Source: Leptotrichia sp. HSP-342 (GTDB taxonomy: Bacteria > Fusobacteriota > Fusobacteriia > Fusobacteriales > Leptotrichiaceae). From it: a DNA stretch of 64,000 nt. This document shows positions 1 to 64,000 of this stretch, piece after piece. The notes below the pieces were generated by a model. It did not search any database. It was given only the letters and a program-made list of their open reading frames with translations, and had not been told where the DNA came from. The translations under genes were made by a program, and so were the position numbers. The DNA lies in NCBI RefSeq assembly GCF_041199995.1, contig NZ_CP165646.1:930001-994000 (forward strand), in the 5' to 3' direction. Position 1 is the stretch's first letter. Each line of letters starts with the position of its first letter.

Positions 1-605
1 AGGAATTAACGAAAAAAGCTGAAAAAGGAGATGTGTTGGCACAGACTGAACTTGGAGATATGTATCTTCACGGAAATGGAGTAAAAGTAGATTACAAAAA
101 ATCTATGGAGTGGAGTAAAAAAGCTGCTGAAAAAGGAAGCTACCGTGCAATGACTAACATTGGAATTCTTTATCTTGATGGACTTGGTGTAGAAAAAGAC
201 TATAAAAAGGCTTTTGATTCATTTTCAAAGGCGACAGATGGCGGAGATACAAAAGGACCAAGATATTTAGGGATAATGTCTGAAAAAGGACTTGGTGTAA
301 AAAAAAGCCTTGATGATGCCGCATTTTACTATGAAATTGGAGATAGCAGCGGAGACTTGACGTCACGATACAATCTCGGTAAAATTCATGAAAAAGTAGG
401 AGATTATGCAAGATCAATAGAACTTTACAAAAAAACAGATGGAAGAATGGATAAAATTACAGCTCCAATGTACGAAGCACTTGGAGATTTATATGCGGCT
501 GGAAAAGGTGTAGAAAAAAATACAAAGGAAGCTAAAGAATGGTATGAAAAAGCTGTAAAGTCTGGAAGTCAGGAAGCTCAAGATAAAATAGCAAAATTAA
601 AATAG
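1..605 (+). CDS. Sel1-repeat protein, 5' end outside window
   Basis: The reading frame is open from the first bases of the window, so this is the C-terminal part of a longer protein. An internal GTG at 33 is not needed as a start. The visible part is built from Sel1-like repeats (motifs such as AEKGDVLAQTELGDMY, AAEKGSYRAMTNIGILYLDG and a late YAAGKGVEKN unit) of about 36 residues each. Sel1 repeats are alpha-solenoid scaffolds for protein interactions. No signal peptide can be judged because the start is missing, and the partner is unknown. Confidence 0.85.
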   Translation, partial: ELTKKAEKGDVLAQTELGDMYLHGNGVKVDYKKSMEWSKKAAEKGSYRAMTNIGILYLDGLGVEKDYKKAFDSFSKATDGGDTKGPRYLGIMSEKGLGVKKSLDDAAFYYEIGDSSGDLTSRYNLGKIHEKVGDYARSIELYKKTDGRMDKITAPMYEALGDLYAAGKGVEKNTKEAKEWYEKAVKSGSQEAQDKIAKLK

Positions 606-1023
606 TCTTTAGAATTTTCATTTAATTTTTTATTTTAACAAGTTATAAAAAATTTGTAAATAATGTTATTTACTAAAATTGTTATTTATGATAAAATAAG
701 TTAAGAAATTTAAATATATTCATATAACTATATAATTTTTATTTTAATTAAATATAAATTCTATAATTTCAGAAATTTAATTCTTAATTTTATAAATTTA
801 AATTTTATGTGAACTATAAATATAATATTTAGATTGAATGTAAAATTAAGAGAACTTTATTTCAGACTATACTTTTTTACCTAAACTTTATAAGTTTTTG
901 GAATTTTATAAAAATAAAAATTAATGAAAATAGAAAGGAGACGCTACGCTAATTATATGTAGTCTTTTTTATTAAAAGGTAGAAAATATTTTAATAAAAA
1001 AAGAAACGTAGCAGTAGGAAATA
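606..1023. other. AT-rich intergenic region
   Basis: This stretch of 418 bases has no convincing reading frame. Its only structure is a weak hairpin followed by a T run at about 939-970, in which GAC-GC-TAC pairs with GTA-GTC. That could be a terminator or leader, but the stem is short. Confidence 0.5.
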
Positions 1024-1638
1024 ATGTTAGAAACATTGATTTTTAGAGAAATAAGATATAATGAAAATAATGAGCAGCTTCTCAAGGAAAATTTGGAAAA
1101 AATAAAAGAAAATCCTAATGATGTGGAAGTATTAAAAACATTAGCTTCCATCTATCACGCACTAAAAGAAAATGATAAAGCAATTGATATTTATGAAAAA
1201 TTGGTAAAATTAAAACCTGAAGAAATAGAAACAAGAGCATTTCTAGGTTATTTGTACTATGAAAATGAAGAACTTGACAAAGCGGAAGAAAACTTTAATA
1301 AGGCACTTGATGTAAGCACAGAGGATGAACCGTTTATATTGTTCCTTTTGGGAAATATTTATTCAAGAAAAGGTAAAATCTCAGAAGCAGTTGACTGTTA
1401 TGAGCTTGCTATATTCCTTGATTTTGATATGTATATTGCACATATTGATTTTGCTAGAAAATATGAACATATGGGACGACACCAAAAGGCGCTTGAAGAA
1501 TACAGGGCAGCATTTAGAATTGATTCAAGGGATGAAGGACTTGTTGAAAAAATAAACTACATCGAAAATAAATGTAAAAATTCAGAAGATGAAGATAAAA
1601 AAGTAAATTTTTCAGGAGTAAATTTAGGAATTGTTTAA
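1024..1638 (+). CDS. Tetratricopeptide repeat protein
   Basis: This is a 204-residue soluble protein with no signal peptide. Residues about 30-170 form four TPR-like helical hairpins with the usual A..Y...L and KA...Y.KAL patterns (for example NDKAIDIYEKLVKLKP and GRHQKALEEYRAAFRID). A charged tail rich in E, D and K follows. TPR proteins mediate protein-protein contacts; no enzymatic function is visible. The start follows a weak AGTAGGAAATA site. A strong terminator follows directly, so it looks monocistronic. Confidence 0.75.
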   Translation: MLETLIFREIRYNENNEQLLKENLEKIKENPNDVEVLKTLASIYHALKENDKAIDIYEKLVKLKPEEIETRAFLGYLYYENEELDKAEENFNKALDVSTEDEPFILFLLGNIYSRKGKISEAVDCYELAIFLDFDMYIAHIDFARKYEHMGRHQKALEEYRAAFRIDSRDEGLVEKINYIENKCKNSEDEDKKVNFSGVNLGIV

Positions 1639-1674
1639 AATTAAACTGAATATTTTTAAATAAAATATAGTTTT

Positions 1675-1710
1675 AGAAAGTTGTCGTATGATAACTTTCT
1701 ATTATTTTTT
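1675..1710 (+). terminator. Rho-independent terminator after the TPR gene
   Basis: AGAAAGTTGTC pairs with GATAACTTTCT around a GTAT loop, followed by ATTATTTTTT. Confidence 0.85.
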
Positions 1711-1734
1711 AAATGATGTTAAAGGAGAGAAAAA

Positions 1735-2562
1735 GTGGTAAATTTAGTATGTGAGGCTATTCTTCCAGATTGTCCGATGAAGGATGTGGAAGAAATTGAA
1801 AAAAGTATAATGACAACCTATAAAAAGAGCATATGGGCAAAATTTTTGAAGGCAATTAGTGATTTTGATATGATACAGGATGGGGACAAGATTGCGATTG
1901 GTGTATCTGGTGGAAAGGATAGCCTGCTTTTGGTAAAACTGTTTCAGGAATTGAAGAAAGACAAACGGAAGAATTTTGAATTTAAGGCAGTTAGTTTAAA
2001 TCCTGGTTTTAGGAATTCTGATTTGGATAATTTTAAAAATAATTTGGACAAGTTAAATATTGACTGTGATATTATTAATACGAATATTTGGGAAATTGCA
2101 AATGAAAAGGCAAAAGACTATCCGTGTTTTTTATGTGCTAAAATGAGGCGTGGAATTTTGTATACGCAAGTAGAGGAACTTGGATTTAATAAATTGACGC
2201 TTGGGCATCATTTTGATGATGTAATTGAAACAACTCTTATAAACATGCTTTATGCAGGAACAATGAAGACAATGACTCCAAAAGTTCCATCAACTTCTGG
2301 AAAATTGGAACTAATTCGTCCATTAATCTATGTAAAGGAAGCTGATATAATTGATTACACAAAAACAAATGGAATCCGTGCGATGAACTGTGGATGTACA
2401 ATCGAAGCTGGAAAAACTTCGAGCAAACGTAGGGAAGTAAAAAATTTATTAGCCGAACTTGAAGAAAAAAATCCGGGAGTAAAGCAAAGTGTGTTTAATT
2501 CAATGAAAAATATAAATCTGGATTATGTTTTTGGATATACAGGTGGAAAGGAAGCAGAATAA
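1735..2562 (+). CDS. ttcA: TtcA-family tRNA 2-thiocytidine synthetase
   Basis: This is a 275-residue PP-loop ATP pyrophosphatase. The ATP-binding motif SGGKDS is at residues 58-63. The conserved CxxC is CFLC at 131-134, and further cysteines stand at 219 and 221 (MNCGC). In TtcA these cysteines hold an iron-sulfur cluster used to thiolate cytidine 32 of some tRNAs. LGHHFDDVIET is the family's other landmark. The start is GTG, set by GGAGAG nine bases upstream. The neighbours are unrelated and a terminator lies on each side. Related PP-loop proteins cannot be fully excluded, but the cysteine layout favours TtcA. Confidence 0.85.
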   Translation: MVNLVCEAILPDCPMKDVEEIEKSIMTTYKKSIWAKFLKAISDFDMIQDGDKIAIGVSGGKDSLLLVKLFQELKKDKRKNFEFKAVSLNPGFRNSDLDNFKNNLDKLNIDCDIINTNIWEIANEKAKDYPCFLCAKMRRGILYTQVEELGFNKLTLGHHFDDVIETTLINMLYAGTMKTMTPKVPSTSGKLELIRPLIYVKEADIIDYTKTNGIRAMNCGCTIEAGKTSSKRREVKNLLAELEEKNPGVKQSVFNSMKNINLDYVFGYTGGKEAE

Positions 2563-2630
2563 ATAAAGATAATTAATAGCTTTATATAGTAGTGAAATAA
2601 AATTTTATACCATTGTGGTAGTAAATGTTT

Positions 2631-2658
2631 GAGTAGTCATAGACTGCTCTTTTTTTTT
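2631..2658 (+). terminator. Rho-independent terminator after ttcA
   Basis: GAGTAGTC pairs with GACTGCTC around ATA (one G-T pair), followed by nine T. Confidence 0.85.
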
Positions 2659-2752
2659 AGGGAGAAGTAGAGAATCTGGTTGTACATACGAGTATAATAA
2701 GGTATAATTAAAAAGAAATAATGAAATAAATAAAAAGTTAGGAGCTGATTTT

Positions 2753-4447
2753 ATGGAAAAAAATTTTAATCAAAAATGGTGGCACAAATCTGTAGTTTAC
2801 CAAATTTATCCAAAGAGTTTCAATGATACGACTGGAAGTGGAGAAGGAGATATAAGAGGAATTATTGAGAAACTTGATTATCTGAAGGAACTTGGAGTGG
2901 AAGTAATCTGGATTACTCCAATGTATAAATCTCCACAGAATGACAATGGATACGATATAAGTGACTACTACAATATTGATCCTAATTACGGAACAATGGC
3001 AGATTTTGAGGAAATGCTTACAGAAGCACATAAAAGAAATTTAAAAATAGTGATGGATATTGTTGTAAATCACTCTTCTACTGAAAATGAATGGTTTAAA
3101 AAGTCTGAAGCTGGAGATCCTGAATATAAAGATTTCTATATATGGAAAGATGCAGTTGATGGAAAAGAGCCTACAAACTGGCAATCTAAATTTGGAGGAA
3201 ATGCCTGGCAATATTCAGAAAAGAGAAGACAGTATTATCTTCACTTGTTTGATGTTACGCAAGCTGATTTAAACTGGGAAAATGAAAATGTAAGAAAAAA
3301 GGTATATGAAATGATAAAATTTTGGCTAAATAAAGGTGTGGATGGATTTAGACTGGATGTTATAAATCTTATATCAAAGGATCAGAGATTTTTAAATGAT
3401 GACGGAAGTGATACAAGATTTGTTCCTGACGGAAGAAGATTTTATACAGATGGGCCTAGAATCCATGAATTTTTGAAGGAAATGAATAAAGAAGCCTTTG
3501 GAGGAGGAGAGCTTATCACAGTGGGAGAAATGTCTTCCACAAGCCTTGATAACTGTATCAGATATTCAAATCCTGATGAAAAGGAATTATCAATGGCATT
3601 TTCATTTCATCATCTGAAGGTGGATTATCCAAATGGGGAGAAATGGGCGAAAGCACCATTTGATTTTGTGGAATTGAAAAAAATATTCTCTAAATGGCAA
3701 ATTGGAATGTATGAAGGAAATGGATGGAATGCAACTTTTTGGAATAACCATGATCAGCCAAGAGCATTATCAAGATTTGGAAATGATAAGGAATATCATA
3801 GTGAATCGGCTAAAATGCTTGCCACAGTTCTTCACGGATTACAGGGAACGCCTTACATTTATCAAGGGGAAGAATTTGGAATGACAAATCCATATTTTGA
3901 TGAGATTAGTAAATATCGTGATGTAGAATCAACTAATAATTACAAAATTTTACTTAATAAAGGATGTTCAGAAGAAGAAGCCATCGAAATCTTAATGCAA
4001 AAATCAAGAGATAATTCAAGAACGCCTGTCCAATGGAATGATTCTGAAAATGCAGGATTTACAACTGGAACTCCATGGATTGGAATACCTAAAAATTATA
4101 AGACAATTAATGCTGAAGCGGCTTTAAAAGATAAAAATTCAGTATTCTATCATTATAAAAAATTAATCGATTTAAGAAGAAATGAAGAATTGATGGTAAC
4201 AGGAAAATATGAAGACATTGATTTGGAAAACAAAAGTGTTTATGCCTATAAACGTGTTGGAGAAAAAGGAGAACTAATTGTAATTAGCAATTTCTATGGA
4301 ACAGAAGCAGAATTCGAGATGGAAGGAAATGGAATTAAAAGCTTGGAAAATGCTCAAATTTTATTATCAAATTATGAAACTAATCCTGAAATTAAAGGTG
4401 AAAAAATTATTTTGAAGCCTTATGAGTCGATTATTTTCAAAAGGTAG
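2753..4447 (+). CDS. treC: Trehalose-6-phosphate hydrolase (GH13)
   Basis: This 564-residue cytoplasmic glycoside hydrolase of family 13 should split trehalose 6-phosphate into glucose and glucose 6-phosphate. The catalytic residues are visible: nucleophile D202 in GFRLDVIN, acid/base E259 in TVGEMSS and D334 in NNHDQPR. Stretches such as GRRFYTDGPRIHEF and MAFSFHHLKVDYPNGEKW resemble Bacillus TreA more than oligo-1,6-glucosidases. The length matches TreA. No trehalose PTS transporter is next to it. No clear terminator follows: the small-lipoprotein array begins 40 bases after the stop, so read-through into it is plausible. A related alpha-glucosidase is the alternative. Confidence 0.82.
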   Translation: MEKNFNQKWWHKSVVYQIYPKSFNDTTGSGEGDIRGIIEKLDYLKELGVEVIWITPMYKSPQNDNGYDISDYYNIDPNYGTMADFEEMLTEAHKRNLKIVMDIVVNHSSTENEWFKKSEAGDPEYKDFYIWKDAVDGKEPTNWQSKFGGNAWQYSEKRRQYYLHLFDVTQADLNWENENVRKKVYEMIKFWLNKGVDGFRLDVINLISKDQRFLNDDGSDTRFVPDGRRFYTDGPRIHEFLKEMNKEAFGGGELITVGEMSSTSLDNCIRYSNPDEKELSMAFSFHHLKVDYPNGEKWAKAPFDFVELKKIFSKWQIGMYEGNGWNATFWNNHDQPRALSRFGNDKEYHSESAKMLATVLHGLQGTPYIYQGEEFGMTNPYFDEISKYRDVESTNNYKILLNKGCSEEEAIEILMQKSRDNSRTPVQWNDSENAGFTTGTPWIGIPKNYKTINAEAALKDKNSVFYHYKKLIDLRRNEELMVTGKYEDIDLENKSVYAYKRVGEKGELIVISNFYGTEAEFEMEGNGIKSLENAQILLSNYETNPEIKGEKIILKPYESIIFKR

Positions 4448-4487
4448 CTGAATTTTTTAAGGAAAATGAAAAAGGAATTGATGATAT

Positions 4488-4636
4488 ATGAAAAGAATAA
4501 TAATATTAATTATATCGGTAATGACGTTGCAAGCTGTTCCTATCTTGATGCATCAAGGGAAGAAATGAACAAAAGAGGAGTTGAGTGCAGATATAATAAA
4601 AGAGGCGGAGTTGAAAATTGTCGATATATGGATTGA
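4488..4636 (+). pseudogene. Array copy 1, frameshifted (SYLD-like head, ENC tail)
   Basis: The MKRIIILIISVM start is followed by a one-base loss next to the codon for T13 (ATGAC-GTTGCA). This puts the lipobox, SYLDASREEMNKRG head and CRYNKRGGVENCRYMD tail out of frame. As written, translation ends after 23 residues. It is the copy closest to treC. Confidence 0.8.
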
Positions 4637-4668
4637 TAATTTTAGTCATATAGAAGGAGATGATTTGT

Positions 4669-4821
4669 ATGAAAAAGTTAATAGTGCTGATATTACTGGT
4701 ATCAGTACTGGTTGTAAATTGTTCATATTTTGAAGGAGCGGAAAAAGAGCGAAGAGAGCGAGGCTGGGAATGCCGGTACAACTATAAAGGAGAAATGCAG
4801 CATTGTGGTTATATAAATTAA
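4669..4821 (+). CDS. Array lipopeptide 2 (SYFE head, QHC tail)
   Basis: This is a 50-residue lipoprotein precursor with RBS AAGGAGATGAT. The lipobox is LVVNC with Cys at 18. The head is SYFEGAEKERRERG and the tail reads WECRYNYKGEMQHCGYIN. Confidence 0.85.
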   Translation: MKKLIVLILLVSVLVVNCSYFEGAEKERRERGWECRYNYKGEMQHCGYIN

Positions 4822-4880
4822 AAAAATTAATATATGAAAGATTAATTGGGTTAAAAAACATAATAAAGGAGATGGTAAGA

Positions 4881-5030
4881 ATGAAAAACTTAGTAATTTT
4901 AGTTATTTTGATATTAACTGCTATAAGTTGTTCTTATGTGGAAAGTGGAGAAAGACAATTAAGAGAAAGAGGTTGGGAATGCCTATACAATGGTAAGGGA
5001 GAAGTTCAAGTCTGTGGATTTATAAACTAA
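4881..5030 (+). CDS. Array lipopeptide 3 (SYVE head, QVC tail)
   Basis: The precursor has 49 residues, with the start set by AAAGGAGATGG. An upstream in-frame extension exists but lacks a ribosome binding site. The lipobox is LTAISC, the head SYVESGERQLRERG and the tail LYNGKGEVQVCGFIN. Confidence 0.85.
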   Translation: MKNLVILVILILTAISCSYVESGERQLRERGWECLYNGKGEVQVCGFIN

Positions 5031-5071
5031 TAGTCTTAAATTATGTAGTATAATAAAAAGGAGATAATGAA

Positions 5072-5221
5072 ATGAAAAACTTAGCGATTTTAATTATATT
5101 AATGTTAACTGTTATAAGTTGCTCATATTTTGAAGGAGCAGAAAGAACGATGAAAGAAAGAGGATATGAGTGTATGTATACTTATAAAGGAGAACTACAG
5201 GGTTGCAATTATATAAAATAG
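5072..5221 (+). CDS. Array lipopeptide 4 (SYFE head, QGC tail)
   Basis: The precursor has 49 residues and starts MKNLAILIIL like copy 3. The lipobox is LTVISC. The head SYFEGAERTMKERG leads into MYTYKGELQGCNYIK. Its tail and the following spacer are repeated almost exactly after copies 5 and 6. Confidence 0.85.
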   Translation: MKNLAILIILMLTVISCSYFEGAERTMKERGYECMYTYKGELQGCNYIK

Positions 5222-5305
5222 ATATAATTTAGAATTTTATAAAATGCAGATTTTTTAGATAGAAGATTAATTGGGTTTGAGATAATAAAAAAGGAGATGA
5301 TATAT

Positions 5306-5458
5306 ATGAAAAGAATAATGATATTGATTGTACTAGTGTCAGTATTAGTTGTAAATTGTTCATATTTTGAGGGTGCTGAAAGGACTGAAAGAGAAAGAGG
5401 ATATGAGTGTATGTATACTTATAAAGGAGAACTACAGGGTTGCAATTATATAAAATAG
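5306..5458 (+). CDS. Array lipopeptide 5 (SYFE head, QGC tail)
   Basis: This 50-residue precursor is identical in protein sequence to copy 6. The lipobox is LVVNC, the head SYFEGAERTERERG and the tail MYTYKGELQGCNYIK. It is one unit of a recent 237-base duplication. Confidence 0.88.
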   Translation: MKRIMILIVLVSVLVVNCSYFEGAERTERERGYECMYTYKGELQGCNYIK

Positions 5459-5542
5459 ATATAATTTAGCATTTTATAAAATGCAGATTTTTTAGATAGA
5501 AGATTAATTGGGTTTGAGATAATAAAAAAGGAGATGATATAT

Positions 5543-5695
5543 ATGAAAAGAATAATGATATTGATTGTACTAGTGTCAGTATTAGTTGTAAATTGTTCAT
5601 ATTTTGAGGGTGCTGAAAGGACTGAAAGAGAAAGAGGATATGAGTGTATGTATACTTATAAAGGAGAACTACAGGGTTGCAATTATATAAAATAG
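5543..5695 (+). CDS. Array lipopeptide 6, twin of copy 5
   Basis: The 50-residue product is identical to copy 5, and the start lies exactly 237 bases after that of copy 5. The preceding spacer differs by a single base (GAATTT versus GCATTT). Confidence 0.88.
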   Translation: MKRIMILIVLVSVLVVNCSYFEGAERTERERGYECMYTYKGELQGCNYIK

Positions 5696-5778
5696 AAATA
5701 ATTTAGTATTTTAAAAACAGAGATTTTTTAAATAATAAAATTAATTGAGTTTAAAATATAAAAAGGGAGATGATTTGT

Positions 5779-5940
5779 ATGAAAAAAATAATAATATTAG
5801 TTACATTAACTGCAATGATAATGAGCTGTTCCGAGCTTGCTAGAATGGAGGAGGAATATCAGCAGGATCTTAGAGAGAGGGGACGAGAATGCATGTATAA
5901 TTATAAGGGAGAATTACAGGGGTGTAATTATATAAAATAG
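5779..5940 (+). CDS. Array lipopeptide 7 (SELA head, QGC tail)
   Basis: The precursor has 53 residues and RBS AAAGGGAGATG. The lipobox is MIMSC and the head SELARMEEEYQQDLRERG. The tail MYNYKGELQGCNYIK differs from copy 8, although the two heads are nearly identical at base level. Confidence 0.86.
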   Translation: MKKIIILVTLTAMIMSCSELARMEEEYQQDLRERGRECMYNYKGELQGCNYIK

Positions 5941-6031
5941 AGATAGTTTAGTATTTTATAAAACATAGGAAATACAGATTTTTTAGAAAGAATTAATTGA
6001 TTTCAAAATGATGATAAAGGAGATGAATTAT

Positions 6032-6193
6032 ATGAAAAAAATAATAATATTAGTTATATTAACTGCAATGATAATGAGCTGTTCTGAGCTTGCTAGAATG
6101 GAGGAGGAATATCAGCAGGATCTTAGAGAGAGGGGGATAAGATGCCGATATAACTACAAAGGAGAATTACAACATTGTGGTTATATAAATTAA
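6032..6193 (+). CDS. Array lipopeptide 8 (same head as 7, QHC tail)
   Basis: The precursor has 53 residues. Its head, SELARMEEEYQQDLRERG, is shared with copy 7. After the ERG codons the sequence switches to IRCRYNYKGELQHCGYIN, giving a clear chimera breakpoint. Confidence 0.87.
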   Translation: MKKIIILVILTAMIMSCSELARMEEEYQQDLRERGIRCRYNYKGELQHCGYIN

Positions 6194-6230
6194 TAATTAT
6201 AGCAATTATAGCATAAGGAGATAATTAATT

Positions 6231-6392
6231 ATGAAAAAAATAATAGTATTAATTGTATTACTGTTAATAGTAACTAGTTGTTCTGAACTTTCCGAATTAG
6301 AATCTGGAAGACAACAAAGAATAAAAGAAAGGGGACGGGAATGCATGTATAATTATAAGGGAGAATTACAAGGTTGTAATTATATGAAATAG
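6231..6392 (+). CDS. Array lipopeptide 9 (SELS head, QGC tail)
   Basis: The precursor has 53 residues, lipobox VTSC, head SELSELESGRQQRIKERG and tail MYNYKGELQGCNYMK. The spacer behind it carries the perfect 16-base palindrome GTATTTTATAAAATAC. Confidence 0.86.
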   Translation: MKKIIVLIVLLLIVTSCSELSELESGRQQRIKERGRECMYNYKGELQGCNYMK

Positions 6393-6487
6393 AAATGATT
6401 TAGTATTTTATAAAATACAAAAAATGCAGATTTTTTTAGATAAAAAATTAATCGAGTTTAAAATAATGAAAAAGGAGCTGAGCAAGT

Positions 6488-6652
6488 ATGAAAAAATTAA
6501 TGGTGTTGATAGTATTAACATCCGCATTAGTTGTAAGCTGTTCTTATTTTTCTGAACTTAATGAAATAGCTGAAAATGAAAAAAGAGAAAGAGGTTGGAG
6601 ATGCCGATACAACTATAGAGGTGAGATACAACATTGTGGTTATATAAATTAA
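6488..6652 (+). CDS. Array lipopeptide 10 (hybrid SYFSEL head, QHC tail)
   Basis: The precursor has 54 residues. SYFSELNEIAENEKRERG combines SYF with a SEL-like continuation, so it looks like an internal fusion of two head types. The tail is RYNYRGEIQHCGYIN and the RBS AAAAGGAGCTGAG. Confidence 0.85.
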   Translation: MKKLMVLIVLTSALVVSCSYFSELNEIAENEKRERGWRCRYNYRGEIQHCGYIN

Positions 6653-6701
6653 AGAAGAAAAGATTAATTGAGTTAAAAACATAATAAAGAAGGTGATAAG
6701 T

Positions 6702-6848
6702 ATGAAAAAAGTAGTAATTTCAGTTATTTTGATGTTAACTGCCATAAGCTGTTCATATGTAGAGGGAGGAGAAAGATTAATAAGAGAAAGGGGAGTTGAA
6801 TGTCTATATAATTATAAAGGGGAATTACAGATTTGTAATCTAAAATAA
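6702..6848 (+). CDS. Array lipopeptide 11 (SYVE head, truncated tail)
   Basis: The precursor has 48 residues, lipobox LTAISC and head SYVEGGERLIRERG. The tail LYNYKGELQICNLK keeps both cysteines but lacks the usual YIN/YIK ending. Confidence 0.84.
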   Translation: MKKVVISVILMLTAISCSYVEGGERLIRERGVECLYNYKGELQICNLK

Positions 6849-6942
6849 AGATAAATTTAGTATTTTGAAAAATACAGGAAATACTGATTCTTTAGATAAA
6901 AGGTTAATTGGGTTTAAAATACTGAAAAAGGAGTCGAATTAC

Positions 6943-7104
6943 ATGAAAAAAGTAATAATTTTGATTGTGTTAGCAATGGCTACAATAAGATGTACTGAAC
7001 TTGCAGAACTTAATGACGAAGAAGAAAGAATAAGAAATGAGAGAGGAGCTGAATGCAGATATAATAAAAGAGGCGGAGTTGAGAATTGCCGATATATGGA
7101 TTAA
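6943..7104 (+). CDS. Array lipopeptide 12 (TELA head, ENC tail)
   Basis: The precursor has 53 residues. The lipobox ATIRC has Arg before Cys, which is unfavourable for signal peptidase II. The head is TELAELNDEEERIRNERG and the tail CRYNKRGGVENCRYMD. Confidence 0.82.
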   Translation: MKKVIILIVLAMATIRCTELAELNDEEERIRNERGAECRYNKRGGVENCRYMD

Positions 7105-7139
7105 TAATTATAAGTTATACAAGAAAAGGAGATTATAAT

Positions 7140-7283
7140 ATGAAGAAATTAGAGATTTTATTTATATTAATGATGACAGTTGCAAGTTGTTCATATCTTG
7201 ATGGAAGTGAAGCTCGAAGAAGAGGGCGGGAATGCAGATATAATAAAAGGGGTGGACTTGAAAGTTGCCGTTTTATAAATTAG
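7140..7283 (+). CDS. Array lipopeptide 13 (SYLD head, ESC tail)
   Basis: This 47-residue precursor is among the shortest. The lipobox is TVASC, the head SYLDGSEARRRG and the tail CRYNKRGGLESCRFIN. Its tail plus the start of copy 14 recur almost unchanged at copies 38-39. Confidence 0.86.
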   Translation: MKKLEILFILMMTVASCSYLDGSEARRRGRECRYNKRGGLESCRFIN

Positions 7284-7315
7284 TAATTGAAAAAAATAAT
7301 AAAGGGATGGTGTAT

Positions 7316-7477
7316 ATGAAAAAAGTAATAGCGCTGATTATATTGTCATTAACAATGGTAAGTTGTTCTGAACTTGCTGAAATGGAAGCAAGAAGTCAAC
7401 AAAGAAGGATGGAAAGAGGACGGCAATGCAGATATAACTATAAAGGGGAAGTACAGCATTGTGGCTATATAAATTAA
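7316..7477 (+). CDS. Array lipopeptide 14 (SELA head, QHC tail)
   Basis: The precursor has 53 residues and RBS AAAGGGATGG. The lipobox is LTMVSC, the head SELAEMEARSQQRRMERG and the tail CRYNYKGEVQHCGYIN. Confidence 0.86.
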   Translation: MKKVIALIILSLTMVSCSELAEMEARSQQRRMERGRQCRYNYKGEVQHCGYIN

Positions 7478-7513
7478 TAATTAAAATAATCGTAGTATAG
7501 GGAGATGGTTTAT

Positions 7514-7666
7514 ATGAAGAAAATAATGATACTGACAGTACTAATATTATTACTAATTGTAAATTGTTCATATTTTGAAGGTGCTGAAAGGGCTGAAAGA
7601 GAAAGAGGCTGGGAATGCCGATACAACTATAAAGGAGAAGTTCAAGTCTGTGGTTATATAAATTAA
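7514..7666 (+). CDS. Array lipopeptide 15 (SYFE head, QVC tail)
   Basis: The precursor has 50 residues, lipobox LLIVNC, head SYFEGAERAERERG and tail CRYNYKGEVQVCGYIN, which joins a YKG stem to the QVC ending. Confidence 0.86.
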   Translation: MKKIMILTVLILLLIVNCSYFEGAERAERERGWECRYNYKGEVQVCGYIN

Positions 7667-7702
7667 TAATTAAAACAACCGTAGCATAGGGAGATGATTA
7701 GT

Positions 7703-7864
7703 ATGAAAAAAATAATAGCATTGATTATATTGCTAGCAAGTGTAATGAGCTGCTCTGAACTTGCCGAAATGGAAGCGAAAAGTCAACAGATAAAAAGGGA
7801 AAGAGGTTGGGAATGTATGTATAACTATAAGGGAGAGATACAGGGTTGCAACTATATAAAATAG
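7703..7864 (+). CDS. Array lipopeptide 16 (SELA head, QGC tail)
   Basis: The precursor has 53 residues, lipobox SVMSC, head SELAEMEAKSQQIKRERG (shared with copy 43) and tail MYNYKGEIQGCNYIK. Confidence 0.86.
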   Translation: MKKIIALIILLASVMSCSELAEMEAKSQQIKRERGWECMYNYKGEIQGCNYIK

Positions 7865-7956
7865 ACATAGTTTAGCCTTTTATGAAATACGGGAAATACA
7901 GATTTTTAGATAAAAAGTTAATTGAGTTTAAAAGAACGATAAAGGAGATGGTAAGC

Positions 7957-8106
7957 ATGAAAAAATTGGTGATTTTAATTATATTAATCTTAACTGCTAT
8001 AAGTTGCTCATATATGGAAGGAGGAGAAAGATTAATAAGAGAAAGAGGACGACGATGCAGATATAACTACAAAGGAGAGGTACAACATTGTGAGTTTATA
8101 AACTAA
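7957..8106 (+). CDS. Array lipopeptide 17 (SYME head, QHC tail)
   Basis: The precursor has 49 residues and RBS AAAGGAGATGG, with an in-frame extension upstream that lacks an RBS. The lipobox is LTAISC, the head SYMEGGERLIRERG and the tail CRYNYKGEVQHCEFIN. Confidence 0.86.
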   Translation: MKKLVILIILILTAISCSYMEGGERLIRERGRRCRYNYKGEVQHCEFIN

Positions 8107-8152
8107 TATATATCTAATATTAGAGGAAAATATAATGAGGGAGATAGATTGC

Positions 8153-8302
8153 ATGAAAAAAATAATAATTTTGATTATATTAGTAATATCTACTGTAAGC
8201 TGTTCATATTTTGAAGGAGCTGAAAGAGCAGAAAAAGAAAGGGGTCGGGAATGTAGGTATAACTATAAAGGAGAATTACAGGGTTGTTATTATACAAGAT
8301 AG
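8153..8302 (+). CDS. Array lipopeptide 18 (SYFE head, QGC variant tail)
   Basis: The precursor has 49 residues, lipobox STVSC and head SYFEGAERAEKERG. The tail CRYNYKGELQGCYYTR has a divergent last four residues. Confidence 0.85.
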   Translation: MKKIIILIILVISTVSCSYFEGAERAEKERGRECRYNYKGELQGCYYTR

Positions 8303-8385
8303 AAATTATTTAATGTTTTAAAATATGTAGAGAGTATAAATTTTTTATTTGATGGAACTTAAAATATGATAAAGGAGTTAATAAT

Positions 8386-8529
8386 ATGAAAAAATTAGCA
8401 ATTTTAGTTGTATTAATGATGATAGTTGCGAGTTGTTCGTATCTTGATGGAAGTGAAGCTAGAAGAAGAGGTTGGGAATGCCTGTATAATGGCAAGGGAG
8501 AAATTCAAGTTTGTGGTTATGTAAACTAA
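8386..8529 (+). CDS. Array lipopeptide 19 (SYLD head, QVC tail)
   Basis: The precursor has 47 residues, lipobox IVASC, head SYLDGSEARRRG (as in copies 13 and 25) and tail CLYNGKGEIQVCGYVN. Confidence 0.86.
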   Translation: MKKLAILVVLMMIVASCSYLDGSEARRRGWECLYNGKGEIQVCGYVN

Positions 8530-8580
8530 TAATTGTAATTTAGTAAATCATATAGAAAAGTGATAAAGGAGATAGGTTGT

Positions 8581-8742
8581 ATGAAAAAAATAATAATTTT
8601 GATTATATTGCTAGCAAATGTAATGAGCTGTTCTGAGCTTGCCGAGTTGGAAGCAGGACATCAGCAAAGGATGAGGGAAAGAGGGATGGAATGTATGTAC
8701 AATTATAAGGGAGAAGTGCAAGGTTGTAATTATATAAGATAG
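8581..8742 (+). CDS. Array lipopeptide 20 (SELA head, QGC tail)
   Basis: The precursor has 53 residues, lipobox NVMSC and RBS AAAGGAGATAGG. The head SELAELEAGHQQRMRERG is shared with copy 29, but the tail is CMYNYKGEVQGCNYIR. Confidence 0.86.
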   Translation: MKKIIILIILLANVMSCSELAELEAGHQQRMRERGMECMYNYKGEVQGCNYIR

Positions 8743-8806
8743 AAATTATTTATTTAATAAAACTTGATAATTAAACAAAGAAAATGTGCTAAAGAAGGTG
8801 ATATGT

Positions 8807-8956
8807 GTGAAAAAAATAATGATTTTAGTTGTTTTAATGATGTCAGTATCAAATTGTACTGCTTTTAAAATATCGGAACAAATGGAAAGGGAACGTGGGA
8901 AAGCATGTACTTATGATTATAAAGGTAATTATAAATATTGTGAATACGAAAGGTAA
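8807..8956 (+). CDS. Array lipopeptide 21 (TAFK head, KYC tail, GTG start)
   Basis: The precursor has 49 residues and starts with GTG behind AGAAGGTGATAT. The lipobox is SVSNC, the head TAFKISEQMERERG and the tail CTYDYKGNYKYCEYER, a tail class seen only here and in copy 31. Confidence 0.84.
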   Translation: MKKIMILVVLMMSVSNCTAFKISEQMERERGKACTYDYKGNYKYCEYER

Positions 8957-9005
8957 TGAAACAATCAAAAAATTTATAAAAATGACGATAAAGGAGATAG
9001 CAAAA

Positions 9006-9155
9006 ATGAAAAAATTGGCGATTTTAATTATATTAATGTTAACAGTTATGAGTTGTTCATATATGGAAGGTGGAGAAAGATTAATAAGAGAAAGAGGCAT
9101 GAGATGCAGATACAATTATAAAGGAGAATTACAGCACTGTGGCTTTATAAACTAA
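9006..9155 (+). CDS. Array lipopeptide 22 (SYME head, QHC tail)
   Basis: The precursor has 49 residues, lipobox LTVMSC, head SYMEGGERLIRERG and tail CRYNYKGELQHCGFIN. Confidence 0.86.
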   Translation: MKKLAILIILMLTVMSCSYMEGGERLIRERGMRCRYNYKGELQHCGFIN

Positions 9156-9205
9156 TCATGATTTGTGTAATATTATCAAGAAATGTAATAAGGGAGATGG
9201 TATGT

Positions 9206-9358
9206 GTGAAAAAAATAATGGTGTTAGCGGTATTAATAATGACATTGGTTGTAAGCTGTTCTTATCTTGAAGAAGCAGAAAAAGAGCAGAGAGAAAGAGG
9301 GGTTGAATGTAGATATGGTAAAAGAGGCGGTCTTGAAAACTGCCGTTATATAAATTAA
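9206..9358 (+). CDS. Array lipopeptide 23 (SYLE head, ENC tail, GTG start)
   Basis: The precursor has 50 residues and starts with GTG behind AGGGAGATGG. The lipobox is LVVSC and the head SYLEEAEKEQRERG. The tail CRYGKRGGLENCRYIN carries G where the other copies have N. Confidence 0.84.
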   Translation: MKKIMVLAVLIMTLVVSCSYLEEAEKEQRERGVECRYGKRGGLENCRYIN

Positions 9359-9394
9359 TAGTTTAGAAAATTATATTAAAGGAGTTGATATTAT

Positions 9395-9559
9395 ATGAAA
9401 AAATTAATAATTTTAGTCATACCAGTATCGTTACTAATTATGAGCTGTACCGAACTTGCAGATATGGAAGCAAGGAGACAACAGAGAATAGAAGAAAGAG
9501 GAGTTGAATGCAGATATAATAAAAGAGGAGGAGTTGAAAATTGCCGTTATGCAAATTAA
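9395..9559 (+). CDS. Array lipopeptide 24 (TELA head, ENC tail)
   Basis: The precursor has 54 residues, lipobox LIMSC, head TELADMEARRQQRIEERG and tail CRYNKRGGVENCRYAN. Its tail and AACAGCTAG spacer recur after copy 28. Confidence 0.86.
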   Translation: MKKLIILVIPVSLLIMSCTELADMEARRQQRIEERGVECRYNKRGGVENCRYAN

Positions 9560-9589
9560 CAGCTAGAAAAAATAAAGGAGAAAATAAAG

Positions 9590-9733
9590 ATGAAGAAATT
9601 GATAATTTTAGCTATATTAATAATGACTGTTATAAGCTGTTCATATCTTGATGGAAGTGAAGCCCAAAGAAGAGGGCGACGATGTAGATACAATTATAAA
9701 GGAGAGGTACAGCATTGCGGATATATAAACTAA
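9590..9733 (+). CDS. Array lipopeptide 25 (SYLD head, QHC tail)
   Basis: The precursor has 47 residues, lipobox TVISC, head SYLDGSEAQRRG and tail CRYNYKGEVQHCGYIN. With copies 13 and 19 it shows the SYLD head joined to three different tails. Confidence 0.86.
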   Translation: MKKLIILAILIMTVISCSYLDGSEAQRRGRRCRYNYKGEVQHCGYIN

Positions 9734-9811
9734 AAAAATATATAGAAAACATATTTCGTTCATTAAGGGGGTTAGTTGAATTTAAAAAAGATGTTGATGG
9801 AGCTGATATGT

Positions 9812-9967
9812 ATGAAAAAAATATTGATGTTGATGATACTGGTATTAGCATTAGTTACAAGCTGTTCGTATTTTGAAAGTGCTGAAAGGATTGAAAGGGA
9901 ACGGGGAGGAGTTGAATGCAGATATAATAAAAGGGGTGGGGTTGAGGATTGCCGTTATGCAAATTAG
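9812..9967 (+). CDS. Array lipopeptide 26 (SYFE head, EDC tail)
   Basis: The precursor has 51 residues, lipobox LVTSC and head SYFESAERIERERG. An additional Gly precedes VEC. The tail is CRYNKRGGVEDCRYAN. RBS ATGGAGCTGAT sets the start rather than an upstream in-frame TTG. Confidence 0.84.
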   Translation: MKKILMLMILVLALVTSCSYFESAERIERERGGVECRYNKRGGVEDCRYAN

Positions 9968-9997
9968 TGGCTAGAAAAAATAAGGGAGCTGATATAT

Positions 9998-10147
9998 ATG
10001 AAAAAATTATTAATTTTAGTTATCTTAATGATGACCACAATAAGCTGTTCTTATATGGAAGGTGGAGAAAGACAAATGAGAGAGCGAGGCTGGGAATGCA
10101 GATATAATGGTAAAGGAGAAGTACAACATTGTGGTTTTATAAACTAA
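9998..10147 (+). CDS. Array lipopeptide 27 (SYME head, QHC tail)
   Basis: The precursor has 49 residues, lipobox TTISC, head SYMEGGERQMRERG and tail CRYNGKGEVQHCGFIN. Confidence 0.86.
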   Translation: MKKLLILVILMMTTISCSYMEGGERQMRERGWECRYNGKGEVQHCGFIN

Positions 10148-10200
10148 ATAGCTATAATTGTATGTAATATCATAGAAAAATATAAAAAGGAGATGACAAT

Positions 10201-10368
10201 ATGAAAAAGATACTGATATTAATTATATTAGTAACGATAACTATTTTTAATTGTACAGAAAGAGATTTGATGATAATGAGAGATGCGGACAGAGAAATGA
10301 ATGAAAGAGGGCTTGAATGCAGATACAATAAAAGGGGCGGGGTTGAAAATTGCCGTTATGCAAATTAA
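10201..10368 (+). CDS. Array lipopeptide 28 (TERD head, ENC tail)
   Basis: The precursor has 55 residues, lipobox TIFNC and the long head TERDLMIMRDADREMNERG. The tail is CRYNKRGGVENCRYAN. The head is shared with copy 38. Confidence 0.86.
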   Translation: MKKILILIILVTITIFNCTERDLMIMRDADREMNERGLECRYNKRGGVENCRYAN

Positions 10369-10398
10369 CAGCTAGAAAAAATAAAGGAGATGGTAAAG

Positions 10399-10560
10399 AT
10401 GAAAAAAATGATAGCATTAATTGTATTATTATTAACAGTGGCAAGCTGTTCTGAACTTGCTGAGCTGGAAGCGGGGCATCAGCAAAGAATGAGAGAAAGA
10501 GGTATGAGATGCAGATATAATTATAAAGGAGAATTACAGCATTGTGGCTATATAAATTAA
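10399..10560 (+). CDS. Array lipopeptide 29 (SELA head, QHC tail)
   Basis: The precursor has 53 residues, lipobox TVASC, head SELAELEAGHQQRMRERG as in copy 20 and tail MRCRYNYKGELQHCGYIN. Confidence 0.86.
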   Translation: MKKMIALIVLLLTVASCSELAELEAGHQQRMRERGMRCRYNYKGELQHCGYIN

Positions 10561-10630
10561 TAAAAAAGCTGAATCTAAAAATTATAAATTAATAATTATA
10601 GCAATCATAATGCAAGGAGATGATTTTTAT

Positions 10631-10783
10631 ATGAAAAAAATATTGATGTTGATAATATTAGTATTGGTATTGGTTGTAAATTGTTCGTATTTCGAAGGTG
10701 CTGAAAGAGCCAGAAGAGAACGTGGAAGAGAGTGTACATACAATAGTAGAGGAGAAGCACAAGTTTGTGGTTATATAAAATAA
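10631..10783 (+). CDS. Array lipopeptide 30 (SYFE head, QVC tail)
   Basis: The precursor has 50 residues, lipobox LVVNC, head SYFEGAERARRERG and tail CTYNSRGEAQVCGYIK, a tail shared with copy 43. Confidence 0.86.
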   Translation: MKKILMLIILVLVLVVNCSYFEGAERARRERGRECTYNSRGEAQVCGYIK

Positions 10784-10837
10784 GATTTTCCATTTGTAAA
10801 GGAGAAACAAGAAATTATATGGAAGGAGATGAAGAAA

Positions 10838-10999
10838 ATGAAAAAAATGATAGCATTAATTATATTACTGGTAACTGTAATGAGCTGTACTGAACTTACA
10901 GAAATGGAAGCAAGAAGACAACAGAGAATAAGAGAAAAAGGGCAGGTATGCACTTATGATTATAAAGGTAATTATAAATATTGTGAATATGAAAGATAA
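10838..10999 (+). CDS. Array lipopeptide 31 (TELT head, KYC tail)
   Basis: The precursor has 53 residues, lipobox TVMSC and head TELTEMEARRQQRIREKG. EKG replaces ERG. The tail CTYDYKGNYKYCEYER is identical to that of copy 21. Confidence 0.85.
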   Translation: MKKMIALIILLVTVMSCTELTEMEARRQQRIREKGQVCTYDYKGNYKYCEYER

Positions 11000-11064
11000 T
11001 AAAATTAGAAATTTTTATAAAAAAATTGAATAAATAAAAAATAAGAAGAATGGAGTTGATAAGT

Positions 11065-11214
11065 GTGAAGAAAATAATATTATTACTAACATTATTAATA
11101 TTGATATCAAGCTGTACTGCATTTGAAATAGCAAATCAAATGGAAAAGGAGAGAGGTCGAGAATGTAGATATAATTATAAAGGAGAAGTGCAAAATTGTG
11201 GCTATATAAATTAA
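11065..11214 (+). CDS. Array lipopeptide 32 (TAFE head, QNC tail, GTG start)
   Basis: The precursor has 49 residues with a GTG start behind ATGGAGTTGAT. The lipobox is LISSC, the head TAFEIANQMEKERG and the tail CRYNYKGEVQNCGYIN. Confidence 0.85.
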   Translation: MKKIILLLTLLILISSCTAFEIANQMEKERGRECRYNYKGEVQNCGYIN

Positions 11215-11304
11215 AAAATTAACGAACAAAAGACGCAGAAAATGTAATTTTTATGACTAAAGAGATTAATTGAATTCAAAATAATAGAAAAGGAGCTGAT
11301 ATAT

Positions 11305-11454
11305 ATGAGGAAATTAATGTTACTATTAATGTTGTTGACATTGATATCAGGCTGTACTGCATTTGAAATAGCAAATCAAATGGAAAAGGAGAGAGGAGTT
11401 GAATGTAGGTATAATAAACGGGGAGGGGTTGAGAATTGTCGATATATGGAATAA
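11305..11454 (+). CDS. Array lipopeptide 33 (TAFE head, ENC tail)
   Basis: The precursor has 49 residues, starts MRKLMLLL and has lipobox LISGC. It shares the TAFEIANQMEKERG head with copy 32 but carries CRYNKRGGVENCRYME. Confidence 0.86.
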   Translation: MRKLMLLLMLLTLISGCTAFEIANQMEKERGVECRYNKRGGVENCRYME

Positions 11455-11478
11455 AATTTATTAAAGGAGATGACTTGA

Positions 11479-11649
11479 ATGAAAAGGTGGTTAGTATTGA
11501 TTGTATTGTTATCATTAGCAGTAATAAGCTGTACCGAAGCAGACAGAGAATTGTGGAGAGAAGTTGATAGAGAATATAAGGAAAGAGGCAGGGAGTGTAC
11601 ATACAATCATAAGGGAGAGTTAATAGGAAGTTGTGATTATATAAACTAA
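11479..11649 (+). CDS. Array lipopeptide 34 (TEAD head, GSC tail)
   Basis: At 56 residues this is the longest copy. The lipobox is AVISC and the head TEADRELWREVDREYKERG. The tail CTYNHKGELIGSCDYIN has 11 rather than 10 residues between the cysteines, the only intact exception. Confidence 0.84.
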   Translation: MKRWLVLIVLLSLAVISCTEADRELWREVDREYKERGRECTYNHKGELIGSCDYIN

Positions 11650-11721
11650 AAAAGTCATAAATATTAGTAATTTTTATTTATAAGGTAGCTATAAGAAATT
11701 ATACTGAGTGGAGATGGTAGT

Positions 11722-11874
11722 ATGAAAAAATTAATGGTGTTGATAGTATTAATATCAGTATTAGTTGTAAGTTGTTCTTATTTTGAGGAAGCAGAAAAAG
11801 AGCGAAGAGATAGAGGCAGAGAATGCAGATACAATAAAAGGGGTGGACTTGAAAGTTGCCGTTATATAAATTAG
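11722..11874 (+). CDS. Array lipopeptide 35 (SYFE head, ESC tail)
   Basis: The precursor has 50 residues, lipobox LVVSC, head SYFEEAEKERRDRG and tail CRYNKRGGLESCRYIN. The spacer in front of it is nearly identical to the one before copy 37. Confidence 0.86.
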   Translation: MKKLMVLIVLISVLVVSCSYFEEAEKERRDRGRECRYNKRGGLESCRYIN

Positions 11875-11907
11875 CAGTAAAAAAATATGTTGGAGGAGAG
11901 GATAAAT

Positions 11908-12057
11908 ATGAAAAAATTAGCAATTTTACTTATATTAATAATAACAATTGCAAGCTGTGCTGATATTATGGCTTCAAGAGAACATATGGAGCAAAGAGGC
12001 AGAGAATGTAGATACAATTATAAAGGAGAAGTGCAGAGTTGTGATTATATAAACTAA
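11908..12057 (+). CDS. Array lipopeptide 36 (ADIM head, QSC tail)
   Basis: The precursor has 49 residues, lipobox TIASC, head ADIMASREHMEQRG and tail CRYNYKGEVQSCDYIN. Only the decayed copy 44 shares this head. Confidence 0.85.
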   Translation: MKKLAILLILIITIASCADIMASREHMEQRGRECRYNYKGEVQSCDYIN

Positions 12058-12131
12058 AAAAGTCATAAATATTAGTAATTTTTATTTATAAGATAGTTAT
12101 AGGAAATTATACTGAAATGGAGATGGTAAAT

Positions 12132-12293
12132 ATGAAAAAAATAATAATTCTGTTTATACTAGGATTAATTGTTAGTTGTACAGCAGAAGACATGAATTTA
12201 ATAAGAGAGGCAAGAAGAGAAAGAGAGGAAAGAGGATACCAATGCAGATATAATGGTAAAGGAGAAGTACAGCATTGCGGATATATAAATTAA
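12132..12293 (+). CDS. Array lipopeptide 37 (TAED head, QHC tail)
   Basis: The precursor has 53 residues and a short signal, with the lipobox LIVSC ending at Cys 16. The head is TAEDMNLIREARREREERG and the tail CRYNGKGEVQHCGYIN. Confidence 0.86.
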   Translation: MKKIIILFILGLIVSCTAEDMNLIREARREREERGYQCRYNGKGEVQHCGYIN

Positions 12294-12401
12294 AAAATAT
12301 TATAAAAACTTTAACATTACAAAATGAATAAAAAATATAATTTTTTGATTAAAGGAATTAATTAAATTCAAAGAATAATAATGAAAAAAGGAGATGGTAA
12401 T

Positions 12402-12569
12402 ATGAAAAAGATAATAATATTAGCTATATTAGTAATGACAACTATTTTTAACTGTACAGAAAGAGATTTGATGATAATGAGAGAAGCAGATAGAGAAATG
12501 AATGAAAGAGGACGGGAATGCAGACATAATAAAAGGGGTGGACTTGAAAGTTGCCGTTTTATAAATTAG
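12402..12569 (+). CDS. Array lipopeptide 38 (TERD head, ESC tail)
   Basis: The precursor has 55 residues, lipobox TIFNC, head TERDLMIMREADREMNERG and tail CRHNKRGGLESCRFIN. From this tail into copy 39 the DNA matches the copy 13-14 junction. Confidence 0.86.
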   Translation: MKKIIILAILVMTTIFNCTERDLMIMREADREMNERGRECRHNKRGGLESCRFIN

Positions 12570-12601
12570 TAATTGAAAAAAATAATAAAGGGATGATGTA
12601 T

Positions 12602-12763
12602 ATGAAAAAAGTAATAGCGCTGATTATATTGTCATTAACAATGGTGAGTTGTTCTGAACTTGCTGAGTTAGAAGCAGGAAGACAGCAAAGATTAAGGGAA
12701 AGAGGCTGGGAATGTAGATACAATGGCAGAGGAGAAGTACAGCATTGTGGTTATATAAATTAA
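12602..12763 (+). CDS. Array lipopeptide 39 (SELA head, QHC tail)
   Basis: The precursor has 53 residues and the same MKKVIALIILSLTMVSC signal as copy 14. The head is SELAELEAGRQQRLRERG and the tail CRYNGRGEVQHCGYIN. Confidence 0.86.
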   Translation: MKKVIALIILSLTMVSCSELAELEAGRQQRLRERGWECRYNGRGEVQHCGYIN

Positions 12764-12825
12764 TAAAAAAATGTATGAAACTGTAAATTAATAATATACT
12801 GTTATAGTGCAAGGAGAGAGTAAAT

Positions 12826-12975
12826 ATGAAAAAGACATTGATTTTAGCAATATTGATGATGACGGTTGTAAGTTGCTCATATTTTGAGGGTGCTGAAAGA
12901 GCTGAAAAGGAAAGAGGTAGAATATGCACATATAATAATAAAGGGGATTTCCAAGGGTGCCGTTATGCAAATTAA
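12826..12975 (+). CDS. Array lipopeptide 40 (SYFE head, hybrid QGC/CRYAN tail)
   Basis: The precursor has 49 residues, lipobox TVVSC and head SYFEGAERAEKERG. The tail CTYNNKGDFQGCRYAN joins a QGC stem to the CRYAN end normally found on ENC tails. Confidence 0.85.
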   Translation: MKKTLILAILMMTVVSCSYFEGAERAEKERGRICTYNNKGDFQGCRYAN

Positions 12976-13009
12976 TAATTAGAAATTTATAATAAAGGAG
13001 ATAGTTTAT

Positions 13010-13174
13010 ATGAAAAAAGTATTGGTGTTAGCAGTATTAATGACGATAATTGCAAGTTGTACGGCTGAAGATAGAATGTTATGGAATGAAGTTCAAAGAG
13101 AACGGGGGGAAAGAGGAGTTGAATGCAGATATAATAAAAGAGGTGGAGTTGAGAATTGTCGATATATGGATTGA
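13010..13174 (+). CDS. Array lipopeptide 41 (TAED head, ENC tail)
   Basis: The precursor has 54 residues, lipobox IIASC and head TAEDRMLWNEVQRERGERG, in which the ERG element is doubled. The tail is CRYNKRGGVENCRYMD. Confidence 0.85.
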   Translation: MKKVLVLAVLMTIIASCTAEDRMLWNEVQRERGERGVECRYNKRGGVENCRYMD

Positions 13175-13207
13175 TAATTATAAAGTTATAGCAAAGGAGT
13201 GATTATT

Positions 13208-13369
13208 ATGAAAAAAATAATAGTATTGATTATATTGTTATTAACAGTAATGAGCTGTTCTGAACTTACTGAGTTGGAAGCTGGAAGACAGCAGAGATTA
13301 AGAGAAAGAGGTCGAGAATGCAGGTACAATTATAAGGGAGAGTTACAGCATTGTGGATATATAAATTAA
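13208..13369 (+). CDS. Array lipopeptide 42 (SELT head, QHC tail)
   Basis: The precursor has 53 residues, lipobox TVMSC, head SELTELEAGRQQRLRERG and tail CRYNYKGELQHCGYIN. Confidence 0.86.
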   Translation: MKKIIVLIILLLTVMSCSELTELEAGRQQRLRERGRECRYNYKGELQHCGYIN

Positions 13370-13468
13370 GAAATATTGTGGAAAGTTTAGCATTATAAAG
13401 AAAATATAATTTTTTTGATTAAAGGAATTAATTTGTTTTAAAAAATAAATAAAAAGGAGAGATTCTAT

Positions 13469-13630
13469 ATGAAAAAAATAATAGCACTGATTATATTGTT
13501 ATTAACAGTAATGAGTTGTTCTGAACTTTCTGAAATGGAAGCAAAAAGTCAACAAATAAAAAGGGAAAGAGGATATGAATGTACATATAACAGTAGAGGA
13601 GAAGCACAAGTTTGTGGTTATATAAAATAA
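13469..13630 (+). CDS. Array lipopeptide 43 (SELS head, QVC tail)
   Basis: The precursor has 53 residues, lipobox TVMSC, head SELSEMEAKSQQIKRERG and tail CTYNSRGEAQVCGYIK. Confidence 0.86.
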   Translation: MKKIIALIILLLTVMSCSELSEMEAKSQQIKRERGYECTYNSRGEAQVCGYIK

Positions 13631-13700
13631 AAAACTGTAATATAAATAATTATTTATTTAAAAACAAAAACAAAAAATTATACTAAAGGAGATAATATTT

Positions 13701-13816
13701 ATGAAGAAGATAGTAATATTAGTTATATCATACTGTTAATTATGAATTATGCTGATATTGAGGCTTCAAGAAAACGTATAAGGAGTGTGCACTTTTAATT
13801 CTAGAAAAAGACTGCA
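13701..13816 (+). pseudogene. Array copy 44, decayed (ADIE head)
   Basis: The RBS and MKKIVILVIS start remain, but a deletion and frameshift give a stop after 12 codons. In another frame NYADIEASRKR matches the ADIM head with the lipid Cys changed to Tyr. The tail is not readable. This is the only badly decayed copy and it sits near the downstream end. Confidence 0.75.
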
Positions 13817-13909
13817 ATAGAAAGATAACAAAATAATTAGAAATTAAAAAATGTTATATTGGTATTATAATTTGTGAAGTAAAGAATTGTGATAATGGAG
13901 GAAGCAATT

Positions 13910-14062
13910 ATGAAAAAGATCATAGTTTTGATTGTATCGGCAGTACTAATTGTGAGTTGTTCATATTTTGAAGGTGCGGATAGGCAAATAAGAGAACGAG
14001 GAATTGAATGCAGATATAATAAAAGAGGTGGAGTTGAAAACTGCCGGTTAGGAGAAAATTAA
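13910..14062 (+). CDS. Array lipopeptide 45 (SYFE head, altered ENC tail), coupled to cinA
   Basis: The precursor has 50 residues and RBS ATGGAGGAAG. The lipobox is LIVSC and the head SYFEGADRQIRERG. The tail CRYNKRGGVENC ends RLGEN instead of RYMD. The changed end contains GGTTAGGAGAA, which acts as the ribosome binding site of cinA starting one base after the stop, so translation of the two is probably coupled. Confidence 0.86.
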   Translation: MKKIIVLIVSAVLIVSCSYFEGADRQIRERGIECRYNKRGGVENCRLGEN

Positions 14063-14063
14063 A

Positions 14064-14834
14064 ATGAAAACAGAAATTATATGTGTTGGAACAGAATTAT
14101 TAGTCGGAGATATTGTAAATACAAATGCACAGTATATTTCAGCAAAACTTACAAATATTGGTATTGATTTGTATTATCAAACTACGGTTGGGGATAATTA
14201 TGGAAGACTTATGGAGTGTCTTGAAAATGCTTTTAAAAGGGTTGATTTAGTAATCACTACTGGAGGGCTTGGGCCTACAATTGATGATATTACAAAGGAA
14301 GTTGTAGCTAATTATTTTGGAGAAGAGCTAGAAGTAATTGAGCGGTACTATGACTTAATTGTAAAAAAATACAATGAAAGAGGTTTTGGAGAAGTAGCTT
14401 CTGGCGGGAGAAAAGAAGCTTCAATTTTAAAAAATTCAAAATTGCTAGAAAATGAAGTTGGTCTTGCACCAGGATTTTTTTATGAAAAGGATAATAAAAA
14501 AATAATAGTATTGCCAGGACCTCCTAGAGAAATGGCTTGGATGGTAGATAATCAAGTTTTACCACTTTTAAAGCAGTATTCAAATGATATTTTACTAATG
14601 AAAACTCTTGAAATAAGGGGAGTTCCAGAAGGAAAAATTGACGACAGGCTAAAAGATTATTTTGAAATGTCAAATCCAACTGTTGCTCCGTATGCGAAAG
14701 AAGGTTGTGTTCACGTAAGAATTGCCATGAAAGGTGATAGAGGGAGTACAGATTATCTGACTGCGGAAATTGATAAAATTTTGAATGAAATTATGGAAAT
14801 CTATCCTCAAGCGTCAGAAATTAAAGAAAATTGA
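14064..14834 (+). CDS. cinA: CinA-family protein, N-terminal (MoaB-like) part only
   Basis: This 256-residue protein begins ICVGTELLVGDIVNTNAQYIS and contains TTGGLGPTIDD and VLPGPPREM, the landmarks of the CinA N-terminal MoaB-like domain. A KH-like segment follows to about residue 250. CinA of this type cleaves ADP-ribose or NMN-like substrates in NAD salvage. Full-length CinA is about 410 residues. The C-terminal nicotinamide-nucleotide amidohydrolase domain is absent and no remnant is visible downstream. Either a short form is natural here or the gene was shortened, perhaps with the nearby IS arrival. It is probably co-transcribed with the lipopeptide array. Confidence 0.8.
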   Translation: MKTEIICVGTELLVGDIVNTNAQYISAKLTNIGIDLYYQTTVGDNYGRLMECLENAFKRVDLVITTGGLGPTIDDITKEVVANYFGEELEVIERYYDLIVKKYNERGFGEVASGGRKEASILKNSKLLENEVGLAPGFFYEKDNKKIIVLPGPPREMAWMVDNQVLPLLKQYSNDILLMKTLEIRGVPEGKIDDRLKDYFEMSNPTVAPYAKEGCVHVRIAMKGDRGSTDYLTAEIDKILNEIMEIYPQASEIKEN

Positions 14835-15146
14835 TAAATTTGTAAAATATTATTGATTTTATTAAAAAAAGTCTATAGACAATTTAATTAATGGAGTAAA
14901 GAATTAATAAAATCAAGTTAACTATATTTAAATAAGGTAAATCTATTTTATTTTAGGTCTTTGTCAAGAGTGGGGGTAAAAATTTAAAGTAAAGAAACAA
15001 GAATATAAGTTTTAAGATAACTGATGAAGAAAAAGAAAAGATATACGTTGCTTTAGATGAAATAGGTGGAACTAGAACGGATGCCTTACTAAAATTATTA
15101 GGATCATAAATTGTAATATTAATTGCGACATTTTACCAAATTTTTT
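14835..15146. other. Intergenic region with inverted repeat and gene fragment
   Basis: A perfect 13-base inverted repeat (TTGATTTTATTAA at 14853 and TTAATAAAATCAA at 14904) encloses a GTCTATAGAC palindrome. Bases 14993-15109 encode an orphan fragment containing NISFKITDEEKEKIYVALDE and then TRTDALLKLLGS, without a start codon. It looks like the end of a small regulatory gene of mobile DNA. Confidence 0.55.
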
Positions 15147-16011
15147 TTAAAAACTAATTTCGTGTAAAAATTTTTCAAATGGCGTTGTATAGTTTAAACA
15201 TTTTCTTGGTCTTGAGTTTATCAGCATTAAGGTTCTTATCAAGTCTTCTGCCTCTATTTTTAATATGTCGGTCTTCTTTGTGTAAAATTCTCTTAGAAGA
15301 CCGTTGCTGTTTTCATTGCAGCCTCCCTGTCATGAGCAGTAAGGATCTGCAAAATAGAATTCTATTCCCAGCTTCTCCACTTCTTCCCAGCATGAAAATT
15401 CCTTCCCCCTGTCTGATGTGAAAGTCTTAAATGCTTCTTTAGGAATACTGGCTATCAACCGTTTTATTGCTTCCAACATTGAATTTTTACTTCTATCTTT
15501 CATCTTTATTGCCACATATCGTCTCTTTAGTTTTCGCTTTCTTTCCCTTTCTTCTCAAGACATTCAGAGAAACGTCTAGAAAATTAATGTACAACCAGTT
15601 ATAGATAGTTTTAAATGACAGCCTCCCCTTTAATTCCCTGCCAACAATTTGTTCAGGTGACCAAGTTTTGTAGAGCCTGTCCTCTATCAGATTTTTCAAT
15701 TCAGCAGTAATTTTTAAATTTCTTCCTTTATTAGCAACTTTTGCATTGGCATCCGCCTGAGCATTCTCAGAAGAGTATTCTCCATTAATTCTTTTAATTT
15801 CACGGTAAATAGTGGACCTGCGCCTGTTAAGGATTTGAGCAATTTTAGAAATTTTGTAATTTTCTTTTAGCAGGACCTCTAGTTTATTTCTTTCATTTAT
15901 GGTAAAATATTTATGGCTCATGATATATTTCCTTTCGTTAATGTTTTTGTAGTTACTAACATTTTAACACGAAATTATCATGAGTTTTTATATTTTTCAG
16001 TTTGTTGCAAT
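15122..16011 (-). mobile_element. Decayed IS30-type insertion sequence
   Basis: The ends are imperfect inverted repeats. The left end begins ATTGCGACATTTT and the reverse complement of the right end begins ATTGCAACAAACT; both later contain AAAAACT and AATTTCGTG. The enclosed transposase is broken (next entry). At under 0.9 kb it is shorter than usual IS30 elements, consistent with an internal deletion. It lies between cinA and rlmN. Confidence 0.7.
15147..15921 (-). pseudogene. IS30-family transposase, internally deleted
   Basis: The N-terminal 142 codons encode the IS30 helix-turn-helix (SHKYFTINERNKLEVLL, RRRSTIYREIKRI) and the SPEQIVGREL segment. The frame then breaks near 15493-15515. 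It continues with KNSMLEAIKRLI and FTSDRGKEFSCWEEVEKLG, the part holding the second acidic motif. A TGA replaces the Trp codon after DPYCS, and the frame resumes with GCNENSNGLLREFY to the end. The segment with the first catalytic Asp is missing, so the enzyme cannot be active. Confidence 0.85.
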
Positions 16012-16038
16012 ATATTATATAATCTATAGGATACAAAA

Positions 16039-16072
16039 AATAAGAGTTACACAAGGCTCTTATTATTTTTCT
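16039..16072. terminator. Bidirectional terminator upstream of rlmN
   Basis: AATAAGAG and CTCTTATT form a stem flanked by an A run on the left and a T run on the right, so it can act on both strands. It may be the original cinA terminator, now separated from cinA by the IS element. Confidence 0.7.
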
Positions 16073-16251
16073 ATTACCTGGTCTTAGTAAAAATAACATT
16101 ATTTTTTTCAGTAAAATTAATGATTACACATAATTTTTAAATAAGTTTAAATATAATGCAAAATAATGATATAATATTTTCGTAAAATATGGTATGATAT
16201 AAGCAATGAAAATTGTAAAAATAAAAGGAGGAAATTGAAAAAAATAAAATA

Positions 16252-17349
16252 ATGGAGCTAAATAATAATGAAATGACAAATATAAATATAGTTGAGAAAA
16301 TTGATATTTTGGGGATGGATTTAGAGAGTTTGCAGGAGAAATTTGTTGAAATTGGTCTTAAAAAGTTTAATGCGAGTCAAGTTTTTGACTGGCTGCATAA
16401 TAAACTGGTATTTGATTTTGATGAGTTTTCTAATATTTCCAAAAAAGACAGAGAGATTTTGAAAGAGAAATTTTATGTGGCAAAACTAGAGTTTAAGACA
16501 CATCAAGTTTCGGAAGATGGGGATACTGAGAAATTTTTGTTTGAATTGAAGGACAGAAGATTGATTGAAAGTGTGCTTATTTCTCATAAAAATCGGCATA
16601 CACTTTGCGTTTCTTCACAAATTGGATGTCTTATCGGATGTGATTTCTGTGCCACAGCTACAATGACTTATGAAAGAAATTTATCAATTTCTGAGATTTT
16701 ACTACAATATTACTATGTTCAGAAATATTTACTTAAACGTGGAGAAAAATTAGGAAATGTAGTTTATATGGGGATGGGGGAACCGTTTTTAAATTATGAT
16801 GCAGTTCTTGGTTCAATTAATATGTTAAATTCTCCTAAGGGGCAAAATTTTTCAAAAAGGAATTTTACAATTTCTACAAGCGGAATTGTAAATGGGATAA
16901 AAAGATTTACAGAAAATGAAAATCAAGTGAACTTAGCAATCTCATTACATTCAGTTAGAGATGATGTGAGAAGTGAAATTATGCCGATAAATAAAACATG
17001 GGGAGTAAAACAGTTAAAAGAATCACTTTTGGAATATCAGAAACAAACTAAAAATCGTATTACATTTGAATATATCTTGATTGATGATTTGAACTGCGAG
17101 CCTGAAGATGCAAGGGAACTGGCTGGATTCTTAAATTCATTTTCGTGTCTAGTAAACTTGATTCCTTATAATCCTGTCGGTGGAAAGCCTTATAAAACAC
17201 CATCAAAACAAAAACAAAGAGAATTTTATAAATTATTAAAAGACAAAAATGTTAATGTAACGTTGCGAGAGACTAAAGGGCAGGACATTGCAGCGGCTTG
17301 TGGACAGTTGAAGGCAAAAAAACAGATGGATTTTACTAAAAATATTTAA
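16252..17349 (+). CDS. rlmN: 23S rRNA / tRNA adenine-C2 methyltransferase RlmN
   Basis: This 365-residue radical SAM enzyme methylates C2 of A2503 in 23S rRNA and A37 in some tRNAs. The cluster cysteines C126, C130 and C133 are visible in SSQIGCLIGCDFCATA. YMGMGEPFLNYD contributes to SAM binding. The C-terminal RETKGQDIAAACGQL holds the cysteine that forms the covalent intermediate. The length is normal. The start is the first ATG behind AAAGGAGG; the spacing is long at about 20 bases, and a second ATG lies seven codons downstream. A penicillin-binding protein gene follows after 34 bases. Confidence 0.93.
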   Translation: MELNNNEMTNINIVEKIDILGMDLESLQEKFVEIGLKKFNASQVFDWLHNKLVFDFDEFSNISKKDREILKEKFYVAKLEFKTHQVSEDGDTEKFLFELKDRRLIESVLISHKNRHTLCVSSQIGCLIGCDFCATATMTYERNLSISEILLQYYYVQKYLLKRGEKLGNVVYMGMGEPFLNYDAVLGSINMLNSPKGQNFSKRNFTISTSGIVNGIKRFTENENQVNLAISLHSVRDDVRSEIMPINKTWGVKQLKESLLEYQKQTKNRITFEYILIDDLNCEPEDARELAGFLNSFSCLVNLIPYNPVGGKPYKTPSKQKQREFYKLLKDKNVNVTLRETKGQDIAAACGQLKAKKQMDFTKNI

Positions 17350-17383
17350 ATAGATATTGAAATAGTTACGAAAAGAGGTAGTA

Positions 17384-19429
17384 ATGAAAAAGAATAATAA
17401 AGAAGAAAAAATTGTAAAACCTAGAAAAAAATTTAGTTTATTTTCATTTTTTTTCAAAGTTTTTGTGTTTTTGTTTATAATCGGAGCTGGAGCGGGAGCT
17501 TATCTTGTTTATACGGTAAGCAAGGAAACGCCAGTTGATTTGATTGATGGATATGCACCTGTATCACCATCGGTAATTTATGACATTAATGGAAATCAAA
17601 TAGATACGATAATGGTTCAAAATAGGGCGCCAATTGGAATTGGAGAAATTCCTTTACATGTGCAGAATGCGTTTTTGGCAATTGAGGATAGAAAATTTAG
17701 GACTCATCACGGATTTGACTTTGTGAGAACGGCAAGAGCGGCTTTTTTGACAATTACAGGAAGACGGCGTGAAGGAGGAAGTACACTTACTCAGCAGCTT
17801 GCAAAAAATGCGTTTTTATCACCAGAACAAACAATGACAAGAAAGATTAAAGAAGCGATTTTAGCAATAGAAATTGAAAGAAAGTATACAAAAGATGAAA
17901 TTCTGGAAAATTACTTGAATACAATCTATTTTGGACAAGGAGCTTACGGAATAAAAAATGCGGCTATAAAATATTTTAATAAACAGCCAAAACAGCTTTC
18001 TATTGCACAAGCGGCAATTTTAGCGAGCCTTCCAAAATCTCCAACAAAATATTCAAAAATAGAACATGCGTTGGAAAGACAAAAGATTGTACTTCATCAA
18101 ATGAGAAATTTTGGATTTATAACAGAGGAAGAATATGAGAAAGCTGTTAAAGAAAAAATTACGTTTGTAAATGGAAATATTAAAAGCCGTAATGAAGAGG
18201 AACAGATTTCGACTTCAAATGTGGCACCTGAATTTACAACAGTTGTATTAAGTGAAGTAAGAAAAATATTGAAAATACCTGAAGAAGACCAAAAATTCTT
18301 ATTTGACGGTTATAAAATTTATGCAACAGTTGATTTAGATTTACAAAGAGCAGCTTATTCGGCATTTAACAACAATTATAACTTGAAGAGCCGAGCAAGC
18401 TTAAATGGTGCATTGCTTTCTATTGACCCAAGTAACGGGTTTGTAAAAGCAATGGTTGGAGGAAAAAATTATAAAAAAGGTAATTTTAATCGTGCGTTAA
18501 GTTCATTAAGACAGCCAGGTTCATCTTACAAGCCAGTAGTTTACCTTGCGGCACTGCAAAAAAACATGGCAATGAATACCGTTATGGAAGATTCACCAGT
18601 AAAAATTGGAAACTGGAGTCCAAAGAACTATGACGGAGTATTCAGAGACAGCATGACACTTGCTAAAGCATTGGAAATTTCCAACAATATAATACCAGTA
18701 AAACTATTGCAACGTGTTGGAATTAATTCGGCTGAAAAAGTATGGCGTGATGCAGGAGTTGTAGGAGGAGATTTTCCTAAGAACTATACGTTGGCACTTG
18801 GTTCAATTTCCACAAGACCAATAGATATGGCAATGTTTTATGCGGCACTTGCAAACGGAGGTTATCAAGTTCAGCCTCAATATATCTACAAAATCGAAAA
18901 TAAATATGGTGAAGTTGTTTATGAAGCAAAACCAAAAATGAAAAAAGTTTACGATTCAAAAGATGTTGCAATATTAACTTATATGCTTGAAAATGCTGTA
19001 AATTATGGAACTGGACAATCTGCAAAAGTCTTAAAAAATGGACAGCTTATTCCAATGGCTGGAAAAACGGGAACAACTTCTGATTACGTTTCAGCGTGGT
19101 TTACAGGTTACACACCTACTCTTGCGACAGTAGTTTATGTCGGAAATGATGACAACAAGTCAATGGGGCCTGGAATGACTGGGGGAGCTGCAGCTGCACC
19201 AATTTGGAAAACTTACATGCAGACAGTAGTTGACTTGCCAAATTACAACGTTGGAGTCTTTGAATTTATAGACGATTATATTACAAGAAAAGATTTAACA
19301 ACAAGAGATATTGACTTGCAAATCGGACTTCTTGACAGAGATGGAGTAAATAAACGAACAGCACTGTTTAAGACAGGGACAGAGCCAGTTGAGTCGGAAG
19401 GTAAGTTTAGGAATGGGATTACTTTCTAA
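17384..19429 (+). CDS. Class A penicillin-binding protein 1A
   Basis: This 681-residue bifunctional peptidoglycan synthase has a cytoplasmic basic start, one membrane helix at about 20-45, and a GT51 transglycosylase domain. GT51 motifs are AIEDRKFRTHHG (catalytic E101), GGSTLTQQLAKN and ILENYLNTIYFGQGAYG. The transpeptidase domain follows, with SSYKP (serine near 378), a SNN motif in LEISNNIIPVK and KTGTT near 560. It polymerises and cross-links glycan strands outside the inner membrane. It probably shares a transcript with rlmN and ends at a clear terminator. Confidence 0.93.
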   Translation: MKKNNKEEKIVKPRKKFSLFSFFFKVFVFLFIIGAGAGAYLVYTVSKETPVDLIDGYAPVSPSVIYDINGNQIDTIMVQNRAPIGIGEIPLHVQNAFLAIEDRKFRTHHGFDFVRTARAAFLTITGRRREGGSTLTQQLAKNAFLSPEQTMTRKIKEAILAIEIERKYTKDEILENYLNTIYFGQGAYGIKNAAIKYFNKQPKQLSIAQAAILASLPKSPTKYSKIEHALERQKIVLHQMRNFGFITEEEYEKAVKEKITFVNGNIKSRNEEEQISTSNVAPEFTTVVLSEVRKILKIPEEDQKFLFDGYKIYATVDLDLQRAAYSAFNNNYNLKSRASLNGALLSIDPSNGFVKAMVGGKNYKKGNFNRALSSLRQPGSSYKPVVYLAALQKNMAMNTVMEDSPVKIGNWSPKNYDGVFRDSMTLAKALEISNNIIPVKLLQRVGINSAEKVWRDAGVVGGDFPKNYTLALGSISTRPIDMAMFYAALANGGYQVQPQYIYKIENKYGEVVYEAKPKMKKVYDSKDVAILTYMLENAVNYGTGQSAKVLKNGQLIPMAGKTGTTSDYVSAWFTGYTPTLATVVYVGNDDNKSMGPGMTGGAAAAPIWKTYMQTVVDLPNYNVGVFEFIDDYITRKDLTTRDIDLQIGLLDRDGVNKRTALFKTGTEPVESEGKFRNGITF

Positions 19430-19466
19430 AATTTTGTTATAAAAATTTAATATTTGAAACTACAAA

Positions 19467-19501
19467 AGATAGAGAATTAAAAATTAGTTCTCTATTTTTT
19501 T
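19467..19501 (+). terminator. Rho-independent terminator after PBP1A
   Basis: ATAGAGAA pairs with TTCTCTAT, followed by seven T. Confidence 0.85.
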
Positions 19502-19511
19502 GTAAATATAA

Positions 19512-19540
19512 TTGACAATTTTCATTATATATTGTACAAT
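19512..19540 (+). promoter_or_regulatory. Promoter of the YefM/YoeB-type operon
   Basis: TTGACA at 19512 and TACAAT at 19535 are separated by exactly 17 bases, 34 bases before the antitoxin start. Confidence 0.8.
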
Positions 19541-19573
19541 AAATTGAACAAAATTTTAAAAGGAGTGAGAAAT

Positions 19574-19831
19574 ATGATAGCTACAAATTATTCTAATATT
19601 AGAAATAATTTTAAAAAGTATTGTGATAAGGCAACAAGAGATTATGAAACAATAATTGTAACTAGAAAAAATGATGAAAATGTGGTATTAATGAGTGAAG
19701 AAGAATACAATAATCTTATAGAAAATTTGTATATTATGTCTAATAAAGATTATTATAATGAATTGTTGAAAAGAAAAGATGAGGTTGAAAAAGGGAAAGT
19801 TGAGAAACATGATTTAATTGAGGTGGAATAA
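19574..19831 (+). CDS. YefM/Phd-family antitoxin
   Basis: This 85-residue protein begins MIATNYSNIRNNFKKYCDKA. The central VTRKNDENVVLMSEEEYNNL is the hallmark of YefM antitoxins, which bind DNA with the N-terminal half and the toxin with the C-terminal tail. The ATG at 19574 sits behind AAAGGAGTGAG; an earlier in-frame ATG lacks an RBS. The toxin gene starts four bases after the stop. Autoregulation by the toxin-antitoxin complex is usual for this family. Confidence 0.9.
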   Translation: MIATNYSNIRNNFKKYCDKATRDYETIIVTRKNDENVVLMSEEEYNNLIENLYIMSNKDYYNELLKRKDEVEKGKVEKHDLIEVE

Positions 19832-19835
19832 TAAC

Positions 19836-20093
19836 ATGAACATAAATTGGAATAGTGAAGCATGGAAGGAATATGTAGACTGGCAATCAAAAGATAAAAA
19901 AGTTATAAAAAAGATAAATGAAATTATAAAGGATATTCAGAGAAATGGAAATGAAGGAATAGGTAAAGCAGAGGCTTTAAAGCATGAATTAAGTGGGTAT
20001 TGGAGCAGAAGAATAACTGATAAACACAGATTTATTTATAAATTGACTGAAAATGAAGTTATAATAATAGCTTGTGCTAATCATTACAAATAA
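19836..20093 (+). CDS. YoeB-family toxin (ribosome-dependent mRNA endonuclease)
   Basis: This 85-residue RelE-superfamily toxin contains WNSEAWKEYVDWQ near the start and SRRITDKHRFIYKL and ACANHYK at the end, the YoeB signature with its catalytic Glu/Arg/His set. It should cut mRNA at the ribosomal A site when released from the antitoxin. The ATG at 19836 follows GAGGTGG; an upstream in-frame TTG at 19818 overlaps the antitoxin and is less likely. Both genes look intact. Confidence 0.9.
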   Translation: MNINWNSEAWKEYVDWQSKDKKVIKKINEIIKDIQRNGNEGIGKAEALKHELSGYWSRRITDKHRFIYKLTENEVIIIACANHYK

Positions 20094-20122
20094 CTTTTTA
20101 AATTATTTTATGTAAAAGTAAT

Positions 20123-20172
20123 AAAAAATATGATTTCAAATACAGATTAATGTATAAGAAATCATATTTTTT
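20123..20172. terminator. Bidirectional terminator between toxin and permease genes
   Basis: AAAAAATATGATTTC and GAAATCATATTTTTT form a perfect 15-pair stem that serves the converging genes on both strands. Confidence 0.85.
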
Positions 20173-20199
20173 GTTTATAAGAAGAATTTATAAATTTGA

Positions 20200-21582
20200 T
20201 TATGACATAAATAATAATTTAACTATAAATAATGCCCCTAAAATAACCATTACCCATGAAACGTGTCTTCTGTCTTCTTTTTTCGAGAATAAATTGTAAA
20301 ATAGATTTATTAATACGTAAGATAATATTCCTAATGTCAAACCATCTCCGATACTGTAAGTTAGGGCCATTGTTGTAATTGTTATGAAAGACGGGACTCC
20401 TTCCAGAATATCGTGCAAGTCTATATTTTTAACTGAACTTAACATTAGGTAACCAACGTAAATTAGAGCTGGAGCTGTGGCACATCCTGGTATTGAAATA
20501 AATATTGGTGAGAAAAACATTGATATTAGGAATAGGAATCCTGTTGTGATAGCAGTCCATCCTGTTCTTCCTCCTGCGATAACTCCTGTTGAGCTTTCTA
20601 CATACGTTGTAACTGTTGAAACTCCAAGTGCGGCACCAGCTGTAGTTGCAATTGCGTCAGCCATTAAAGCTCGTCCTACATTCGGTACATTTCCGTTTTC
20701 ATCTAGCATATCAGCTTTTGAACATACTCCTACTAATGTTCCGACAGTATCAAAAAAGTCCACAAACAGGAATGTACAAACTATAACAAATAAATTTCCA
20801 AACATTTTAAAATCAGTAAATAGCTTAAAGTCTAATTTCCCCATAACAGGCATCATTGACTCGTATTTAAAGATACCAGATGGTAAATAAATTCCTAATT
20901 CTTTTGCATGTGCAGGATTTATAAGTGCATATCCCCAGGCTAGAAGAGAACTCAATACTATTCCATAAAGAATTGATCCACGTACATTCTTTTTATCTAA
21001 AATAGCTATTAAGAATAATCCGATAAATGAAATAATAACTGCTGGAGAAAAATGTCCCATACTAACTTTGGTAGATTCATTTAAAACAACCAGCCCACTC
21101 CCTGAAAAGCCGACAAATGCGATAAATACTCCAATTCCACCAGTAACAGCGTGTTTCATATTTTCTGGAATAGAATTTACTACAGCTTCACGTACTTTAA
21201 AAAGTGTTAAAAAGATAAATATAATTCCTTCACAGAAGACAGCAGTCAAAGCAGTTTGCCAGCTGATACCGCCTTTTAATACAACTGTAAATGCAAAAAA
21301 AGCATTTAATCCCATACCTGAGGCAAGAGCGAAAGGCAGATTTGCAATAAGGCCCATAAGAAAACATCCAATTGCGGCTGAAAAACAAGTTGCTGTAACT
21401 AATGCCCCTGCATCCATACCTGTTTTTGACAAAATATTTGGATTTACAGCAATTATGTACGCCATTGTAAGAAATGTTGTAATCCCTGCCATAATTTCCT
21501 TTTTCATATTGACATTTTCATTTGCTAAAAGCGGGAAAAGCCGTTTAAGTCCGCTTGTCTGTTGAATATTAGTAATACTCAT
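20200..21582 (-). CDS. AzgA-type (NCS2) purine permease
   Basis: This 460-residue protein has about 12-14 membrane segments. GITTFLTMAYIIAVNPNIL near the start, GMGLNAFFAF and a late GRTGWTAITTG segment are typical of the AzgA/PbuG branch of nucleobase transporters, which import hypoxanthine, guanine or adenine with protons. VDFFDTVGTLVG is the conserved membrane-embedded motif. The exact substrate cannot be read from sequence. A CNNM gene on the same strand lies just upstream, separated by 49 bases. Confidence 0.88.
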   Translation of the reverse strand: MSITNIQQTSGLKRLFPLLANENVNMKKEIMAGITTFLTMAYIIAVNPNILSKTGMDAGALVTATCFSAAIGCFLMGLIANLPFALASGMGLNAFFAFTVVLKGGISWQTALTAVFCEGIIFIFLTLFKVREAVVNSIPENMKHAVTGGIGVFIAFVGFSGSGLVVLNESTKVSMGHFSPAVIISFIGLFLIAILDKKNVRGSILYGIVLSSLLAWGYALINPAHAKELGIYLPSGIFKYESMMPVMGKLDFKLFTDFKMFGNLFVIVCTFLFVDFFDTVGTLVGVCSKADMLDENGNVPNVGRALMADAIATTAGAALGVSTVTTYVESSTGVIAGGRTGWTAITTGFLFLISMFFSPIFISIPGCATAPALIYVGYLMLSSVKNIDLHDILEGVPSFITITTMALTYSIGDGLTLGILSYVLINLFYNLFSKKEDRRHVSWVMVILGALFIVKLLFMS

Positions 21583-21631
21583 TTTGATTGATCAACTCCA
21601 TTTCTATGTATTGTTTATTTATTGTAAAATA

Positions 21632-22984
21632 TTAATCATCCTCATTTGATTTATTTTTAGTTTTTTCATTATTTTCTTTATCTTTGTCAAAAGTCATAAC
21701 AACTTTTTCAATTTTTTTATTTCTAACTCGCTGTGGCTTGAATACAACACCATTAATAGTAATTGGCTCAATATTTTCATTGTCTTCAGGAATATATCCT
21801 AAATTTTCAATTAAAATTCCGCTTAAAGTATCATAATATTTAGATTCAAGTTCAAAGTGAAAGCTATCATTCAGGTCATTTAAGGAAACATCTCCATTAA
21901 TTAAGTATTTATTTCGTGACAATTGACGGATTGACAAGTCTTCATCATCAAATTCGTCAGCAATATTCCCCATAACTTCCTCAATCAAGTCTTCAAGTGT
22001 AACAATTCCCGAAAAACCTCCGTATTCATCAATTAGAATAGTAATATGCTTTTTCTCAAGCTGCATTTCATTAAAAAGTTCATTTACATTTTTTGTTTCA
22101 GGCACAAAATACGCTTCTTGCAGCAAATCAGCCACTTTTATGTTGTCAAATCCCTTTTTGTAGGCTTCCATCATCAAATCTTTAGTTAACAATACTCCAA
22201 CAATATTGTCAGCTTCATTTTCATAAACAGGAATACGTGAATATTTTCCAATTTCCTTATTTTCAAAAAGTTCATGAATTGAGATATTTTTATCAATCAA
22301 AAAAACTTTTGTTCTTGGAATCATTATTTCACGTGCAATTTTTTCATCAAATTCAATAATATTCTCAATCATTTCCTGTTCAGCTTCATTAATAACACCG
22401 TGTTCCTTACCGACTTCTACCAGCGAACGCAGTTCCTCTTTAGAAACTTTTTCTTCAATATTGTCTTCTTTCATTTTCAAAATTGTAAGTACCAAATTTG
22501 TAGAAAATGTCAAAAACTTTACAAATGGAGAAAATAACCTTGAAATAAATACAATAACTCCAACTGATGATAAAGCAATCTTTTCTGAATTTCTAAGTGC
22601 AATTCTCTTTGGAATCAGTTCCCCAAAGACAAGTGTAACATATGATAGCAGAAAAGTTATTAAAATCATTGAAATCTGATTACTATATGGGATATTCAAA
22701 GGTTGCAATGCATTCGACAAATATTGCGATAAACCAGTCGCTGCCGATGCTGATGCAAAAAAACCTGCCAAAGTAATTCCAACTTGAATAGTAGACAGGA
22801 ATTTACTAGGTTCCTGCAGCAAATTATCAAGTAAAATTGCTTTTTTATTTTCATCTTCAATTAATATTTTTAATTTATTTTTGTTTAACGAAACAATCGC
22901 CATTTCCGCACTGGAAAAGAAAGCGTTAATTCCCGTTAAAATTATTATTATTACAATCTGTAATAATAAACTGCCCTCAGACAT
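21632..22984 (-). CDS. CNNM/CorC-family (HlyC-like) transporter with CBS pair
   Basis: This 450-residue membrane protein has an N-terminal CNNM (DUF21) domain with four hydrophobic segments in residues 1-170, including FFSSAEMAIVSL and YVTLVFGELIPKRIA. Two CBS domains follow, containing MIPRTKVFLID and IDEYGGFSGIVTLEDLIEE. A C-terminal CorC_HlyC domain comes next, then a charged tail. Relatives are magnesium or cobalt exporters; despite the old hemolysin name they are not toxins. RBS AGGAGG lies close before the ATG. Confidence 0.88.
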   Translation of the reverse strand: MSEGSLLLQIVIIIILTGINAFFSSAEMAIVSLNKNKLKILIEDENKKAILLDNLLQEPSKFLSTIQVGITLAGFFASASAATGLSQYLSNALQPLNIPYSNQISMILITFLLSYVTLVFGELIPKRIALRNSEKIALSSVGVIVFISRLFSPFVKFLTFSTNLVLTILKMKEDNIEEKVSKEELRSLVEVGKEHGVINEAEQEMIENIIEFDEKIAREIMIPRTKVFLIDKNISIHELFENKEIGKYSRIPVYENEADNIVGVLLTKDLMMEAYKKGFDNIKVADLLQEAYFVPETKNVNELFNEMQLEKKHITILIDEYGGFSGIVTLEDLIEEVMGNIADEFDDEDLSIRQLSRNKYLINGDVSLNDLNDSFHFELESKYYDTLSGILIENLGYIPEDNENIEPITINGVVFKPQRVRNKKIEKVVMTFDKDKENNEKTKNKSNEDD

Positions 22985-23370
22985 TTTATTTTTCCTCCTA
23001 AATTTTTTAAATTTACCAACTTTTATAGTAACAAATTTTAAAACTAAACTTAAAAATGTAACTATTTATTTAAACTCTAACTTTTTATTTTGTATTAATT
23101 TAAAGAGTTTAAGCATATTATAGCATATTTTTAAAAAATTTAAAAATTGATTTTAAAATTATCTGCCAATCGTTAAACAGCCGTAGCTAAACAAATGAAA
23201 ACTCCATCAGTTTATTAAAATTTAAAAATTAGATATAATTTTATAATTATTTAAGCAAAAGAAAAAAGACAGGAGTACATTCCCCAGTATGGGAAGCCCC
23301 TGTCCTCTGTATATATTTCATAGCTTTTAAACCTTTGTCATCCATCTTATCTTTTCCATGTCACATATAT
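22985..23370. other. Intergenic region with repeated element
   Basis: No gene is visible. Bases 23180-23215 (GCCGTAGCTAAACAAATG, then CTCCATCAGTTTATTAAA) match a region at 52970-53005 in reverse orientation and partly 24325-24350. Next to this lies the terminator of the downstream-reading small lipoprotein gene. Confidence 0.6.
23257..23304 (-). terminator. Terminator of the first minus-strand small lipoprotein gene
   Basis: Read on the minus strand, GACAGG and CCTGTC close a hairpin with an inner TTCCC/GGGAA stem, followed by TTTTTTCTTTT. The same structure recurs at 24387-24434. Confidence 0.75.
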
Positions 23371-23550
23371 CTAGTAGACAATATTTCCGTATCTATCCTT
23401 GCAGTAATAATCACCATTAGCCCTCTTAAAACATCTTACACCTCTTTCCGCAGCTCTCCGATCTGATTCTTTCCATAGGGCAATATCACGTGCACTGCAG
23501 CCTATAATTGCCACAGTAAGTATAATCATGAGTAAAATTTTCTTAAACAT
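23371..23550 (-). CDS. Small lipoprotein, distant relative of the array family
   Basis: This is a 59-residue precursor: MFKKILLMIILTVAIIGC is a lipoprotein signal with Cys 18. The mature part carries SARDIALWKESDRRAAERG, then VRCFKRANGDYYCKDRYGNIVY. AERG followed by two cysteines nine residues apart with a central NG resembles the ERG / C-x10-C plan of the large array, but similarity is otherwise low. RBS AAGGAGATGATATG matches those of the array genes. It has its own promoter and terminator. The function is unknown. Confidence 0.8.
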   Translation of the reverse strand: MFKKILLMIILTVAIIGCSARDIALWKESDRRAAERGVRCFKRANGDYYCKDRYGNIVY

Positions 23551-23634
23551 TGCATATCATCTCCTTTTTAAATATCTATGTCAAATATTTATCCTGTTTT
23601 ATGTATTTACTGTTTGTGTTCTTTTTATATTTTC

Positions 23635-23663
23635 ATTATACAACATTTTAAGCTGGAACACAA
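23635..23663 (-). promoter_or_regulatory. Promoter of the first minus-strand small lipoprotein
   Basis: On the minus strand TTGTGT and TATAAT are separated by 17 bases, about 85 bases before the start codon. The same arrangement precedes the sister gene. Confidence 0.65.
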
Positions 23664-23697
23664 TCTATCTGATAGTTTTATTATAAATAATAGAAAA

Positions 23698-24171
23698 TTA
23701 CAAAATCTCTTCAAAAACATACTTCTGAACTTTCATTCCTAATTTTTCATAAAATCTAACAGCTCCAGTATTCTTAGCCCAAGCATCCAATGTTAAATTA
23801 TAACACCCTTCTTTTTTTGCAAAATCTAAGGCAAAATCATACAATTTCTTTCCGGTATTCTGCCCACGAGTACTTTCATCAACACAAAGGTCATCAATAA
23901 ATAACGTTTTTATATCAGTTAGTACGTTGTGATTTGTTTGTTGCTTGAAAATACAGAAAATATAGCCAATTACGTTATCATTTTCATCAGTTGCTACGAA
24001 TATTGGCTTGTTTGAGTCGTTTAACATTTCTGTTAATTCTTTTGCTGTGTATTTTTTCCCAGTTGCCTTGAAAATATCTGGACGTCCTTCGTGATGAACT
24101 AATAAAATTTGTTCCAGTAAATTTTCTATTTTTGGAATATCTTTTTCTTGTGCTAGTCTAATCTCTTTCAT
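23698..24171 (-). CDS. GNAT-family N-acetyltransferase
   Basis: A 157-residue protein from the ATG at 24171, which is preceded by GAAAGGA; an in-frame ATG at 24198 has no RBS. It opens MKEIRLAQEKDIPKIENLLEQ and contains LFIDDLCVDESTRGQNTGKKLYDFA, the acetyl-CoA-binding R/Q-x-x-G-x-G/A region with an RGQNTG loop. NTGAVRFYEKLGMK completes the fold. The substrate cannot be predicted. It lies between the two duplicated small-lipoprotein loci. Confidence 0.85.
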   Translation of the reverse strand: MKEIRLAQEKDIPKIENLLEQILLVHHEGRPDIFKATGKKYTAKELTEMLNDSNKPIFVATDENDNVIGYIFCIFKQQTNHNVLTDIKTLFIDDLCVDESTRGQNTGKKLYDFALDFAKKEGCYNLTLDAWAKNTGAVRFYEKLGMKVQKYVFEEIL

Positions 24172-24386
24172 TGTAGTAATTTTTCCTTTCATTTGCATTT
24201 TTTTTTAATATTATTTCCTATTTAAATAGTGAATGTTTAATAAATTTTGAATTATATATCTTATCAAAGAATTAAAACTTCTTGTTCTTAAAATATTTTC
24301 TATTTTCTGAATAGGGTTTAATAATGAAAGCTCCATCAGTTTATTAAAATTTAAAAATTAGATTTAATTTTTATAATTATTTAACC

Positions 24387-24434
24387 AAAAGAAAAAAGAC
24401 AGGAGTACATTCCCTTGTATGGGAAGCCCCTGCC
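24387..24434 (-). terminator. Terminator of the second minus-strand small lipoprotein gene
   Basis: This is a copy of the hairpin at 23257-23304 with one mismatch in the outer stem (CCTGCC), followed by TTTTTTCTTTT on the minus strand. Confidence 0.65.
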
Positions 24435-24493
24435 CTCTGCATATATTTCATAGCTTCTTTAACCGTCATTATCTGTTTTGTATCACATATAAT

Positions 24494-24673
24494 CTAGTAG
24501 ACAATATTTCCGTATCTATCCTTGCAATAATACTCACCATTAGCCCTCTTAAAACATCTTCTACCTTCTTCTCTATCTCTTTGATTCACCCTATCCCAGT
24601 AACTTGGACTTAGCAGTTCACATCCCACGACAGACATGGCAAGTATGATTGTGAGTAAAATTTTCTTAAACAT
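24494..24673 (-). CDS. Small lipoprotein, duplicate of the one at 23371
   Basis: A 59-residue precursor with signal MFKKILLTIILAMSVVGC. The head ELLSPSYWDRVNQRDREEG has diverged completely from its sister, while the last 20 residues (from RCFKRANG to GNIVY) are nearly identical, D-to-E being the only change. This is again a variable head on a conserved two-cysteine tail. The promoter, spacer and terminator are duplicated too. Confidence 0.82.
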   Translation of the reverse strand: MFKKILLTIILAMSVVGCELLSPSYWDRVNQRDREEGRRCFKRANGEYYCKDRYGNIVY

Positions 24674-24761
24674 TGCATATCATCTCCTTCTGCTTTAAAT
24701 ATCTATGTCAAATATTTATTCCATTTTATATATTAATTATTTGTGTTCTTTTTATATTATA

Positions 24762-24790
24762 ATTATATAATATTTTAAGCTGTAATACAA
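24762..24790 (-). promoter_or_regulatory. Promoter of the second minus-strand small lipoprotein
   Basis: On the minus strand TTGTAT and TATAAT are separated by 17 bases in the same position relative to the gene as in the sister locus. Confidence 0.65.
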
Positions 24791-24840
24791 ATTGTTTTTT
24801 ATGTTTATTCAGAAAATTTAATAAAAAAGAAAAAACTCTG

Positions 24841-26220
24841 TTATAAAGTTTCTAAAAATTTCCTTCCATTTTCAATTTGCATTTCGACATTTTTTATGGA
24901 AGTTCCACCATACGAATTTCGTTTGTTTACACAGTTTTCAATTGTGATTTCTGAAAGAATATCGTCTTTGAAAATATCAGAAAATTTATGAAATTCTTCG
25001 AGTTTCATGTCATCAATTGCGATTTTCTTATCTTCGCAGTAGGATACGATTTCTCCAACGATTTTATGTGCCTGTCTGAACGGAACATTGTGTTTTGCAA
25101 GGTAATCGGCTACATCTGTTGCGTTTAGGAATCCTGCTTGCATTGAAGTGTAGATTTTTTCGTTGTTTACTGTTATTGTGTCAAGCATTAGGTAGAAAAT
25201 TTCGATGGATAATTTGATATTGTCAATAGAGTCAAAAATTCCTTCCTTGTCTTCCTGCATATCCTTGTTATAAGCTAGCGGAAGTGCCTTCATTGTTGTC
25301 AAAATTCCCATAAGATTTCCGTAGATTCTGCCAGTTTTTCCTCTTACAAGTTCGGCAATGTCGGGATTTTTTTTCTGTGGCATAATTGAAGAGCCAGTTG
25401 CAAAGGCATCATCTAGATTTATAAATGAAAATTCGGATGTGCACCAGATAATAATTTCTTCTGAAAATCTTGACAAGTGCATTGAAATTACTGAAATAAT
25501 CATTGCAAGCTCAATTATAAAATCTCTGTCGCTTACAGAATCAAGACTATTTTCCGTAGGCTTTGAAAATCCAAGTTCTTCTGCCACAAAATGTCTATCA
25601 AGATTAAATGTAGTTCCAGCCAATGCCCCTGCTCCAAGTGGCATTTCATCACTTCTTTTGAGAAAGTCCTCAATTCTCGAAATATCCCTTTTAAACATTT
25701 GAAAATAAGCCATCAAATGATGAGAGAATAAAATCGGCTGAGCCCTTTGTAAATGAGTATATCCAGGAATAATAACATTTTTATATTTTTCAGCAAGCCC
25801 TAGCAGTACATTTTCCATTTTTACAAGTAAATTTGAGATTTCACGAGCTTCTTTTCGTACATACATTCGCACGTCAAGAGCCACCTGATCGTTTCGGCTT
25901 CTGGCAGTATGCAGTTTTCCAGCCAATGCCCCAATAATCTGTGTCAGCCTTTTCTCAATCGACATATGAATATCCTCATCTTCAATTCTAAACTCAAATT
26001 CTCCCTTTTCAATTTCATCCTTTATTTGAAGCAACCTATTTTCAATATCTTTTTGCTCGTTCTCTGCAATAATCCCTTGCTTAGCAAGCATTCTGCTGTG
26101 TGCAATGCTTCCAGCAATATCCTCTTCATACATTCTTTTATCAAATGTAATTGAGGCATTAAATTTTTCTAACAATTTATTAGTTTCCTTATGGAATCGA
26201 CCTTCCCACATTTTTTTCAT
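24841..26220 (-). CDS. argH: Argininosuccinate lyase
   Basis: This 459-residue enzyme cleaves argininosuccinate into arginine and fumarate. The signature GSSIMPQKKNPD is present, with the flexible loop serine of the fumarase/aspartase superfamily. MWEGRFHKETNKLLEKFNAS at the start and TARSRNDQVA further on are typical of ArgH. The length is normal. argG is not adjacent, so the rest of the pathway must lie elsewhere. A promoter with TTTAAA and TATAAT lies upstream. Confidence 0.95.
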   Translation of the reverse strand: MKKMWEGRFHKETNKLLEKFNASITFDKRMYEEDIAGSIAHSRMLAKQGIIAENEQKDIENRLLQIKDEIEKGEFEFRIEDEDIHMSIEKRLTQIIGALAGKLHTARSRNDQVALDVRMYVRKEAREISNLLVKMENVLLGLAEKYKNVIIPGYTHLQRAQPILFSHHLMAYFQMFKRDISRIEDFLKRSDEMPLGAGALAGTTFNLDRHFVAEELGFSKPTENSLDSVSDRDFIIELAMIISVISMHLSRFSEEIIIWCTSEFSFINLDDAFATGSSIMPQKKNPDIAELVRGKTGRIYGNLMGILTTMKALPLAYNKDMQEDKEGIFDSIDNIKLSIEIFYLMLDTITVNNEKIYTSMQAGFLNATDVADYLAKHNVPFRQAHKIVGEIVSYCEDKKIAIDDMKLEEFHKFSDIFKDDILSEITIENCVNKRNSYGGTSIKNVEMQIENGRKFLETL

Positions 26221-26259
26221 ATTTCTCAGCCCTTTCTAGTTAAATGTAATTTTTTGTAT

Positions 26260-26288
26260 ATTATACCAAATAAAACCGTATTTTTAAA
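26260..26288 (-). promoter_or_regulatory. Promoter of argH
   Basis: On the minus strand TTTAAA and TATAAT are separated by 17 bases, about 35 bases before the start codon. The -35 box is weak. Confidence 0.5.
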
Positions 26289-26446
26289 GTATAGACGAAT
26301 ATAAATTGAAATAAATATAAAAAATATAACTAGAATTTTTTTTAAATAAAATTTTATTCAATTTATAAGAAAATCATATTGAAAATTACAAGAAAAAATT
26401 GTACAATTAATAGATATTATATTTCAAAAAAGAGAGGAGTTTTAAA

Positions 26447-27241
26447 ATGAAAAAATATTCAAAAATATTATTTTTAGTAACAGTAACAACGATGCTTTCA
26501 AGCTGTGCAGTTGCTCCGCTTACTGGGAGAAGACAGTTAAAGCTGGTAAGTGATGAGAGTGTAGCAGAAAGCTCAGTTTCTACATATAGACAGCTTATTC
26601 AGCAGGCAGGAGCTAAGGGACTTTTGGCGAATAATACAGCTGAGGGACAACGGTTGAGAAGAATTGGAGGTAAAATTTCTACAGCAGTTGAGAAGTATTT
26701 GAATGAAAATGGAATGTCAAATAAGGTATCCAGCTTACAGTGGGAATTTAATCTAATAAAAACTAATGAAATAAATGCATTTGCAATGCCAGGTGGTAAG
26801 ATTGCCTTTTATACTGGAATATTACCAGTTCTGAATACTGATGGAGGAATTGCGTTTGTAATGGGACACGAAATTGGCCATGTTATTGGAGGTCATCATG
26901 CCGAAGCTTCAAGTAACAAGGCTCTTGCAGGAATTGCCGCAACTGTAACAGATGCTGTAACAGGTGGAAATGCTGTATCTTCAATTGTTTCTGGCGGACT
27001 TTCAATTACTCTTCTGAAATTTAACAGAACTCAGGAATACGAGGCGGATAAATATGGAATGATATTTATGGCAATGGCTGGATATAATCCAAATGAAGCC
27101 ATTACAGCTCTTGAAAGAATGGATTCGATGGCTGGAAGCAGTAGGTCAGATATTTTATCAACTCATCCATCTGGAAAAAATAGAATTGAAGCGGCAAGAA
27201 AATTCTTGCCTGAAGCAATGAAATATTATAATGCAAGATAA
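26447..27241 (+). CDS. M48-family metalloprotease lipoprotein
   Basis: A 264-residue envelope protease. The signal ends with lipobox MLSSC (Cys 20), followed by APLTGRRQLKLVS, a motif common to YcaL/LoiP/BepA relatives. The zinc site is HEIGH at 141-145 with the third ligand in EYEADKYG. LSTHPSGKNRI near the end is also characteristic. Such proteins degrade misassembled outer-membrane proteins. dusA starts 35 bases downstream. Confidence 0.9.
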   Translation: MKKYSKILFLVTVTTMLSSCAVAPLTGRRQLKLVSDESVAESSVSTYRQLIQQAGAKGLLANNTAEGQRLRRIGGKISTAVEKYLNENGMSNKVSSLQWEFNLIKTNEINAFAMPGGKIAFYTGILPVLNTDGGIAFVMGHEIGHVIGGHHAEASSNKALAGIAATVTDAVTGGNAVSSIVSGGLSITLLKFNRTQEYEADKYGMIFMAMAGYNPNEAITALERMDSMAGSSRSDILSTHPSGKNRIEAARKFLPEAMKYYNAR

Positions 27242-27276
27242 ACTGATAATTTTTGAAATTAATGAAAGGAAATGCT

Positions 27277-28260
27277 GTGAAAAATAAGATAAGTATCGCT
27301 CCAATGGTAGACAGAACGGATAGAAATTTTAGAAATTTTGTAAGAATGATAAATAAAGACGTTTTATTGTATACAGAGATGATAACGGCACAGGCTATTC
27401 TTAATGGAGATTTAGACTATATTTTGGGATTTAATGAAGTGGAGCATCCAATTGTTCTGCAAATTGCGGCAACAAATCCAGAAGAAGCATATAAAGCTGT
27501 AAAAATCGCTGAGAAGTACAATTATGATGAAATTAATCTAAATGTCGGATGTCCATCAGACAGAGTATCTGGAAATATGATGGGCGCTTATCTTATGGCA
27601 TTTCCAAAAGAAGTAGCAAATATAGTGAAAGCAATGAAGGAAGCAACAGATAAGCAGATTTCAATAAAGCATAGAATAGGGATTGATGGAAAAAATATAT
27701 TGCCAGAATCTTTTGAGCGAACTCTATTAGATAAATATGATGATATGGTAAATTTTATTAATATTACTAAAGAAACTGGGATAAATAAATATATTATCCA
27801 TGCACGGATAGCAATACTTGCAGGACTTGATCCAAAGCAGAATAGAAGTATTCCGCCTCTTAGATATGATGAAGTTTACCGTGTAAAAAAAGAATATCCT
27901 GATTTACATATAGAAATTAATGGTGGAATTAAAAGTGTCAAGGAAATTGATGAACATTTAAAATATGTTGATTCTGTAATGCTAGGACGTGAAATTTATG
28001 ATAATCCTATGATTTTGACTGAATTTGGAAAATATTACGGGAAAAACATAAATATTACTCGTAAAGAAATCATAGAAAAAATGATTTATTATGTTGAAAA
28101 TATGGAAAAACAGAAGATTCGTCCGCATCTATTCTTAATGCATGCTCACGGTCTATTTCATAATATACGCGGAAGCAAAGCCTGGAAAAGGGCAATTAAC
28201 GAACCAAAGGCAGATTCTGAAACATTAAGGGAGTTACTCGAAAAAATTGAAAATTTTTAA
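27277..28260 (+). CDS. dusA: tRNA-dihydrouridine synthase A
   Basis: A flavin enzyme of 327 residues from the GTG at 27277, chosen because GAAAGGA lies seven bases before it; a TTG at 27253 would add eight residues without an RBS. It opens KNKISIAPMVDRTDRNFRNF, the DusA/YjbN form of the active-site region. NVGCPSDRVSGNMMGAYLM holds the catalytic cysteine. KQNRSIPPLRYDEVY is specific to DusA. It reduces U20/U20a in the tRNA D-loop. A terminator follows. Confidence 0.9.
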   Translation: MKNKISIAPMVDRTDRNFRNFVRMINKDVLLYTEMITAQAILNGDLDYILGFNEVEHPIVLQIAATNPEEAYKAVKIAEKYNYDEINLNVGCPSDRVSGNMMGAYLMAFPKEVANIVKAMKEATDKQISIKHRIGIDGKNILPESFERTLLDKYDDMVNFINITKETGINKYIIHARIAILAGLDPKQNRSIPPLRYDEVYRVKKEYPDLHIEINGGIKSVKEIDEHLKYVDSVMLGREIYDNPMILTEFGKYYGKNINITRKEIIEKMIYYVENMEKQKIRPHLFLMHAHGLFHNIRGSKAWKRAINEPKADSETLRELLEKIENF

Positions 28261-28283
28261 ATAAACGGAAATTTAGTATTAAT

Positions 28284-28320
28284 AAAAAAATTGTTGTTTT
28301 AAATACAGCAATTTTTTTTT
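28284..28320 (+). terminator. Rho-independent terminator after dusA
   Basis: AAAAAATTGTTG pairs with CAGCAATTTTTT and runs into a T tract. Confidence 0.8.
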
Positions 28321-28329
28321 ACAAATTAT

Positions 28330-28349
28330 TTTTGATTAGTCAATCAAAA
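28330..28349 (+). promoter_or_regulatory. Crp/Fnr-like palindromic operator upstream of the asr operon
   Basis: TTTTGATT-AGTC-AATCAAAA is a perfect inverted repeat. The half site TTGAT is that of Fnr-type regulators, with six bases between TTGAT and ATCAA rather than Fnr's four. It lies 39 bases upstream of the putative -35 box. Confidence 0.6.
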
Positions 28350-28387
28350 TATTATATTTACGAATATAAAAAAAATATTTTTTATAG

Positions 28388-28416
28388 TGGACTTTTTCAC
28401 TTTTTTATGTGATAAT
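28388..28416 (+). promoter_or_regulatory. Probable promoter of the FNT-asrABC operon
   Basis: TGGACT and GATAAT are separated by 17 bases. The -35 box is imperfect, which would fit an activator-dependent promoter. Confidence 0.5.
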
Positions 28417-28508
28417 TTAGTACACAAACAAGAAATTTTTCACAAGATAAAAATAGAAAATTGTTAGGAAGGAGAATGTAATAAAATTAATTTTGTTGCT
28501 ATAGGAAA

Positions 28509-29273
28509 ATGAGAAATAATGAAACTTTGGAAAAAGTCTCAAATGCTGCAAAGGATAAGGTTAGATTTTTAAAAGAGCATAGCGGGAAATATTTTTTATC
28601 TGCATTTTTGGCTGGAATGTTTATTGGAATTGGAATTTTATTGACATTTACGGTTGGTGGAGTTAGTAGCGGCTTACCAACTAACAAAATTCTTATGGGA
28701 ATTAGTTTCGGAATAGCGCTTAGCCTTGTAGTTGTGTTTGGAACAGAACTTTTTACAGGGAATAATATGATAGGGGTAGCAGGGCTTTTAAACAAGGGTA
28801 TAAGCTTTAAGGATATGATTTTTATGTGGATAGCATCTTATCTTGGAAATATTTTAGGATCAATTCTGCTTGCAATAGTATACGTATTTTCAAATTCTGC
28901 TTCAAAACCTGTTGTAGAATTTATTGTGAAAGTTTCAAAGGCAAAGATTACTGCATTGCCTCACGAACTGTTTTTTAAAGGAATTTTATGTAATATTCTT
29001 GTGTGTCTTGCGGTTCTGGCTGGAATAAAATTAAAAGAGGAAACTGCTAAGCTAATAATGGTATTCTGGTGTTTATTTGCATTTATAACTGCTGGATTTG
29101 AGCACAGTGTTGCTAATATGACTCTTTTAATGATGGGGATAATATACAATGGAGCAAAAGAAATAACATTAAATGGTTATTTTTATAATTTATTATTTGT
29201 AACATTGGGGAATATTGTTGGTGGAGCATTTGTTGGTTTTGCTTGCTATTATTTAGCAAAAAAGGATAAATAA
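28509..29273 (+). CDS. Formate/nitrite-transporter family channel, probable hydrosulfide channel
   Basis: A 254-residue protein with six hydrophobic segments and the FNT landmarks GTELFTGNN and GFEHSVANMT. FNT pentamers pass small anions. In Clostridioides difficile an FNT member encoded with asrABC is a hydrosulfide channel that removes the HS- made by sulfite reduction. The same context here, 60 bases before asrA, makes that role likely. Sequence alone cannot separate it from formate or nitrite channels. The ATG at 28509 has a poor RBS. Confidence 0.8.
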   Translation: MRNNETLEKVSNAAKDKVRFLKEHSGKYFLSAFLAGMFIGIGILLTFTVGGVSSGLPTNKILMGISFGIALSLVVVFGTELFTGNNMIGVAGLLNKGISFKDMIFMWIASYLGNILGSILLAIVYVFSNSASKPVVEFIVKVSKAKITALPHELFFKGILCNILVCLAVLAGIKLKEETAKLIMVFWCLFAFITAGFEHSVANMTLLMMGIIYNGAKEITLNGYFYNLLFVTLGNIVGGAFVGFACYYLAKKDK

Positions 29274-29333
29274 TAATTTAAATAAAAAAAATAATTTTTA
29301 AATGGAGAGATAAAGTAAAATTTAGGAGGGAAA

Positions 29334-30494
29334 ATGAAAATCAGTTTAAATCGTGAAAATTTTAATCTGGCACTTAAAAAGCTGAAAAAAGAATATAAAA
29401 TATATGCACCAATTGAGATACCATTTCGAGGTACATTTTCAGATACTTCTGTAATCAGATATTCTGAAATTGAAACAATTGATGAAATATGTTTTGACAA
29501 AAAATCTCATTTTTCAGCAAAGGAAATAATGTTGCCAATAACGCAAACAATGTTCTATTTTACAGAAGAAGGTTGCAAGATGCCCAAAGAACAGGAGCAG
29601 AAATATCTTATATTTCTTAGAAGCTGTGATTTACATGGTGTCAAAAGAGTTGATGATATTTACTTGAATAATAAATTTTTGGATATTTACTACAAGAGGG
29701 TTAGAGATAAAGTTAAATTTGTAGTGTTTGGATGTCCAAATTCATTTGAGAACTGTTTTTGTGTAGATATGGGCACTAACAAGACTGATGAGTATAATAT
29801 TGGAATAAAAGTTACAGAAAAGGAAATATTTGCTGATATAAAAGATGACGAGCTGAAGGTTTATTTTAAAGAACTTATCGCTGAGAAAAACAATGGAAGC
29901 AATGATGAACATAAAATAAATGAAATGTATCTGGATGTAAAAGATGAAAAAATGAAAAAATATCTTGAAGAAATAATTGCTGAAAATAATAGTAATAAGA
30001 TAAAAGAAAATGTTGAATTTGAAATGGAATTCGTAGAAGATAATGAAATCCATGTGGATATTCCTGACAATATTGAGCTTGAAGATATAATAAATTTGGA
30101 TTTATGGCGTGAATACGACAGTCGTTGCATAGCCTGCGGAAAATGTAACTTTGTTTGTCCAACTTGTACCTGCACGACTACACAAGATGTTTTTTACAGC
30201 GAAAATGAAAACAATGGAGAAAGAAGGCGTGTATGGGCTTCATGTCATGTGAACGGCTTTACGGATATGGCTGGAGGTCATTCATTCAGGCAAAGGCACG
30301 GAGATAGAATGAGATTTAAGGTAATGCATAAAATATCTGATTTTAAAAAGAGATTTGGATATCAGATGTGTACAGGGTGTGGAAGATGTGATGATGCATG
30401 TCCTGAATACATTTCATTCTCAAATTGCATAAACAAGTTAAGTGCTGAACTAAAAAGAATTTCGGCTGAAAAAAGAGGTGAAGAATCAGAATGA
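29334..30494 (+). CDS. asrA: Anaerobic sulfite reductase subunit A, with internal insertion
   Basis: A 386-residue electron-transfer subunit with two 4Fe-4S motifs: CIACGKCNFVCPTCTC from residue 265 and MCTGCGRCDDACPEY near the end. AsrA passes electrons towards the siroheme subunit AsrC. It is longer than the usual roughly 345 residues because of an acidic, lysine-rich insert at about 167-245. The insert contains two copies of a 20-residue unit: IKDDELKVYFKELIAEKN and VKDEKMKKYLEEIIAENN. RBS TAGGAGG is strong. The stop overlaps the asrB start by four bases. Confidence 0.92.
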   Translation: MKISLNRENFNLALKKLKKEYKIYAPIEIPFRGTFSDTSVIRYSEIETIDEICFDKKSHFSAKEIMLPITQTMFYFTEEGCKMPKEQEQKYLIFLRSCDLHGVKRVDDIYLNNKFLDIYYKRVRDKVKFVVFGCPNSFENCFCVDMGTNKTDEYNIGIKVTEKEIFADIKDDELKVYFKELIAEKNNGSNDEHKINEMYLDVKDEKMKKYLEEIIAENNSNKIKENVEFEMEFVEDNEIHVDIPDNIELEDIINLDLWREYDSRCIACGKCNFVCPTCTCTTTQDVFYSENENNGERRRVWASCHVNGFTDMAGGHSFRQRHGDRMRFKVMHKISDFKKRFGYQMCTGCGRCDDACPEYISFSNCINKLSAELKRISAEKRGEESE

Positions 30495-31369
30495 GTACAA
30501 TTAACACATTAAATACAATAAATATGGATGAACAAGCTATAATGGATATGAATGTATATTTACCGACTGTTCACAAACTTTTGTTTATTGAAAAAGTTAC
30601 TGAGCTAGAATGGCTATTTCGTGTAGAATATAAAAAGGGAAGTGTAGAAGCTGGACAGTTTATGCAGGTTTCATTACCAGGAGTTGGAGAAGCCCCTATT
30701 TCCATTGCGAATTTTGACTTGGAGGAAGGTTATCTTGATTTCCTTATTAGAAAAGTTGGAAAAGTTACAGACAAGATTTTCGAACTGAAAGCAGGAGATA
30801 GAATTTTTTTAAGAGGACCTTATGGACACGGTTTTCCAATTGAACAATACAAAAATAAGCATATTGTAATGGTTGTTGGAGGAAGTGGAATTGCTCCAGT
30901 TCGACCAATTATAGAATATTTTACGAAACATCCTAATGAAATGAAATCTTTTAAAATTATTGTTGGATATAAAAATTATGAAAGTGTTATTTTCGAAGAG
31001 GAATTTTCACGTTGGAGAGAAAATATTGAAATACTTGTAACATTGGATAATGTAGAAACAGCAAGAAATATTGGAAAGACAGAAGACGAAATTCATGAAG
31101 GAATGGTTACCAAATATATTCCCGATTTAAAAATTCCTGAAAATATGGATGAAGTTGAATACATTGTTGTAGGCCCTCCAGTAATGATGTATTTCTCTTG
31201 TCTTGAAATCCTAAAAACAGGTATTCCAACTGAAAAAATATGGGTTTCATTTGAAAGAAAGATGTCCTGTGCCGTTGGGAAATGTGGACATTGTAAAATC
31301 GATGAAACGTATATTTGCCTTGAAGGTCCAGTATTTAGATATGATTTTGCAAAAAAATTACTTGATTAA
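30491..31369 (+). CDS. asrB: Anaerobic sulfite reductase subunit B
   Basis: A 292-residue FAD/NAD-binding subunit of the ferredoxin reductase family. The FAD-binding barrel contains GQFMQVSLPGVGEAPIS; the NAD domain contains VVGGSGIAPVRPI. The end CAVGKCGHCKIDETYICLEGP binds a 2Fe-2S cluster as in PyrK. The first about 20 residues (STINTLNTINMDEQ) are an extension over typical AsrB, but the ATGA overlap with asrA and RBS GAGGTGAAG support this start. Confidence 0.92.
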   Translation: MSTINTLNTINMDEQAIMDMNVYLPTVHKLLFIEKVTELEWLFRVEYKKGSVEAGQFMQVSLPGVGEAPISIANFDLEEGYLDFLIRKVGKVTDKIFELKAGDRIFLRGPYGHGFPIEQYKNKHIVMVVGGSGIAPVRPIIEYFTKHPNEMKSFKIIVGYKNYESVIFEEEFSRWRENIEILVTLDNVETARNIGKTEDEIHEGMVTKYIPDLKIPENMDEVEYIVVGPPVMMYFSCLEILKTGIPTEKIWVSFERKMSCAVGKCGHCKIDETYICLEGPVFRYDFAKKLLD

Positions 31370-31388
31370 GAAAGAAGAGGTAAAAACA

Positions 31389-32363
31389 ATGAGCATGGAT
31401 ATAAATAGAAAAATTGTTACCAAAAATGCATTCAGGGTAACAAAGGACAGATCTAAAACCGCATTGCGTGTGAGAGTGCCAGGAGGAGCAATTACTGGGG
31501 AAATAATGGAAATGGTTGCAAAAATAGCTAATACTTATGGAGATGGAAATGTTCATATTACAACTCGTCAAGGTTTTGAAGTGTTGGGAATTTCTTGGAA
31601 TGATATTGAAAAAGTAAATAAGATGGTGCAGCCAATTATGGAAAAACTGGAAATTAATTATAAGGATAAAGATAAAGGATATGCTGCGGCTGGTACGAGA
31701 AATATTGCAGCTTGTATTGGAAACAAGGTATGTCCAAAAGCTGCCTATAATACGACAGAATTTGCAAAAAAAATCGAAAAAGCAATATTTCCACATGATT
31801 TTCACTTCAAAGTAGCATTAACAGGCTGTCCAAATGATTGTCAAAAAGTTAGAATGCATGATTTTGGAATAATTGGAATGGCAAAACCTGAACTTGATGA
31901 ATCTAAATGTGTTTCTTGCGGAATGTGTGAAAGAAAATGTAAAAAGCTTTCAACAGGAGCAATTTCATATAAAAACTATAAACCTGTAAGAGATCACCAA
32001 AGATGTATAGGTTGTGGAGAATGTGTATTGAACTGTCCAACAGGAGCATGGACAAGATCTCCTAAAAAATATTACAAACTTGCAATAATGGGAAGAAGTG
32101 GAAAACAAAATCCAAGATTGGCAGAAGACTGGTTATTCTGGGCAGATGAGGAATCAATAATAAAAATAATAAAAAATACTTACGAATATGTTGATAAATA
32201 CATCGATAGAAGTCTTCCAAAAGAACATATTGGTTACATTGTTGACAGAACAGGTTTTGAAGAATTTAAAAAATGGGCATTAAAAGATGTTAATCTTCCA
32301 GAAGAAGCTGTAATTGTAAATAATGTGTACTGGAAAGGTATAAAATATCAAGGAATATTATAA
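31389..32363 (+). CDS. asrC: Anaerobic sulfite reductase subunit C (siroheme)
   Basis: A 324-residue catalytic subunit that reduces sulfite to sulfide with siroheme coupled to a 4Fe-4S cluster. The ligands C109 and C115 (ACIGNKVCP) and C147 and C151 (TGCPNDC) are visible. Two ferredoxin-type clusters follow: C174-C184 and C206-C216. TTRQGFEV near residue 59 contacts sulfite or siroheme. The ATG at 31389 follows AAGAGGTAAAA; an upstream in-frame extension overlaps asrB and is unlikely. Confidence 0.93.
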   Translation: MSMDINRKIVTKNAFRVTKDRSKTALRVRVPGGAITGEIMEMVAKIANTYGDGNVHITTRQGFEVLGISWNDIEKVNKMVQPIMEKLEINYKDKDKGYAAAGTRNIAACIGNKVCPKAAYNTTEFAKKIEKAIFPHDFHFKVALTGCPNDCQKVRMHDFGIIGMAKPELDESKCVSCGMCERKCKKLSTGAISYKNYKPVRDHQRCIGCGECVLNCPTGAWTRSPKKYYKLAIMGRSGKQNPRLAEDWLFWADEESIIKIIKNTYEYVDKYIDRSLPKEHIGYIVDRTGFEEFKKWALKDVNLPEEAVIVNNVYWKGIKYQGIL

Positions 32364-32421
32364 ATATTAAGATTAACTTTTAGTGTAAGGTATAAATTAA
32401 AGATAAGGAAGTGTGATTTGT

Positions 32422-32580
32422 ATGTCTTCATCTTGGATGGATAAATACAAAAAATATAAAAAAGATTTTAACAAAAAAGATTATCATGGTGAAGATCCTA
32501 GTGAAGTCAATGAGTATGATGAGTATGACGAATACGAAGAACATCAGGATAAAGATAATGATGATGAAACTAAAGAATAA
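32422..32580 (+). CDS. Small acidic protein at the end of the asr operon
   Basis: A 52-residue protein behind ATAAGGAAGTG, 58 bases after asrC. A basic start (SSSWMDKYKKYKKDFNKKDYH) is followed by a strongly acidic, tyrosine-rich end (NEYDEYDEYEEHQDKDNDDE). It has no membrane segment or cysteine. I do not recognise the family. Its position before the terminator suggests co-expression with sulfite reductase. Confidence 0.65.
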   Translation: MSSSWMDKYKKYKKDFNKKDYHGEDPSEVNEYDEYDEYEEHQDKDNDDETKE

Positions 32581-32624
32581 AATTTATAAAATATTGTAAT
32601 TTATGATATTAAAAATTAAATTTA

Positions 32625-32668
32625 GAAAGAGGCTATTTTAGAAAATGAATCTGAAGTAGTCTTTTTAT
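32625..32668 (+). terminator. Probable terminator of the asr operon
   Basis: AGAGGCTA pairs imperfectly with TAGTCTTT, followed by TTTATTTT. Confidence 0.55.
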
Positions 32669-32719
32669 TTTAAAAATAATTTTATTTAAATATAAATTTG
32701 TAAAAATTTCAAAATACTA

Positions 32720-32747
32720 TTGATTTTTTTTTAAAATGTAGTATAAT
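32720..32747 (+). promoter_or_regulatory. Probable promoter of nox
   Basis: TTGATT and TATAAT are separated by 16 bases, about 90 bases upstream of the gene. Confidence 0.55.
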
Positions 32748-32839
32748 TAAATAGATTGAGAAAAAAATAATTTGATTTAACAATTATTATAAATTTATTT
32801 AAAAATTGAAATATGAATATTATGAAGGAGAGGAAATAG

Positions 32840-34171
32840 ATGAAAGTAGTTGTAATTGGATGTACACACGCTGGTACAGCGGCAATCTTAAATTTGAGAA
32901 AGACAAATCCTGATGCGGAGATAACAGTATTTGAAAGAAATGACAATATTTCATTCTTGTCTTGTGGGATTGCCTTGTATGTAGGAGGAGTTGTAAAAGA
33001 TCCTCAAGGGCTGTTTTACTGTTCACCTGAAAAATTAAGAGAATTAAATGTTGACACTAGAATGAGACATGAAGTAAAGAATGTTGATATTGAAGGTAAA
33101 AAAGTAAGAGTTGTGAATTTGGAAACTGGAATTGAATTTAATGAAACTTTTGACAAATTAATCATTACATCTGGTTCTTGGCCTATTATTCCACCAATCG
33201 AAGGAATTGATTTAAATAATATCTTGCTTTGTAAAAATTACAATCATTCAAATGAAATTATTGAAAGAGCAAAACATTCACAAAAAGTTGTTGTTGTTGG
33301 AGCAGGATACATTGGAGTGGAACTTGTTGAAGCATTTAGAGATAATGGAAAAGAAGTTGTGCTAGTAGATGCAGAAGAAAGAGTTTTAAGCAAATATTTT
33401 GACAAGGAATTTACAGATGTTGCTGAAGAATCGTTTAAACATAGAGGAATTGTAATTGCAACTGGAGAAAAAGTTGTTAAATTTGAAGGAAGCAATGGAA
33501 ATGTAACAAAAGTAGTTACTGACAAAAATGAATATGAAGCTGATATGGTAATTATGTGTGTTGGATTCCTGCCAAGCACTTCATTGTTTAAAGGACAGCT
33601 TGAAATGCTTCCAAATGGAGCGATTAAAGTTGACGAATATATGAGAACAAGCAATAAAGACGTTATGGCTGCAGGAGACTGCTGTTCAGTATTCTATAAT
33701 CCGCTACAAAAAGAAAGATATATTCCACTTGCAACAAACGCTGTAAGAATGGGAACATTAGCAGGTATAAACTTGCTTGAAAATAAAGTTAGACATCTTG
33801 GAACACAAGGTACTTCAGGAATTAAAATTTACGAAAACAATATGGCTGCAACTGGATTAACAGAGGAAATTGCAAAACAAGAAGGAGTAGAAGTTGAAAG
33901 CGTAATTGCAGTTGATAACTATCGTCCTGAATTTATGCCAACTTATGAAAAAGTAACATTAAAAGTGGTATTTGAAAAAAATAGCAGAAGAATTTTAGGA
34001 GCACAGTTAACTTCTAAAATTGATTTAACACAATCAATTAATACATTGTCAGTATGCATTCAAAATAAAATGACTGTAGAAGAATTGGCATTTGTAGACT
34101 TCTTCTTCCAGCCTCATTATAACAAGCCTTGGAATTTCTTGAATTTAGCAGGATTAAATGCTTTAAAATAG
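32840..34171 (+). CDS. nox: NADH oxidase / CoA-disulfide reductase family flavoprotein
   Basis: A 443-residue FAD and NAD(P)H-binding enzyme. The N-terminal VVVIGCTHAGTAAILNL binds FAD, SFLSCGIALYV holds the single redox cysteine C42, and VVVVGAGYIGVELVEAF binds NADH. AAGDCCSVF closes the FAD site. The layout fits water-forming NADH oxidase, which protects anaerobes from oxygen and regenerates NAD. The closely related CoA-disulfide reductases share most motifs and are the main alternative. OsmC follows after 25 bases, which supports an oxidative-stress role. Confidence 0.85.
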   Translation: MKVVVIGCTHAGTAAILNLRKTNPDAEITVFERNDNISFLSCGIALYVGGVVKDPQGLFYCSPEKLRELNVDTRMRHEVKNVDIEGKKVRVVNLETGIEFNETFDKLIITSGSWPIIPPIEGIDLNNILLCKNYNHSNEIIERAKHSQKVVVVGAGYIGVELVEAFRDNGKEVVLVDAEERVLSKYFDKEFTDVAEESFKHRGIVIATGEKVVKFEGSNGNVTKVVTDKNEYEADMVIMCVGFLPSTSLFKGQLEMLPNGAIKVDEYMRTSNKDVMAAGDCCSVFYNPLQKERYIPLATNAVRMGTLAGINLLENKVRHLGTQGTSGIKIYENNMAATGLTEEIAKQEGVEVESVIAVDNYRPEFMPTYEKVTLKVVFEKNSRRILGAQLTSKIDLTQSINTLSVCIQNKMTVEELAFVDFFFQPHYNKPWNFLNLAGLNALK

Positions 34172-34196
34172 AATTTAAGACAATTAAGGAATAAAA

Positions 34197-34592
34197 ATGA
34201 ATAAAATGATAGTAAAATATGACAAAAATTTCAGAATGAAAATAGAAAATAACAGAAATAGCGAGATTATTTTGACAGACCGTAATGGCGAAATGCTTTC
34301 TCCGTCAGAACTTCTCGCTGCGTCTGTAGCTTCATGTGCAATGACAGTTTTATCAATAAAATTAGAATCTAATAACCAGAATTTTCAAAATTGCTATGCA
34401 GAAGTTGGAAAAAAAGTCGATTTAACAACTTTTAAAATTACAGAAATCAATATTGCATTTCATCTAAAAAAGGAATATAGTCAGGAAGTAAGAGAAAAAG
34501 CTGAAAAATCAGTAGAAGAAATGTGTGTAGTTGGCAGAAGTTTAAGTAAAGATGTGAAACAAAATTATTCATTTATTTATGATGTGGAATAG
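34197..34592 (+). CDS. OsmC/Ohr-family protein
   Basis: A 131-residue protein with the OsmC fold. SPSELLAASVASCAMTVLSI carries the first redox-type cysteine and EMCVVGRSL the second. Family members reduce organic hydroperoxides. It is encoded between nox and a membrane protein with short gaps, probably in one operon. Confidence 0.87.
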   Translation: MNKMIVKYDKNFRMKIENNRNSEIILTDRNGEMLSPSELLAASVASCAMTVLSIKLESNNQNFQNCYAEVGKKVDLTTFKITEINIAFHLKKEYSQEVREKAEKSVEEMCVVGRSLSKDVKQNYSFIYDVE

Positions 34593-34618
34593 TTAAAACT
34601 GCATTTAGGTGAGAAAAA

Positions 34619-35164
34619 ATGATATACGATATATTAGATTTTTTAGAAGAGTTATTTTGGAAAGTAAGAGCTTACTATAGGAAAAGAAAAAGTATAATTA
34701 TAAGTATTTTTATTTTTTTAACTTCAATTTATGTAGGAAGTTTGATTTTCTTTCTGAAAGATGAGAGAATTAGACTTGTAAAAGAGAATCGGAAATATGA
34801 TTTTTGGTATATTCAGAAATTTGATTTCAAAATGAAACTTTATGTAATGAATTATGGATTCTCACTTAATGATACAGTTAGATCGTATCATTTTAACTTT
34901 AAAAGACATTTAATTGGGTGGAAATGGAAGATAGGCAGTAAAGATGTGTTTTATGTTTTTATATTGCCATATAATAGAAAACAGATTTATTTTCCAGAAA
35001 GGCAGATACTGTATTTGAAAAAAGCTGATTATTCAAAAGAATTTGAAAAAGAGGCTATAAATTATAAAAATATAGGAAAGTATTTTTTCGAAATAAAATT
35101 AGTAGAAGATGAAAAGGATAGAAAAATACAGAAATTCTTAAAATTCTTGGAAGAAAATAATTAA
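34619..35164 (+). CDS. Hypothetical single-pass membrane protein
   Basis: A 181-residue protein not recognised. One hydrophobic segment (SIIISIFIFLTSIYVGSLIF) spans about 26-46. It is preceded by a basic YYRKRKS, so the N-terminus is probably inside and the roughly 135-residue aromatic and basic remainder outside. The outer part contains FDFKMKLYVMNYG and YNRKQIYFPERQILYL. It is last in the nox-osmC operon and is followed by a terminator. Confidence 0.65.
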   Translation: MIYDILDFLEELFWKVRAYYRKRKSIIISIFIFLTSIYVGSLIFFLKDERIRLVKENRKYDFWYIQKFDFKMKLYVMNYGFSLNDTVRSYHFNFKRHLIGWKWKIGSKDVFYVFILPYNRKQIYFPERQILYLKKADYSKEFEKEAINYKNIGKYFFEIKLVEDEKDRKIQKFLKFLEENN

Positions 35165-35165
35165 T

Positions 35166-35211
35166 AAAAAAGGAGCAATCTCACAGATTAATGAAGAGAA
35201 CTCCTTTTTTT
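35166..35211 (+). terminator. Rho-independent terminator of the nox operon
   Basis: AAAAAGGAG pairs with CTCCTTTTT over a 25-base loop, then a T tract. Confidence 0.75.
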
Positions 35212-35265
35212 GTTATATTGACTTTTTAATTTTGAAAAAATTAAGATTTTAATTGTAATAATTTA

Positions 35266-35634
35266 TTACATTTTGAAATCTCCAGTTTCACCATTATTGG
35301 CTTTATTGATTAAAAAGTTTGACATTTCTTTAAATTCTGATACCGCTGCTGCGTCTTTTCCTGTTACAGAATTTACATTTTGGGAACTTATAAGATTTCT
35401 TGAAATTTCAAGAGCTATATCTCTAAATGAGTTTTGGCTCATTGAGAATAATTCACCCTTCTGATTTTTTCTGTCATATTGAGCACCAATTATTCTTCCA
35501 TCCTTAACTGTTAATTTTACAAATGAAGTCCAATTGCCATCATGTCTTTTTTCAACAGAGTAAATACCATTTTGCAATGCTGAAAATCCCAAAATGTTTA
35601 TTAAAAACATTAAAGTAAATAATAGTTTTTTCAT
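35266..35634 (-). CDS. Secreted FMN-binding-domain-like protein
   Basis: A 122-residue protein starting MKKLLFTLMFLINILGFSAL, a cleavable signal peptide. The start is taken at the second possible codon because MKK fits the signal. The mature part (LQNGIYSVEKRHDGNWTSFVKLTVKDGRI, here abbreviated) and GAQYDRKNQKGELFS resemble extracytoplasmic FMN-binding domains. The usual flavinylation motif S/T-G-A-T is replaced by SVTGKD, so covalent FMN attachment is doubtful. Confidence 0.65.
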   Translation of the reverse strand: MKKLLFTLMFLINILGFSALQNGIYSVEKRHDGNWTSFVKLTVKDGRIIGAQYDRKNQKGELFSMSQNSFRDIALEISRNLISSQNVNSVTGKDAAAVSEFKEMSNFLINKANNGETGDFKM

Positions 35635-35736
35635 AATTAACACCACTTTTCTAAGTAAATTTTTTTCTTTTATTCTCCTTTAAAACACCTGTTACATAAA
35701 TATTATACCTTTAAAATCAAAATAAATCAAGTCTTT

Positions 35737-36648
35737 TTAATAAAATCCTTGTGTATCAGTTAAATATCCATCTTTATTATAGAAATTCCAGTTTCCATAA
35801 GCCTTGTAATTTCTTAAAGCACCTTGAACCTTGATTTTTCCGTTGTCGTAATACTGCGTGAAATTTCCATTTCCATTTACAAGTTTCATTTCACGTTCTT
35901 TTACTCCGTTTCTTGAATAGCCAAGAATATCAGTAATTATACCATTCTGATAAGTCTCTATCAACTTTTTTGTACCATTTTCGTAATTCCATGTCCATTG
36001 TCCATGTCTTAAATTACGTGAATAATTCCCATTAGAACGAATAGTTCCATTAGAATAGTAGGATTTTGTTGCACCGTTTAGCTGTCCGTTGGCGTAAGTA
36101 TTCTCGTTTGTAACAATACCGTTTGAATATTTTGTTTCTTTTCCATTTCTGAGGTTGTTTGAATACTGCATTGTGGAGCTAAGTCTTCCAAATTCATCAA
36201 AATCATAGCTATCTCCGTTTAGAACACCGTTTTTATAATATCTTAGTGTTTTTGAATTTCCATTTCCATAAAAATCCACATCTTCACCGTCTCTTACTCC
36301 ATTTACATAATTTGTGGCTTTTAGAATGTTTCCGTTTTCAAAGTATAGAAACATAGGTCCATGCAGTTTTCCGTTTTGATAATTTCTCAAAGCCTGTACT
36401 CTTCCAACTTCATTAAACTCAGCATAAGTTCCTGTAAAAGGTTGTCCGCTTTCCTTCAGAGTAGCGAAGTTTCCTGAAACAATTACATCTGTAACTGTAC
36501 TATAGGGAGAGCTTAATGCACGTGCTGATTGTGCTGAATACTCGCTAGCTCTTTTGGGAGCAATTTTTGGAGCAGCTGCAGAAGATAAAATACTTATAGA
36601 TAAACATGAAATTAATATTATCATTGATTTTTTGAATGTTTTTAACAT
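35737..36648 (-). CDS. Secreted MORN/YwqK-repeat protein
   Basis: A 303-residue protein. Residues 1-25 are a signal peptide ending near SSAAA. From about residue 60 on it consists of ten or so YwqK-type repeats, each roughly 22 residues with a Y-x-NG-x-x-x-G core (examples: YQNGKLHGPMFLYFENG, YKNGVLNGDSYDF, YSNGTIRSNGNY). Such beta-hairpin repeats occur in Fusobacteriota surface proteins. Database names call relatives antitoxins, but no toxin is adjacent here. Confidence 0.8.
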   Translation of the reverse strand: MLKTFKKSMIILISCLSISILSSAAAPKIAPKRASEYSAQSARALSSPYSTVTDVIVSGNFATLKESGQPFTGTYAEFNEVGRVQALRNYQNGKLHGPMFLYFENGNILKATNYVNGVRDGEDVDFYGNGNSKTLRYYKNGVLNGDSYDFDEFGRLSSTMQYSNNLRNGKETKYSNGIVTNENTYANGQLNGATKSYYSNGTIRSNGNYSRNLRHGQWTWNYENGTKKLIETYQNGIITDILGYSRNGVKEREMKLVNGNGNFTQYYDNGKIKVQGALRNYKAYGNWNFYNKDGYLTDTQGFY

Positions 36649-36690
36649 AATAAATTCTCCTTCTTTTTTAGATATCGTTTCTATTATATC

Positions 36691-36736
36691 AATAATAAAT
36701 TATATTTATCTTAGAATAATAAATTATATTTATCTT
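36691..36736 (+). repeat. Two 22-base direct repeats
   Basis: AATAATAAATTATATTTATC plus TT occurs twice, separated by AG, in the divergent region before the membrane-protein array. This is possibly an operator pair or simple slippage. Confidence 0.6.
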
Positions 36737-36792
36737 CATAATTTTAGTTCTATTTTTTTATAAAAAAGTTTTTAAAAATAAATAAAGTATGC

Positions 36793-36798
36793 TATAAT
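36793..36798 (+). promoter_or_regulatory. Extended -10 element before the membrane-protein array
   Basis: TATGCTATAAT provides a TGn-TATAAT extended -10; no good -35 box is visible. Confidence 0.5.
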
Positions 36799-36831
36799 TT
36801 TTGATATAAAATAGAAAAGAGAGGAGTCTTG

Positions 36832-37683
36832 ATGGATTTTAATAAATTAAGAAATAATTTACAAAATAGATATTTTTCTACATGGGAATATTTTAGCAAT
36901 GGTTTTAATGCTTTGAAAGTGTTTTCAAAAAAGCATCCAATACTACTATTTTTTCATTTCCTGTTTTCATTTTTTCTTGGAGTTGTTGTAATGTTTCAAG
37001 GGGCAGAAATAATAGCGGTAATGGATAAAATTGTAAAAAAATATGGGAGCACAAAAATTAATTCTAATGAATTTGTAAAAAGTAAAGAATTTAATGAACT
37101 AACGTCTGAAGTAATGCTGTTTATATTATGTTTTATTATAGTCTATTTAATTATTCGATTTATTTCGGCTGTTATAAGAAAAAAAATGGGCTTGGAAGTT
37201 GAAGAACGGGAAAATGAGTTTGGTCTAGTTGAAATTATTGTAAAATTTTTAACTATAACATTTGTAAACATAGTATTACAAGTATTTTTGATAATATTGG
37301 GAATTGTGATTACAGTATTTACAAGATCGACACTTTCATTTTTAATCTTATGGATTATTTTACAGCTAAATCTTTTATATTTCGAGCAGGCGTACTATCT
37401 AAGAAAAATAAATATAATCGAAGCATTCAAATATAACTTTTATATAAGCAAAGGGAACAGAATACGGATGTTGACTGTATTATTAACAATTTTTACTGTA
37501 TTTGTAGGGATTAATTATTTTTTAGGCTGGTTATTTGAAGCTACAATAAAAAATCAGGTTACGCTAATGACTGTTAATGCCGTTTTTGGAGGAATAGCAG
37601 GACTTCTTTATACAGTTTTGGGAACAATGGTGAGCAACCTTGTTTATTTGAACTTAGAATATATAGACTTTAACAACAGTTAA
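36832..37683 (+). CDS. Paralogous membrane protein 1 of 6
   Basis: A 283-residue polytopic protein of unknown function. It starts MDFNKLRNNLQNRYFSTWEY, followed by about six hydrophobic segments. The family signature in the second half is YYLRKINIIEAFKYNFYISK, then GNRIR, and the end is VYLNLEYIDF. This is the most divergent of the six. The start is ATG 36832 with GAGGAG five bases before; a TTG one codon earlier is less likely. Confidence 0.8.
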   Translation: MDFNKLRNNLQNRYFSTWEYFSNGFNALKVFSKKHPILLFFHFLFSFFLGVVVMFQGAEIIAVMDKIVKKYGSTKINSNEFVKSKEFNELTSEVMLFILCFIIVYLIIRFISAVIRKKMGLEVEERENEFGLVEIIVKFLTITFVNIVLQVFLIILGIVITVFTRSTLSFLILWIILQLNLLYFEQAYYLRKINIIEAFKYNFYISKGNRIRMLTVLLTIFTVFVGINYFLGWLFEATIKNQVTLMTVNAVFGGIAGLLYTVLGTMVSNLVYLNLEYIDFNNS

Positions 37684-37714
37684 TATTATTTTTGATTGAT
37701 TATGGAGGGGAAAT

Positions 37715-38533
37715 ATGGATTTTCAAAATTTGCAAGATGAATTGATAGAGAAAAAGTTAAATCTAACAGAATATTTAAAAAAATCAAAAGATGTCGTAAA
37801 AGTATTTTTAAAAGAAAATAAGCTATGGACAATATTTTTTATAATTGCAAACATTTGGATGCTGTTTTGCGCAGCATTTGAGAAAAAATTAACTTCAGAA
37901 AGTTATGTGAGACTGTATAATTCTTTTAGATATTTAATTTCAATGTTAAATACAGTCGCACCAGTTTACAGCAATTTATTTTATACGGCAGTGATTATGA
38001 AGATGGGATTTAAAATTGAGAATAGAGAAGATGAATTTACATTTAAGAAACTATTTCTCAAATTTTTGATGCTTACTTTAGTGTATTTTATAGTTAGTAT
38101 GTTAGGTGGCTTTTTAATTCTTCCAGCCGCAATTATATTGCTGTATTCTAAAGCCAGTCTTGTAGGAATGATAATAGCTGGAATCATAATAATCGCCATA
38201 ATTGTCTTTGTGCTAATAATGTTTCTTTATTTTATACAAATTTACTGTATTCGAAAAATGATGATATTTGATGTGTTCCAGTATAATTTAGAAATATCTA
38301 AGGGAAATAGAATGAGAGCAATTATTCCGATTATTGTTTTTGTATTGTTAAATGCTGTCCTTAGAGTGCCATTTTCTTTACGTCTTTTTGACAAGATACC
38401 ATTAATTATAATTTTTCCGATATCTGCAATAGCTGGAATTATTTCAAGCTTTTTAGGAATATTTATAGCAATAATGGGAGTTATAATTTTTTTGAATGTA
38501 GAATACGATTACTTGGAAAAGCAGGGATTGTAA
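37715..38533 (+). CDS. Paralogous membrane protein 2 of 6
   Basis: A 272-residue protein. The start MDFQNLQDELIEKKLNLTEY is amphipathic, followed by FLKENKLWTIFFIIANIW, the most conserved segment of the family. KMMIFDVFQYNLEISKGNRMR and FLNVEYDYLEK near the end repeat in paralogs. It has about six membrane segments and no catalytic motif. The gene begins 31 bases after paralog 1. Confidence 0.82.
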   Translation: MDFQNLQDELIEKKLNLTEYLKKSKDVVKVFLKENKLWTIFFIIANIWMLFCAAFEKKLTSESYVRLYNSFRYLISMLNTVAPVYSNLFYTAVIMKMGFKIENREDEFTFKKLFLKFLMLTLVYFIVSMLGGFLILPAAIILLYSKASLVGMIIAGIIIIAIIVFVLIMFLYFIQIYCIRKMMIFDVFQYNLEISKGNRMRAIIPIIVFVLLNAVLRVPFSLRLFDKIPLIIIFPISAIAGIISSFLGIFIAIMGVIIFLNVEYDYLEKQGL

Positions 38534-38566
38534 TAAATCTAAAAAATAATAAAGGAGTAATTAAAA

Positions 38567-39469
38567 ATGAAGATACAGAATTTACAAAATGAATTATCCA
38601 AAAGAAAATTGCAAATGGGAGAATATTTTAGAATAGCATTTGATGTTTTGAAAGTATTTGTGAAGGAAAATAAATTATGGACAATATTCTTTTTAGTTGC
38701 GAATATTTTTCTGTTGTTTTTTAATAGTATTGTTATAAGAGCAATTTCAAATGACAATTTTTTGGTACTAATAATGATGTTTTTGATTGTAGTTTATATT
38801 GGATTATTTTATGCAGTTTTGATTACAAAAGTTGCACAAAGAATTGAAAACACTAAAGAATATGATTTGAAAAATATAGTTATTAAATATTTAATTATAT
38901 TTGGAATATGTACTGCAATTTTAGCTATTTTCTTTAGAATATTAATTGTTTTAGGCTGGGCTAATTTTATTCTTATGTGGATGATTGGTTCGGGAGGGGG
39001 TATTAACGATACAGTGGCAATAACAATACTGCTTGTAATAAAGGGAATTTTGATAATACCATTAACATTATTAATATTATTTCTTTTATCGAAAGTGGCG
39101 TATTTTATTCAAGCATACTACATAAGAAATATGTCATTTTCTAAAGCATTTCAGTATAATTTAAAAATATCTAAAAATAATAAGTTAAGAATTTTAATCC
39201 CTGTTATTATTCTTGCAATTTTAGATTTTATTGTAAAAATTCCATTTTTATCAGATTTATTTGGAATTTTAAATTATTTTTTGCTAATGCCTTTTACAAT
39301 ATTTTCGCTAGAAATTTTTGAACTGCCATTATTTGTAGCATTTCCGCTATCAGTAATCTTTGGGATTATTTCAAGCTTTTTACTTATCTTTATGATAACA
39401 ATAGCAGTTATAGTATTTTTGAATGTGGAATATAATTATTTGAAAAAACAGGATAAAAATTTACAATAA
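38567..39469 (+). CDS. Paralogous membrane protein 3 of 6
   Basis: A 300-residue protein. MKIQNLQNELSKRKLQMGEY and FVKENKLWTIFFLVANIF match paralog 2 closely. It has more and longer hydrophobic segments (about seven), with NMSFSKAFQYNLKISKNNKLR and FLNVEYNYLKK. Confidence 0.82.
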   Translation: MKIQNLQNELSKRKLQMGEYFRIAFDVLKVFVKENKLWTIFFLVANIFLLFFNSIVIRAISNDNFLVLIMMFLIVVYIGLFYAVLITKVAQRIENTKEYDLKNIVIKYLIIFGICTAILAIFFRILIVLGWANFILMWMIGSGGGINDTVAITILLVIKGILIIPLTLLILFLLSKVAYFIQAYYIRNMSFSKAFQYNLKISKNNKLRILIPVIILAILDFIVKIPFLSDLFGILNYFLLMPFTIFSLEIFELPLFVAFPLSVIFGIISSFLLIFMITIAVIVFLNVEYNYLKKQDKNLQ

Positions 39470-39493
39470 ATTTTGAAAGGAAATAAAATAAAT

Positions 39494-40288
39494 ATGGATT
39501 TTAAGGATTTACAAATGGATTTATATGAGAGAAAATTTAATATAACTGAATATTTTATGTGGATGTTTCAAGTTCTAAGAGTATTTATTTTAGAAAATAA
39601 ATTATGGGTTATGTTTTTGGTTCTTGCAAATATTTTAACTGGAATAATGCCATTAAATTTTGTAAAAAAATATATATTTATAAGTGTAGCATTAGTATTT
39701 TATGGAAGAATTTTTATGTTTATCTCATATGCGAAAGTGCTACATCGGATAGAAAGCACAGAAAGTAAATATAAATTTAAAAGTTTAATTCTAAAATATT
39801 TAAAACTTTTGTTGGTAATGATATTTATTGTTCCTTTTGTAGTTATTTTGAGGGAACAGTTAAAATTTGCTATAAAAATATTGATAAAGAATCAGATTTC
39901 AAATACACAAATAATTGGACTGATATTTTTAATTCTTACATTAGTATTTATTCCATACTTTACTCAGATATATGCAGGAAGAGATATGAACATTTGGGAG
40001 TCTTTCAAGTATAATCTAATATTAGCAAGAAAAACTAGATTAAGAATTGGAATTCCTATTATTATTCTAACTTTACTAAGCGGTTCATTGTCAATGTTGA
40101 CTTACTATTATAATAATTTTGAACAGCTTTATATAAGAAATATCGTTATAATTTTTTCAGAAAGTATTTCAAGTATTTTTGAAATTATTTTTGTAATAAT
40201 GTATGTAATTGTATTTCTGAATGTAGAGTACGATTATCTCAAATTACATGGAAAAAATGCAGAAAAAATGATAGAAAACGAAATATAA
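39494..40288 (+). CDS. Paralogous membrane protein 4 of 6
   Basis: A 264-residue protein from ATG 39494, chosen because GAAAGGA lies ten bases upstream and MDFKDLQMDLYERKFNITEY aligns with the paralogs; an in-frame TTG at 39473 would add seven residues. The central signature is weaker (RDMNIWESFKYNLILARKTR, without SKGN). Confidence 0.8.
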   Translation: MDFKDLQMDLYERKFNITEYFMWMFQVLRVFILENKLWVMFLVLANILTGIMPLNFVKKYIFISVALVFYGRIFMFISYAKVLHRIESTESKYKFKSLILKYLKLLLVMIFIVPFVVILREQLKFAIKILIKNQISNTQIIGLIFLILTLVFIPYFTQIYAGRDMNIWESFKYNLILARKTRLRIGIPIIILTLLSGSLSMLTYYYNNFEQLYIRNIVIIFSESISSIFEIIFVIMYVIVFLNVEYDYLKLHGKNAEKMIENEI

Positions 40289-40315
40289 TTTTAGATTTAG
40301 GGAGGAGAAAAAATT

Positions 40316-41227
40316 ATGGATTTTAAGAGTTTACAGAAAGAGCTGTTCGAGAGAAAATTCAAGCTGGATGAGTACATGGGAAATACTTTTGATATATTTG
40401 GAAGTATTGTAAAGGAAAATAAGCTATGGGTTGTGATTTTAGTAATATTGAATATATGGACGCTATATTCGACCACATTGCAGAATACAATAAATACAAG
40501 CATTAGAACAGCAGCAAGTTATGGTGATGTTAGCAATATGGCTAAATATTCAGGAACACAGCTTGGTATTAGTTTTCTTAATACTGTCGTATCAGTTTAT
40601 TCAACATTATTTTCAATAATGATGTATTCAAAGGTTGTGATGAAAATAGAAGGTAGGGAAAATGAATATAGTTTTAAGAAGATATTCTTTAAGTTCTTGA
40701 AGATTTTTGGACTTACTATTATGTTTTTTGCTATATTTTTTATTGTGATGCTTATTCCTGTTTTAATAGGTATTATTATAGGAACAATAGCTGAATATAA
40801 TTATTCAACAGTTCTTATAGTTGTTGCAATTTCAATTCCAGTTGTAACTTGGATAGCTGTTGTAGTTATAGCATGGATAAAACTTCTGTATTTTAGAGAA
40901 ACGTTTTATATAAGAGACATGAAGATAATAGAAACATATAAGTATAATCTTGTTATATCAAAAGGAAACAAGTTAAGAAAAATTTTACCAAATATTGTGC
41001 TTTCTCTTATAGTTTTAGTTTTTGCATTACCATTTTTATTGAATATGTTTTTGTTTACCTTTCTGTTTACATCGTTTTATGTTGTAATATTGATAGCTGC
41101 GGTTTCTTCAATCGCAACATCTGCAATCGGAATTGTTTCAATAATATTAAATTCGCTTATATTTTTAAATGTGGAATACAATTATCTAAAAAGTATGGAT
41201 GAGAAAAAAGAAGAAACACAAATTTAA
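40316..41227 (+). CDS. Paralogous membrane protein 5 of 6
   Basis: A 303-residue protein behind GGGAGGAG. MDFKSLQKELFERKFKLDEY and VKENKLWVVILVILNIW are followed by about six membrane segments. YIRDMKIIETYKYNLVISKG and FLNVEYNYLKSMDEKK close the protein. Confidence 0.82.
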   Translation: MDFKSLQKELFERKFKLDEYMGNTFDIFGSIVKENKLWVVILVILNIWTLYSTTLQNTINTSIRTAASYGDVSNMAKYSGTQLGISFLNTVVSVYSTLFSIMMYSKVVMKIEGRENEYSFKKIFFKFLKIFGLTIMFFAIFFIVMLIPVLIGIIIGTIAEYNYSTVLIVVAISIPVVTWIAVVVIAWIKLLYFRETFYIRDMKIIETYKYNLVISKGNKLRKILPNIVLSLIVLVFALPFLLNMFLFTFLFTSFYVVILIAAVSSIATSAIGIVSIILNSLIFLNVEYNYLKSMDEKKEETQI

Positions 41228-41288
41228 AATTTGAAATATCATATAACTTAGTGTATAATTATAAAAAACTAGAAAGGAAAAATAAATT

Positions 41289-42191
41289 ATGTATTTAGAA
41301 AATTTAAGAGAAAAAATCTTTAAAAAAGATCTTGGAATTGGAGAGACTTTTAGTGCAGCATTTGATTTATTTAAGATAATTCTTAAAGAGAATAAGCTGC
41401 TTGCATTTTTACAGTATATTTTAATACTTGCTCCAATTACAAGTATTTTTTTAGGATACTTTTGGATGGCTATGCTGGCTCTTTCAGGTTATACACAGCT
41501 AATTCCTATGTTTTTTTTATTAGGTTTCATTTTAGTCATTGCGTTTGTAATAGCAAATAATTACTTTATAGCATATTTTTCAAGAAAAATTGCATTAAAA
41601 GTGGAAGGAAGAGCAGATAAGTTTTCAACAGAAGGAATTCTTATAAAGTCTCTCGCAATGTTTGGAATAAGCGCAGGTTTAAGGATAATTTTATCTGTGT
41701 TAGAAATATTCCCTTTCATAGGTACCTTTTTAGCTTTTTTAGCAAATATAGCTATGATAGTTATCTTTATATGGGCTTTGCTTTATTTTTATGACATATA
41801 TTATATTCGTAATTTCACTCTTTCAGAATCTTTAGATTATAGTTTAAAACTGTCTGAAGGAAATAGGCTAAAGAAAATAATTCCTGGAATAATATTTGTA
41901 GTAATAGCTGTTATAGGAAGTATGATAATTATCTTGCCATTTTCTAGTATTGTTAGAGGATTTTCTAATGGAATAGGTATAATCTTGGTAGTTATTGTTA
42001 TTTCAGTAGTTATTTGTTTGTTCTTTTTATATTCTCAAGCTTTGCAAATTGTGATTTATCTAAACGTTGAAAATAATTATTTAGAAAATGAAGGAAAAGA
42101 TAGCAAATATAATTTTAAAGATAAAGAAGAAATTAGTTTTGAAAACAACCAAAGCCTTAATAATTTTTTAGGCGAAAATAATGAAAAATAA
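41289..42191 (+). CDS. Paralogous membrane protein 6 of 6
   Basis: A 300-residue protein and the last of the row. MYLENLREKIFKKDLGIGET and LKENKLLAFLQYILIL retain the plan. YIRNFTLSESLDYSLKLSEG is the diverged signature, and a polar tail of about 30 residues follows IYLNVENNYLE. A very strong terminator follows. Confidence 0.8.
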   Translation: MYLENLREKIFKKDLGIGETFSAAFDLFKIILKENKLLAFLQYILILAPITSIFLGYFWMAMLALSGYTQLIPMFFLLGFILVIAFVIANNYFIAYFSRKIALKVEGRADKFSTEGILIKSLAMFGISAGLRIILSVLEIFPFIGTFLAFLANIAMIVIFIWALLYFYDIYYIRNFTLSESLDYSLKLSEGNRLKKIIPGIIFVVIAVIGSMIIILPFSSIVRGFSNGIGIILVVIVISVVICLFFLYSQALQIVIYLNVENNYLENEGKDSKYNFKDKEEISFENNQSLNNFLGENNEK

Positions 42192-42206
42192 AAAACTCTT
42201 TATATC

Positions 42207-42259
42207 GGGGTTGTCTTAAAATGTTTAAAATTTTGAGACAGCCCCACTTTTTTATTTTT
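42207..42259 (+). terminator. Strong terminator after the membrane-protein array
   Basis: GGGGTTGTCTTAAAAT pairs with ATTTTGAGACAGCCCC (16 positions), followed by TTTTTTATTTTT. Confidence 0.9.
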
Positions 42260-42537
42260 ATGACAAAACTAAATCTGAAGGATATGATCATTCTAATAGA
42301 ATTTGAGTTTGTATAGTTATATCTTATATTGTATTCTTTACTGTCCTTAACAGTTTTTCCTTGCTTTCCACTTTTCCATTTTCTCATAGTGAGTACTCTA
42401 TCATCTTCTTCTACAGTTTCAGCTCAAATAGCGTTTTCTTCTCTTGTTTGTGTAACGTGTGCAATTTATAATTTTGAACTATAGGTTGTCGAACAGTTCT
42501 ATTATACAACTTATGTTCTTTTTGATTTTGAGTTTTA
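42260..42537 (-). pseudogene. Insertion-sequence remnants
   Basis: On the minus strand the region encodes disconnected pieces: STTYSSKL followed by a stop (near 42485), and AETVEEDDRVLTMRKWKSG continuing KQGKTVKDSKEYNIRYN (about 42320-42425). The first piece matches a similar ending at 62095-62130, which there follows an IS630-type helix-turn-helix. No complete gene is present. Confidence 0.55.
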
Positions 42538-43332
42538 TTAAAATACAGGGAATCCTTGCCCAGCATATTTTTCTTCAATGAACTTCTTAACTTTTTCAGA
42601 AGTCATAGCTTTTGTTAAATCTTGTATTTTTTTACTGTTTTTGTTATCTTCTCTTGCCACAAGGCTTACAGCGTATTTACCATTTGTATTTTTTTCGATG
42701 AATAAAGCATCTTTTACATGAACTCCAATTTTTAGCATATGTGATGGCCAGTTAAATGCCAAGTCAGCTTCTTGGTATGCCTGCACTAGTGATGGAATAG
42801 GAACTGCCATAAATTTGAAATTTTTCTTTGTGTTAATGACATCATTCAAATTGTAAAGTCCATCTTTTGGCTTCAATTCAATTAAACCTTCATTTGCAAG
42901 TATTCTCAAGGCTCTATCCTGATTTGTTACATCGTTTGGAATGGCAACTTTTGCCCCATTTGGAATTTCTGCCTTATTTTTATATTTTTTTGAGTAAAAA
43001 CCTACATAAACATCATAAATCCCTTTAACTTTTAAAAGTTTTCCGTTATTTTTCTTATTAAAAACTTGCATAAACGGCTCGTGCTGATGAAAGTTTGCAT
43101 CAAAGTCTTTAGCATTTAAACCAACATTTGCAGTAACATAATCTGTTAATACAGTAATTTTTACATCATAACCTTCCTTTTTTAAGTCTTCAGCCGCTAT
43201 TTTCACAATTTCATCCATCGGATATCCAGCCGCAGCAATTCTGATTACATTATCCTTTTTTAAATTTATTCCAACAAATGCTAAAACTAGCACACATATT
43301 ACAGCTAATGAAATTAATAATTTTTTTGACAT
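42538..43332 (-). CDS. metQ: MetQ/NlpA-type methionine-binding protein without lipidation Cys
   Basis: A 264-residue substrate-binding protein of the NlpA family, which delivers D/L-methionine to MetNI. FDANFHQHEPFMQVFN and ALRILANEGLIELKP are typical. The start MSKKLLISLAVICVLVLAFVG has no lipobox: the only Cys, at 13, follows Ile. The protein may be anchored by an uncleaved helix, or secreted. The family name is clear but the ligand is inferred. It overlaps metI by one base. Confidence 0.85.
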   Translation of the reverse strand: MSKKLLISLAVICVLVLAFVGINLKKDNVIRIAAAGYPMDEIVKIAAEDLKKEGYDVKITVLTDYVTANVGLNAKDFDANFHQHEPFMQVFNKKNNGKLLKVKGIYDVYVGFYSKKYKNKAEIPNGAKVAIPNDVTNQDRALRILANEGLIELKPKDGLYNLNDVINTKKNFKFMAVPIPSLVQAYQEADLAFNWPSHMLKIGVHVKDALFIEKNTNGKYAVSLVAREDNKNSKKIQDLTKAMTSEKVKKFIEEKYAGQGFPVF

Positions 43333-43988
43333 TAGTAAATTCTCCTTTTTTTATCTAATTTTTTTGATATTCTGTTTCCAATAATCTGTATTGAAAATAC
43401 AATGACTATCATTATTGTTACAACCCTATATACAAGGGCATAGTTGTATTCATTATATCCATATCGCATTGCATAGTCGCCAATTCCACCTCCACCGACA
43501 ACTCCCATTACAGTAGAGTATGAGATAAAGCTGATAATTGCGGAAGTTAAACCAAGTACAAGGCTGCTTCTCGCTTCAACAAGCAAAAAATGCCACACAA
43601 TCTGAAATATACTTGCCTTCATAGACAAAGCCGCATCAATTATTCCGCTATTCACATCATAAAAGGACTGTTCTGTAAATCTCGCATACAGAGCTACAGC
43701 TACAAAGCAAATTGGAAAACTTGCAGGAAACAGTCCAAAAGCAGTACCAAAAATTAATCGTGTGAGAGGTATTAATATGACTACAAATATTAAAAATGGG
43801 AAGCTTCTGACTACATTTATATAAATGTTGCATGGAATATTTATAAACTTATTTTCTCTAATGCCGCCTTTATCAGTCAAAAATACAACCGCTCCTAAAG
43901 GAATTCCCAAAAATACTGCACATATCGTAGGAATAAGAACCATTATAAAAGTATCCTTTATTGCAATTAATAATTCAGCATCCATCAT
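43332..43988 (-). CDS. metI: MetI-type ABC permease
   Basis: A 218-residue permease with five membrane segments and the EAA-type loop in ALSMKASIFQIVWHFLL. VVRSFPFLIFVVILIPLTR and GVVGGGGIGDYAMRYGYNEY match MetI. It forms the membrane channel with MetN and overlaps metN by four bases. Confidence 0.9.
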   Translation of the reverse strand: MMDAELLIAIKDTFIMVLIPTICAVFLGIPLGAVVFLTDKGGIRENKFINIPCNIYINVVRSFPFLIFVVILIPLTRLIFGTAFGLFPASFPICFVAVALYARFTEQSFYDVNSGIIDAALSMKASIFQIVWHFLLVEARSSLVLGLTSAIISFISYSTVMGVVGGGGIGDYAMRYGYNEYNYALVYRVVTIMIVIVFSIQIIGNRISKKLDKKRRIY

Positions 43989-44656
43989 TTCAGAACCTCC
44001 CTCACATAATCGGCATAACTTTTGTTTGATTTTTCATAATCCTTCTGATTAACATTGAAAATATCTGTAATTTTACCTTTTTCAATAACCGCCACCCTGC
44101 TACATAGCCTTTTAACGACTTCGAGTTCGTGAGTAACCACTAGAATAGTTGTTCCATATTTTTTATTTATTTCCTCAAATAAATCAAGAATTTCATCTTT
44201 TACAGATTTATCCAAAGAAGCTGTAACTTCATCGCAAAGCAGTAATTGCGGATTTGTCACTAACGCGCGAGCAATCGCTACTCTCTGCCTTTCACCGCCG
44301 CTAAGGGAAGCAATAAACGAGTCTTTCCTCTCAGACAGCCCGACAAATTTTAAAACTTCTTCAACTTTTTCAGCTGAAAACTTTTTCTTTAAAATTAACG
44401 GAAGAGCAACATTATCAAAGACATTTTTGTTATACAAAAGATTAAATTCCTGAAAAATATAAGCAGTTTCAGTATTCTTTGCAATATTAATTTCTCCTTT
44501 ATCAGCCTTCAAAAGCCCTTGAACAATCCTCAAAATCGTTGATTTTCCACTTCCTGACTGCCCGATTAATCCAAAGATTTCCCCATTGTTAATCTTCAAA
44601 TTTATTTTCAAATCAAAATTAGTATAATTTTTTTCAATATCTCTAAGTTCTACCAT
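43985..44656 (-). CDS. metN: MetN-type ABC ATPase lacking the NIL domain
   Basis: A 223-residue ATPase. Walker A is GQSGSGKST, the signature LSGGERQRVAIARAL and Walker B LLLCDEVTAS, with a switch histidine in VVTHELEVVKR. Typical MetN is about 340 residues with a C-terminal NIL domain that senses methionine. Here the protein stops after the ATPase core, so transinhibition is probably absent. It is first in the operon. Confidence 0.87.
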   Translation of the reverse strand: MVELRDIEKNYTNFDLKINLKINNGEIFGLIGQSGSGKSTILRIVQGLLKADKGEINIAKNTETAYIFQEFNLLYNKNVFDNVALPLILKKKFSAEKVEEVLKFVGLSERKDSFIASLSGGERQRVAIARALVTNPQLLLCDEVTASLDKSVKDEILDLFEEINKKYGTTILVVTHELEVVKRLCSRVAVIEKGKITDIFNVNQKDYEKSNKSYADYVREVLK

Positions 44657-44985
44657 CTCACCTCCAATTATTTTTGTATTTAATTTTAAAATGTAATAAC
44701 TTCAAAATTATATCATACTTTTTAAAATTAGGGAATATTGTTTGGAAAAAAAGTGAATTCTATTTTGGGGAACAGAAATAATTAAAATTAATTGATTTTT
44801 TTTTGATATTTTCAGCGTTTTCTATTTTTTAGGGGAACAAAAATTAAAAACAAATATTTCCTTGAATTTATATTTGAGATTAGATATAATTTGTATAGAA
44901 ATAAAAAATTAAAATTAAATCTTTGGAAAATAACTTAAAATTAGGTTTGGGAGTTTAAAAAAAGTATTGTTTTAGGAGATTGGCT
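44657..44985. other. Divergent intergenic region
   Basis: This AT-rich region lies between metN and the WYL gene. Two similar elements, TTTTGGGGAACAGAAAT (about 44762) and TTTTAGGGGAACAAAAAT (about 44827), stand 66 bases apart. I see no S-box, T-box or other known methionine leader. Confidence 0.5.
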
Positions 44986-45834
44986 ATGAAGAAGGTTAGA
45001 GTTACAATTTCGGATTTTATGAATGAAATTATAAAAAGTGATTCGGAGTATTTTAAAATACCCGTGGGAAGAATAGGGAACATAATTTTTAAATATTATA
45101 TGGACAAAAATTTGAATAAAGTGGAATTGGGAAACTTTTCAGGGGAAGTGCTTCAGTTTAACTTGAATAAAAATAATGATGAAATTTTTATGGATACTTT
45201 TGTTAGAAGCAGAGTTGAAACTGAGGCTGAATATTGGCGAAATATAATTTTTACGTATATTAATAATTTACGATATAGACGTGAAGAAATATTATTTGAA
45301 AAGATTTTTAGGAAAATTAAGGAAGGAATACAGGGTAAGAGAAAGATAAAAATAAAATATCACAAATATATAAGGTTACTAAATCCGTATTTTGTAAAAG
45401 TGGCAGATGATGAAAACAGATCTTACCTGTTCTGCTACTGTGAAAAAAATAATGACTATAGGAATTACAGAATTTCAGAAATAGAAGAAGTATGGTTTAC
45501 AAATGAAAATATTGAAATAAAAGATAAAAAATATATTGATGATGTGTATAAAAATTTTGATCCGTTTCTATCGTATAAGAACACAGTTAAAGTTGAATTT
45601 ACAGAAAAAGGAGTGGAATTATATGAAAAAGTTTTGACAAACAGACCTAGACTTTTAAATAAGAAGGATGGAATTTATACCTTTGAATGTGATAACAAAC
45701 TTGCATTGGTATATTTTGCACAATTTTTTTCAAATGTAAAAATCTTGGAACCAATTGAATTACAGAAAAAATTAAAAAATGAACTTAAAAGGACAATAGC
45801 AATATATGAAAATAAGGAGGAAGAAAATGTTTAG
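44986..45834 (+). CDS. WYL-domain protein
   Basis: A 282-residue protein from ATG 44986, with TAGGAG seven bases upstream. The N-terminus (KKVRVTISDFMNEIIKSDSE) could be a ribbon-helix-helix DNA-binding part. Residues about 105-185 form a WYL domain: GKRKIKIKYHKYIRLLNPYF and then YLFCYCEKNNDYRNYRISEI. A C-terminal wing follows. WYL proteins sense nucleic-acid-like ligands and often regulate defence islands. It overlaps the next gene by eight bases, so the two are surely co-expressed. Confidence 0.8.
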   Translation: MKKVRVTISDFMNEIIKSDSEYFKIPVGRIGNIIFKYYMDKNLNKVELGNFSGEVLQFNLNKNNDEIFMDTFVRSRVETEAEYWRNIIFTYINNLRYRREEILFEKIFRKIKEGIQGKRKIKIKYHKYIRLLNPYFVKVADDENRSYLFCYCEKNNDYRNYRISEIEEVWFTNENIEIKDKKYIDDVYKNFDPFLSYKNTVKVEFTEKGVELYEKVLTNRPRLLNKKDGIYTFECDNKLALVYFAQFFSNVKILEPIELQKKLKNELKRTIAIYENKEEENV

Positions 45835-47575
45835 ATTAAGAGGGAGCAGAAGAAGAAAAACGGAGGAAATTATCAAAAAATTTTTAAAAAGTTATGCTCA
45901 AAATGAGAAAAGTGAAAATAAAAAGGATTTGAGAAGCTGGTTAATTTTTGAACTGCAAAATGAACTAGTGGTAAAGAAGCCAGAGGAAATAGAAAAAATG
46001 GCTGATGAACTTATGGCAGGAGTTGAAATTTATTTTGACAAGAAAAAGGAAGTGGAAAAATATCAAAAAGTTGGGATAAATAGCAGTGATTATGTGGGAG
46101 ATGTGATACTGGATAAAATTTCGGAAGATGTAATAAATGCGGAAATTGTGGATAGAAAACAAATTATTAGAGATATGAAGGAAAGCAGTGAAATTTTAGC
46201 AAATTACAATGAGGCTATGATATATGAAGCGGCTGCAATAAATGATCCACAAGTAGTGGCAAACACATTAAGTGCAGCTAAAGCAAATGTTTATGTTGAC
46301 AATGTAAATTTAACTATAGGCAAGTCAAATGAGGAAATTTTGTCAGCACTTACAACTAAAACTGGAGAAATAAGCCAAAATCCTAATTTAGATGGATTTA
46401 TATTTGAAGAACGTCACGCTGGAACGTTCAATATAGATGCGGCAGTTAAAGAAAAAAACTACTATGCAAAGGCACTAAAACCAGAAATAGGCGAAATTTA
46501 TGGAAAAAATTCGATTGATATGACAATAGAAGATTCTGGCAAGATTGTAAGAAAATATCAGGCAAAAGCCTATAAAAATGCCAATGAAACTGCAAAATCA
46601 TTTTATGACAGACAACAAGGCTACAAATATAAATTTCAGTCAAAATTAGTTCCATCAGATCAGACTGGAGATATTCCAAATTCAGTAGATAAGATGAAAT
46701 TTGGAGAAGTGGAAAGTAAAAATATAAGCAAGGAAGAAATAAAAAATATTCAGCAAAAATACCAGTCTGGCGACAAAGAAGCAGTGAAATTCAGTTTTGA
46801 AAAAGACGTAGACGCTCTTGCAATAAGCAAACAACTAGGAAAACAGGCTGTAATCAATGGAACTATGGGAGTTGGTATTGGAATGGCTTTAGATGTTGGA
46901 ACAAAACTTGTTTCTGGAGAAGAAGTGGAAGTTGCTGAAGTAATTGAGGCTGGAGTGAAGACTGGAACTTCAATGGGACTTTCAACAGCAGTTGCAGGTG
47001 GAATAAGAGTTGCAGTTCAAAAAAATGTTCTACCAAAAGTTCTTACAGGAGTCTTAGCAAATAATAATATTGTCGGAGCAATTGCGGCATCTTCAATGGA
47101 TATTATAGGAACAGCGTTTAAATTAGGTTCGGGTGAAATAAGTTTAGGAGAAGCTACAAAAAGAGTAGGAACATCAGTGGGCTCTGATTACGGAGCAATA
47201 GTTGCTTCAAATGCTGGTTTTATAGGTGGAATGGCAGTGGCTGGAGCAATTGGGCTGGGAACATTGGGAGTTGCTGGAGCAGTTGTTGGTGGAACAGTAG
47301 CACTTGTGGCAGGAGCAGTATGTGGAGTAGTGGGAAGTAAAGTTGGCGGAGCGGTAGCCAAAGGAGTAGGAACTATTGCAAAACCTGTAATTGATGGTTC
47401 AACTGAAATAGTAAAAAAAGGGATAGAGGCAGTAAAAAGAGTTGCAAAAGGAGCATGGGAAGGATTGAAAGCAGTTAGAACAGGAGTAGTTTCAGGTGTA
47501 AAAGCGGTAAAAAGTACTATAAGTTCAGCATTTGATGCAGTTGGGAGTTTTTTGGGAGGATTATTTGGTTGGTAA
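45827..47575 (+). CDS. Glycine-zipper-rich protein of a WYL/AAA cassette
   Basis: A 582-residue protein from ATG 45827 behind AAGGAGG. Its function is unknown. Residues 1-190 are charged and helical. About 190-300 form a globular segment with LDGFIFEERHAGTFNIDAAV and YGKNSIDMTIEDSGKIVRKY. From about 340 to the end the protein is rich in Gly, Ala and Val with many GxxxG repeats (GTMGVGIGMALDVG; AGAVVGGTVALVAGAVCGVV) and a KGI/KGV amphipathic tail. The C-terminal half could insert into membranes. No signal peptide is present. It sits between a WYL gene and an AAA-FGE gene. Confidence 0.72.
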   Translation: MFRLRGSRRRKTEEIIKKFLKSYAQNEKSENKKDLRSWLIFELQNELVVKKPEEIEKMADELMAGVEIYFDKKKEVEKYQKVGINSSDYVGDVILDKISEDVINAEIVDRKQIIRDMKESSEILANYNEAMIYEAAAINDPQVVANTLSAAKANVYVDNVNLTIGKSNEEILSALTTKTGEISQNPNLDGFIFEERHAGTFNIDAAVKEKNYYAKALKPEIGEIYGKNSIDMTIEDSGKIVRKYQAKAYKNANETAKSFYDRQQGYKYKFQSKLVPSDQTGDIPNSVDKMKFGEVESKNISKEEIKNIQQKYQSGDKEAVKFSFEKDVDALAISKQLGKQAVINGTMGVGIGMALDVGTKLVSGEEVEVAEVIEAGVKTGTSMGLSTAVAGGIRVAVQKNVLPKVLTGVLANNNIVGAIAASSMDIIGTAFKLGSGEISLGEATKRVGTSVGSDYGAIVASNAGFIGGMAVAGAIGLGTLGVAGAVVGGTVALVAGAVCGVVGSKVGGAVAKGVGTIAKPVIDGSTEIVKKGIEAVKRVAKGAWEGLKAVRTGVVSGVKAVKSTISSAFDAVGSFLGGLFGW

Positions 47576-47723
47576 AAATAATAATATCATTTTAAAATTG
47601 AAGTTAAAAAATTCTAATTACACTTTGTAATGTTAGGTTTATTTAATTTTTATCAGTTTAATTTTAGATGAGTTCGAGCATATTTATAAAAAAACTGAAA
47701 TAAGTAAAAAATCAGGAGGAAAA

Positions 47724-50012
47724 ATGGAAACAAATTTATCAAAGTATTTAAGGGCAAGAAGACCTATAATTTGGGTACACAGTGGAGATTACAAGGAAGT
47801 TGACACAATTGTAACAGAAGCGACTAAAGAATATAAAAATAAGGCGATTTTTGAATATAGGGCCTTTGGAGCTGTGAATTTTGAAACGAAGGTTAAAAGT
47901 GATGAAATTGTGGATTTGTACAGTTTTTTTAATATTCTGTTTTCGGAAGGTGTGAAAACTAATGTGTTTTTGATAATTAAGAATGCAGAAGAAGAAATGA
48001 AAGATGCTAGAAATATTGCACTTATAAAGAAAATAGCAGAAACTAGATATTCAAATTCAGATTATAATTTTACGGTGATTGTTGTAACAGAAATAGAAAC
48101 AGTGCCGAAGGATTTGGAAAAATTTACTTCAATACTCGATATTCCAAACATGACAAAAGAAGAGATTGAAAAATATATTTGGAACTTTGCTAAGGAAAAT
48201 AAAGTGAATGTGGATAAAAAAGATGTTGGAGAAGTGGCGATTTCGTTAAAAGGGTTGACAAAACTGGAAATAGATCACGTTCTGAATATGATAATTGAAT
48301 CTAAAAATAATATTTCAATTTCGGGAAGAGATATAATAATTCGTGAAAAAGGACAAATAATTAAAAAATCTTCAATTTTGGAAATTATTGATTTTAAGGA
48401 AAAAATAGAAGAAATTGGTGGGCTTGAAGGGTTGAAAGAATGGTTAAGTTCTAAGGCACAAGTATTTAGAAGGCTAGATGAAGCCAAGAAATTTGGAGTG
48501 GATACGCCAAAAGGAGTATTGCTTGTAGGAATGCCAGGCTGTGGTAAAAGTTTGGCGGCAAAAGCAAGTGCAAGATTGTTTAATGTTCCATTATTAAGGC
48601 TGGATATAGGAAGACTTTTGGGAAAATACGTTGGAGAATCCGAACACAATATGAGAGTGGCACTAAAAACAGCCGAATCAATAAGTCCGTGTATTTTATG
48701 GATAGATGAAATAGAAAAAGCGTTTGCAGGAATAGATCAAAACGGTGGAGCAAGCGACATAACAAAACGTCTATTTGGACAATTTTTGACTTGGTTACAG
48801 GAAAAAGAAAACACAGTATTCGTAGTAGCAACAGCCAACGATATAACAGCATTCCCGCCAGAATTTCTAAGAAAAGGTCGATTTGATGAAGTATTTTTCA
48901 TAGACTTCCCGAATGAGGAAGAAAGAGAAAGAATATTTGAAATTCACCTTGAAAAAAGAGGAAAAATGTCAGATGATATAAATTTAAAGGAATTGGCAGA
49001 AGAAACAGAAGGCTATTGCGGTGCCGACATAGAAGAAATCGTTAAAAATGCAGTTGAAAATAAATTTATACTAGAAACTGAAAATGAAGAAGAAAAGAAA
49101 ATTACAACAAATAATTTATTAGAAGCAACTAAAAGTATAGATTCTTTATCGAATATTTTATCAGATAAAATAGATATTTTGAAAAAAAGCTATAAAAAAT
49201 TCAAAATAAAATCAGCATCTCAAAAAATAAAAAATGGTAAAAGAATAGCTGGAAAACCAACATTTAAAGATATGGTTATAGTAAATGGAGGAAAATACAC
49301 ACCATCATTCTTTAATGAAGAAAGAGAAGTTTATGATTTAGAAGTTTGTAAATATCAAACAACACAAGATATGTGGATGGAAGTAATGAAAAATAATCCA
49401 TCAGGATTTAAAGGTGGAAGACGTCCAGTTGAAAATGTATCTTGGTGGGATACTTTGGAGTTTTGTAATAAATTAAGTGAAAAATATGGTTTAAAACCTG
49501 TTTATGATTTGAGTCAGAAAAATAAAGGGATGCTAAAAATAAATCAATTAAATGGTAAAACAGAATATCCCGGTATTGCAGATTTCAAAAAAACGGAAGG
49601 ATTTAGATTGCCAACAGAAGTTGAATGGGAATGGTTTGCGAGAGGAGGAGAAGTTGCGATGCAAGATGGAACATTTAATTATACCCATTCAGGCAGTAAT
49701 AATATAACTGAAGTAGCTTGGTATAGCGGTACTTCAAATAAATGCACTCATGATGTTGGAACAAAAAAACAAAATCAATTAGGACTTTATGATTGTTGTG
49801 GAAATGTATGGGAATGGTGTTATGACACAACTAATAGTGATTACATATCAAATAAAATGCCTTATATATACGATGAAACCGATAATACTAGAAGAGTAAG
49901 AGGAGGATCTTGGATTACTTCACAAAGAAATTATAGCATTTTTAAACAAAGTAGAGCAGATGCTTTAAAAAATTATAATTTTTATGGTTTCCGTATTGTT
50001 AGAACAATTTAG
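47724..50012 (+). CDS. Ycf46-like AAA+ ATPase fused to an FGE-sulfatase domain
   Basis: A 762-residue protein. Residues 1-240 resemble the N-terminal part of Ycf46 ATPases. The AAA+ core has Walker A GMPGCGKS at 269-276, Walker B ILWIDE at 324-329, WLQEKENTVFVVATAND and the arginine finger region RKGRFDE near 383. After a basic linker, residues about 518-762 form an FGE-sulfatase/SUMF1 fold: NGGKYTPSFF, ENVSWWDTLEFCNKLSEKYG, GFRLPTEVEWEWFARGG, GLYDCCGNVWEWC, VRGGSW and GFRIVRT. Such domains often act as binding modules in bacterial conflict systems. The fusion with a Ycf46-type ATPase is unusual. Confidence 0.85.
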   Translation: METNLSKYLRARRPIIWVHSGDYKEVDTIVTEATKEYKNKAIFEYRAFGAVNFETKVKSDEIVDLYSFFNILFSEGVKTNVFLIIKNAEEEMKDARNIALIKKIAETRYSNSDYNFTVIVVTEIETVPKDLEKFTSILDIPNMTKEEIEKYIWNFAKENKVNVDKKDVGEVAISLKGLTKLEIDHVLNMIIESKNNISISGRDIIIREKGQIIKKSSILEIIDFKEKIEEIGGLEGLKEWLSSKAQVFRRLDEAKKFGVDTPKGVLLVGMPGCGKSLAAKASARLFNVPLLRLDIGRLLGKYVGESEHNMRVALKTAESISPCILWIDEIEKAFAGIDQNGGASDITKRLFGQFLTWLQEKENTVFVVATANDITAFPPEFLRKGRFDEVFFIDFPNEEERERIFEIHLEKRGKMSDDINLKELAEETEGYCGADIEEIVKNAVENKFILETENEEEKKITTNNLLEATKSIDSLSNILSDKIDILKKSYKKFKIKSASQKIKNGKRIAGKPTFKDMVIVNGGKYTPSFFNEEREVYDLEVCKYQTTQDMWMEVMKNNPSGFKGGRRPVENVSWWDTLEFCNKLSEKYGLKPVYDLSQKNKGMLKINQLNGKTEYPGIADFKKTEGFRLPTEVEWEWFARGGEVAMQDGTFNYTHSGSNNITEVAWYSGTSNKCTHDVGTKKQNQLGLYDCCGNVWEWCYDTTNSDYISNKMPYIYDETDNTRRVRGGSWITSQRNYSIFKQSRADALKNYNFYGFRIVRTI

Positions 50013-50149
50013 TTTTTATAATTTTTACTTTCTTAGGTTTAGGTTTTGAAATAGGGGGTTGGTTTCTTTTAATTGGAAGAGAAAGAAAATAAAGGAAGTG
50101 GGGGATTGAGGAGGTTTTGGGATTTATTAAAAAAAGTTTAAAAATGTGG

Positions 50150-50178
50150 TTGACAAAAAGTAACAAAAGTGTTATAAA
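50150..50178 (+). promoter_or_regulatory. Promoter of the first AbiF-associated RNA
   Basis: TTGACA at 50150 and TATAAA at 50173 are separated by 17 bases. Confidence 0.75.
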
Positions 50179-50185
50179 TAATATG

Positions 50186-50284
50186 TGGATCGTACTATAT
50201 CAATGATTTCTTAAATAGAAGTCGATATAGGCTGAAATTATAATTTAAATTAATATAAAGGCTCTCTGTTTGGAGGGCTTTTCT
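50186..50284 (+). ncRNA. AbiF-associated structured RNA, copy 1
   Basis: A transcript of about 100 bases is predicted between a strong promoter and a terminator hairpin (AAAGGCTCTC with GGAGGGCTTTT). After GGATCGTA, a two-part stem forms: CTATATC with GATATAG enclosing GATTTCT with AGAAGTC. The RNA at 59235 keeps GATCGTA and the stem position while changing the paired bases, which supports the fold. An AbiF RNA motif upstream of Abi_2 genes is known. In such loci the RNA probably acts as antitoxin. Confidence 0.75.
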
Positions 50285-50308
50285 GATATTTTGGAAAGGA
50301 GATTTTTT

Positions 50309-51247
50309 GTGGATCAGCCATTTAAAAAGTTCAAAGAACAAGAAATGATTATATCAAGTAGGATGAGTATTGATGAAGATACACTTTCTGTTTTAAAGAG
50401 ATTTAACTATTATTCTATTATAAATTTTTATAAAGCTCCTTTTTTAGAAAAAAATAAAAATTTGAGGGGAAAAGATAAATATATTGAAAATTTTAAATTT
50501 AAGTATTTAAAAAGTCTTCATGATTTTGATAGGGAATTGAGAATTTTATTTTTTGATAATTTGACATTGCTTGAAAGTTTTTTCAAAACAGCTATTTCTT
50601 ATTATTTTTCTGAAACAAACGGAATTTTGAAAAAAAATTCGTATCTTCTTTTAGAGAATTACAATACTGGAAAGAAAAATTCAAATATTCTTAAAATTTC
50701 AATGGTGGTGAATACGTTGAAAAAGATAAAAAAAGATAATGAAAAAATGATAATAAGACATTATAACATTACAAAAGATAATATTCCTTTTTGGATTATA
50801 ATTCACTATTTAACTTTTGGAGATATTAGCAAACTATATTCTTGTTTACATAAAAATGTATATGATAAAATTTGCGATCATTTTAAAAATTTGTATAAAG
50901 AAGAATATGGCAATCTTCCAAATATAACTCATTCATTTGTAAGAACTTATTTAGTTGCTAGCTCTCATTTTAGAAATGTTGCTGCCCATAACGAAAGGTT
51001 ATACGAATTTTCTTCGAGAGAAACTGTTAATATAAAAAGAGTTAGTGATATGACATCAAACAGAAATCAAAAGCTCTTTACGATTTATGAAGGATTAAAA
51101 TTATTCCTTTCTAAAGAAGAATTTGATGCACTAACAGAAAAATTAAAATTAATTATCAAAACTTTGGAAGATAAATTAGAAAATATTGTAAATATAAATG
51201 ATATTTTATTGAGAATGGATTTTCCAAATGATTGGCATAAAAATTAA
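50309..51247 (+). CDS. AbiF/AbiD-type (Abi_2) HEPN protein, intact
   Basis: A 312-residue protein starting with GTG behind GGAAAGGAG; MDQPFKKFKEQ aligns with the second copy's start. YYSIINFYKAPFL, LKSLHDFDRELRILFFDNL and NIPFWIIIHYLTFGDIS are Abi_2 family motifs. The catalytic HEPN motif R-x4-H is RNVAAH at 222-227, marking a ribonuclease. AbiF proteins abort phage infection and are proposed relatives of Cas13. Here the gene follows its RNA by 24 bases and should be held in check by it. Confidence 0.88.
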   Translation: MDQPFKKFKEQEMIISSRMSIDEDTLSVLKRFNYYSIINFYKAPFLEKNKNLRGKDKYIENFKFKYLKSLHDFDRELRILFFDNLTLLESFFKTAISYYFSETNGILKKNSYLLLENYNTGKKNSNILKISMVVNTLKKIKKDNEKMIIRHYNITKDNIPFWIIIHYLTFGDISKLYSCLHKNVYDKICDHFKNLYKEEYGNLPNITHSFVRTYLVASSHFRNVAAHNERLYEFSSRETVNIKRVSDMTSNRNQKLFTIYEGLKLFLSKEEFDALTEKLKLIIKTLEDKLENIVNINDILLRMDFPNDWHKN

Positions 51248-51273
51248 CTTTTGTCAAAAAATAAAGAATATAG

Positions 51274-51302
51274 TTGACAAAATATTTAACGTATATTATA
51301 AT
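51274..51302 (+). promoter_or_regulatory. Promoter of a candidate small RNA
   Basis: TTGACA at 51274 and TATAAT at 51297 are separated by 17 bases, a consensus sigma-70 promoter just after the abi gene with no coding sequence behind it. Confidence 0.8.
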
Positions 51303-51308
51303 TTATTT

Positions 51309-51414
51309 ACATTAAAGCCTTATTTATTTAAGGAAAGAATGGTAATAAAAGATTAAGAACCTTATTCGTTAAGGACTACTGAAGGTATATTCAAAAAATA
51401 TGCCTGTTTTTTTT
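51309..51414 (+). ncRNA. Candidate small RNA, about 105 bases
   Basis: The RNA has three hairpins: CCTTA...TAAGG at about 51318-51334, CCTTA-TTCG-TTAAGG at about 51359-51374 and the terminator GGTATATT...AATATGCC followed by eight T (51384-51414). The first two hairpins share the same stem sequence. I do not recognise the family. It differs from the AbiF RNAs. Confidence 0.65.
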
Positions 51415-51665
51415 ATTTTATAGAGAGAATATTAATACATTAAAAGGGACTTTTCATAAACTTTTAAAAATTTTGTATCATCGTAAAACAAAAAATAAAG
51501 TTGTTATACAAACTATCATTTTTTCGGAATCCTTTTAAAATATAATAAATGACTGGATTTTAATATATAAAATATATAATTAATAAATCCCTTTATCTAG
51601 CAACTTAGAAACTCTTTAATCAAAAATTAAATATAATCTTATTGAAAAAAATTTAAAAATAAGAT

Positions 51666-51713
51666 ACACTACATATATGTAAAAAAAATCAAGCAAAACA
51701 CAATATATTGTGT
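51666..51713 (+). promoter_or_regulatory. Tandem NrdR boxes before nrdH
   Basis: ACACAATATATTGTGT at 51698-51713 matches the NrdR box consensus perfectly. A degenerate box, ACACTACATATATGTA, starts 32 bases upstream at 51666, the usual spacing for NrdR pairs. NrdR represses ribonucleotide reductase genes. Confidence 0.8.
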
Positions 51714-51744
51714 TTTTTATATAATATAGAAGGAGATAGAAAAA

Positions 51745-51984
51745 ATGAAAAAAATAGTGAAATTTGAGAAAAATGATTGCAATCCGTGTGCAATGGTGTC
51801 GGATTTGTTAGATAAAAAAGGTATAGAATATGAAAGAATAAATCCATTTGATAATCCAGAAATTGCTGTAAAATATAGAGTAAGAAGCGTCCCAACAGTA
51901 ATTTTGTTTGAAGAAAACGAAGAAATAAAAAGAACAATTGGATTTAAGCCAGAAGAAATCAATGAAATTATCTCAATGATGTAA
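51745..51984 (+). CDS. nrdH: NrdH-like glutaredoxin/thioredoxin
   Basis: A 79-residue redoxin. The active site CNPC is at residues 13-16 and the cis-proline motif SVPTV near 50. It should reduce the C-terminal cysteines of NrdE. It stands first in an NrdR-controlled nrd cluster, with nrdI and nrdE behind it. RBS GAAGGAGATAG. Confidence 0.83.
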   Translation: MKKIVKFEKNDCNPCAMVSDLLDKKGIEYERINPFDNPEIAVKYRVRSVPTVILFEENEEIKRTIGFKPEEINEIISMM

Positions 51985-52336
51985 TGAACAATTTAAAATA
52001 TAATTTAAAATAATAAATTAATACTACTCAAAACGATTTTTATTAAAATATCTAGTTTTGAGTATATTTTATGCCTAAAATTTGGAAATATACTTGAACC
52101 CATTTAAAATTAAACTACTAAAAATTATACAAATTTAGGTTTGAGTAAAATAGCTATAGCTTTTGAGTTAGGTTTTAAAGAAGTTTTACTACATATTTAA
52201 ATTTACTTGAAAGTTATAAAAATTGAATAAATTAGGATAATTAAGGATTTTTGATTTAAAAAAATATTTGTGAAATAAAAATTAGCAGATTTTTCACGAA
52301 AAAGTGAAACAAATATTAAAAAGCAAGGTGAAATCG
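51985..52336. other. Intergenic region nrdH-nrdI
   Basis: TACTCAAAAC (52025) and GTTTTGAGTA (52055) form a 10-pair hairpin without a clean T tract, a possible attenuator or processing site. Bases about 52128-52200 encode a dead fragment (NLGLSKIAIAFELGFKEVLL). The rest is AT-rich. Confidence 0.5.
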
Positions 52337-52708
52337 ATGTATATATATTACGATTCAAAAACAGGAAATGTCGAACGATTCATAAAAAAAATGCAAGCAC
52401 AGCGTCCAGAATGGCATTTTATAAAGATAACTCCAACTATGGTAATCGAAAATGAAGGACATTTTCTAACATTCACAACAAAAATTGGAGAAATTCCAGC
52501 AACAACAGACGAATTTCTACAAAACGAAAACAACAGCAAATTATTAAAATCAGTAAGTTCCAGCGGAAACAGAAACTGGGGACAATTTTTCGCACTAGCA
52601 GCTGATAAAATTCATCAAAAATACGGAATTCCAGTATTAATGAAATTTGAGTTATCGGGAACAAGTACGGAAGTGGAAAATTATATTGAGTATTTGGAAA
52701 ATAACTAA
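52337..52708 (+). CDS. nrdI: NrdI flavodoxin-like protein
   Basis: A 123-residue protein from ATG 52337 with AAGGTG six bases before it; an upstream in-frame extension has no RBS. MYIYYDSKTGNVERFIKKM is the FMN phosphate loop and SSSGNRNWGQFFALAADKI is characteristic of NrdI. It supplies the oxidant that assembles the manganese-tyrosyl radical cofactor of NrdF. Confidence 0.92.
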   Translation: MYIYYDSKTGNVERFIKKMQAQRPEWHFIKITPTMVIENEGHFLTFTTKIGEIPATTDEFLQNENNSKLLKSVSSSGNRNWGQFFALAADKIHQKYGIPVLMKFELSGTSTEVENYIEYLENN

Positions 52709-53228
52709 CTTTTAATTTTATTATGATATTTAGAATTAAAAGATGTTTTTGTTACAAATTATTTTAATTAATAGTTATTTTTTAATAAAATTTTGATTAG
52801 TATTTTCTTTAGTGATAGTAAATTAATCGCTCTATTTAAACTAAAGTTGTTGTGATTTTATTAAAAAAACGCTTATACTAAATTCTGTTTAAATAAGGGA
52901 TTTATTATAAACTCTTTTAACAAAGTATAATTTAAAATAATTAAAATATAATTTTTTAAGAAACTGACGGAGCTTTTATTTGTTCAGCTACGACTGTTTG
53001 ACGACTGAAAGGAGGAGTTTCGGAGTTGAATAAATAAAAGTCGTAGTCTAGCCATAGGTGCAGGATTTGCGGCAATGAGCAATCCTGCTAAAATAAAAGA
53101 AAAACAATAAAAATTATAGAAAAAATATTTATTAACAATAATTTGTTTTAAAATTGAAAGAAAAATTATTAATTTTATGTAAGCATTGAGTTTAGTTAAA
53201 TTATAAAATAAAAAAATAGGAGAAGATT
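52709..53228. other. Intergenic region with a repeat element and dead coding fragment
   Basis: Bases 52965-53050 carry inverted motifs: GCTTTTATTTGTTCAGCTAC on one strand, and CTTTTATTTATTCAAC read from the other. CTACGACT and AGTCGTAG are also complementary. Part of the element recurs at 23180-23215. Bases 53049-53111 encode SLAIGAGFAAMSNPAKIKEK with a stop but no start. Confidence 0.55.
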
Positions 53229-55328
53229 ATGGTAGATAAAAGAGCAAAAAAATGGATATACCTAAATAACGAAATAATGGTAAAACAAGGGGAGGATTTT
53301 CAGCTTGAGAAAGATAAGGAGGCTGTTTATTCGTATTTTGTAGATTATGTGAACAAAAATACGGTGTTTTTTCACAATCTTGAGGAAAAAATGGGATATT
53401 TGATAAAAAATGATTATTATATTGATTTTTATGAGATGTATAGCCATGATGAGATAAAGGAAGTGTTTAAGCTGGTTTATGATAAGAAGTTTAGATTTGC
53501 TTCGTTTATGAGTGCATCTAAGTTTTATCAAAGTTATGCTTTGATGGATGATACTGGAGAGAAATTTTTGGAAAGATATGAAGATAGGATTGCGACAGTT
53601 TCGCTTTATTTGGCACAGGGAAATGTTGAAAAGGCAAAAGAGTATGCCTTGATGTTGATAAATCAAGAATATCAGCCTGCTACACCAACTTTTTTAAATT
53701 CTGGAAAAAAACGTTCTGGAGAGCTTGTTTCTTGTTTTCTTGATGAAATGGGAGATAATTTAAGTGGGATTGGATATGTTTTTGATTCTTCAATGAAACT
53801 TTCTTCAATTGGTGGAGGAGTTTCAATTAACCTTTCTAAAGTAAGAGCAAGAGGAGAGTCAATAAAAGGAGTTGAAGGAAGAGCTTCTGGAGTTTTGCCG
53901 ATTATGAAGATTTTGGAGGATATTTTTTCGTATGCAAATCAGCTGGGGCAAAGAGCTGGGGCTGGAGCAGTTTATTTGAATGTTTTTCATTCTGACATTA
54001 ATGAATTTTTGGATAGTAAAAAGATAAATGTAGATGAAAAAATCAGGATAAAATCATTGTCAATCGGAGTTATTGTTCCAGATAAATTTATGCAGCTGGC
54101 AATGGAAGATGAAGTTTGCTACACGTTTAATCCACACACAGTATTTCTGGAATATGGACAATATCTGGATGAGATGGATATGAACGAAATGTATGAAAAA
54201 CTGGTTGATAATCCAAATGTTAAAAAGAAAAAAATAAACGCAAGGGAACTTCTTGTAAAAATTTCTCAAACGCAAAAGGAAAGCGGGTACCCTTATTTAT
54301 TCTTTAAAGATAATGCAAATAAAGAACACGCATTAAAAGAAATCGGAACAGTTAAGTTCTCAAATCTATGTACTGAAATTATGCAATTATCAGAAGTTTC
54401 AGATATTAATGCGTATTATGAAGAAGACACTATAAGACGTGGAATTTCATGTAATTTAGGTTCATTAAATATTGCAACTGTAATGGAAAACAAGAGAATA
54501 AAAGAAGCTACAAAAGCAGCAATTGACTCGCTTACAATGGTATCAGACTTGACAAACATTGATATTGTTCCATCAATAAAAAAAGCAAACGATGAGCTGC
54601 ACTCAGTAGGGCTGGGAGCAATGAACCTGCACGGATACTTGGCTAAAAACTTTATTATGTATGAAAGCAAGGAAGCGCTTGACTTCTGTAACGTATTCTT
54701 CATGATGGTAAACTTCTATTCATTGGAACGTTCAATGGAAACTGCAAAAGAAAAAGGCGAAACTTTCAAGGATTTTGAAAAATCTGAATACGCCAACGGA
54801 AACTATTTTGACAAATACATCACAAAAGAATACATGCCACAAACAGAAAAAATAAAACAGCTATTTGAAGGAATCTACATCCCAACAAAAGAAGACTGGG
54901 CAAACCTAAAAGAGCAAGTAATGAAACACGGAGTCTACAACGCTTACAGAATGGCAATCGCCCCAAACCAGTCAACATCCTACATAATGAATTCTACTGC
55001 TTCAGTAATGCCAGTAGTTGACACAATTGAAGTAAGAGAATACGGAGACAGTACGACATTTTATCCTATGCCTTACCTAACAAACGACAACTACTTCTTC
55101 TATAAGTCCGCTTACGATATGGATCAAAAAAATATCTTGAAACTAATTTCTGTAATTCAAAGACACGTAGATCAAGGAATCTCAACTATCTTGTATACAA
55201 AGAGTACAGACAGCACTAGGGATTTGGCTAGACTTTATATTTATGCACATAGGCTGGGGTTGAAGTCGCTTTATTATACTCGGACTCGGAAGGCTACGAT
55301 TGAGGAGTGTATAAGTTGTTCGGTGTAA
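53229..55328 (+). CDS. nrdE: Class Ib ribonucleotide reductase, alpha subunit
   Basis: A 699-residue catalytic subunit that reduces ribonucleoside diphosphates. It has no N-terminal ATP cone, as expected for class Ib. LVSCFLDEMGDNLSGIGYVF and RRGISCNLGSLN hold two active-site cysteines, and the C-terminal ECISCSV is the redox pair served by NrdH. The partner nrdF is 5.6 kb downstream beyond an accessory island. RBS ATAGGAGAAG. Confidence 0.95.
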   Translation: MVDKRAKKWIYLNNEIMVKQGEDFQLEKDKEAVYSYFVDYVNKNTVFFHNLEEKMGYLIKNDYYIDFYEMYSHDEIKEVFKLVYDKKFRFASFMSASKFYQSYALMDDTGEKFLERYEDRIATVSLYLAQGNVEKAKEYALMLINQEYQPATPTFLNSGKKRSGELVSCFLDEMGDNLSGIGYVFDSSMKLSSIGGGVSINLSKVRARGESIKGVEGRASGVLPIMKILEDIFSYANQLGQRAGAGAVYLNVFHSDINEFLDSKKINVDEKIRIKSLSIGVIVPDKFMQLAMEDEVCYTFNPHTVFLEYGQYLDEMDMNEMYEKLVDNPNVKKKKINARELLVKISQTQKESGYPYLFFKDNANKEHALKEIGTVKFSNLCTEIMQLSEVSDINAYYEEDTIRRGISCNLGSLNIATVMENKRIKEATKAAIDSLTMVSDLTNIDIVPSIKKANDELHSVGLGAMNLHGYLAKNFIMYESKEALDFCNVFFMMVNFYSLERSMETAKEKGETFKDFEKSEYANGNYFDKYITKEYMPQTEKIKQLFEGIYIPTKEDWANLKEQVMKHGVYNAYRMAIAPNQSTSYIMNSTASVMPVVDTIEVREYGDSTTFYPMPYLTNDNYFFYKSAYDMDQKNILKLISVIQRHVDQGISTILYTKSTDSTRDLARLYIYAHRLGLKSLYYTRTRKATIEECISCSV

Positions 55329-55399
55329 GGTAAAAAAAATTTGGTGAAATATCGCAATTTATGTAAAAAAGCTTGATAACATAAATCAAGGAGATTAAA

Positions 55400-58375
55400 A
55401 TGAAAGATTTTATTGATAAGTTATGTGAAAAAATATTTAAATATTTAAAAAAAAATGAATTTAGTATATTATTATACTTTACAATTAACTTTATATTATT
55501 ATTTGTATTAAAATATAATTTTGCAATAATAAAAATGTTTTTTTATTATACAAATAAAGTTTATAATATTCTTGACAAAGTACTTTTAACAGGTATGGTT
55601 ATAATGTCATTTTCGTTTAGCTCTTATTTGCATTCCTTTAAATTAACTAATAAAAATATTAAAAAAATTTTGTTTTTTTTTCATTATACTTTTTTATTTC
55701 AAATTTTATCAATAAGTAAAGAAAATAATAACTATACTATAAGTAATACTATTATATATTTAACATTTATTTTGTTATTTTATTTAGCTGGTATTGACCG
55801 AAGAAGTTATAAAGGTTATTTATTTGCACCACTATTTGTTATAATAATAATTTTATTTATTATAATAAAAAATCAATCAGATTTTTTGTCTTTTAAAGAA
55901 GCTGGTGGTTTACGTAAAAATTTTTATTATTTTAGATTTTCAGTTGTCTGGATACTAATACCTTTTCATTTCCTTTTTGAATTTTTTTGTTTTATAAAAG
56001 GTTATAGTTTTAGAGATAGAGAAAAAATAAAAAATGGAAATGCAATATTTAATGATGATAAAGCTAATTTTTTAAAAGAAAGAATAGAAAAGAGCAAAGG
56101 AATTTTAAGTTTTAGTTTTAAAAATGAAAATATAAAAAATAATTTTATTTATAATATAAAGAGGATACACAATCAAAAGTATGATATAGTATATAGAGAT
56201 AAATCATATTATTTAAATAATTGGCATTTTGAAAAAAGTCTACCTAAAATTAAGAAAAAAAATAAAAAAAAGAGAAAAAGTAAACTATATAAATTTTTGT
56301 ATAATTTTTTTTGTGATGAAGGAAAAGTTTATTATGAAAGTGAAAAAATAAAAAAGAGAATGTTAATAATTGATATTGATAATATTGAAGAAAGTATAAA
56401 TAATGAATTTGAAAACATAAAAAATAAATTCAAATTTGATGTATTAATTACATTATCTATGAAAGATGATTTATTTTCATCAAGAAGAGAAGATATAAAA
56501 AAATTAAAGGAAAATATAGATTCTGAAAAAAATTCGATATTAATAGATAATATTTGGGGAAATGGAAAAACTTTTTTTATAAAAAAATTTATGGATAAGT
56601 ATAATGATAATTTTGAGTTTATTTATATAAAAGTTCCTTATTTTGATACTAAAATGGAGTTCAGAAAAAAAATATTAGTAGAAATAAATAGGATTTTTAA
56701 GAAAAATAATATTATTACAAGTTCTTTAAAAGATTTAATGTCTTATTTTAATATTAATAATGAAAATATTAAGTTAGGATTTGTGAGTTTCGATTTTAAT
56801 AAATTTATAAATAGCAATATGTATGATGATTATAGAGAAGTTTTGATTAATCTAAAAGAGAATTTAAAGCATCTAAAAAAGAAAATTATTATTATTTTAG
56901 ATGACTTTGACAGAATAGAAAGTAAACAACAAATACTGGAAGTGTTAAATTTTATTGGAGAATTAAATATCGAATTAAATGAAAGTTTGACATTAATTAC
57001 TTTATCTTCTTATGAAAAATTAATTAACATTATGGAAAAAGATGAAAATGTAAAAGAAGGAAAGAAATTTCTAGAAAAGTATTTTGATAAAATTTTTTAT
57101 TTATCTAATACTAATTTTGTTGAATTAATAGAGTTTTTTTTAGATGTATACGACATTAATTTGGAAAAAAGAAATATTTTAAAGGAAATTATAAATTTAA
57201 TAAATAAACATAATGAAAAGTTATTAACAAATGAAAAAATAAATTTTAGAAATGTAGAAAGATTTATTAAACGAATAAAAGAAATGAATATAAAACTGGA
57301 TATAGGAATAAAAGAATATAACATTATTTATGAAAAAATTTTTATACTTTGGGAAATCATAGAATACCTAATTCCTAATTATTGGAATGAGTTAAAAAAA
57401 ATTAATACAAATATAAAAAATCGGAAAACAAATGAAAATTATCAAAAAATAAGTTCTTTTTATAAATATATTTCACAAGAATTAAGATTACAAAATAAAC
57501 TTGAAAATATAAGATCAGAAAAAGAAGAAGAGTTTGTATCTTCTATTTTAGAATCAGTACGGAAATATAAGTTAGGAGAATACAGTAATCCAATATTTTA
57601 TTATTTAGATATAAAAGAAAAAATGTTAAAAATTCAAGAAGGGAATAAAATTAATCGATTATGGAAATATGAAGATTATCAAAAAGTAAATGAAATATTT
57701 GACTTTCAAAGTGAGGAAAGAAAAAAAATATTTAACTTTTTTATGCTTAATAAAGATATTAATAAATATGAAACTTTAGAATTAATGATACAATATAAAT
57801 TAAATTATAATTGGAAATATAAAAATTCTATGGAATTCTTTAAAAATTTAGAAAATAAAGAAGAGGGAGAATTATTGTCTGGTAAAAGAACGAATGGAAA
57901 ATTTTACATATTTCTAAAAAACCTATTGTTAGTAAATTTATTTATTGATATAAATAAAATGGAAAAATTAGAAGAACAGGAAAAATGGTTGCACAGTAAA
58001 AATACAGCAACGGGTTATTTTCTTAAATCTAATGACGAGTTTTTAAATTTTTTTAGTCCTTTTTTAAGAAAAAGAATAGAAAAAGAAGAATATAATAATT
58101 TTGTACAAGAAATTTGTAAAATGCGAAAAAATACAGAACAAAATATTATTAATCATGATATAAAAACAAATATTGAATTACTGAAATCGGAATTAGTTAA
58201 TGTCAATTACTTGAAAAAAGATTTAACTAAAAACTTAGAAGAAATAAAAACTATTAAAGAAGAATTGGAAAAGTTAGGAAAAAAGGAACAAGATGAAATA
58301 TTAAATTTTTTAAAAGGGAAGAATAATATATTATATGAAATGTGGATAGATTATCTAATTCCAAAACAAGAATAG
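55400..58375 (+). CDS. Membrane-anchored KAP-type P-loop NTPase
   Basis: A 991-residue protein. Residues 15-205 contain about five or six hydrophobic segments. A basic linker around 280-300 (KIKKKNKKKRKSK) follows. Walker A is WGNGKT near residue 385 in the KAP-like context D-x-x-WGxGKT; Walker B is IIIILDDFDRIE near 497. The C-terminal 450 residues are lysine- and asparagine-rich helices ending in a coiled coil. KAP NTPases occur in phage-defence loci, but their membrane helices usually lie inside the NTPase domain rather than before it. Codon use is extremely AT-rich compared with nrdE. No partner gene is evident. Confidence 0.8.
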   Translation: MKDFIDKLCEKIFKYLKKNEFSILLYFTINFILLFVLKYNFAIIKMFFYYTNKVYNILDKVLLTGMVIMSFSFSSYLHSFKLTNKNIKKILFFFHYTFLFQILSISKENNNYTISNTIIYLTFILLFYLAGIDRRSYKGYLFAPLFVIIIILFIIIKNQSDFLSFKEAGGLRKNFYYFRFSVVWILIPFHFLFEFFCFIKGYSFRDREKIKNGNAIFNDDKANFLKERIEKSKGILSFSFKNENIKNNFIYNIKRIHNQKYDIVYRDKSYYLNNWHFEKSLPKIKKKNKKKRKSKLYKFLYNFFCDEGKVYYESEKIKKRMLIIDIDNIEESINNEFENIKNKFKFDVLITLSMKDDLFSSRREDIKKLKENIDSEKNSILIDNIWGNGKTFFIKKFMDKYNDNFEFIYIKVPYFDTKMEFRKKILVEINRIFKKNNIITSSLKDLMSYFNINNENIKLGFVSFDFNKFINSNMYDDYREVLINLKENLKHLKKKIIIILDDFDRIESKQQILEVLNFIGELNIELNESLTLITLSSYEKLINIMEKDENVKEGKKFLEKYFDKIFYLSNTNFVELIEFFLDVYDINLEKRNILKEIINLINKHNEKLLTNEKINFRNVERFIKRIKEMNIKLDIGIKEYNIIYEKIFILWEIIEYLIPNYWNELKKINTNIKNRKTNENYQKISSFYKYISQELRLQNKLENIRSEKEEEFVSSILESVRKYKLGEYSNPIFYYLDIKEKMLKIQEGNKINRLWKYEDYQKVNEIFDFQSEERKKIFNFFMLNKDINKYETLELMIQYKLNYNWKYKNSMEFFKNLENKEEGELLSGKRTNGKFYIFLKNLLLVNLFIDINKMEKLEEQEKWLHSKNTATGYFLKSNDEFLNFFSPFLRKRIEKEEYNNFVQEICKMRKNTEQNIINHDIKTNIELLKSELVNVNYLKKDLTKNLEEIKTIKEELEKLGKKEQDEILNFLKGKNNILYEMWIDYLIPKQE

Positions 58376-58439
58376 ATTTTATTTAAAAAATTACATTAAT
58401 CATCATAGACATCTAATCTTTCAGGAAGGAGGAGTGATT

Positions 58440-59139
58440 ATGATTGAAATTTTTAAAAATTTTTTAGAAAAAGAAAGACCTTTAAATAAAGGAATTTTGA
58501 CAAAGTTGGAAAATAATCTTAAAACAAATTTTATTTATAATTCAAATGCGATTGAAGGTAGCACTCTTACTTTGAAAGAAACGGATATTATTCTTCAATA
58601 TGGGGTTACTGTGAAAGGGAAAAGTTTGAAAGAGCATGAGGAAGTGAAGGGGCAGGAATATGCTCTTAATTTTCTGAAGGAAGTTATAAAAACAAATGAA
58701 TCTTTATCGCTGAGGTTGATAAGAGAGTTTCATGCTCTTGTGTTGAATGATGATATTGAGAATAGAGGGAAGTTTAAGAAAAGTAATAATGAAATTTTGG
58801 GTGCTGGATTTGAAACGACGCCTTACTATCTTGTTGAAGAAAAGCTGACGGAGTTGATTGAAAAATTTAATAGTAGTGAAAATAATGATTTGATAATGAA
58901 AGTTGATTGTTTTCATGCTGATTTTGAAAAGATTCATCTATCTGCTTGCTGATTTTATAGAAAAGAGTGTTGAAAATACTTTTTGGATGTATTAAAAATA
59001 TTTTGATGAAGATACAAAAAAAATGAAGTTTGAAGAATATTTAAAAAAGAATGGAATTAATCCGAAAGAAGTTTATCAAAAGAGATTTGAGGATTATCTA
59101 GAAACAGAAAGGGATTTTCGAAAAGATTGGGATAAATAG
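58440..59139 (+). pseudogene. Fic-family protein gene with deleted catalytic core
   Basis: From ATG 58440 (RBS AAGGAGG) 170 codons encode the N-terminal part of a Fic protein: YNSNAIEGSTLTLKETDIIL, including the inhibitory-helix-like motif, and FHADFEKIH. The expected HPFxDGNGR catalytic motif is missing: after KIH the sequence jumps to LSAC and a stop. In other frames the C-terminal part continues (ADFIEKSVENTF, then KFEEYLKKNGINPKEVYQKR). A deletion of the core explains this. Confidence 0.82.
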
Positions 59140-59199
59140 TTAAATAAAGGCAGATGTTATTTTATAGAAAAAGCGAAGCAAAATGAAAGTTTTTTACAT

Positions 59200-59228
59200 T
59201 TGACAAATATCAAAATATAGAGTATAAT
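59200..59228 (+). promoter_or_regulatory. Promoter of the second AbiF-associated RNA
   Basis: TTGACA at 59200 and TATAAT at 59223 are separated by 17 bases, a consensus promoter. Confidence 0.8.
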
Positions 59229-59234
59229 AATTTT

Positions 59235-59321
59235 AGTGATCGTACTACAAGAATAACCCACTTAACTGTGCGTTGTTGTAGACTGTAGAAAAAGCTCTTT
59301 CAATTTTGATAGGGCTTTTTT
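59235..59321 (+). ncRNA. AbiF-associated structured RNA, copy 2
   Basis: After TGATCGTA the stem CTACAA with TTGTAG encloses AAC/GTT and CAC/GTG pairs around TTAACT. A terminator hairpin follows (AAAAAGCTCT with AGGGCTTTTTT). Position, GATCGTA and overall fold match copy 1 although most paired bases differ. Confidence 0.75.
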
Positions 59322-59350
59322 GCATTTTTGAGATAAAAGGGGGAAAGGGA

Positions 59351-60249
59351 ATGGATAAGCCATTTAAAACTTTTAAGGAACAAGTTGAGATTTTAAATGG
59401 AGAAAACGGAGGTAAATTACGGGTAAAAACTGATGATGAAACAATTTATTATTTAATGAGGTATAATTATTATTCTATTATAAATTTTTATAAAGAACCT
59501 TTTTTAAAAGGGAAAGATTTAAATGGAAATGATATTTATAAATCGGGAGTTCATTTTAATCATTTGAAAGCGTTGTATGATTTTGATAAAAGTTTGCGAA
59601 TGTTGTTTTTTGATGTTTTGACACAATTGGAAAGAGCTTTTAAAACAGCAATTGCATATTATTATTCAGAATGTTATACAAATAAAGAAAGTTATTTGGA
59701 ACTTAATAATTATTATGTTGGAATTAGAAATGAAAATATACATCGTATTTCACATTTAGTAAAAAAACTAAATTTTTTAAGAAATAACAAAAGAAATAGT
59801 ATAATAAAGCATTATAGTACAACAAAAGATAATATACCATTTTGGATAGTAATTAATTTTTTACATTTGGAGAAATGAGCAGATTTTATTTGATTTTGGA
59901 AAATAGAGTACAAAATAAAATAATAAGCCATTTTAGAAATTTGTATAAAAATGAGTACACACGTTTACCTAAATTAAATAATAATTTTATAAAAACTTTT
60001 TTACGTGCAAGTTCATTATTTAGAAACATAGCAGCACATAATGAAAGAATGTACTATTTTTCATCAAAAAAAATTGTAAATATAAATAATATTATAGGTA
60101 TAACAAATAATAAGAAACAAAAATTATTTACGATATACGAGGGACTTAAATTATTTTTATCAAAAGAAGAATATGAAAGTCTAACAAAAAAGTTACGAGA
60201 ATTATTAAGTTTACTTGAATTTAAACTAAAAGATATTATGATAAACTAA
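59351..60249 (+). pseudogene. AbiF/AbiD-type gene, copy 2, split by a frameshift
   Basis: The gene starts at ATG 59351 with MDKPFKTFKEQVEILNGENG. The frame runs to NIPFWIVINFLHLEK and stops at 59878. The expected INFLTFGEMSRF shows that one A is missing in TTTTTACATTTGG. The rest, with the HEPN motif RNIAAH, is open from ATG 59875 (MSRFYLILENRVQ) to 60249, overlapping by four bases. Two fragments could still be made, but the single protein is lost. About half of the residues match copy 1. Confidence 0.82.
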
Positions 60250-60253
60250 TTGA

Positions 60254-60283
60254 TTGACAAAAGATATACTTTGTATGTATAAT
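60254..60283 (+). promoter_or_regulatory. Promoter of the DinJ/YafQ-type operon
   Basis: TTGACA at 60254 and TG-TATAAT at 60278 are separated by 18 bases. The spacer contains ATATACTTTGTATGTAT, an imperfect palindrome that could bind the antitoxin. Confidence 0.75.
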
Positions 60284-60307
60284 AAATATAAAAGGAAGTG
60301 ATATTTT

Positions 60308-60598
60308 ATGGCAACAGTTAATACAAGTATAAAGATAGATGAGAAAACTAAAAAAGAAGCACAGGAATTATTTAAAGATTTAGGATTAAGTCTTAGTACA
60401 GCAATTAATATATTTTTGAAACAAGCTATAAGAGAAAAAGGCATACCATTTTATATAAATTCTTTACCTGAAAATTCAGAATTGGCTCAAGCATTTGAAG
60501 AAACTAAACAAATTAAGAAAAATCCTTCAAATTATAAATCGTATAGTAGTCCAGAAGATATGTTTAAAGATGTCTTGGGAGAAGATTATGAGGGATAA
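60308..60598 (+). CDS. RelB/DinJ-family antitoxin
   Basis: A 96-residue protein. ATVNTSIKIDEKTKKEAQEL and GLSLSTAINIFLKQAIREKG form the ribbon-helix-helix DNA-binding domain of DinJ. The tail binds the toxin. RBS AAAGGAAGTGAT. The toxin gene overlaps its 3' end by 11 bases. Confidence 0.9.
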   Translation: MATVNTSIKIDEKTKKEAQELFKDLGLSLSTAINIFLKQAIREKGIPFYINSLPENSELAQAFEETKQIKKNPSNYKSYSSPEDMFKDVLGEDYEG

Positions 60599-60884
60599 AA
60601 AAGAAGAGTATAAATATTCTATTATTCTTACTAGGAAATTTAAAAAACATTTAAAAAATCTAAAAAAACAGGAAAAAGATTTAAAATTATTGGAAAGTAT
60701 AATCTCAATATTAGCAAAAGGAGAAAAACTTCCTCCTAAAAACAAGGATCATAAATTAGTCAATAATTATGACGGGGCAAGAGAATGTCATATAACTCCA
60801 GATTGTTTATTAATCTACGACATAGTTGAAGATAAATTAATATTGATTTTATTAGCATCAGGTAGTCATAGTGAACTATTCTAA
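60588..60884 (+). CDS. YafQ-family toxin
   Basis: A 98-residue RelE-superfamily endoribonuclease from ATG 60588 behind GGGAGAAG, inside the end of the antitoxin gene. KDHKLVNNYDGARECHITPD, LLIYDI and SGSHSELF supply the His and Asp residues used by YafQ. It should cleave mRNA on the ribosome. The pair looks intact. Confidence 0.9.
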   Translation: MRDKKEEYKYSIILTRKFKKHLKNLKKQEKDLKLLESIISILAKGEKLPPKNKDHKLVNNYDGARECHITPDCLLIYDIVEDKLILILLASGSHSELF

Positions 60885-60924
60885 ATTTTATATAAAATAT
60901 GGGAGTTAATTGAGATAATATAAA

Positions 60925-60945
60925 TTGATAAAACAATTTTATCAA
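60925..60945 (+). promoter_or_regulatory. Inverted repeat directly before nrdF
   Basis: TTGATAAAA-CAA-TTTTATCAA is a perfect 9-pair hairpin ending at the nrdF ribosome binding site. It may affect translation or bind a regulator. Confidence 0.5.
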
Positions 60946-60962
60946 GAAAGGAAAATAAAAAA

Positions 60963-61970
60963 ATGGAGAAAAAAATATACGAAGCAGTGAACTGGAACAC
61001 ACCGGAAAATGATTATGTGGAGATGTTTTGGGAGCAGAATTTGAAGCAGTTTTGGATTGATACGGAGTATATTCCGTCGAAGGATATTGATAGCTGGAAT
61101 TCGCTTGAGCCTGCGATGAAATTGGCGTATTTGCATGTACTGGGAGGATTGACGCTTTTGGATACATTGCAGAGCCATACGGGGATGCCGAAGATTATTG
61201 ATCATATTGAGTCGTTGCAAAATCGTTCGGTTCTTTCATATATGTGTATGATGGAAACGATTCATGCGAAGTCTTATTCGACAATATTTACAACGGTTGC
61301 GTCTACAAGAGAGATTAATGAAACATTCAGATGGGTTCAGGAAAATCCGCATTTACAGTATAAAGCCAATAAAATTGACACATATTATCAGAAAATGAAT
61401 AATCCTGAGGCTTCAAAAAGAGATATTGCGATGGCTCTGGCAGCTTCGGTTTATTTGGAAACATATTTGTTTTACAGTGGATTCTTTTTACCGCTTTGGC
61501 TTGCAGGACAGGGAGAAATGGTTGCAAGTTGCGATATAATCAAGAAAATCATAGCTGATGAATCAATTCACGGAGTTTTTGTCGGACTATTGTTCCAGGA
61601 ATTATACAATTCTTTCAGCGAAGAGGAAAAAGCTGATATGAGAGCTGAACTGAAAAAATTGATGTACGATTTATATGAAAATGAAACAAGATATACTGAT
61701 GAAATTTACGGTGATTTGGGGCTTACAGGCGATGTGAAGGAATACATCCGTTATAATGCGAACAAAGCCTTGATGAATCTAGGATTTGAAGAAGAATTTG
61801 AAGTGAAGAATGTAAATCCAATTGTGTTAAATGGGTTGAATGTGGAAACAACACAGCACGATTTCTTCTCGAAAAAATCTACGAATTATGAAAAAGCACT
61901 GGAAGTAGTGCATTTGCATGATGAAGATTTTAAGTTTGATGAGGAAGTGAATGCGGATGAATTGATATAG
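60963..61970 (+). CDS. nrdF: Class Ib ribonucleotide reductase, beta subunit
   Basis: A 335-residue radical subunit. The metal ligands are recognisable: D in TLLDTLQSH, E and H in METIHAKSYS, E in LETYLFYSGF, and E and H in ADESIHGVF. The radical tyrosine is probably that of HAKSYS. It pairs with nrdE, from which it is separated by accessory genes. RBS AAGAAAGGAAAA. Confidence 0.95.
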   Translation: MEKKIYEAVNWNTPENDYVEMFWEQNLKQFWIDTEYIPSKDIDSWNSLEPAMKLAYLHVLGGLTLLDTLQSHTGMPKIIDHIESLQNRSVLSYMCMMETIHAKSYSTIFTTVASTREINETFRWVQENPHLQYKANKIDTYYQKMNNPEASKRDIAMALAASVYLETYLFYSGFFLPLWLAGQGEMVASCDIIKKIIADESIHGVFVGLLFQELYNSFSEEEKADMRAELKKLMYDLYENETRYTDEIYGDLGLTGDVKEYIRYNANKALMNLGFEEEFEVKNVNPIVLNGLNVETTQHDFFSKKSTNYEKALEVVHLHDEDFKFDEEVNADELI

Positions 61971-62572
61971 GTTTGGAAAATATAGAGAAATGGAATTTGG
62001 GTGAACTTTTATTTTTTTGAAAAAGACGGGTATTAAAAGAACCTAAATAAATCAGAAAAATAAGTATCCCCAAAATTTCAGATAAATAATTTATACAATC
62101 TATAATTTGGAACTATGAATTGTCGAACCAAATAATCTTTATATTATCAACTCTTTTAACACAGAGAATTACGTTTTTCCTATAATTTCTTTACTATTTC
62201 ATGGATATTTTTATTTTTTTCGTTTTCTTGATGAAAAATCCCCTGTCTCCTTCTTAAACTTTATCCATCTGTATAATGTGATAGAACTTATGTTGAATTG
62301 AAATAACGTTTTTGTTTTTTTGATTTCATAATAAAATTTAAAATTCTTTTTCTATAATTTTTTCAGGCTCTTTGTTAAGTGTGGGGGATGTAAAAAGTTT
62401 GATAACCTTAAGAAATCCTAAGTATAATGAGGTTTTTAAGATTGTCGAATTTTTTTATCCCATAAGATTTTATCTTGTTATTTTCTTCTTCTACAAATTC
62501 ATTATTTATGAAGTGCAGAAGAAGTAAAAATACATATATAAGGATGATTGCAATACATTAAGGGATTGAGGC
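61971..62572. other. Intergenic region with IS remnants
   Basis: There is no intact gene. On the minus strand 62090-62320 encodes pieces of an IS630-type first open frame (QFNISSITLYRWIKFKKETG, DFSSRKRK and the ending GSTIHSSKL). GGCTCTTTGTTAAGTGTGGG at 62366 resembles GGTCTTTGTCAAGAGTGGGG at 14956, possibly the end of a common mobile element. Confidence 0.55.
62095..62320 (-). pseudogene. IS630-type transposase N-terminal remnant
   Basis: The helix-turn-helix NISSITLYRWIKFKKETGDF is readable on the minus strand and ends in GSTIHSSKL with a stop. Several frameshifts and stops interrupt it. The same C-terminal end occurs at about 42485. Confidence 0.6.
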
Positions 62573-62758
62573 TTGCTGATAATAATATTTCCTGAAGTGT
62601 TTCCAAGAAGGGAGATAAGGGCAAGAGCGTTATACTACACTTTCTTTGCAAACTATAGGAAAAACAGGGAAAAGGCCTACAAACTGTACTTTAGTAGTGA
62701 AAAATATGGCTTCAATGGAAAAGGTAATAGGGATGCAATATTTATCGGATATTGTTAA
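62573..62758 (+). pseudogene. Unidentified coding fragment
   Basis: An open stretch of 61 codons contains FPEVFPRREIRARALYYTFF and KNREKAYKLYFSSEKYGFN. It has no RBS at its first possible start and its surroundings are decayed, so it is probably part of a mobile-element gene. The family is not recognised. Confidence 0.35.
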
Positions 62759-62910
62759 TGGAGCAGGAAAAAACACAAATATTCCATATTTAAGAGGAGG
62801 ATAATGATATTCTGAAGGAAATATCACAAAGCAGAATGATTTAAAAAAGCAGTCCAAAAAAGATTATTGCATTTTTTTATGATAGTTCTCTATTTTACTC
62901 TGTTATTTGA

Positions 62911-63556
62911 GAAAGAAATGATTATATAAAAAATGATAAAGATGTGTATTTTATAGATACTTATAACTTATCTCAACCAATTGTAGTGGAAAAATTACCA
63001 GTAAATCCAGATAAATTTAGAGTTATAAAGAAAAATTATTTAAAAGATGATAAAATTTTTTACTATAATAGTACTTATGGTAATATGAAAGTCGAAAGAG
63101 CAGGTGCGTCAAGTTTTCAAGAATTGACAGAAAATTATGGAAAAAATAAAAATTATATTTATTTTGTCGAAATTGAAAAAGTGTAAAAGCGATAACTGAT
63201 ATTATTTTAAAAAATAAGAATAATATTTATTACATTGGGCAAAGATTAGAAGAAATTGCTGATGCAATGACTTTTGAAGTGATTAGTAATGTGAAGGATT
63301 TTATACAAAAGACAAGTATAACATTTATTTTATTTCGACTTTTGATTTTTATGAAAAAATGATAAAATTGGAAGGATTGGATATTAATAAAATAAAAGTT
63401 TTGAATGAGTATTATGTAAAAAATAACAAAGAAGTTTATTATCTTGGAGAAAGAATTAATAGTGCAGATGCTGAAAGTTTTAAAGTGAAAAATGGGTACA
63501 GTTCGCAAAGGAAAGATAAAAATAGAAAGTATGAGTATTGCAAGATTGCAAAATAA
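62911..63556 (+). pseudogene. DKNYY-repeat family gene, frameshifted
   Basis: Three consecutive pieces in different frames all carry DKNYY-like repeats: KNDKDVYFIDTYNLSQP with KDDKIFYYNSTYGNMKVE (to 63186), KNKNNIYYIGQRLEEIADAM (63184-63310), and KNNKEVYYLGERINSADAE (to 63556). At least two frameshifts interrupt the gene, and no start codon with RBS is visible. DKNYY proteins are common as exported repeat proteins in Fusobacteriota. Confidence 0.65.
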
Positions 63557-63614
63557 TACTAAATCCCATTAAAGTAACAGAATATAATGTGTATAATACA
63601 ATAGAGTAATAAAA

Positions 63615-64000
63615 ATGGCAAAAGCGTATGAGATAATAGAAGAAATTTCAAATGAGATAAGAATGATTAGAAAATTAATAAAAAACAAAAGTGAAGATAT
63701 AAGACTACATGTGGTAGAAATAAGAGGCGTAAGCAAAAGGAATAATGAAATAGCTGAAATTTTAGATGTGTATGAAAAAGTTGTGAGTAAATGGATAAGC
63801 ATATTTTCAAATTAGAGAATAGAGATTGATAAATAAGCCAAAAGGTGGAAATCATAAAAATATGATATTTGAAGAAGAAAGGGAGTTCTTGAAGCAATTT
63901 GACGAACGGGCAAAAAAAGGTGAACTGTTAAGAACAAATGAAATAAGACAGGAATATGCCAAATTAATTGGATATGAACAGATATATAGAGTTCTAAAAT
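63615..64000 (+). pseudogene. IS630-type transposase orfA, frameshifted and cut by the window end
   Basis: MAKAYEIIEEISNEIRMIRK is followed by the helix-turn-helix region VSKRNNEIAEILDVYEKVVS, then KWI. A stop at 63815 breaks the frame. Another frame continues NKPKGGNHKNM, FEEEREFLKQFDERAKKGEL and AKLIGYEQIYRVLK to the edge. This is the N-terminal part of IS630-like transposases; the catalytic half lies outside the window, if present. Confidence 0.7.

Follow-up and report, generated by a model that had tools for sequence, protein, structure and literature searches.

Opa proteins of Neisseria are eight-stranded barrels of the outer membrane that undergo repeat-based phase switching and contain reassorted variable segments. 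The Lpl proteins of Staphylococcus aureus are far larger than the lipoproteins analysed here, and EexN genes are defined by their position beside conjugation genes. According to the respective reports, the 9–12 opa loci of a genome evolve strain-specific allele repertoires of a surface protein, with an association of hypervariable regions 1 and 2 (PMC13183285), paralogous lpl lipoprotein genes form a tandem cluster (PMC4470592), and Llp of phage T5 is a small, periplasmic outer-membrane lipoprotein, small phage lipoproteins being able to jam receptors (PMC9586334).

The window considered here is a stretch of 64,000 nucleotides from Leptotrichia sp. HSP-342, which harbours 43 intact genes for small predicted lipoproteins on the + strand (4669–14062). 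With Opa as described there, this array has in common several loci per genome and strain-specific repertoires, but it comprises 43 tandem genes instead of 9–12 loci, and its helix and hairpin pieces are uncorrelated, whereas HV1 and HV2 of Opa are associated. Membership in the Opa protein family was rejected, since a helix and a two-strand hairpin are predicted within 53 residues in place of an eight-stranded barrel. As a tandem cluster of lipoprotein paralogs the array resembles the reported Lpl locus; no Lpl Pfam model matched four array proteins at E ≤1, and Lpl membership was rejected. T5 Llp is likewise a small lipoprotein by the cited description but is encoded by a phage and periplasmic; neither phage records, queried with one array member, nor a PDB sequence search returned T5 Llp.

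The likeness to EexN lies in small lipoproteins with two further cysteines. The EexN profile (NF033894) matched two of five proteins weakly over nearly its full length (E 0.0091 and 0.014), and their scores of 15.3 and 15.9 bits against a cut-off of 33 led us to reject membership; the best family relatives reached 21 bits, array members about 15 and the G001 array genes at most 15.0. A profile comparison of the mature parts with four EexN-like domains of Leptotrichia found no match (P 0.72), and the immediate flanks hold an amylase gene and cinA, with no conjugation genes.

In Pfam (four array proteins) and NCBIfam (one array and four related proteins) only the general lipoprotein signal scored above cut-off, and none of 76 members matched PADLOC anti-phage models at E ≤0.01. 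These scans yielded no named family, in agreement with an earlier sequence-only reading of this DNA, which knew of no described family with this plan. Judged by titles, searches of the open-licence literature in PubMed Central found no paper on such variation in Leptotrichia. The locus holds a real, unusual and undescribed family of predicted lipoproteins.

Layout and distribution of the array

The array lies between an alpha-amylase gene on the left and cinA on the right, and includes a frame-broken copy and a decayed relic in addition to the intact members:

2753–4447, +, alpha-amylase family gene, left flank
4488–4636, +, broken copy 1 (frame disrupted within the signal peptide; hairpin part readable)
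4669–4821, +, m02
4881–5030, +, m03
5072–5221, +, m04 (same hairpin DNA as in m05 and m06)
5306–5458, +, m05 (hairpin differs in F0557 counterpart)
5543–5695, +, m06 (tandem duplicate of m05, spacing 237 nt; identical protein)
5779–5940, +, m07 (first piece like m08; other hairpin)
6032–6193, +, m08
6231–6392, +, m09 (LPAM_1 above cut-off)
6488–6652, +, m10
6702–6848, +, m11
6943–7104, +, m12 (atypical: Arg precedes lipobox Cys)
7140–7283, +, m13 (other hairpin in F0557 counterpart; window hairpin matches m38 at 58/60 bases)
7316–7477, +, m14
7514–7666, +, m15 (differs from F0557 counterpart mainly in hairpin)
7703–7864, +, m16
7957–8106, +, m17
8153–8302, +, m18
8386–8529, +, m19
8581–8742, +, m20
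8807–8956, +, m21 (GTG start)
9006–9155, +, m22
9206–9358, +, m23 (GTG start)
9395–9559, +, m24
9590–9733, +, m25
9812–9967, +, m26
9998–10147, +, m27
10201–10368, +, m28
10399–10560, +, m29
10631–10783, +, m30
10838–10999, +, m31
11065–11214, +, m32 (GTG start; shares its mature helix protein with m33, other hairpin)
11305–11454, +, m33
11479–11649, +, m34 (sole C-x11-C member)
11722–11874, +, m35
11908–12057, +, m36
12132–12293, +, m37
12402–12569, +, m38
12602–12763, +, m39
12826–12975, +, m40
13010–13174, +, m41
13208–13369, +, m42 (AlphaFold2 model made)
13469–13630, +, m43
13701–13836, +, decayed relic copy
13910–14062, +, m44, final member; stop 1 base before cinA start
14064–14834, +, CinA-type gene, right flank (MoCF_biosynth and CinA_KH)
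24494–24673, −, lone dispersed relative, C-x9-C type; neighbours GNAT-like and argH-like genes (named by eye)

The 43 intact members encode proteins of 47–56 amino acids with exactly three cysteines each and start with ATG (40) or GTG (3). Forty-two of the proteins are distinct, m05 and m06 being the one identical pair. The tail has the spacing C-x10-C in 42 members and x11 in m34 only. All copies share one orientation with no other gene among them, and the intergenic gaps measure 24–108 nt, the stretch around the relic being longer (279 nt). No terminator-like site was found between 4300 and 15500, compared to 1.5 expected from shuffles. This recount bore out what had been read from the sequence before: 43 intact and two broken paralogs of 47–56 codons, in one orientation, with neither gene nor terminator between them and a C-x10-C tail with a single x11 exception. 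The GGAG-type ribosome binding site then ascribed to all copies is present within 16 nt upstream of the start in 39 of the 43 members, with GGGA or AGGTG instead in the remaining four; the ERG-like motif is an exact ERG, which we call the hinge, in 36 members and differs from it in seven. Elsewhere on both strands of the window, the pattern R[G/K]..C..C near a stop occurred only in one unrelated 17-codon frame. A promoter scan of this AT-rich DNA gave 102 candidates versus 68.6 in shuffles; 19 of the 26 listed with at least 10 matches lie on the minus strand.

The nearest genome examined, that of Leptotrichia sp. oral taxon 879 F0557, carries much of the array at this site; there, 27 counterparts follow in the same order (m02–m05, m07, m08, m10–m28, m30, m44) with five members of its own interspersed. 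An assembly artefact, the objection foreseen in the sequence-only reading, is unlikely and was rejected as an explanation, because the independently made F0557 draft has the common gene order. In L. hongkongensis the site is empty. Relatives, as singles and small clusters, were found in 10 of 13 Leptotrichia genomes examined and in one related genus. Among the matches listed, profile A1 hit 32 of 33 genomes of Leptotrichiaceae at E ≤0.01, many of the weak matches spanning the signal part only.

Predicted protein pieces and their variation

The array proteins have the basic N-terminus, hydrophobic stretch and lipobox cysteine of bacterial lipoproteins in general. Around the first cysteine, 42 of 43 members have S, N or G at position −1 and 35 have V or I at −3, and LPAM_1 exceeded its Pfam cut-off in one of four proteins scanned (m09). 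The lipoprotein signal recognised earlier is thus supported, and the array proteins are predicted to be lipidated. AlphaFold2 modelled m42 (53 residues; mean pLDDT 86.8, pTM only 0.41) as a helix ending at residue 34 and strands at 36–40 and 46–51, with the two hairpin cysteines on opposite, facing strands and the border between helix and hairpin at the ERG hinge. On this model, each protein is predicted to consist of a signal and helix piece followed by a C-x10-C beta-hairpin piece. A Foldseek search of the PDB gave 34 matches, none at E ≤0.001, and no solved structure resembling the model; at E ≤1 the PDB sequence search gave two matches, which cover the signal part in both cases.

Within the array, pairwise distances correlated between signal and helix (r 0.34, 0 of 500 permutations) and between hairpin and C-terminal tail (r 0.32, 0 of 500), while helix and hairpin were uncorrelated (r 0.02, 144 of 500). 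In blocks of three codons (42 of 43 members) the correlation was gone between −6..−4 and −3..−1 (r −0.07) and restored between +3..+5 and +6..+8 (r 0.41). As judged from these distances, signal plus helix and hairpin vary independently, with the break located in the stretch from codon −4 to codon +2 that surrounds the first hairpin cysteine, that is, at the ERG hinge, and this is what is new here. Among 163 natural sequences, one hairpin is combined with 17 helix pieces, and there are two helix pieces that bear eight hairpins each. Free shuffling is shown for the array and not for the whole family, because dispersed relatives keep the correlation between helix and hairpin (G007, r 0.34, 0 of 500; G009, r 0.45, 1 of 500). 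Variation in the hairpin is concentrated at particular positions, among which +1, +10 and +12 are prominent. Position −2, at 2.52 bits, is the most variable of the hairpin piece, and there is variation at +4 and +8 also; the variation is therefore not limited to one face.

Comparison of the strains showed a retained first piece (0.93–1.00 identity at the DNA level) next to a differing hairpin (0.75–0.87) in 5 of the 27 colinear pairs; m18 is a weak case among the five, as its signal differs too. In m15, 12 of 60 hairpin bases differ, compared to about four in the signal and one in the helix, and there is no difference from the second cysteine to the start of the next gene. Within the window, m04 and m05 are alike at 60 of 60 hairpin bases and have different first pieces, while m05 and its F0557 counterpart share 48 of 60. 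No exact donor for the F0557 hairpins was found, the best other match being 50–54 of 60 bases. Diversification by amplification had been proposed before; the genes are indeed diversified, and to this we add an exchange of pieces at the hinge. At the level of sequence, the array resembles Opa-like repertoires in its intact paralogs with reassorted variable segments.

For the 27 pairs, dN/dS was 0.27 in the signal, 0.12 in the helix and 0.23 in the hairpin, values that place both pieces under purifying selection. Diversification by substitutions under positive selection is ruled out by these ratios below 1. For immune-driven antigens one would expect diversifying selection instead. Mosaics would also arise from recombination in the absence of any selection for diversity.

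Possible roles of the array

We tentatively favour, at somewhat less than even confidence, the reading that the array provides a repertoire of hairpins at the cell surface, its variety being maintained through recombination at the ERG hinge. The two-piece genes, signal with predicted helix and predicted C-x10-C hairpin, would recombine there by short-tract gene conversion and unequal crossing-over. Lipidated members would be displayed at the outer membrane, and the variable hairpin positions, +1, +10 and +12 above all, may meet varying extracellular partners. The logic would be Opa-like, with many intact loci that each carry a different combination and are reassorted again and again; we infer such a repertoire because the pieces vary independently and hairpins differ between strains on a nearly unchanged first piece. 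Possible, though doubtful, is a more specific form, in which short-tract gene conversion copies hairpin cassettes of about 60 bases from one to another of dozens of intact tandem genes and the strain's own set decides which phages, bacteriocins, neighbours and host ligands are met. If the favoured reading is true, the array is a compact natural system that diversifies a hairpin of about 16 residues on a helical stalk, with 43 copies in this one genome and cassette exchange at a predicted domain boundary. An undescribed Leptotrichia family would gain a role, strains could be typed by long reads, and repertoire evolution in the mouth bacterium Leptotrichia would have a tractable case.

The repertoire and its differences between strains would also suit immunity or exclusion, which we regard as unlikely. 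Attached to the outer membrane on its inner or outer face, the lipoproteins would jam or shield phage or bacteriocin receptors, their variety tracking that of the attackers, by analogy with the action of T5 Llp on FhuA; the jamming of receptors in the cited phage work (PMC9586334) is consistent with this, as are PHROGs hits, all weak and to families that bear no functional name (12 of the 76 members hit phrog_8801, with a best E of 3.1e-4). However, queries with one member gave no match in 50,697 phage and 72,556 plasmid records (E ≤0.1) and no confirmed match in viral contigs, and because of these results a phage or plasmid origin is disfavoured. The lack of PADLOC matches, the array without any other gene and EexN scores below cut-off also argue against immunity.

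Purifying selection on both pieces, the framework common to the copies, and a single orientation without terminator-like sites, fitting one long transcript, are what would be expected if copies raised the dose of one structural envelope lipoprotein and the mosaics were by-products of crossing-over. We consider this rather unlikely, as 42 of 43 proteins are distinct and the variation is focused on particular hairpin positions. Synonymous sites between paralogs are near saturation (0.58–0.69), which makes the array an old one that nonetheless has not been homogenised.

All 43 members have the hairpin cysteine pair, and it is invariant in an alignment of 76 rows (search hits). In 13 genomes of the genus, DsbA, DsbB and Thioredoxin_4 were not found and VKOR had no match above cut-off. 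Of the disulfide-closed hairpin tail proposed earlier, the hairpin is predicted by AlphaFold2, but closure is doubtful because of this enzyme result; the hairpin may stay without a disulfide. The conserved pair and the apparent lack of canonical disulfide enzymes raise a question on envelope redox in the genus. Both would fit a reduced pair serving as a metal, haem or redox site at the envelope, with copies adding capacity. This is improbable: the alignment has no further invariant residue of the usual metal-ligand kind, the predicted placement on facing strands suits a disulfide, and the combinatorial diversity is left without account.

Functionless neutral or selfish tandem expansion is highly improbable: tandem duplication is seen in the 237-nt repeat (95%) around m05/m06, but only 2 of 45 copies are broken, and purifying selection, with dN/dS far under 1 for signal, helix and hairpin alike, disfavours it.

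Gene content of the array and predicted fold of its members

A six-frame script placed the tail pattern at 44 sites in the window, 43 of them in the array region (including the broken first copy) and one outside it, in an unrelated 17-codon frame; a looser pattern added one member to the array region, with EKG in place of ERG. Intact genes number 43 (4669–14062), and two further copies are damaged:

4488–4636, + strand: broken first copy, frame broken
13701–13836, + strand: relic copy, decayed

This bears out the count of 43 intact and two broken copies in the sequence-only reading, an observation correct almost to the letter. The proteins have 47–56 residues, every one with three cysteines, and the 43 genes encode 42 distinct sequences. 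Two features assigned to all members are exact in most: GGAG lies within 16 nt of the start in 39 of 43 genes and not in the rest, and the hinge ahead of the hairpin is exactly ERG in 36 of 43. No terminator-like sites were found in the array region (4300–15500), as had been claimed. A single base separates the last array stop (m44) from the start of cinA, whose likely ribosome site, read from the sequence, is within m44. Promoter-like matches at 4300–15500 outnumber those of shuffled DNA (102 versus 68.6) and recur with the gene units of the array; among the 26 strongest, 19 lie on the minus strand. The excess could be a chance product of AT-rich repeats or could mark antisense start sites.

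The AlphaFold2 model of m42 (76 sequences) predicts a helix at residues 2–34 and strands at 36–40 and 46–51, with a mean pLDDT of 86.8 and a pTM of 0.41. The model of a second-type relative, from the dispersed C-x8/9-C group, predicts helices at 2–20 and 23–35 and strands at 39–42 and 48–51 (mean pLDDT 75.3, pTM 0.37). Both models place the hairpin cysteines on opposite strands, in agreement with the hairpin tail proposed earlier.

Independent variation of the first piece and the hairpin

Segment distances were compared among the 43 members with 500 permutations each. Signal and helix distances correlate (r 0.34, 0/500), as do those of the hairpin with the C-tail (r 0.32, 0/500) and with the downstream 30 bases (r 0.20, 0/500). 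Helix and hairpin show no correlation (r 0.02, 144/500); the values are r 0.07 for signal against hairpin (29/500) and r 0.07 for helix against C-tail (44/500). In 3-codon blocks of 42 members (m34 was left out for its spacing; codon 0 is the first hairpin Cys), adjacent blocks correlate as far as codons −6 to −4. The correlation is lost from there to −3 to −1 (r −0.07, 418/500) and on to 0 to +2 (r 0.05, 108/500), is weak to +3 to +5 (r 0.09, 21/500) and is then strong (r 0.34–0.46, 0/500). The exchange point thus falls in a stretch of about six codons at the hinge RGxxCxY. Among the new findings the strongest is that the hairpin behaves as a cassette that can be exchanged, and the border of this cassette coincides with that of the predicted fold.

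A set of 163 sequences (the 43 array members and the best 120 of 250 matches, thus top-scoring and not a random sample) joins 81 helix pieces and 78 hairpins in 137 distinct combinations. The commonest hairpin is joined to 17 helix pieces, and each of two helix pieces is found with eight hairpins. Among second-type relatives from extracted loci, helix and hairpin correlate in two genomes (G007, 28 relatives, r 0.34, 0/500; G009, 20 relatives, r 0.45, 1/500); one helix with differing hairpins was also seen by eye at three loci (L023, L040, L041).

The nearest genome among those compared, Leptotrichia sp. oral taxon 879 F0557, has 47% of sampled 31-letter words in common with the window. Its copy of the array occupies the same site, interrupted by contig ends, and 32 members were obtained from two contigs. 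Colinear pairs could be formed for 27 of these (F42_04, F42_06, F42_09, F13_10 and F13_22 were left out). Five pairs (m05, m08, m13, m15, m18) have retained the first piece (0.93–1.00) and differ in the hairpin (0.75–0.87); m18 is the weakest, since its signal differs too. The m14 pair is reversed, with an identical hairpin and differing first piece (0.92) and upstream region (0.73). In the m15 pair 12 of 60 hairpin bases are changed, with about four changes in the signal, one in the helix and none between the second Cys and the start of the next gene. In the m05 pair the changes stop at the second Cys, and from there to the end of the stop codon the two genes agree; in the m13 pair the change extends into the following spacer. 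Within the window, the m05 hairpin equals that of m04 (60/60 bases) and the m13 hairpin matches that of m38 at 58/60. An exact donor for the F0557 hairpins was not found among the available sequences (best of 60 bases: m05 50, m13 54, m15 52, m08 52, m18 51), so that gene conversion is an inference. The reassorted combinations and the five replaced hairpins support the diversification suggested in the sequence-only reading.

At the corresponding site of L. hongkongensis JMUB5056 (L009), 87 bases without any member separate the end of the amylase gene (9913) from the start of cinA (10001). Since F0557 carries the array and this site is empty, the array was gained in one lineage or lost in the other. 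The F0557 counterpart of m29 (L001, 297–506) has a reading frame altered at its start; many members have an A-rich start region, where slippage might switch them on and off. Just right of cinA lie two ORFs:

15330–15921, − strand: presumably IS30-type transposase pieces, by their look

A similar piece is present on an F0557 contig (L011, 184–612).

Hairpin variability, selection and envelope oxidation

In 94 distinct hairpins both cysteines are invariant, because the set was selected for C-x10-C. G6 is also invariant, and Y2 and N3 occur in 91 and 84 of the 94. Positions +1, +10 and +12 vary (1.60, 2.46 and 2.22 bits) and covary, with a mutual information reached in 0/300 shuffles and inflated by sequence relatedness; strand alternation suggests that they share one face, opposite the Cys face. 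Variation is not limited to one face, because −2 (2.52 bits; on the Cys face by the same reasoning), +4 (1.76 bits; at the turn) and +8 (1.91 bits; for the most part V, L or I) are variable as well.

Pooled dN/dS over the 27 window/F0557 pairs was 0.27 for signal, 0.12 for helix and 0.23 for hairpin. For the 21 pairs without replaced pieces it was 0.21, 0.06 and 0.11, from small counts (four synonymous changes and one nonsynonymous in the helix). Paralog values were 0.35, 0.33 and 0.16, with synonymous sites near saturation.

The 13 Leptotrichia genomes (G001–G013) gave no DsbB, DsbA or Thioredoxin_4 match at E up to 0.001 and no VKOR match over the cut-off (four matches, 20.3–23.0 versus 27.5 bits). 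In 14 control genomes these models matched in 6, 8, 9 and 3, respectively. Oxidation may depend on a divergent enzyme or proceed uncatalysed.

Relatives, known families and other features of the window

C-x10-C singles lie between GAPN-like and class B phosphatase-like genes (named by eye) in six genomes (L003–L007, L014). C-x8/9-C relatives occur as singles and clusters of up to five, many with a DxxGN tail after the hairpin; one is in the window:

24494–24673, − strand: single dispersed second-type relative, adjoining an argH-like gene

Relatives near an argH-like gene are also present in congeners (L020, L024, L025). A profile of second-type sequences only (A4, 42 rows) matched 20 of 98 genomes of the phylum and 11 of 13 in the genus at E up to 1e-4. 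G006 and G008 had no such match, that in G013 covers the signal part only, and G010 has one broken and one signal-only match and an intact C-x10-C single (L003); intact relatives were therefore seen in 10 of the 13. Beyond Leptotrichia, near-full-length intact relatives were found at this threshold only in G042 (three matches), the other rows being broken or N-terminal only; two small Cys-pair lipoproteins in genomes of other genera (G020, G045) may be distant relatives. In G001 the profile matched 26 array-region rows (E 1.3e-9 to 8.6e-5), with the signal peptide accounting for part of the score. The mature parts of 161 array-type and 120 second-type sequences aligned end to end (P 1.4e-4, probability only 26%; reversed sequences P 0.72).

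Database searches at E up to 0.01 returned 250 array-type and 1276 second-type proteins; organism names given for the best 120 of the latter are Leptotrichia. The matches listed (120 per type) bear the names 'hypothetical protein' or 'lipoprotein' or, in one case, 'type IV pilin'. The remark that no described family with this plan was known agrees with our searches, in which no specific family passed the cut-off: in Pfam (four array proteins) LPAM_1 alone did so, in one protein; in NCBIfam (five family proteins, one from the array) none did, EexN being among the nearest (E 0.0091, 0.014); and in PADLOC 0 of 76 members matched. Four PHROGs families without a named function match 12, 3, 1 and 1 of the 76. 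The EexN cut-off (NF033894) is passed by the N-terminal domain of Leptotrichia lipoproteins of about 211–215 residues in 9 of 13 genomes; at four such loci (L031–L034, 3 kb) no conjugation genes were recognised by eye.

We tentatively favour the reading that the array is a repertoire of putative surface hairpins. By mode of working, its closest analogues are Neisseria Opa, Staphylococcus aureus Lpl and phage T5 Llp.

Elsewhere in the window, by eye, six hydrophobic, apparently paralogous proteins of 271–303 aa lie in a row (36829–42191), and a 762-residue protein (47724–50012) with an AAA ATPase-like part and C-terminal formylglycine-generating-enzyme-like domains adjoins a 589-residue protein.
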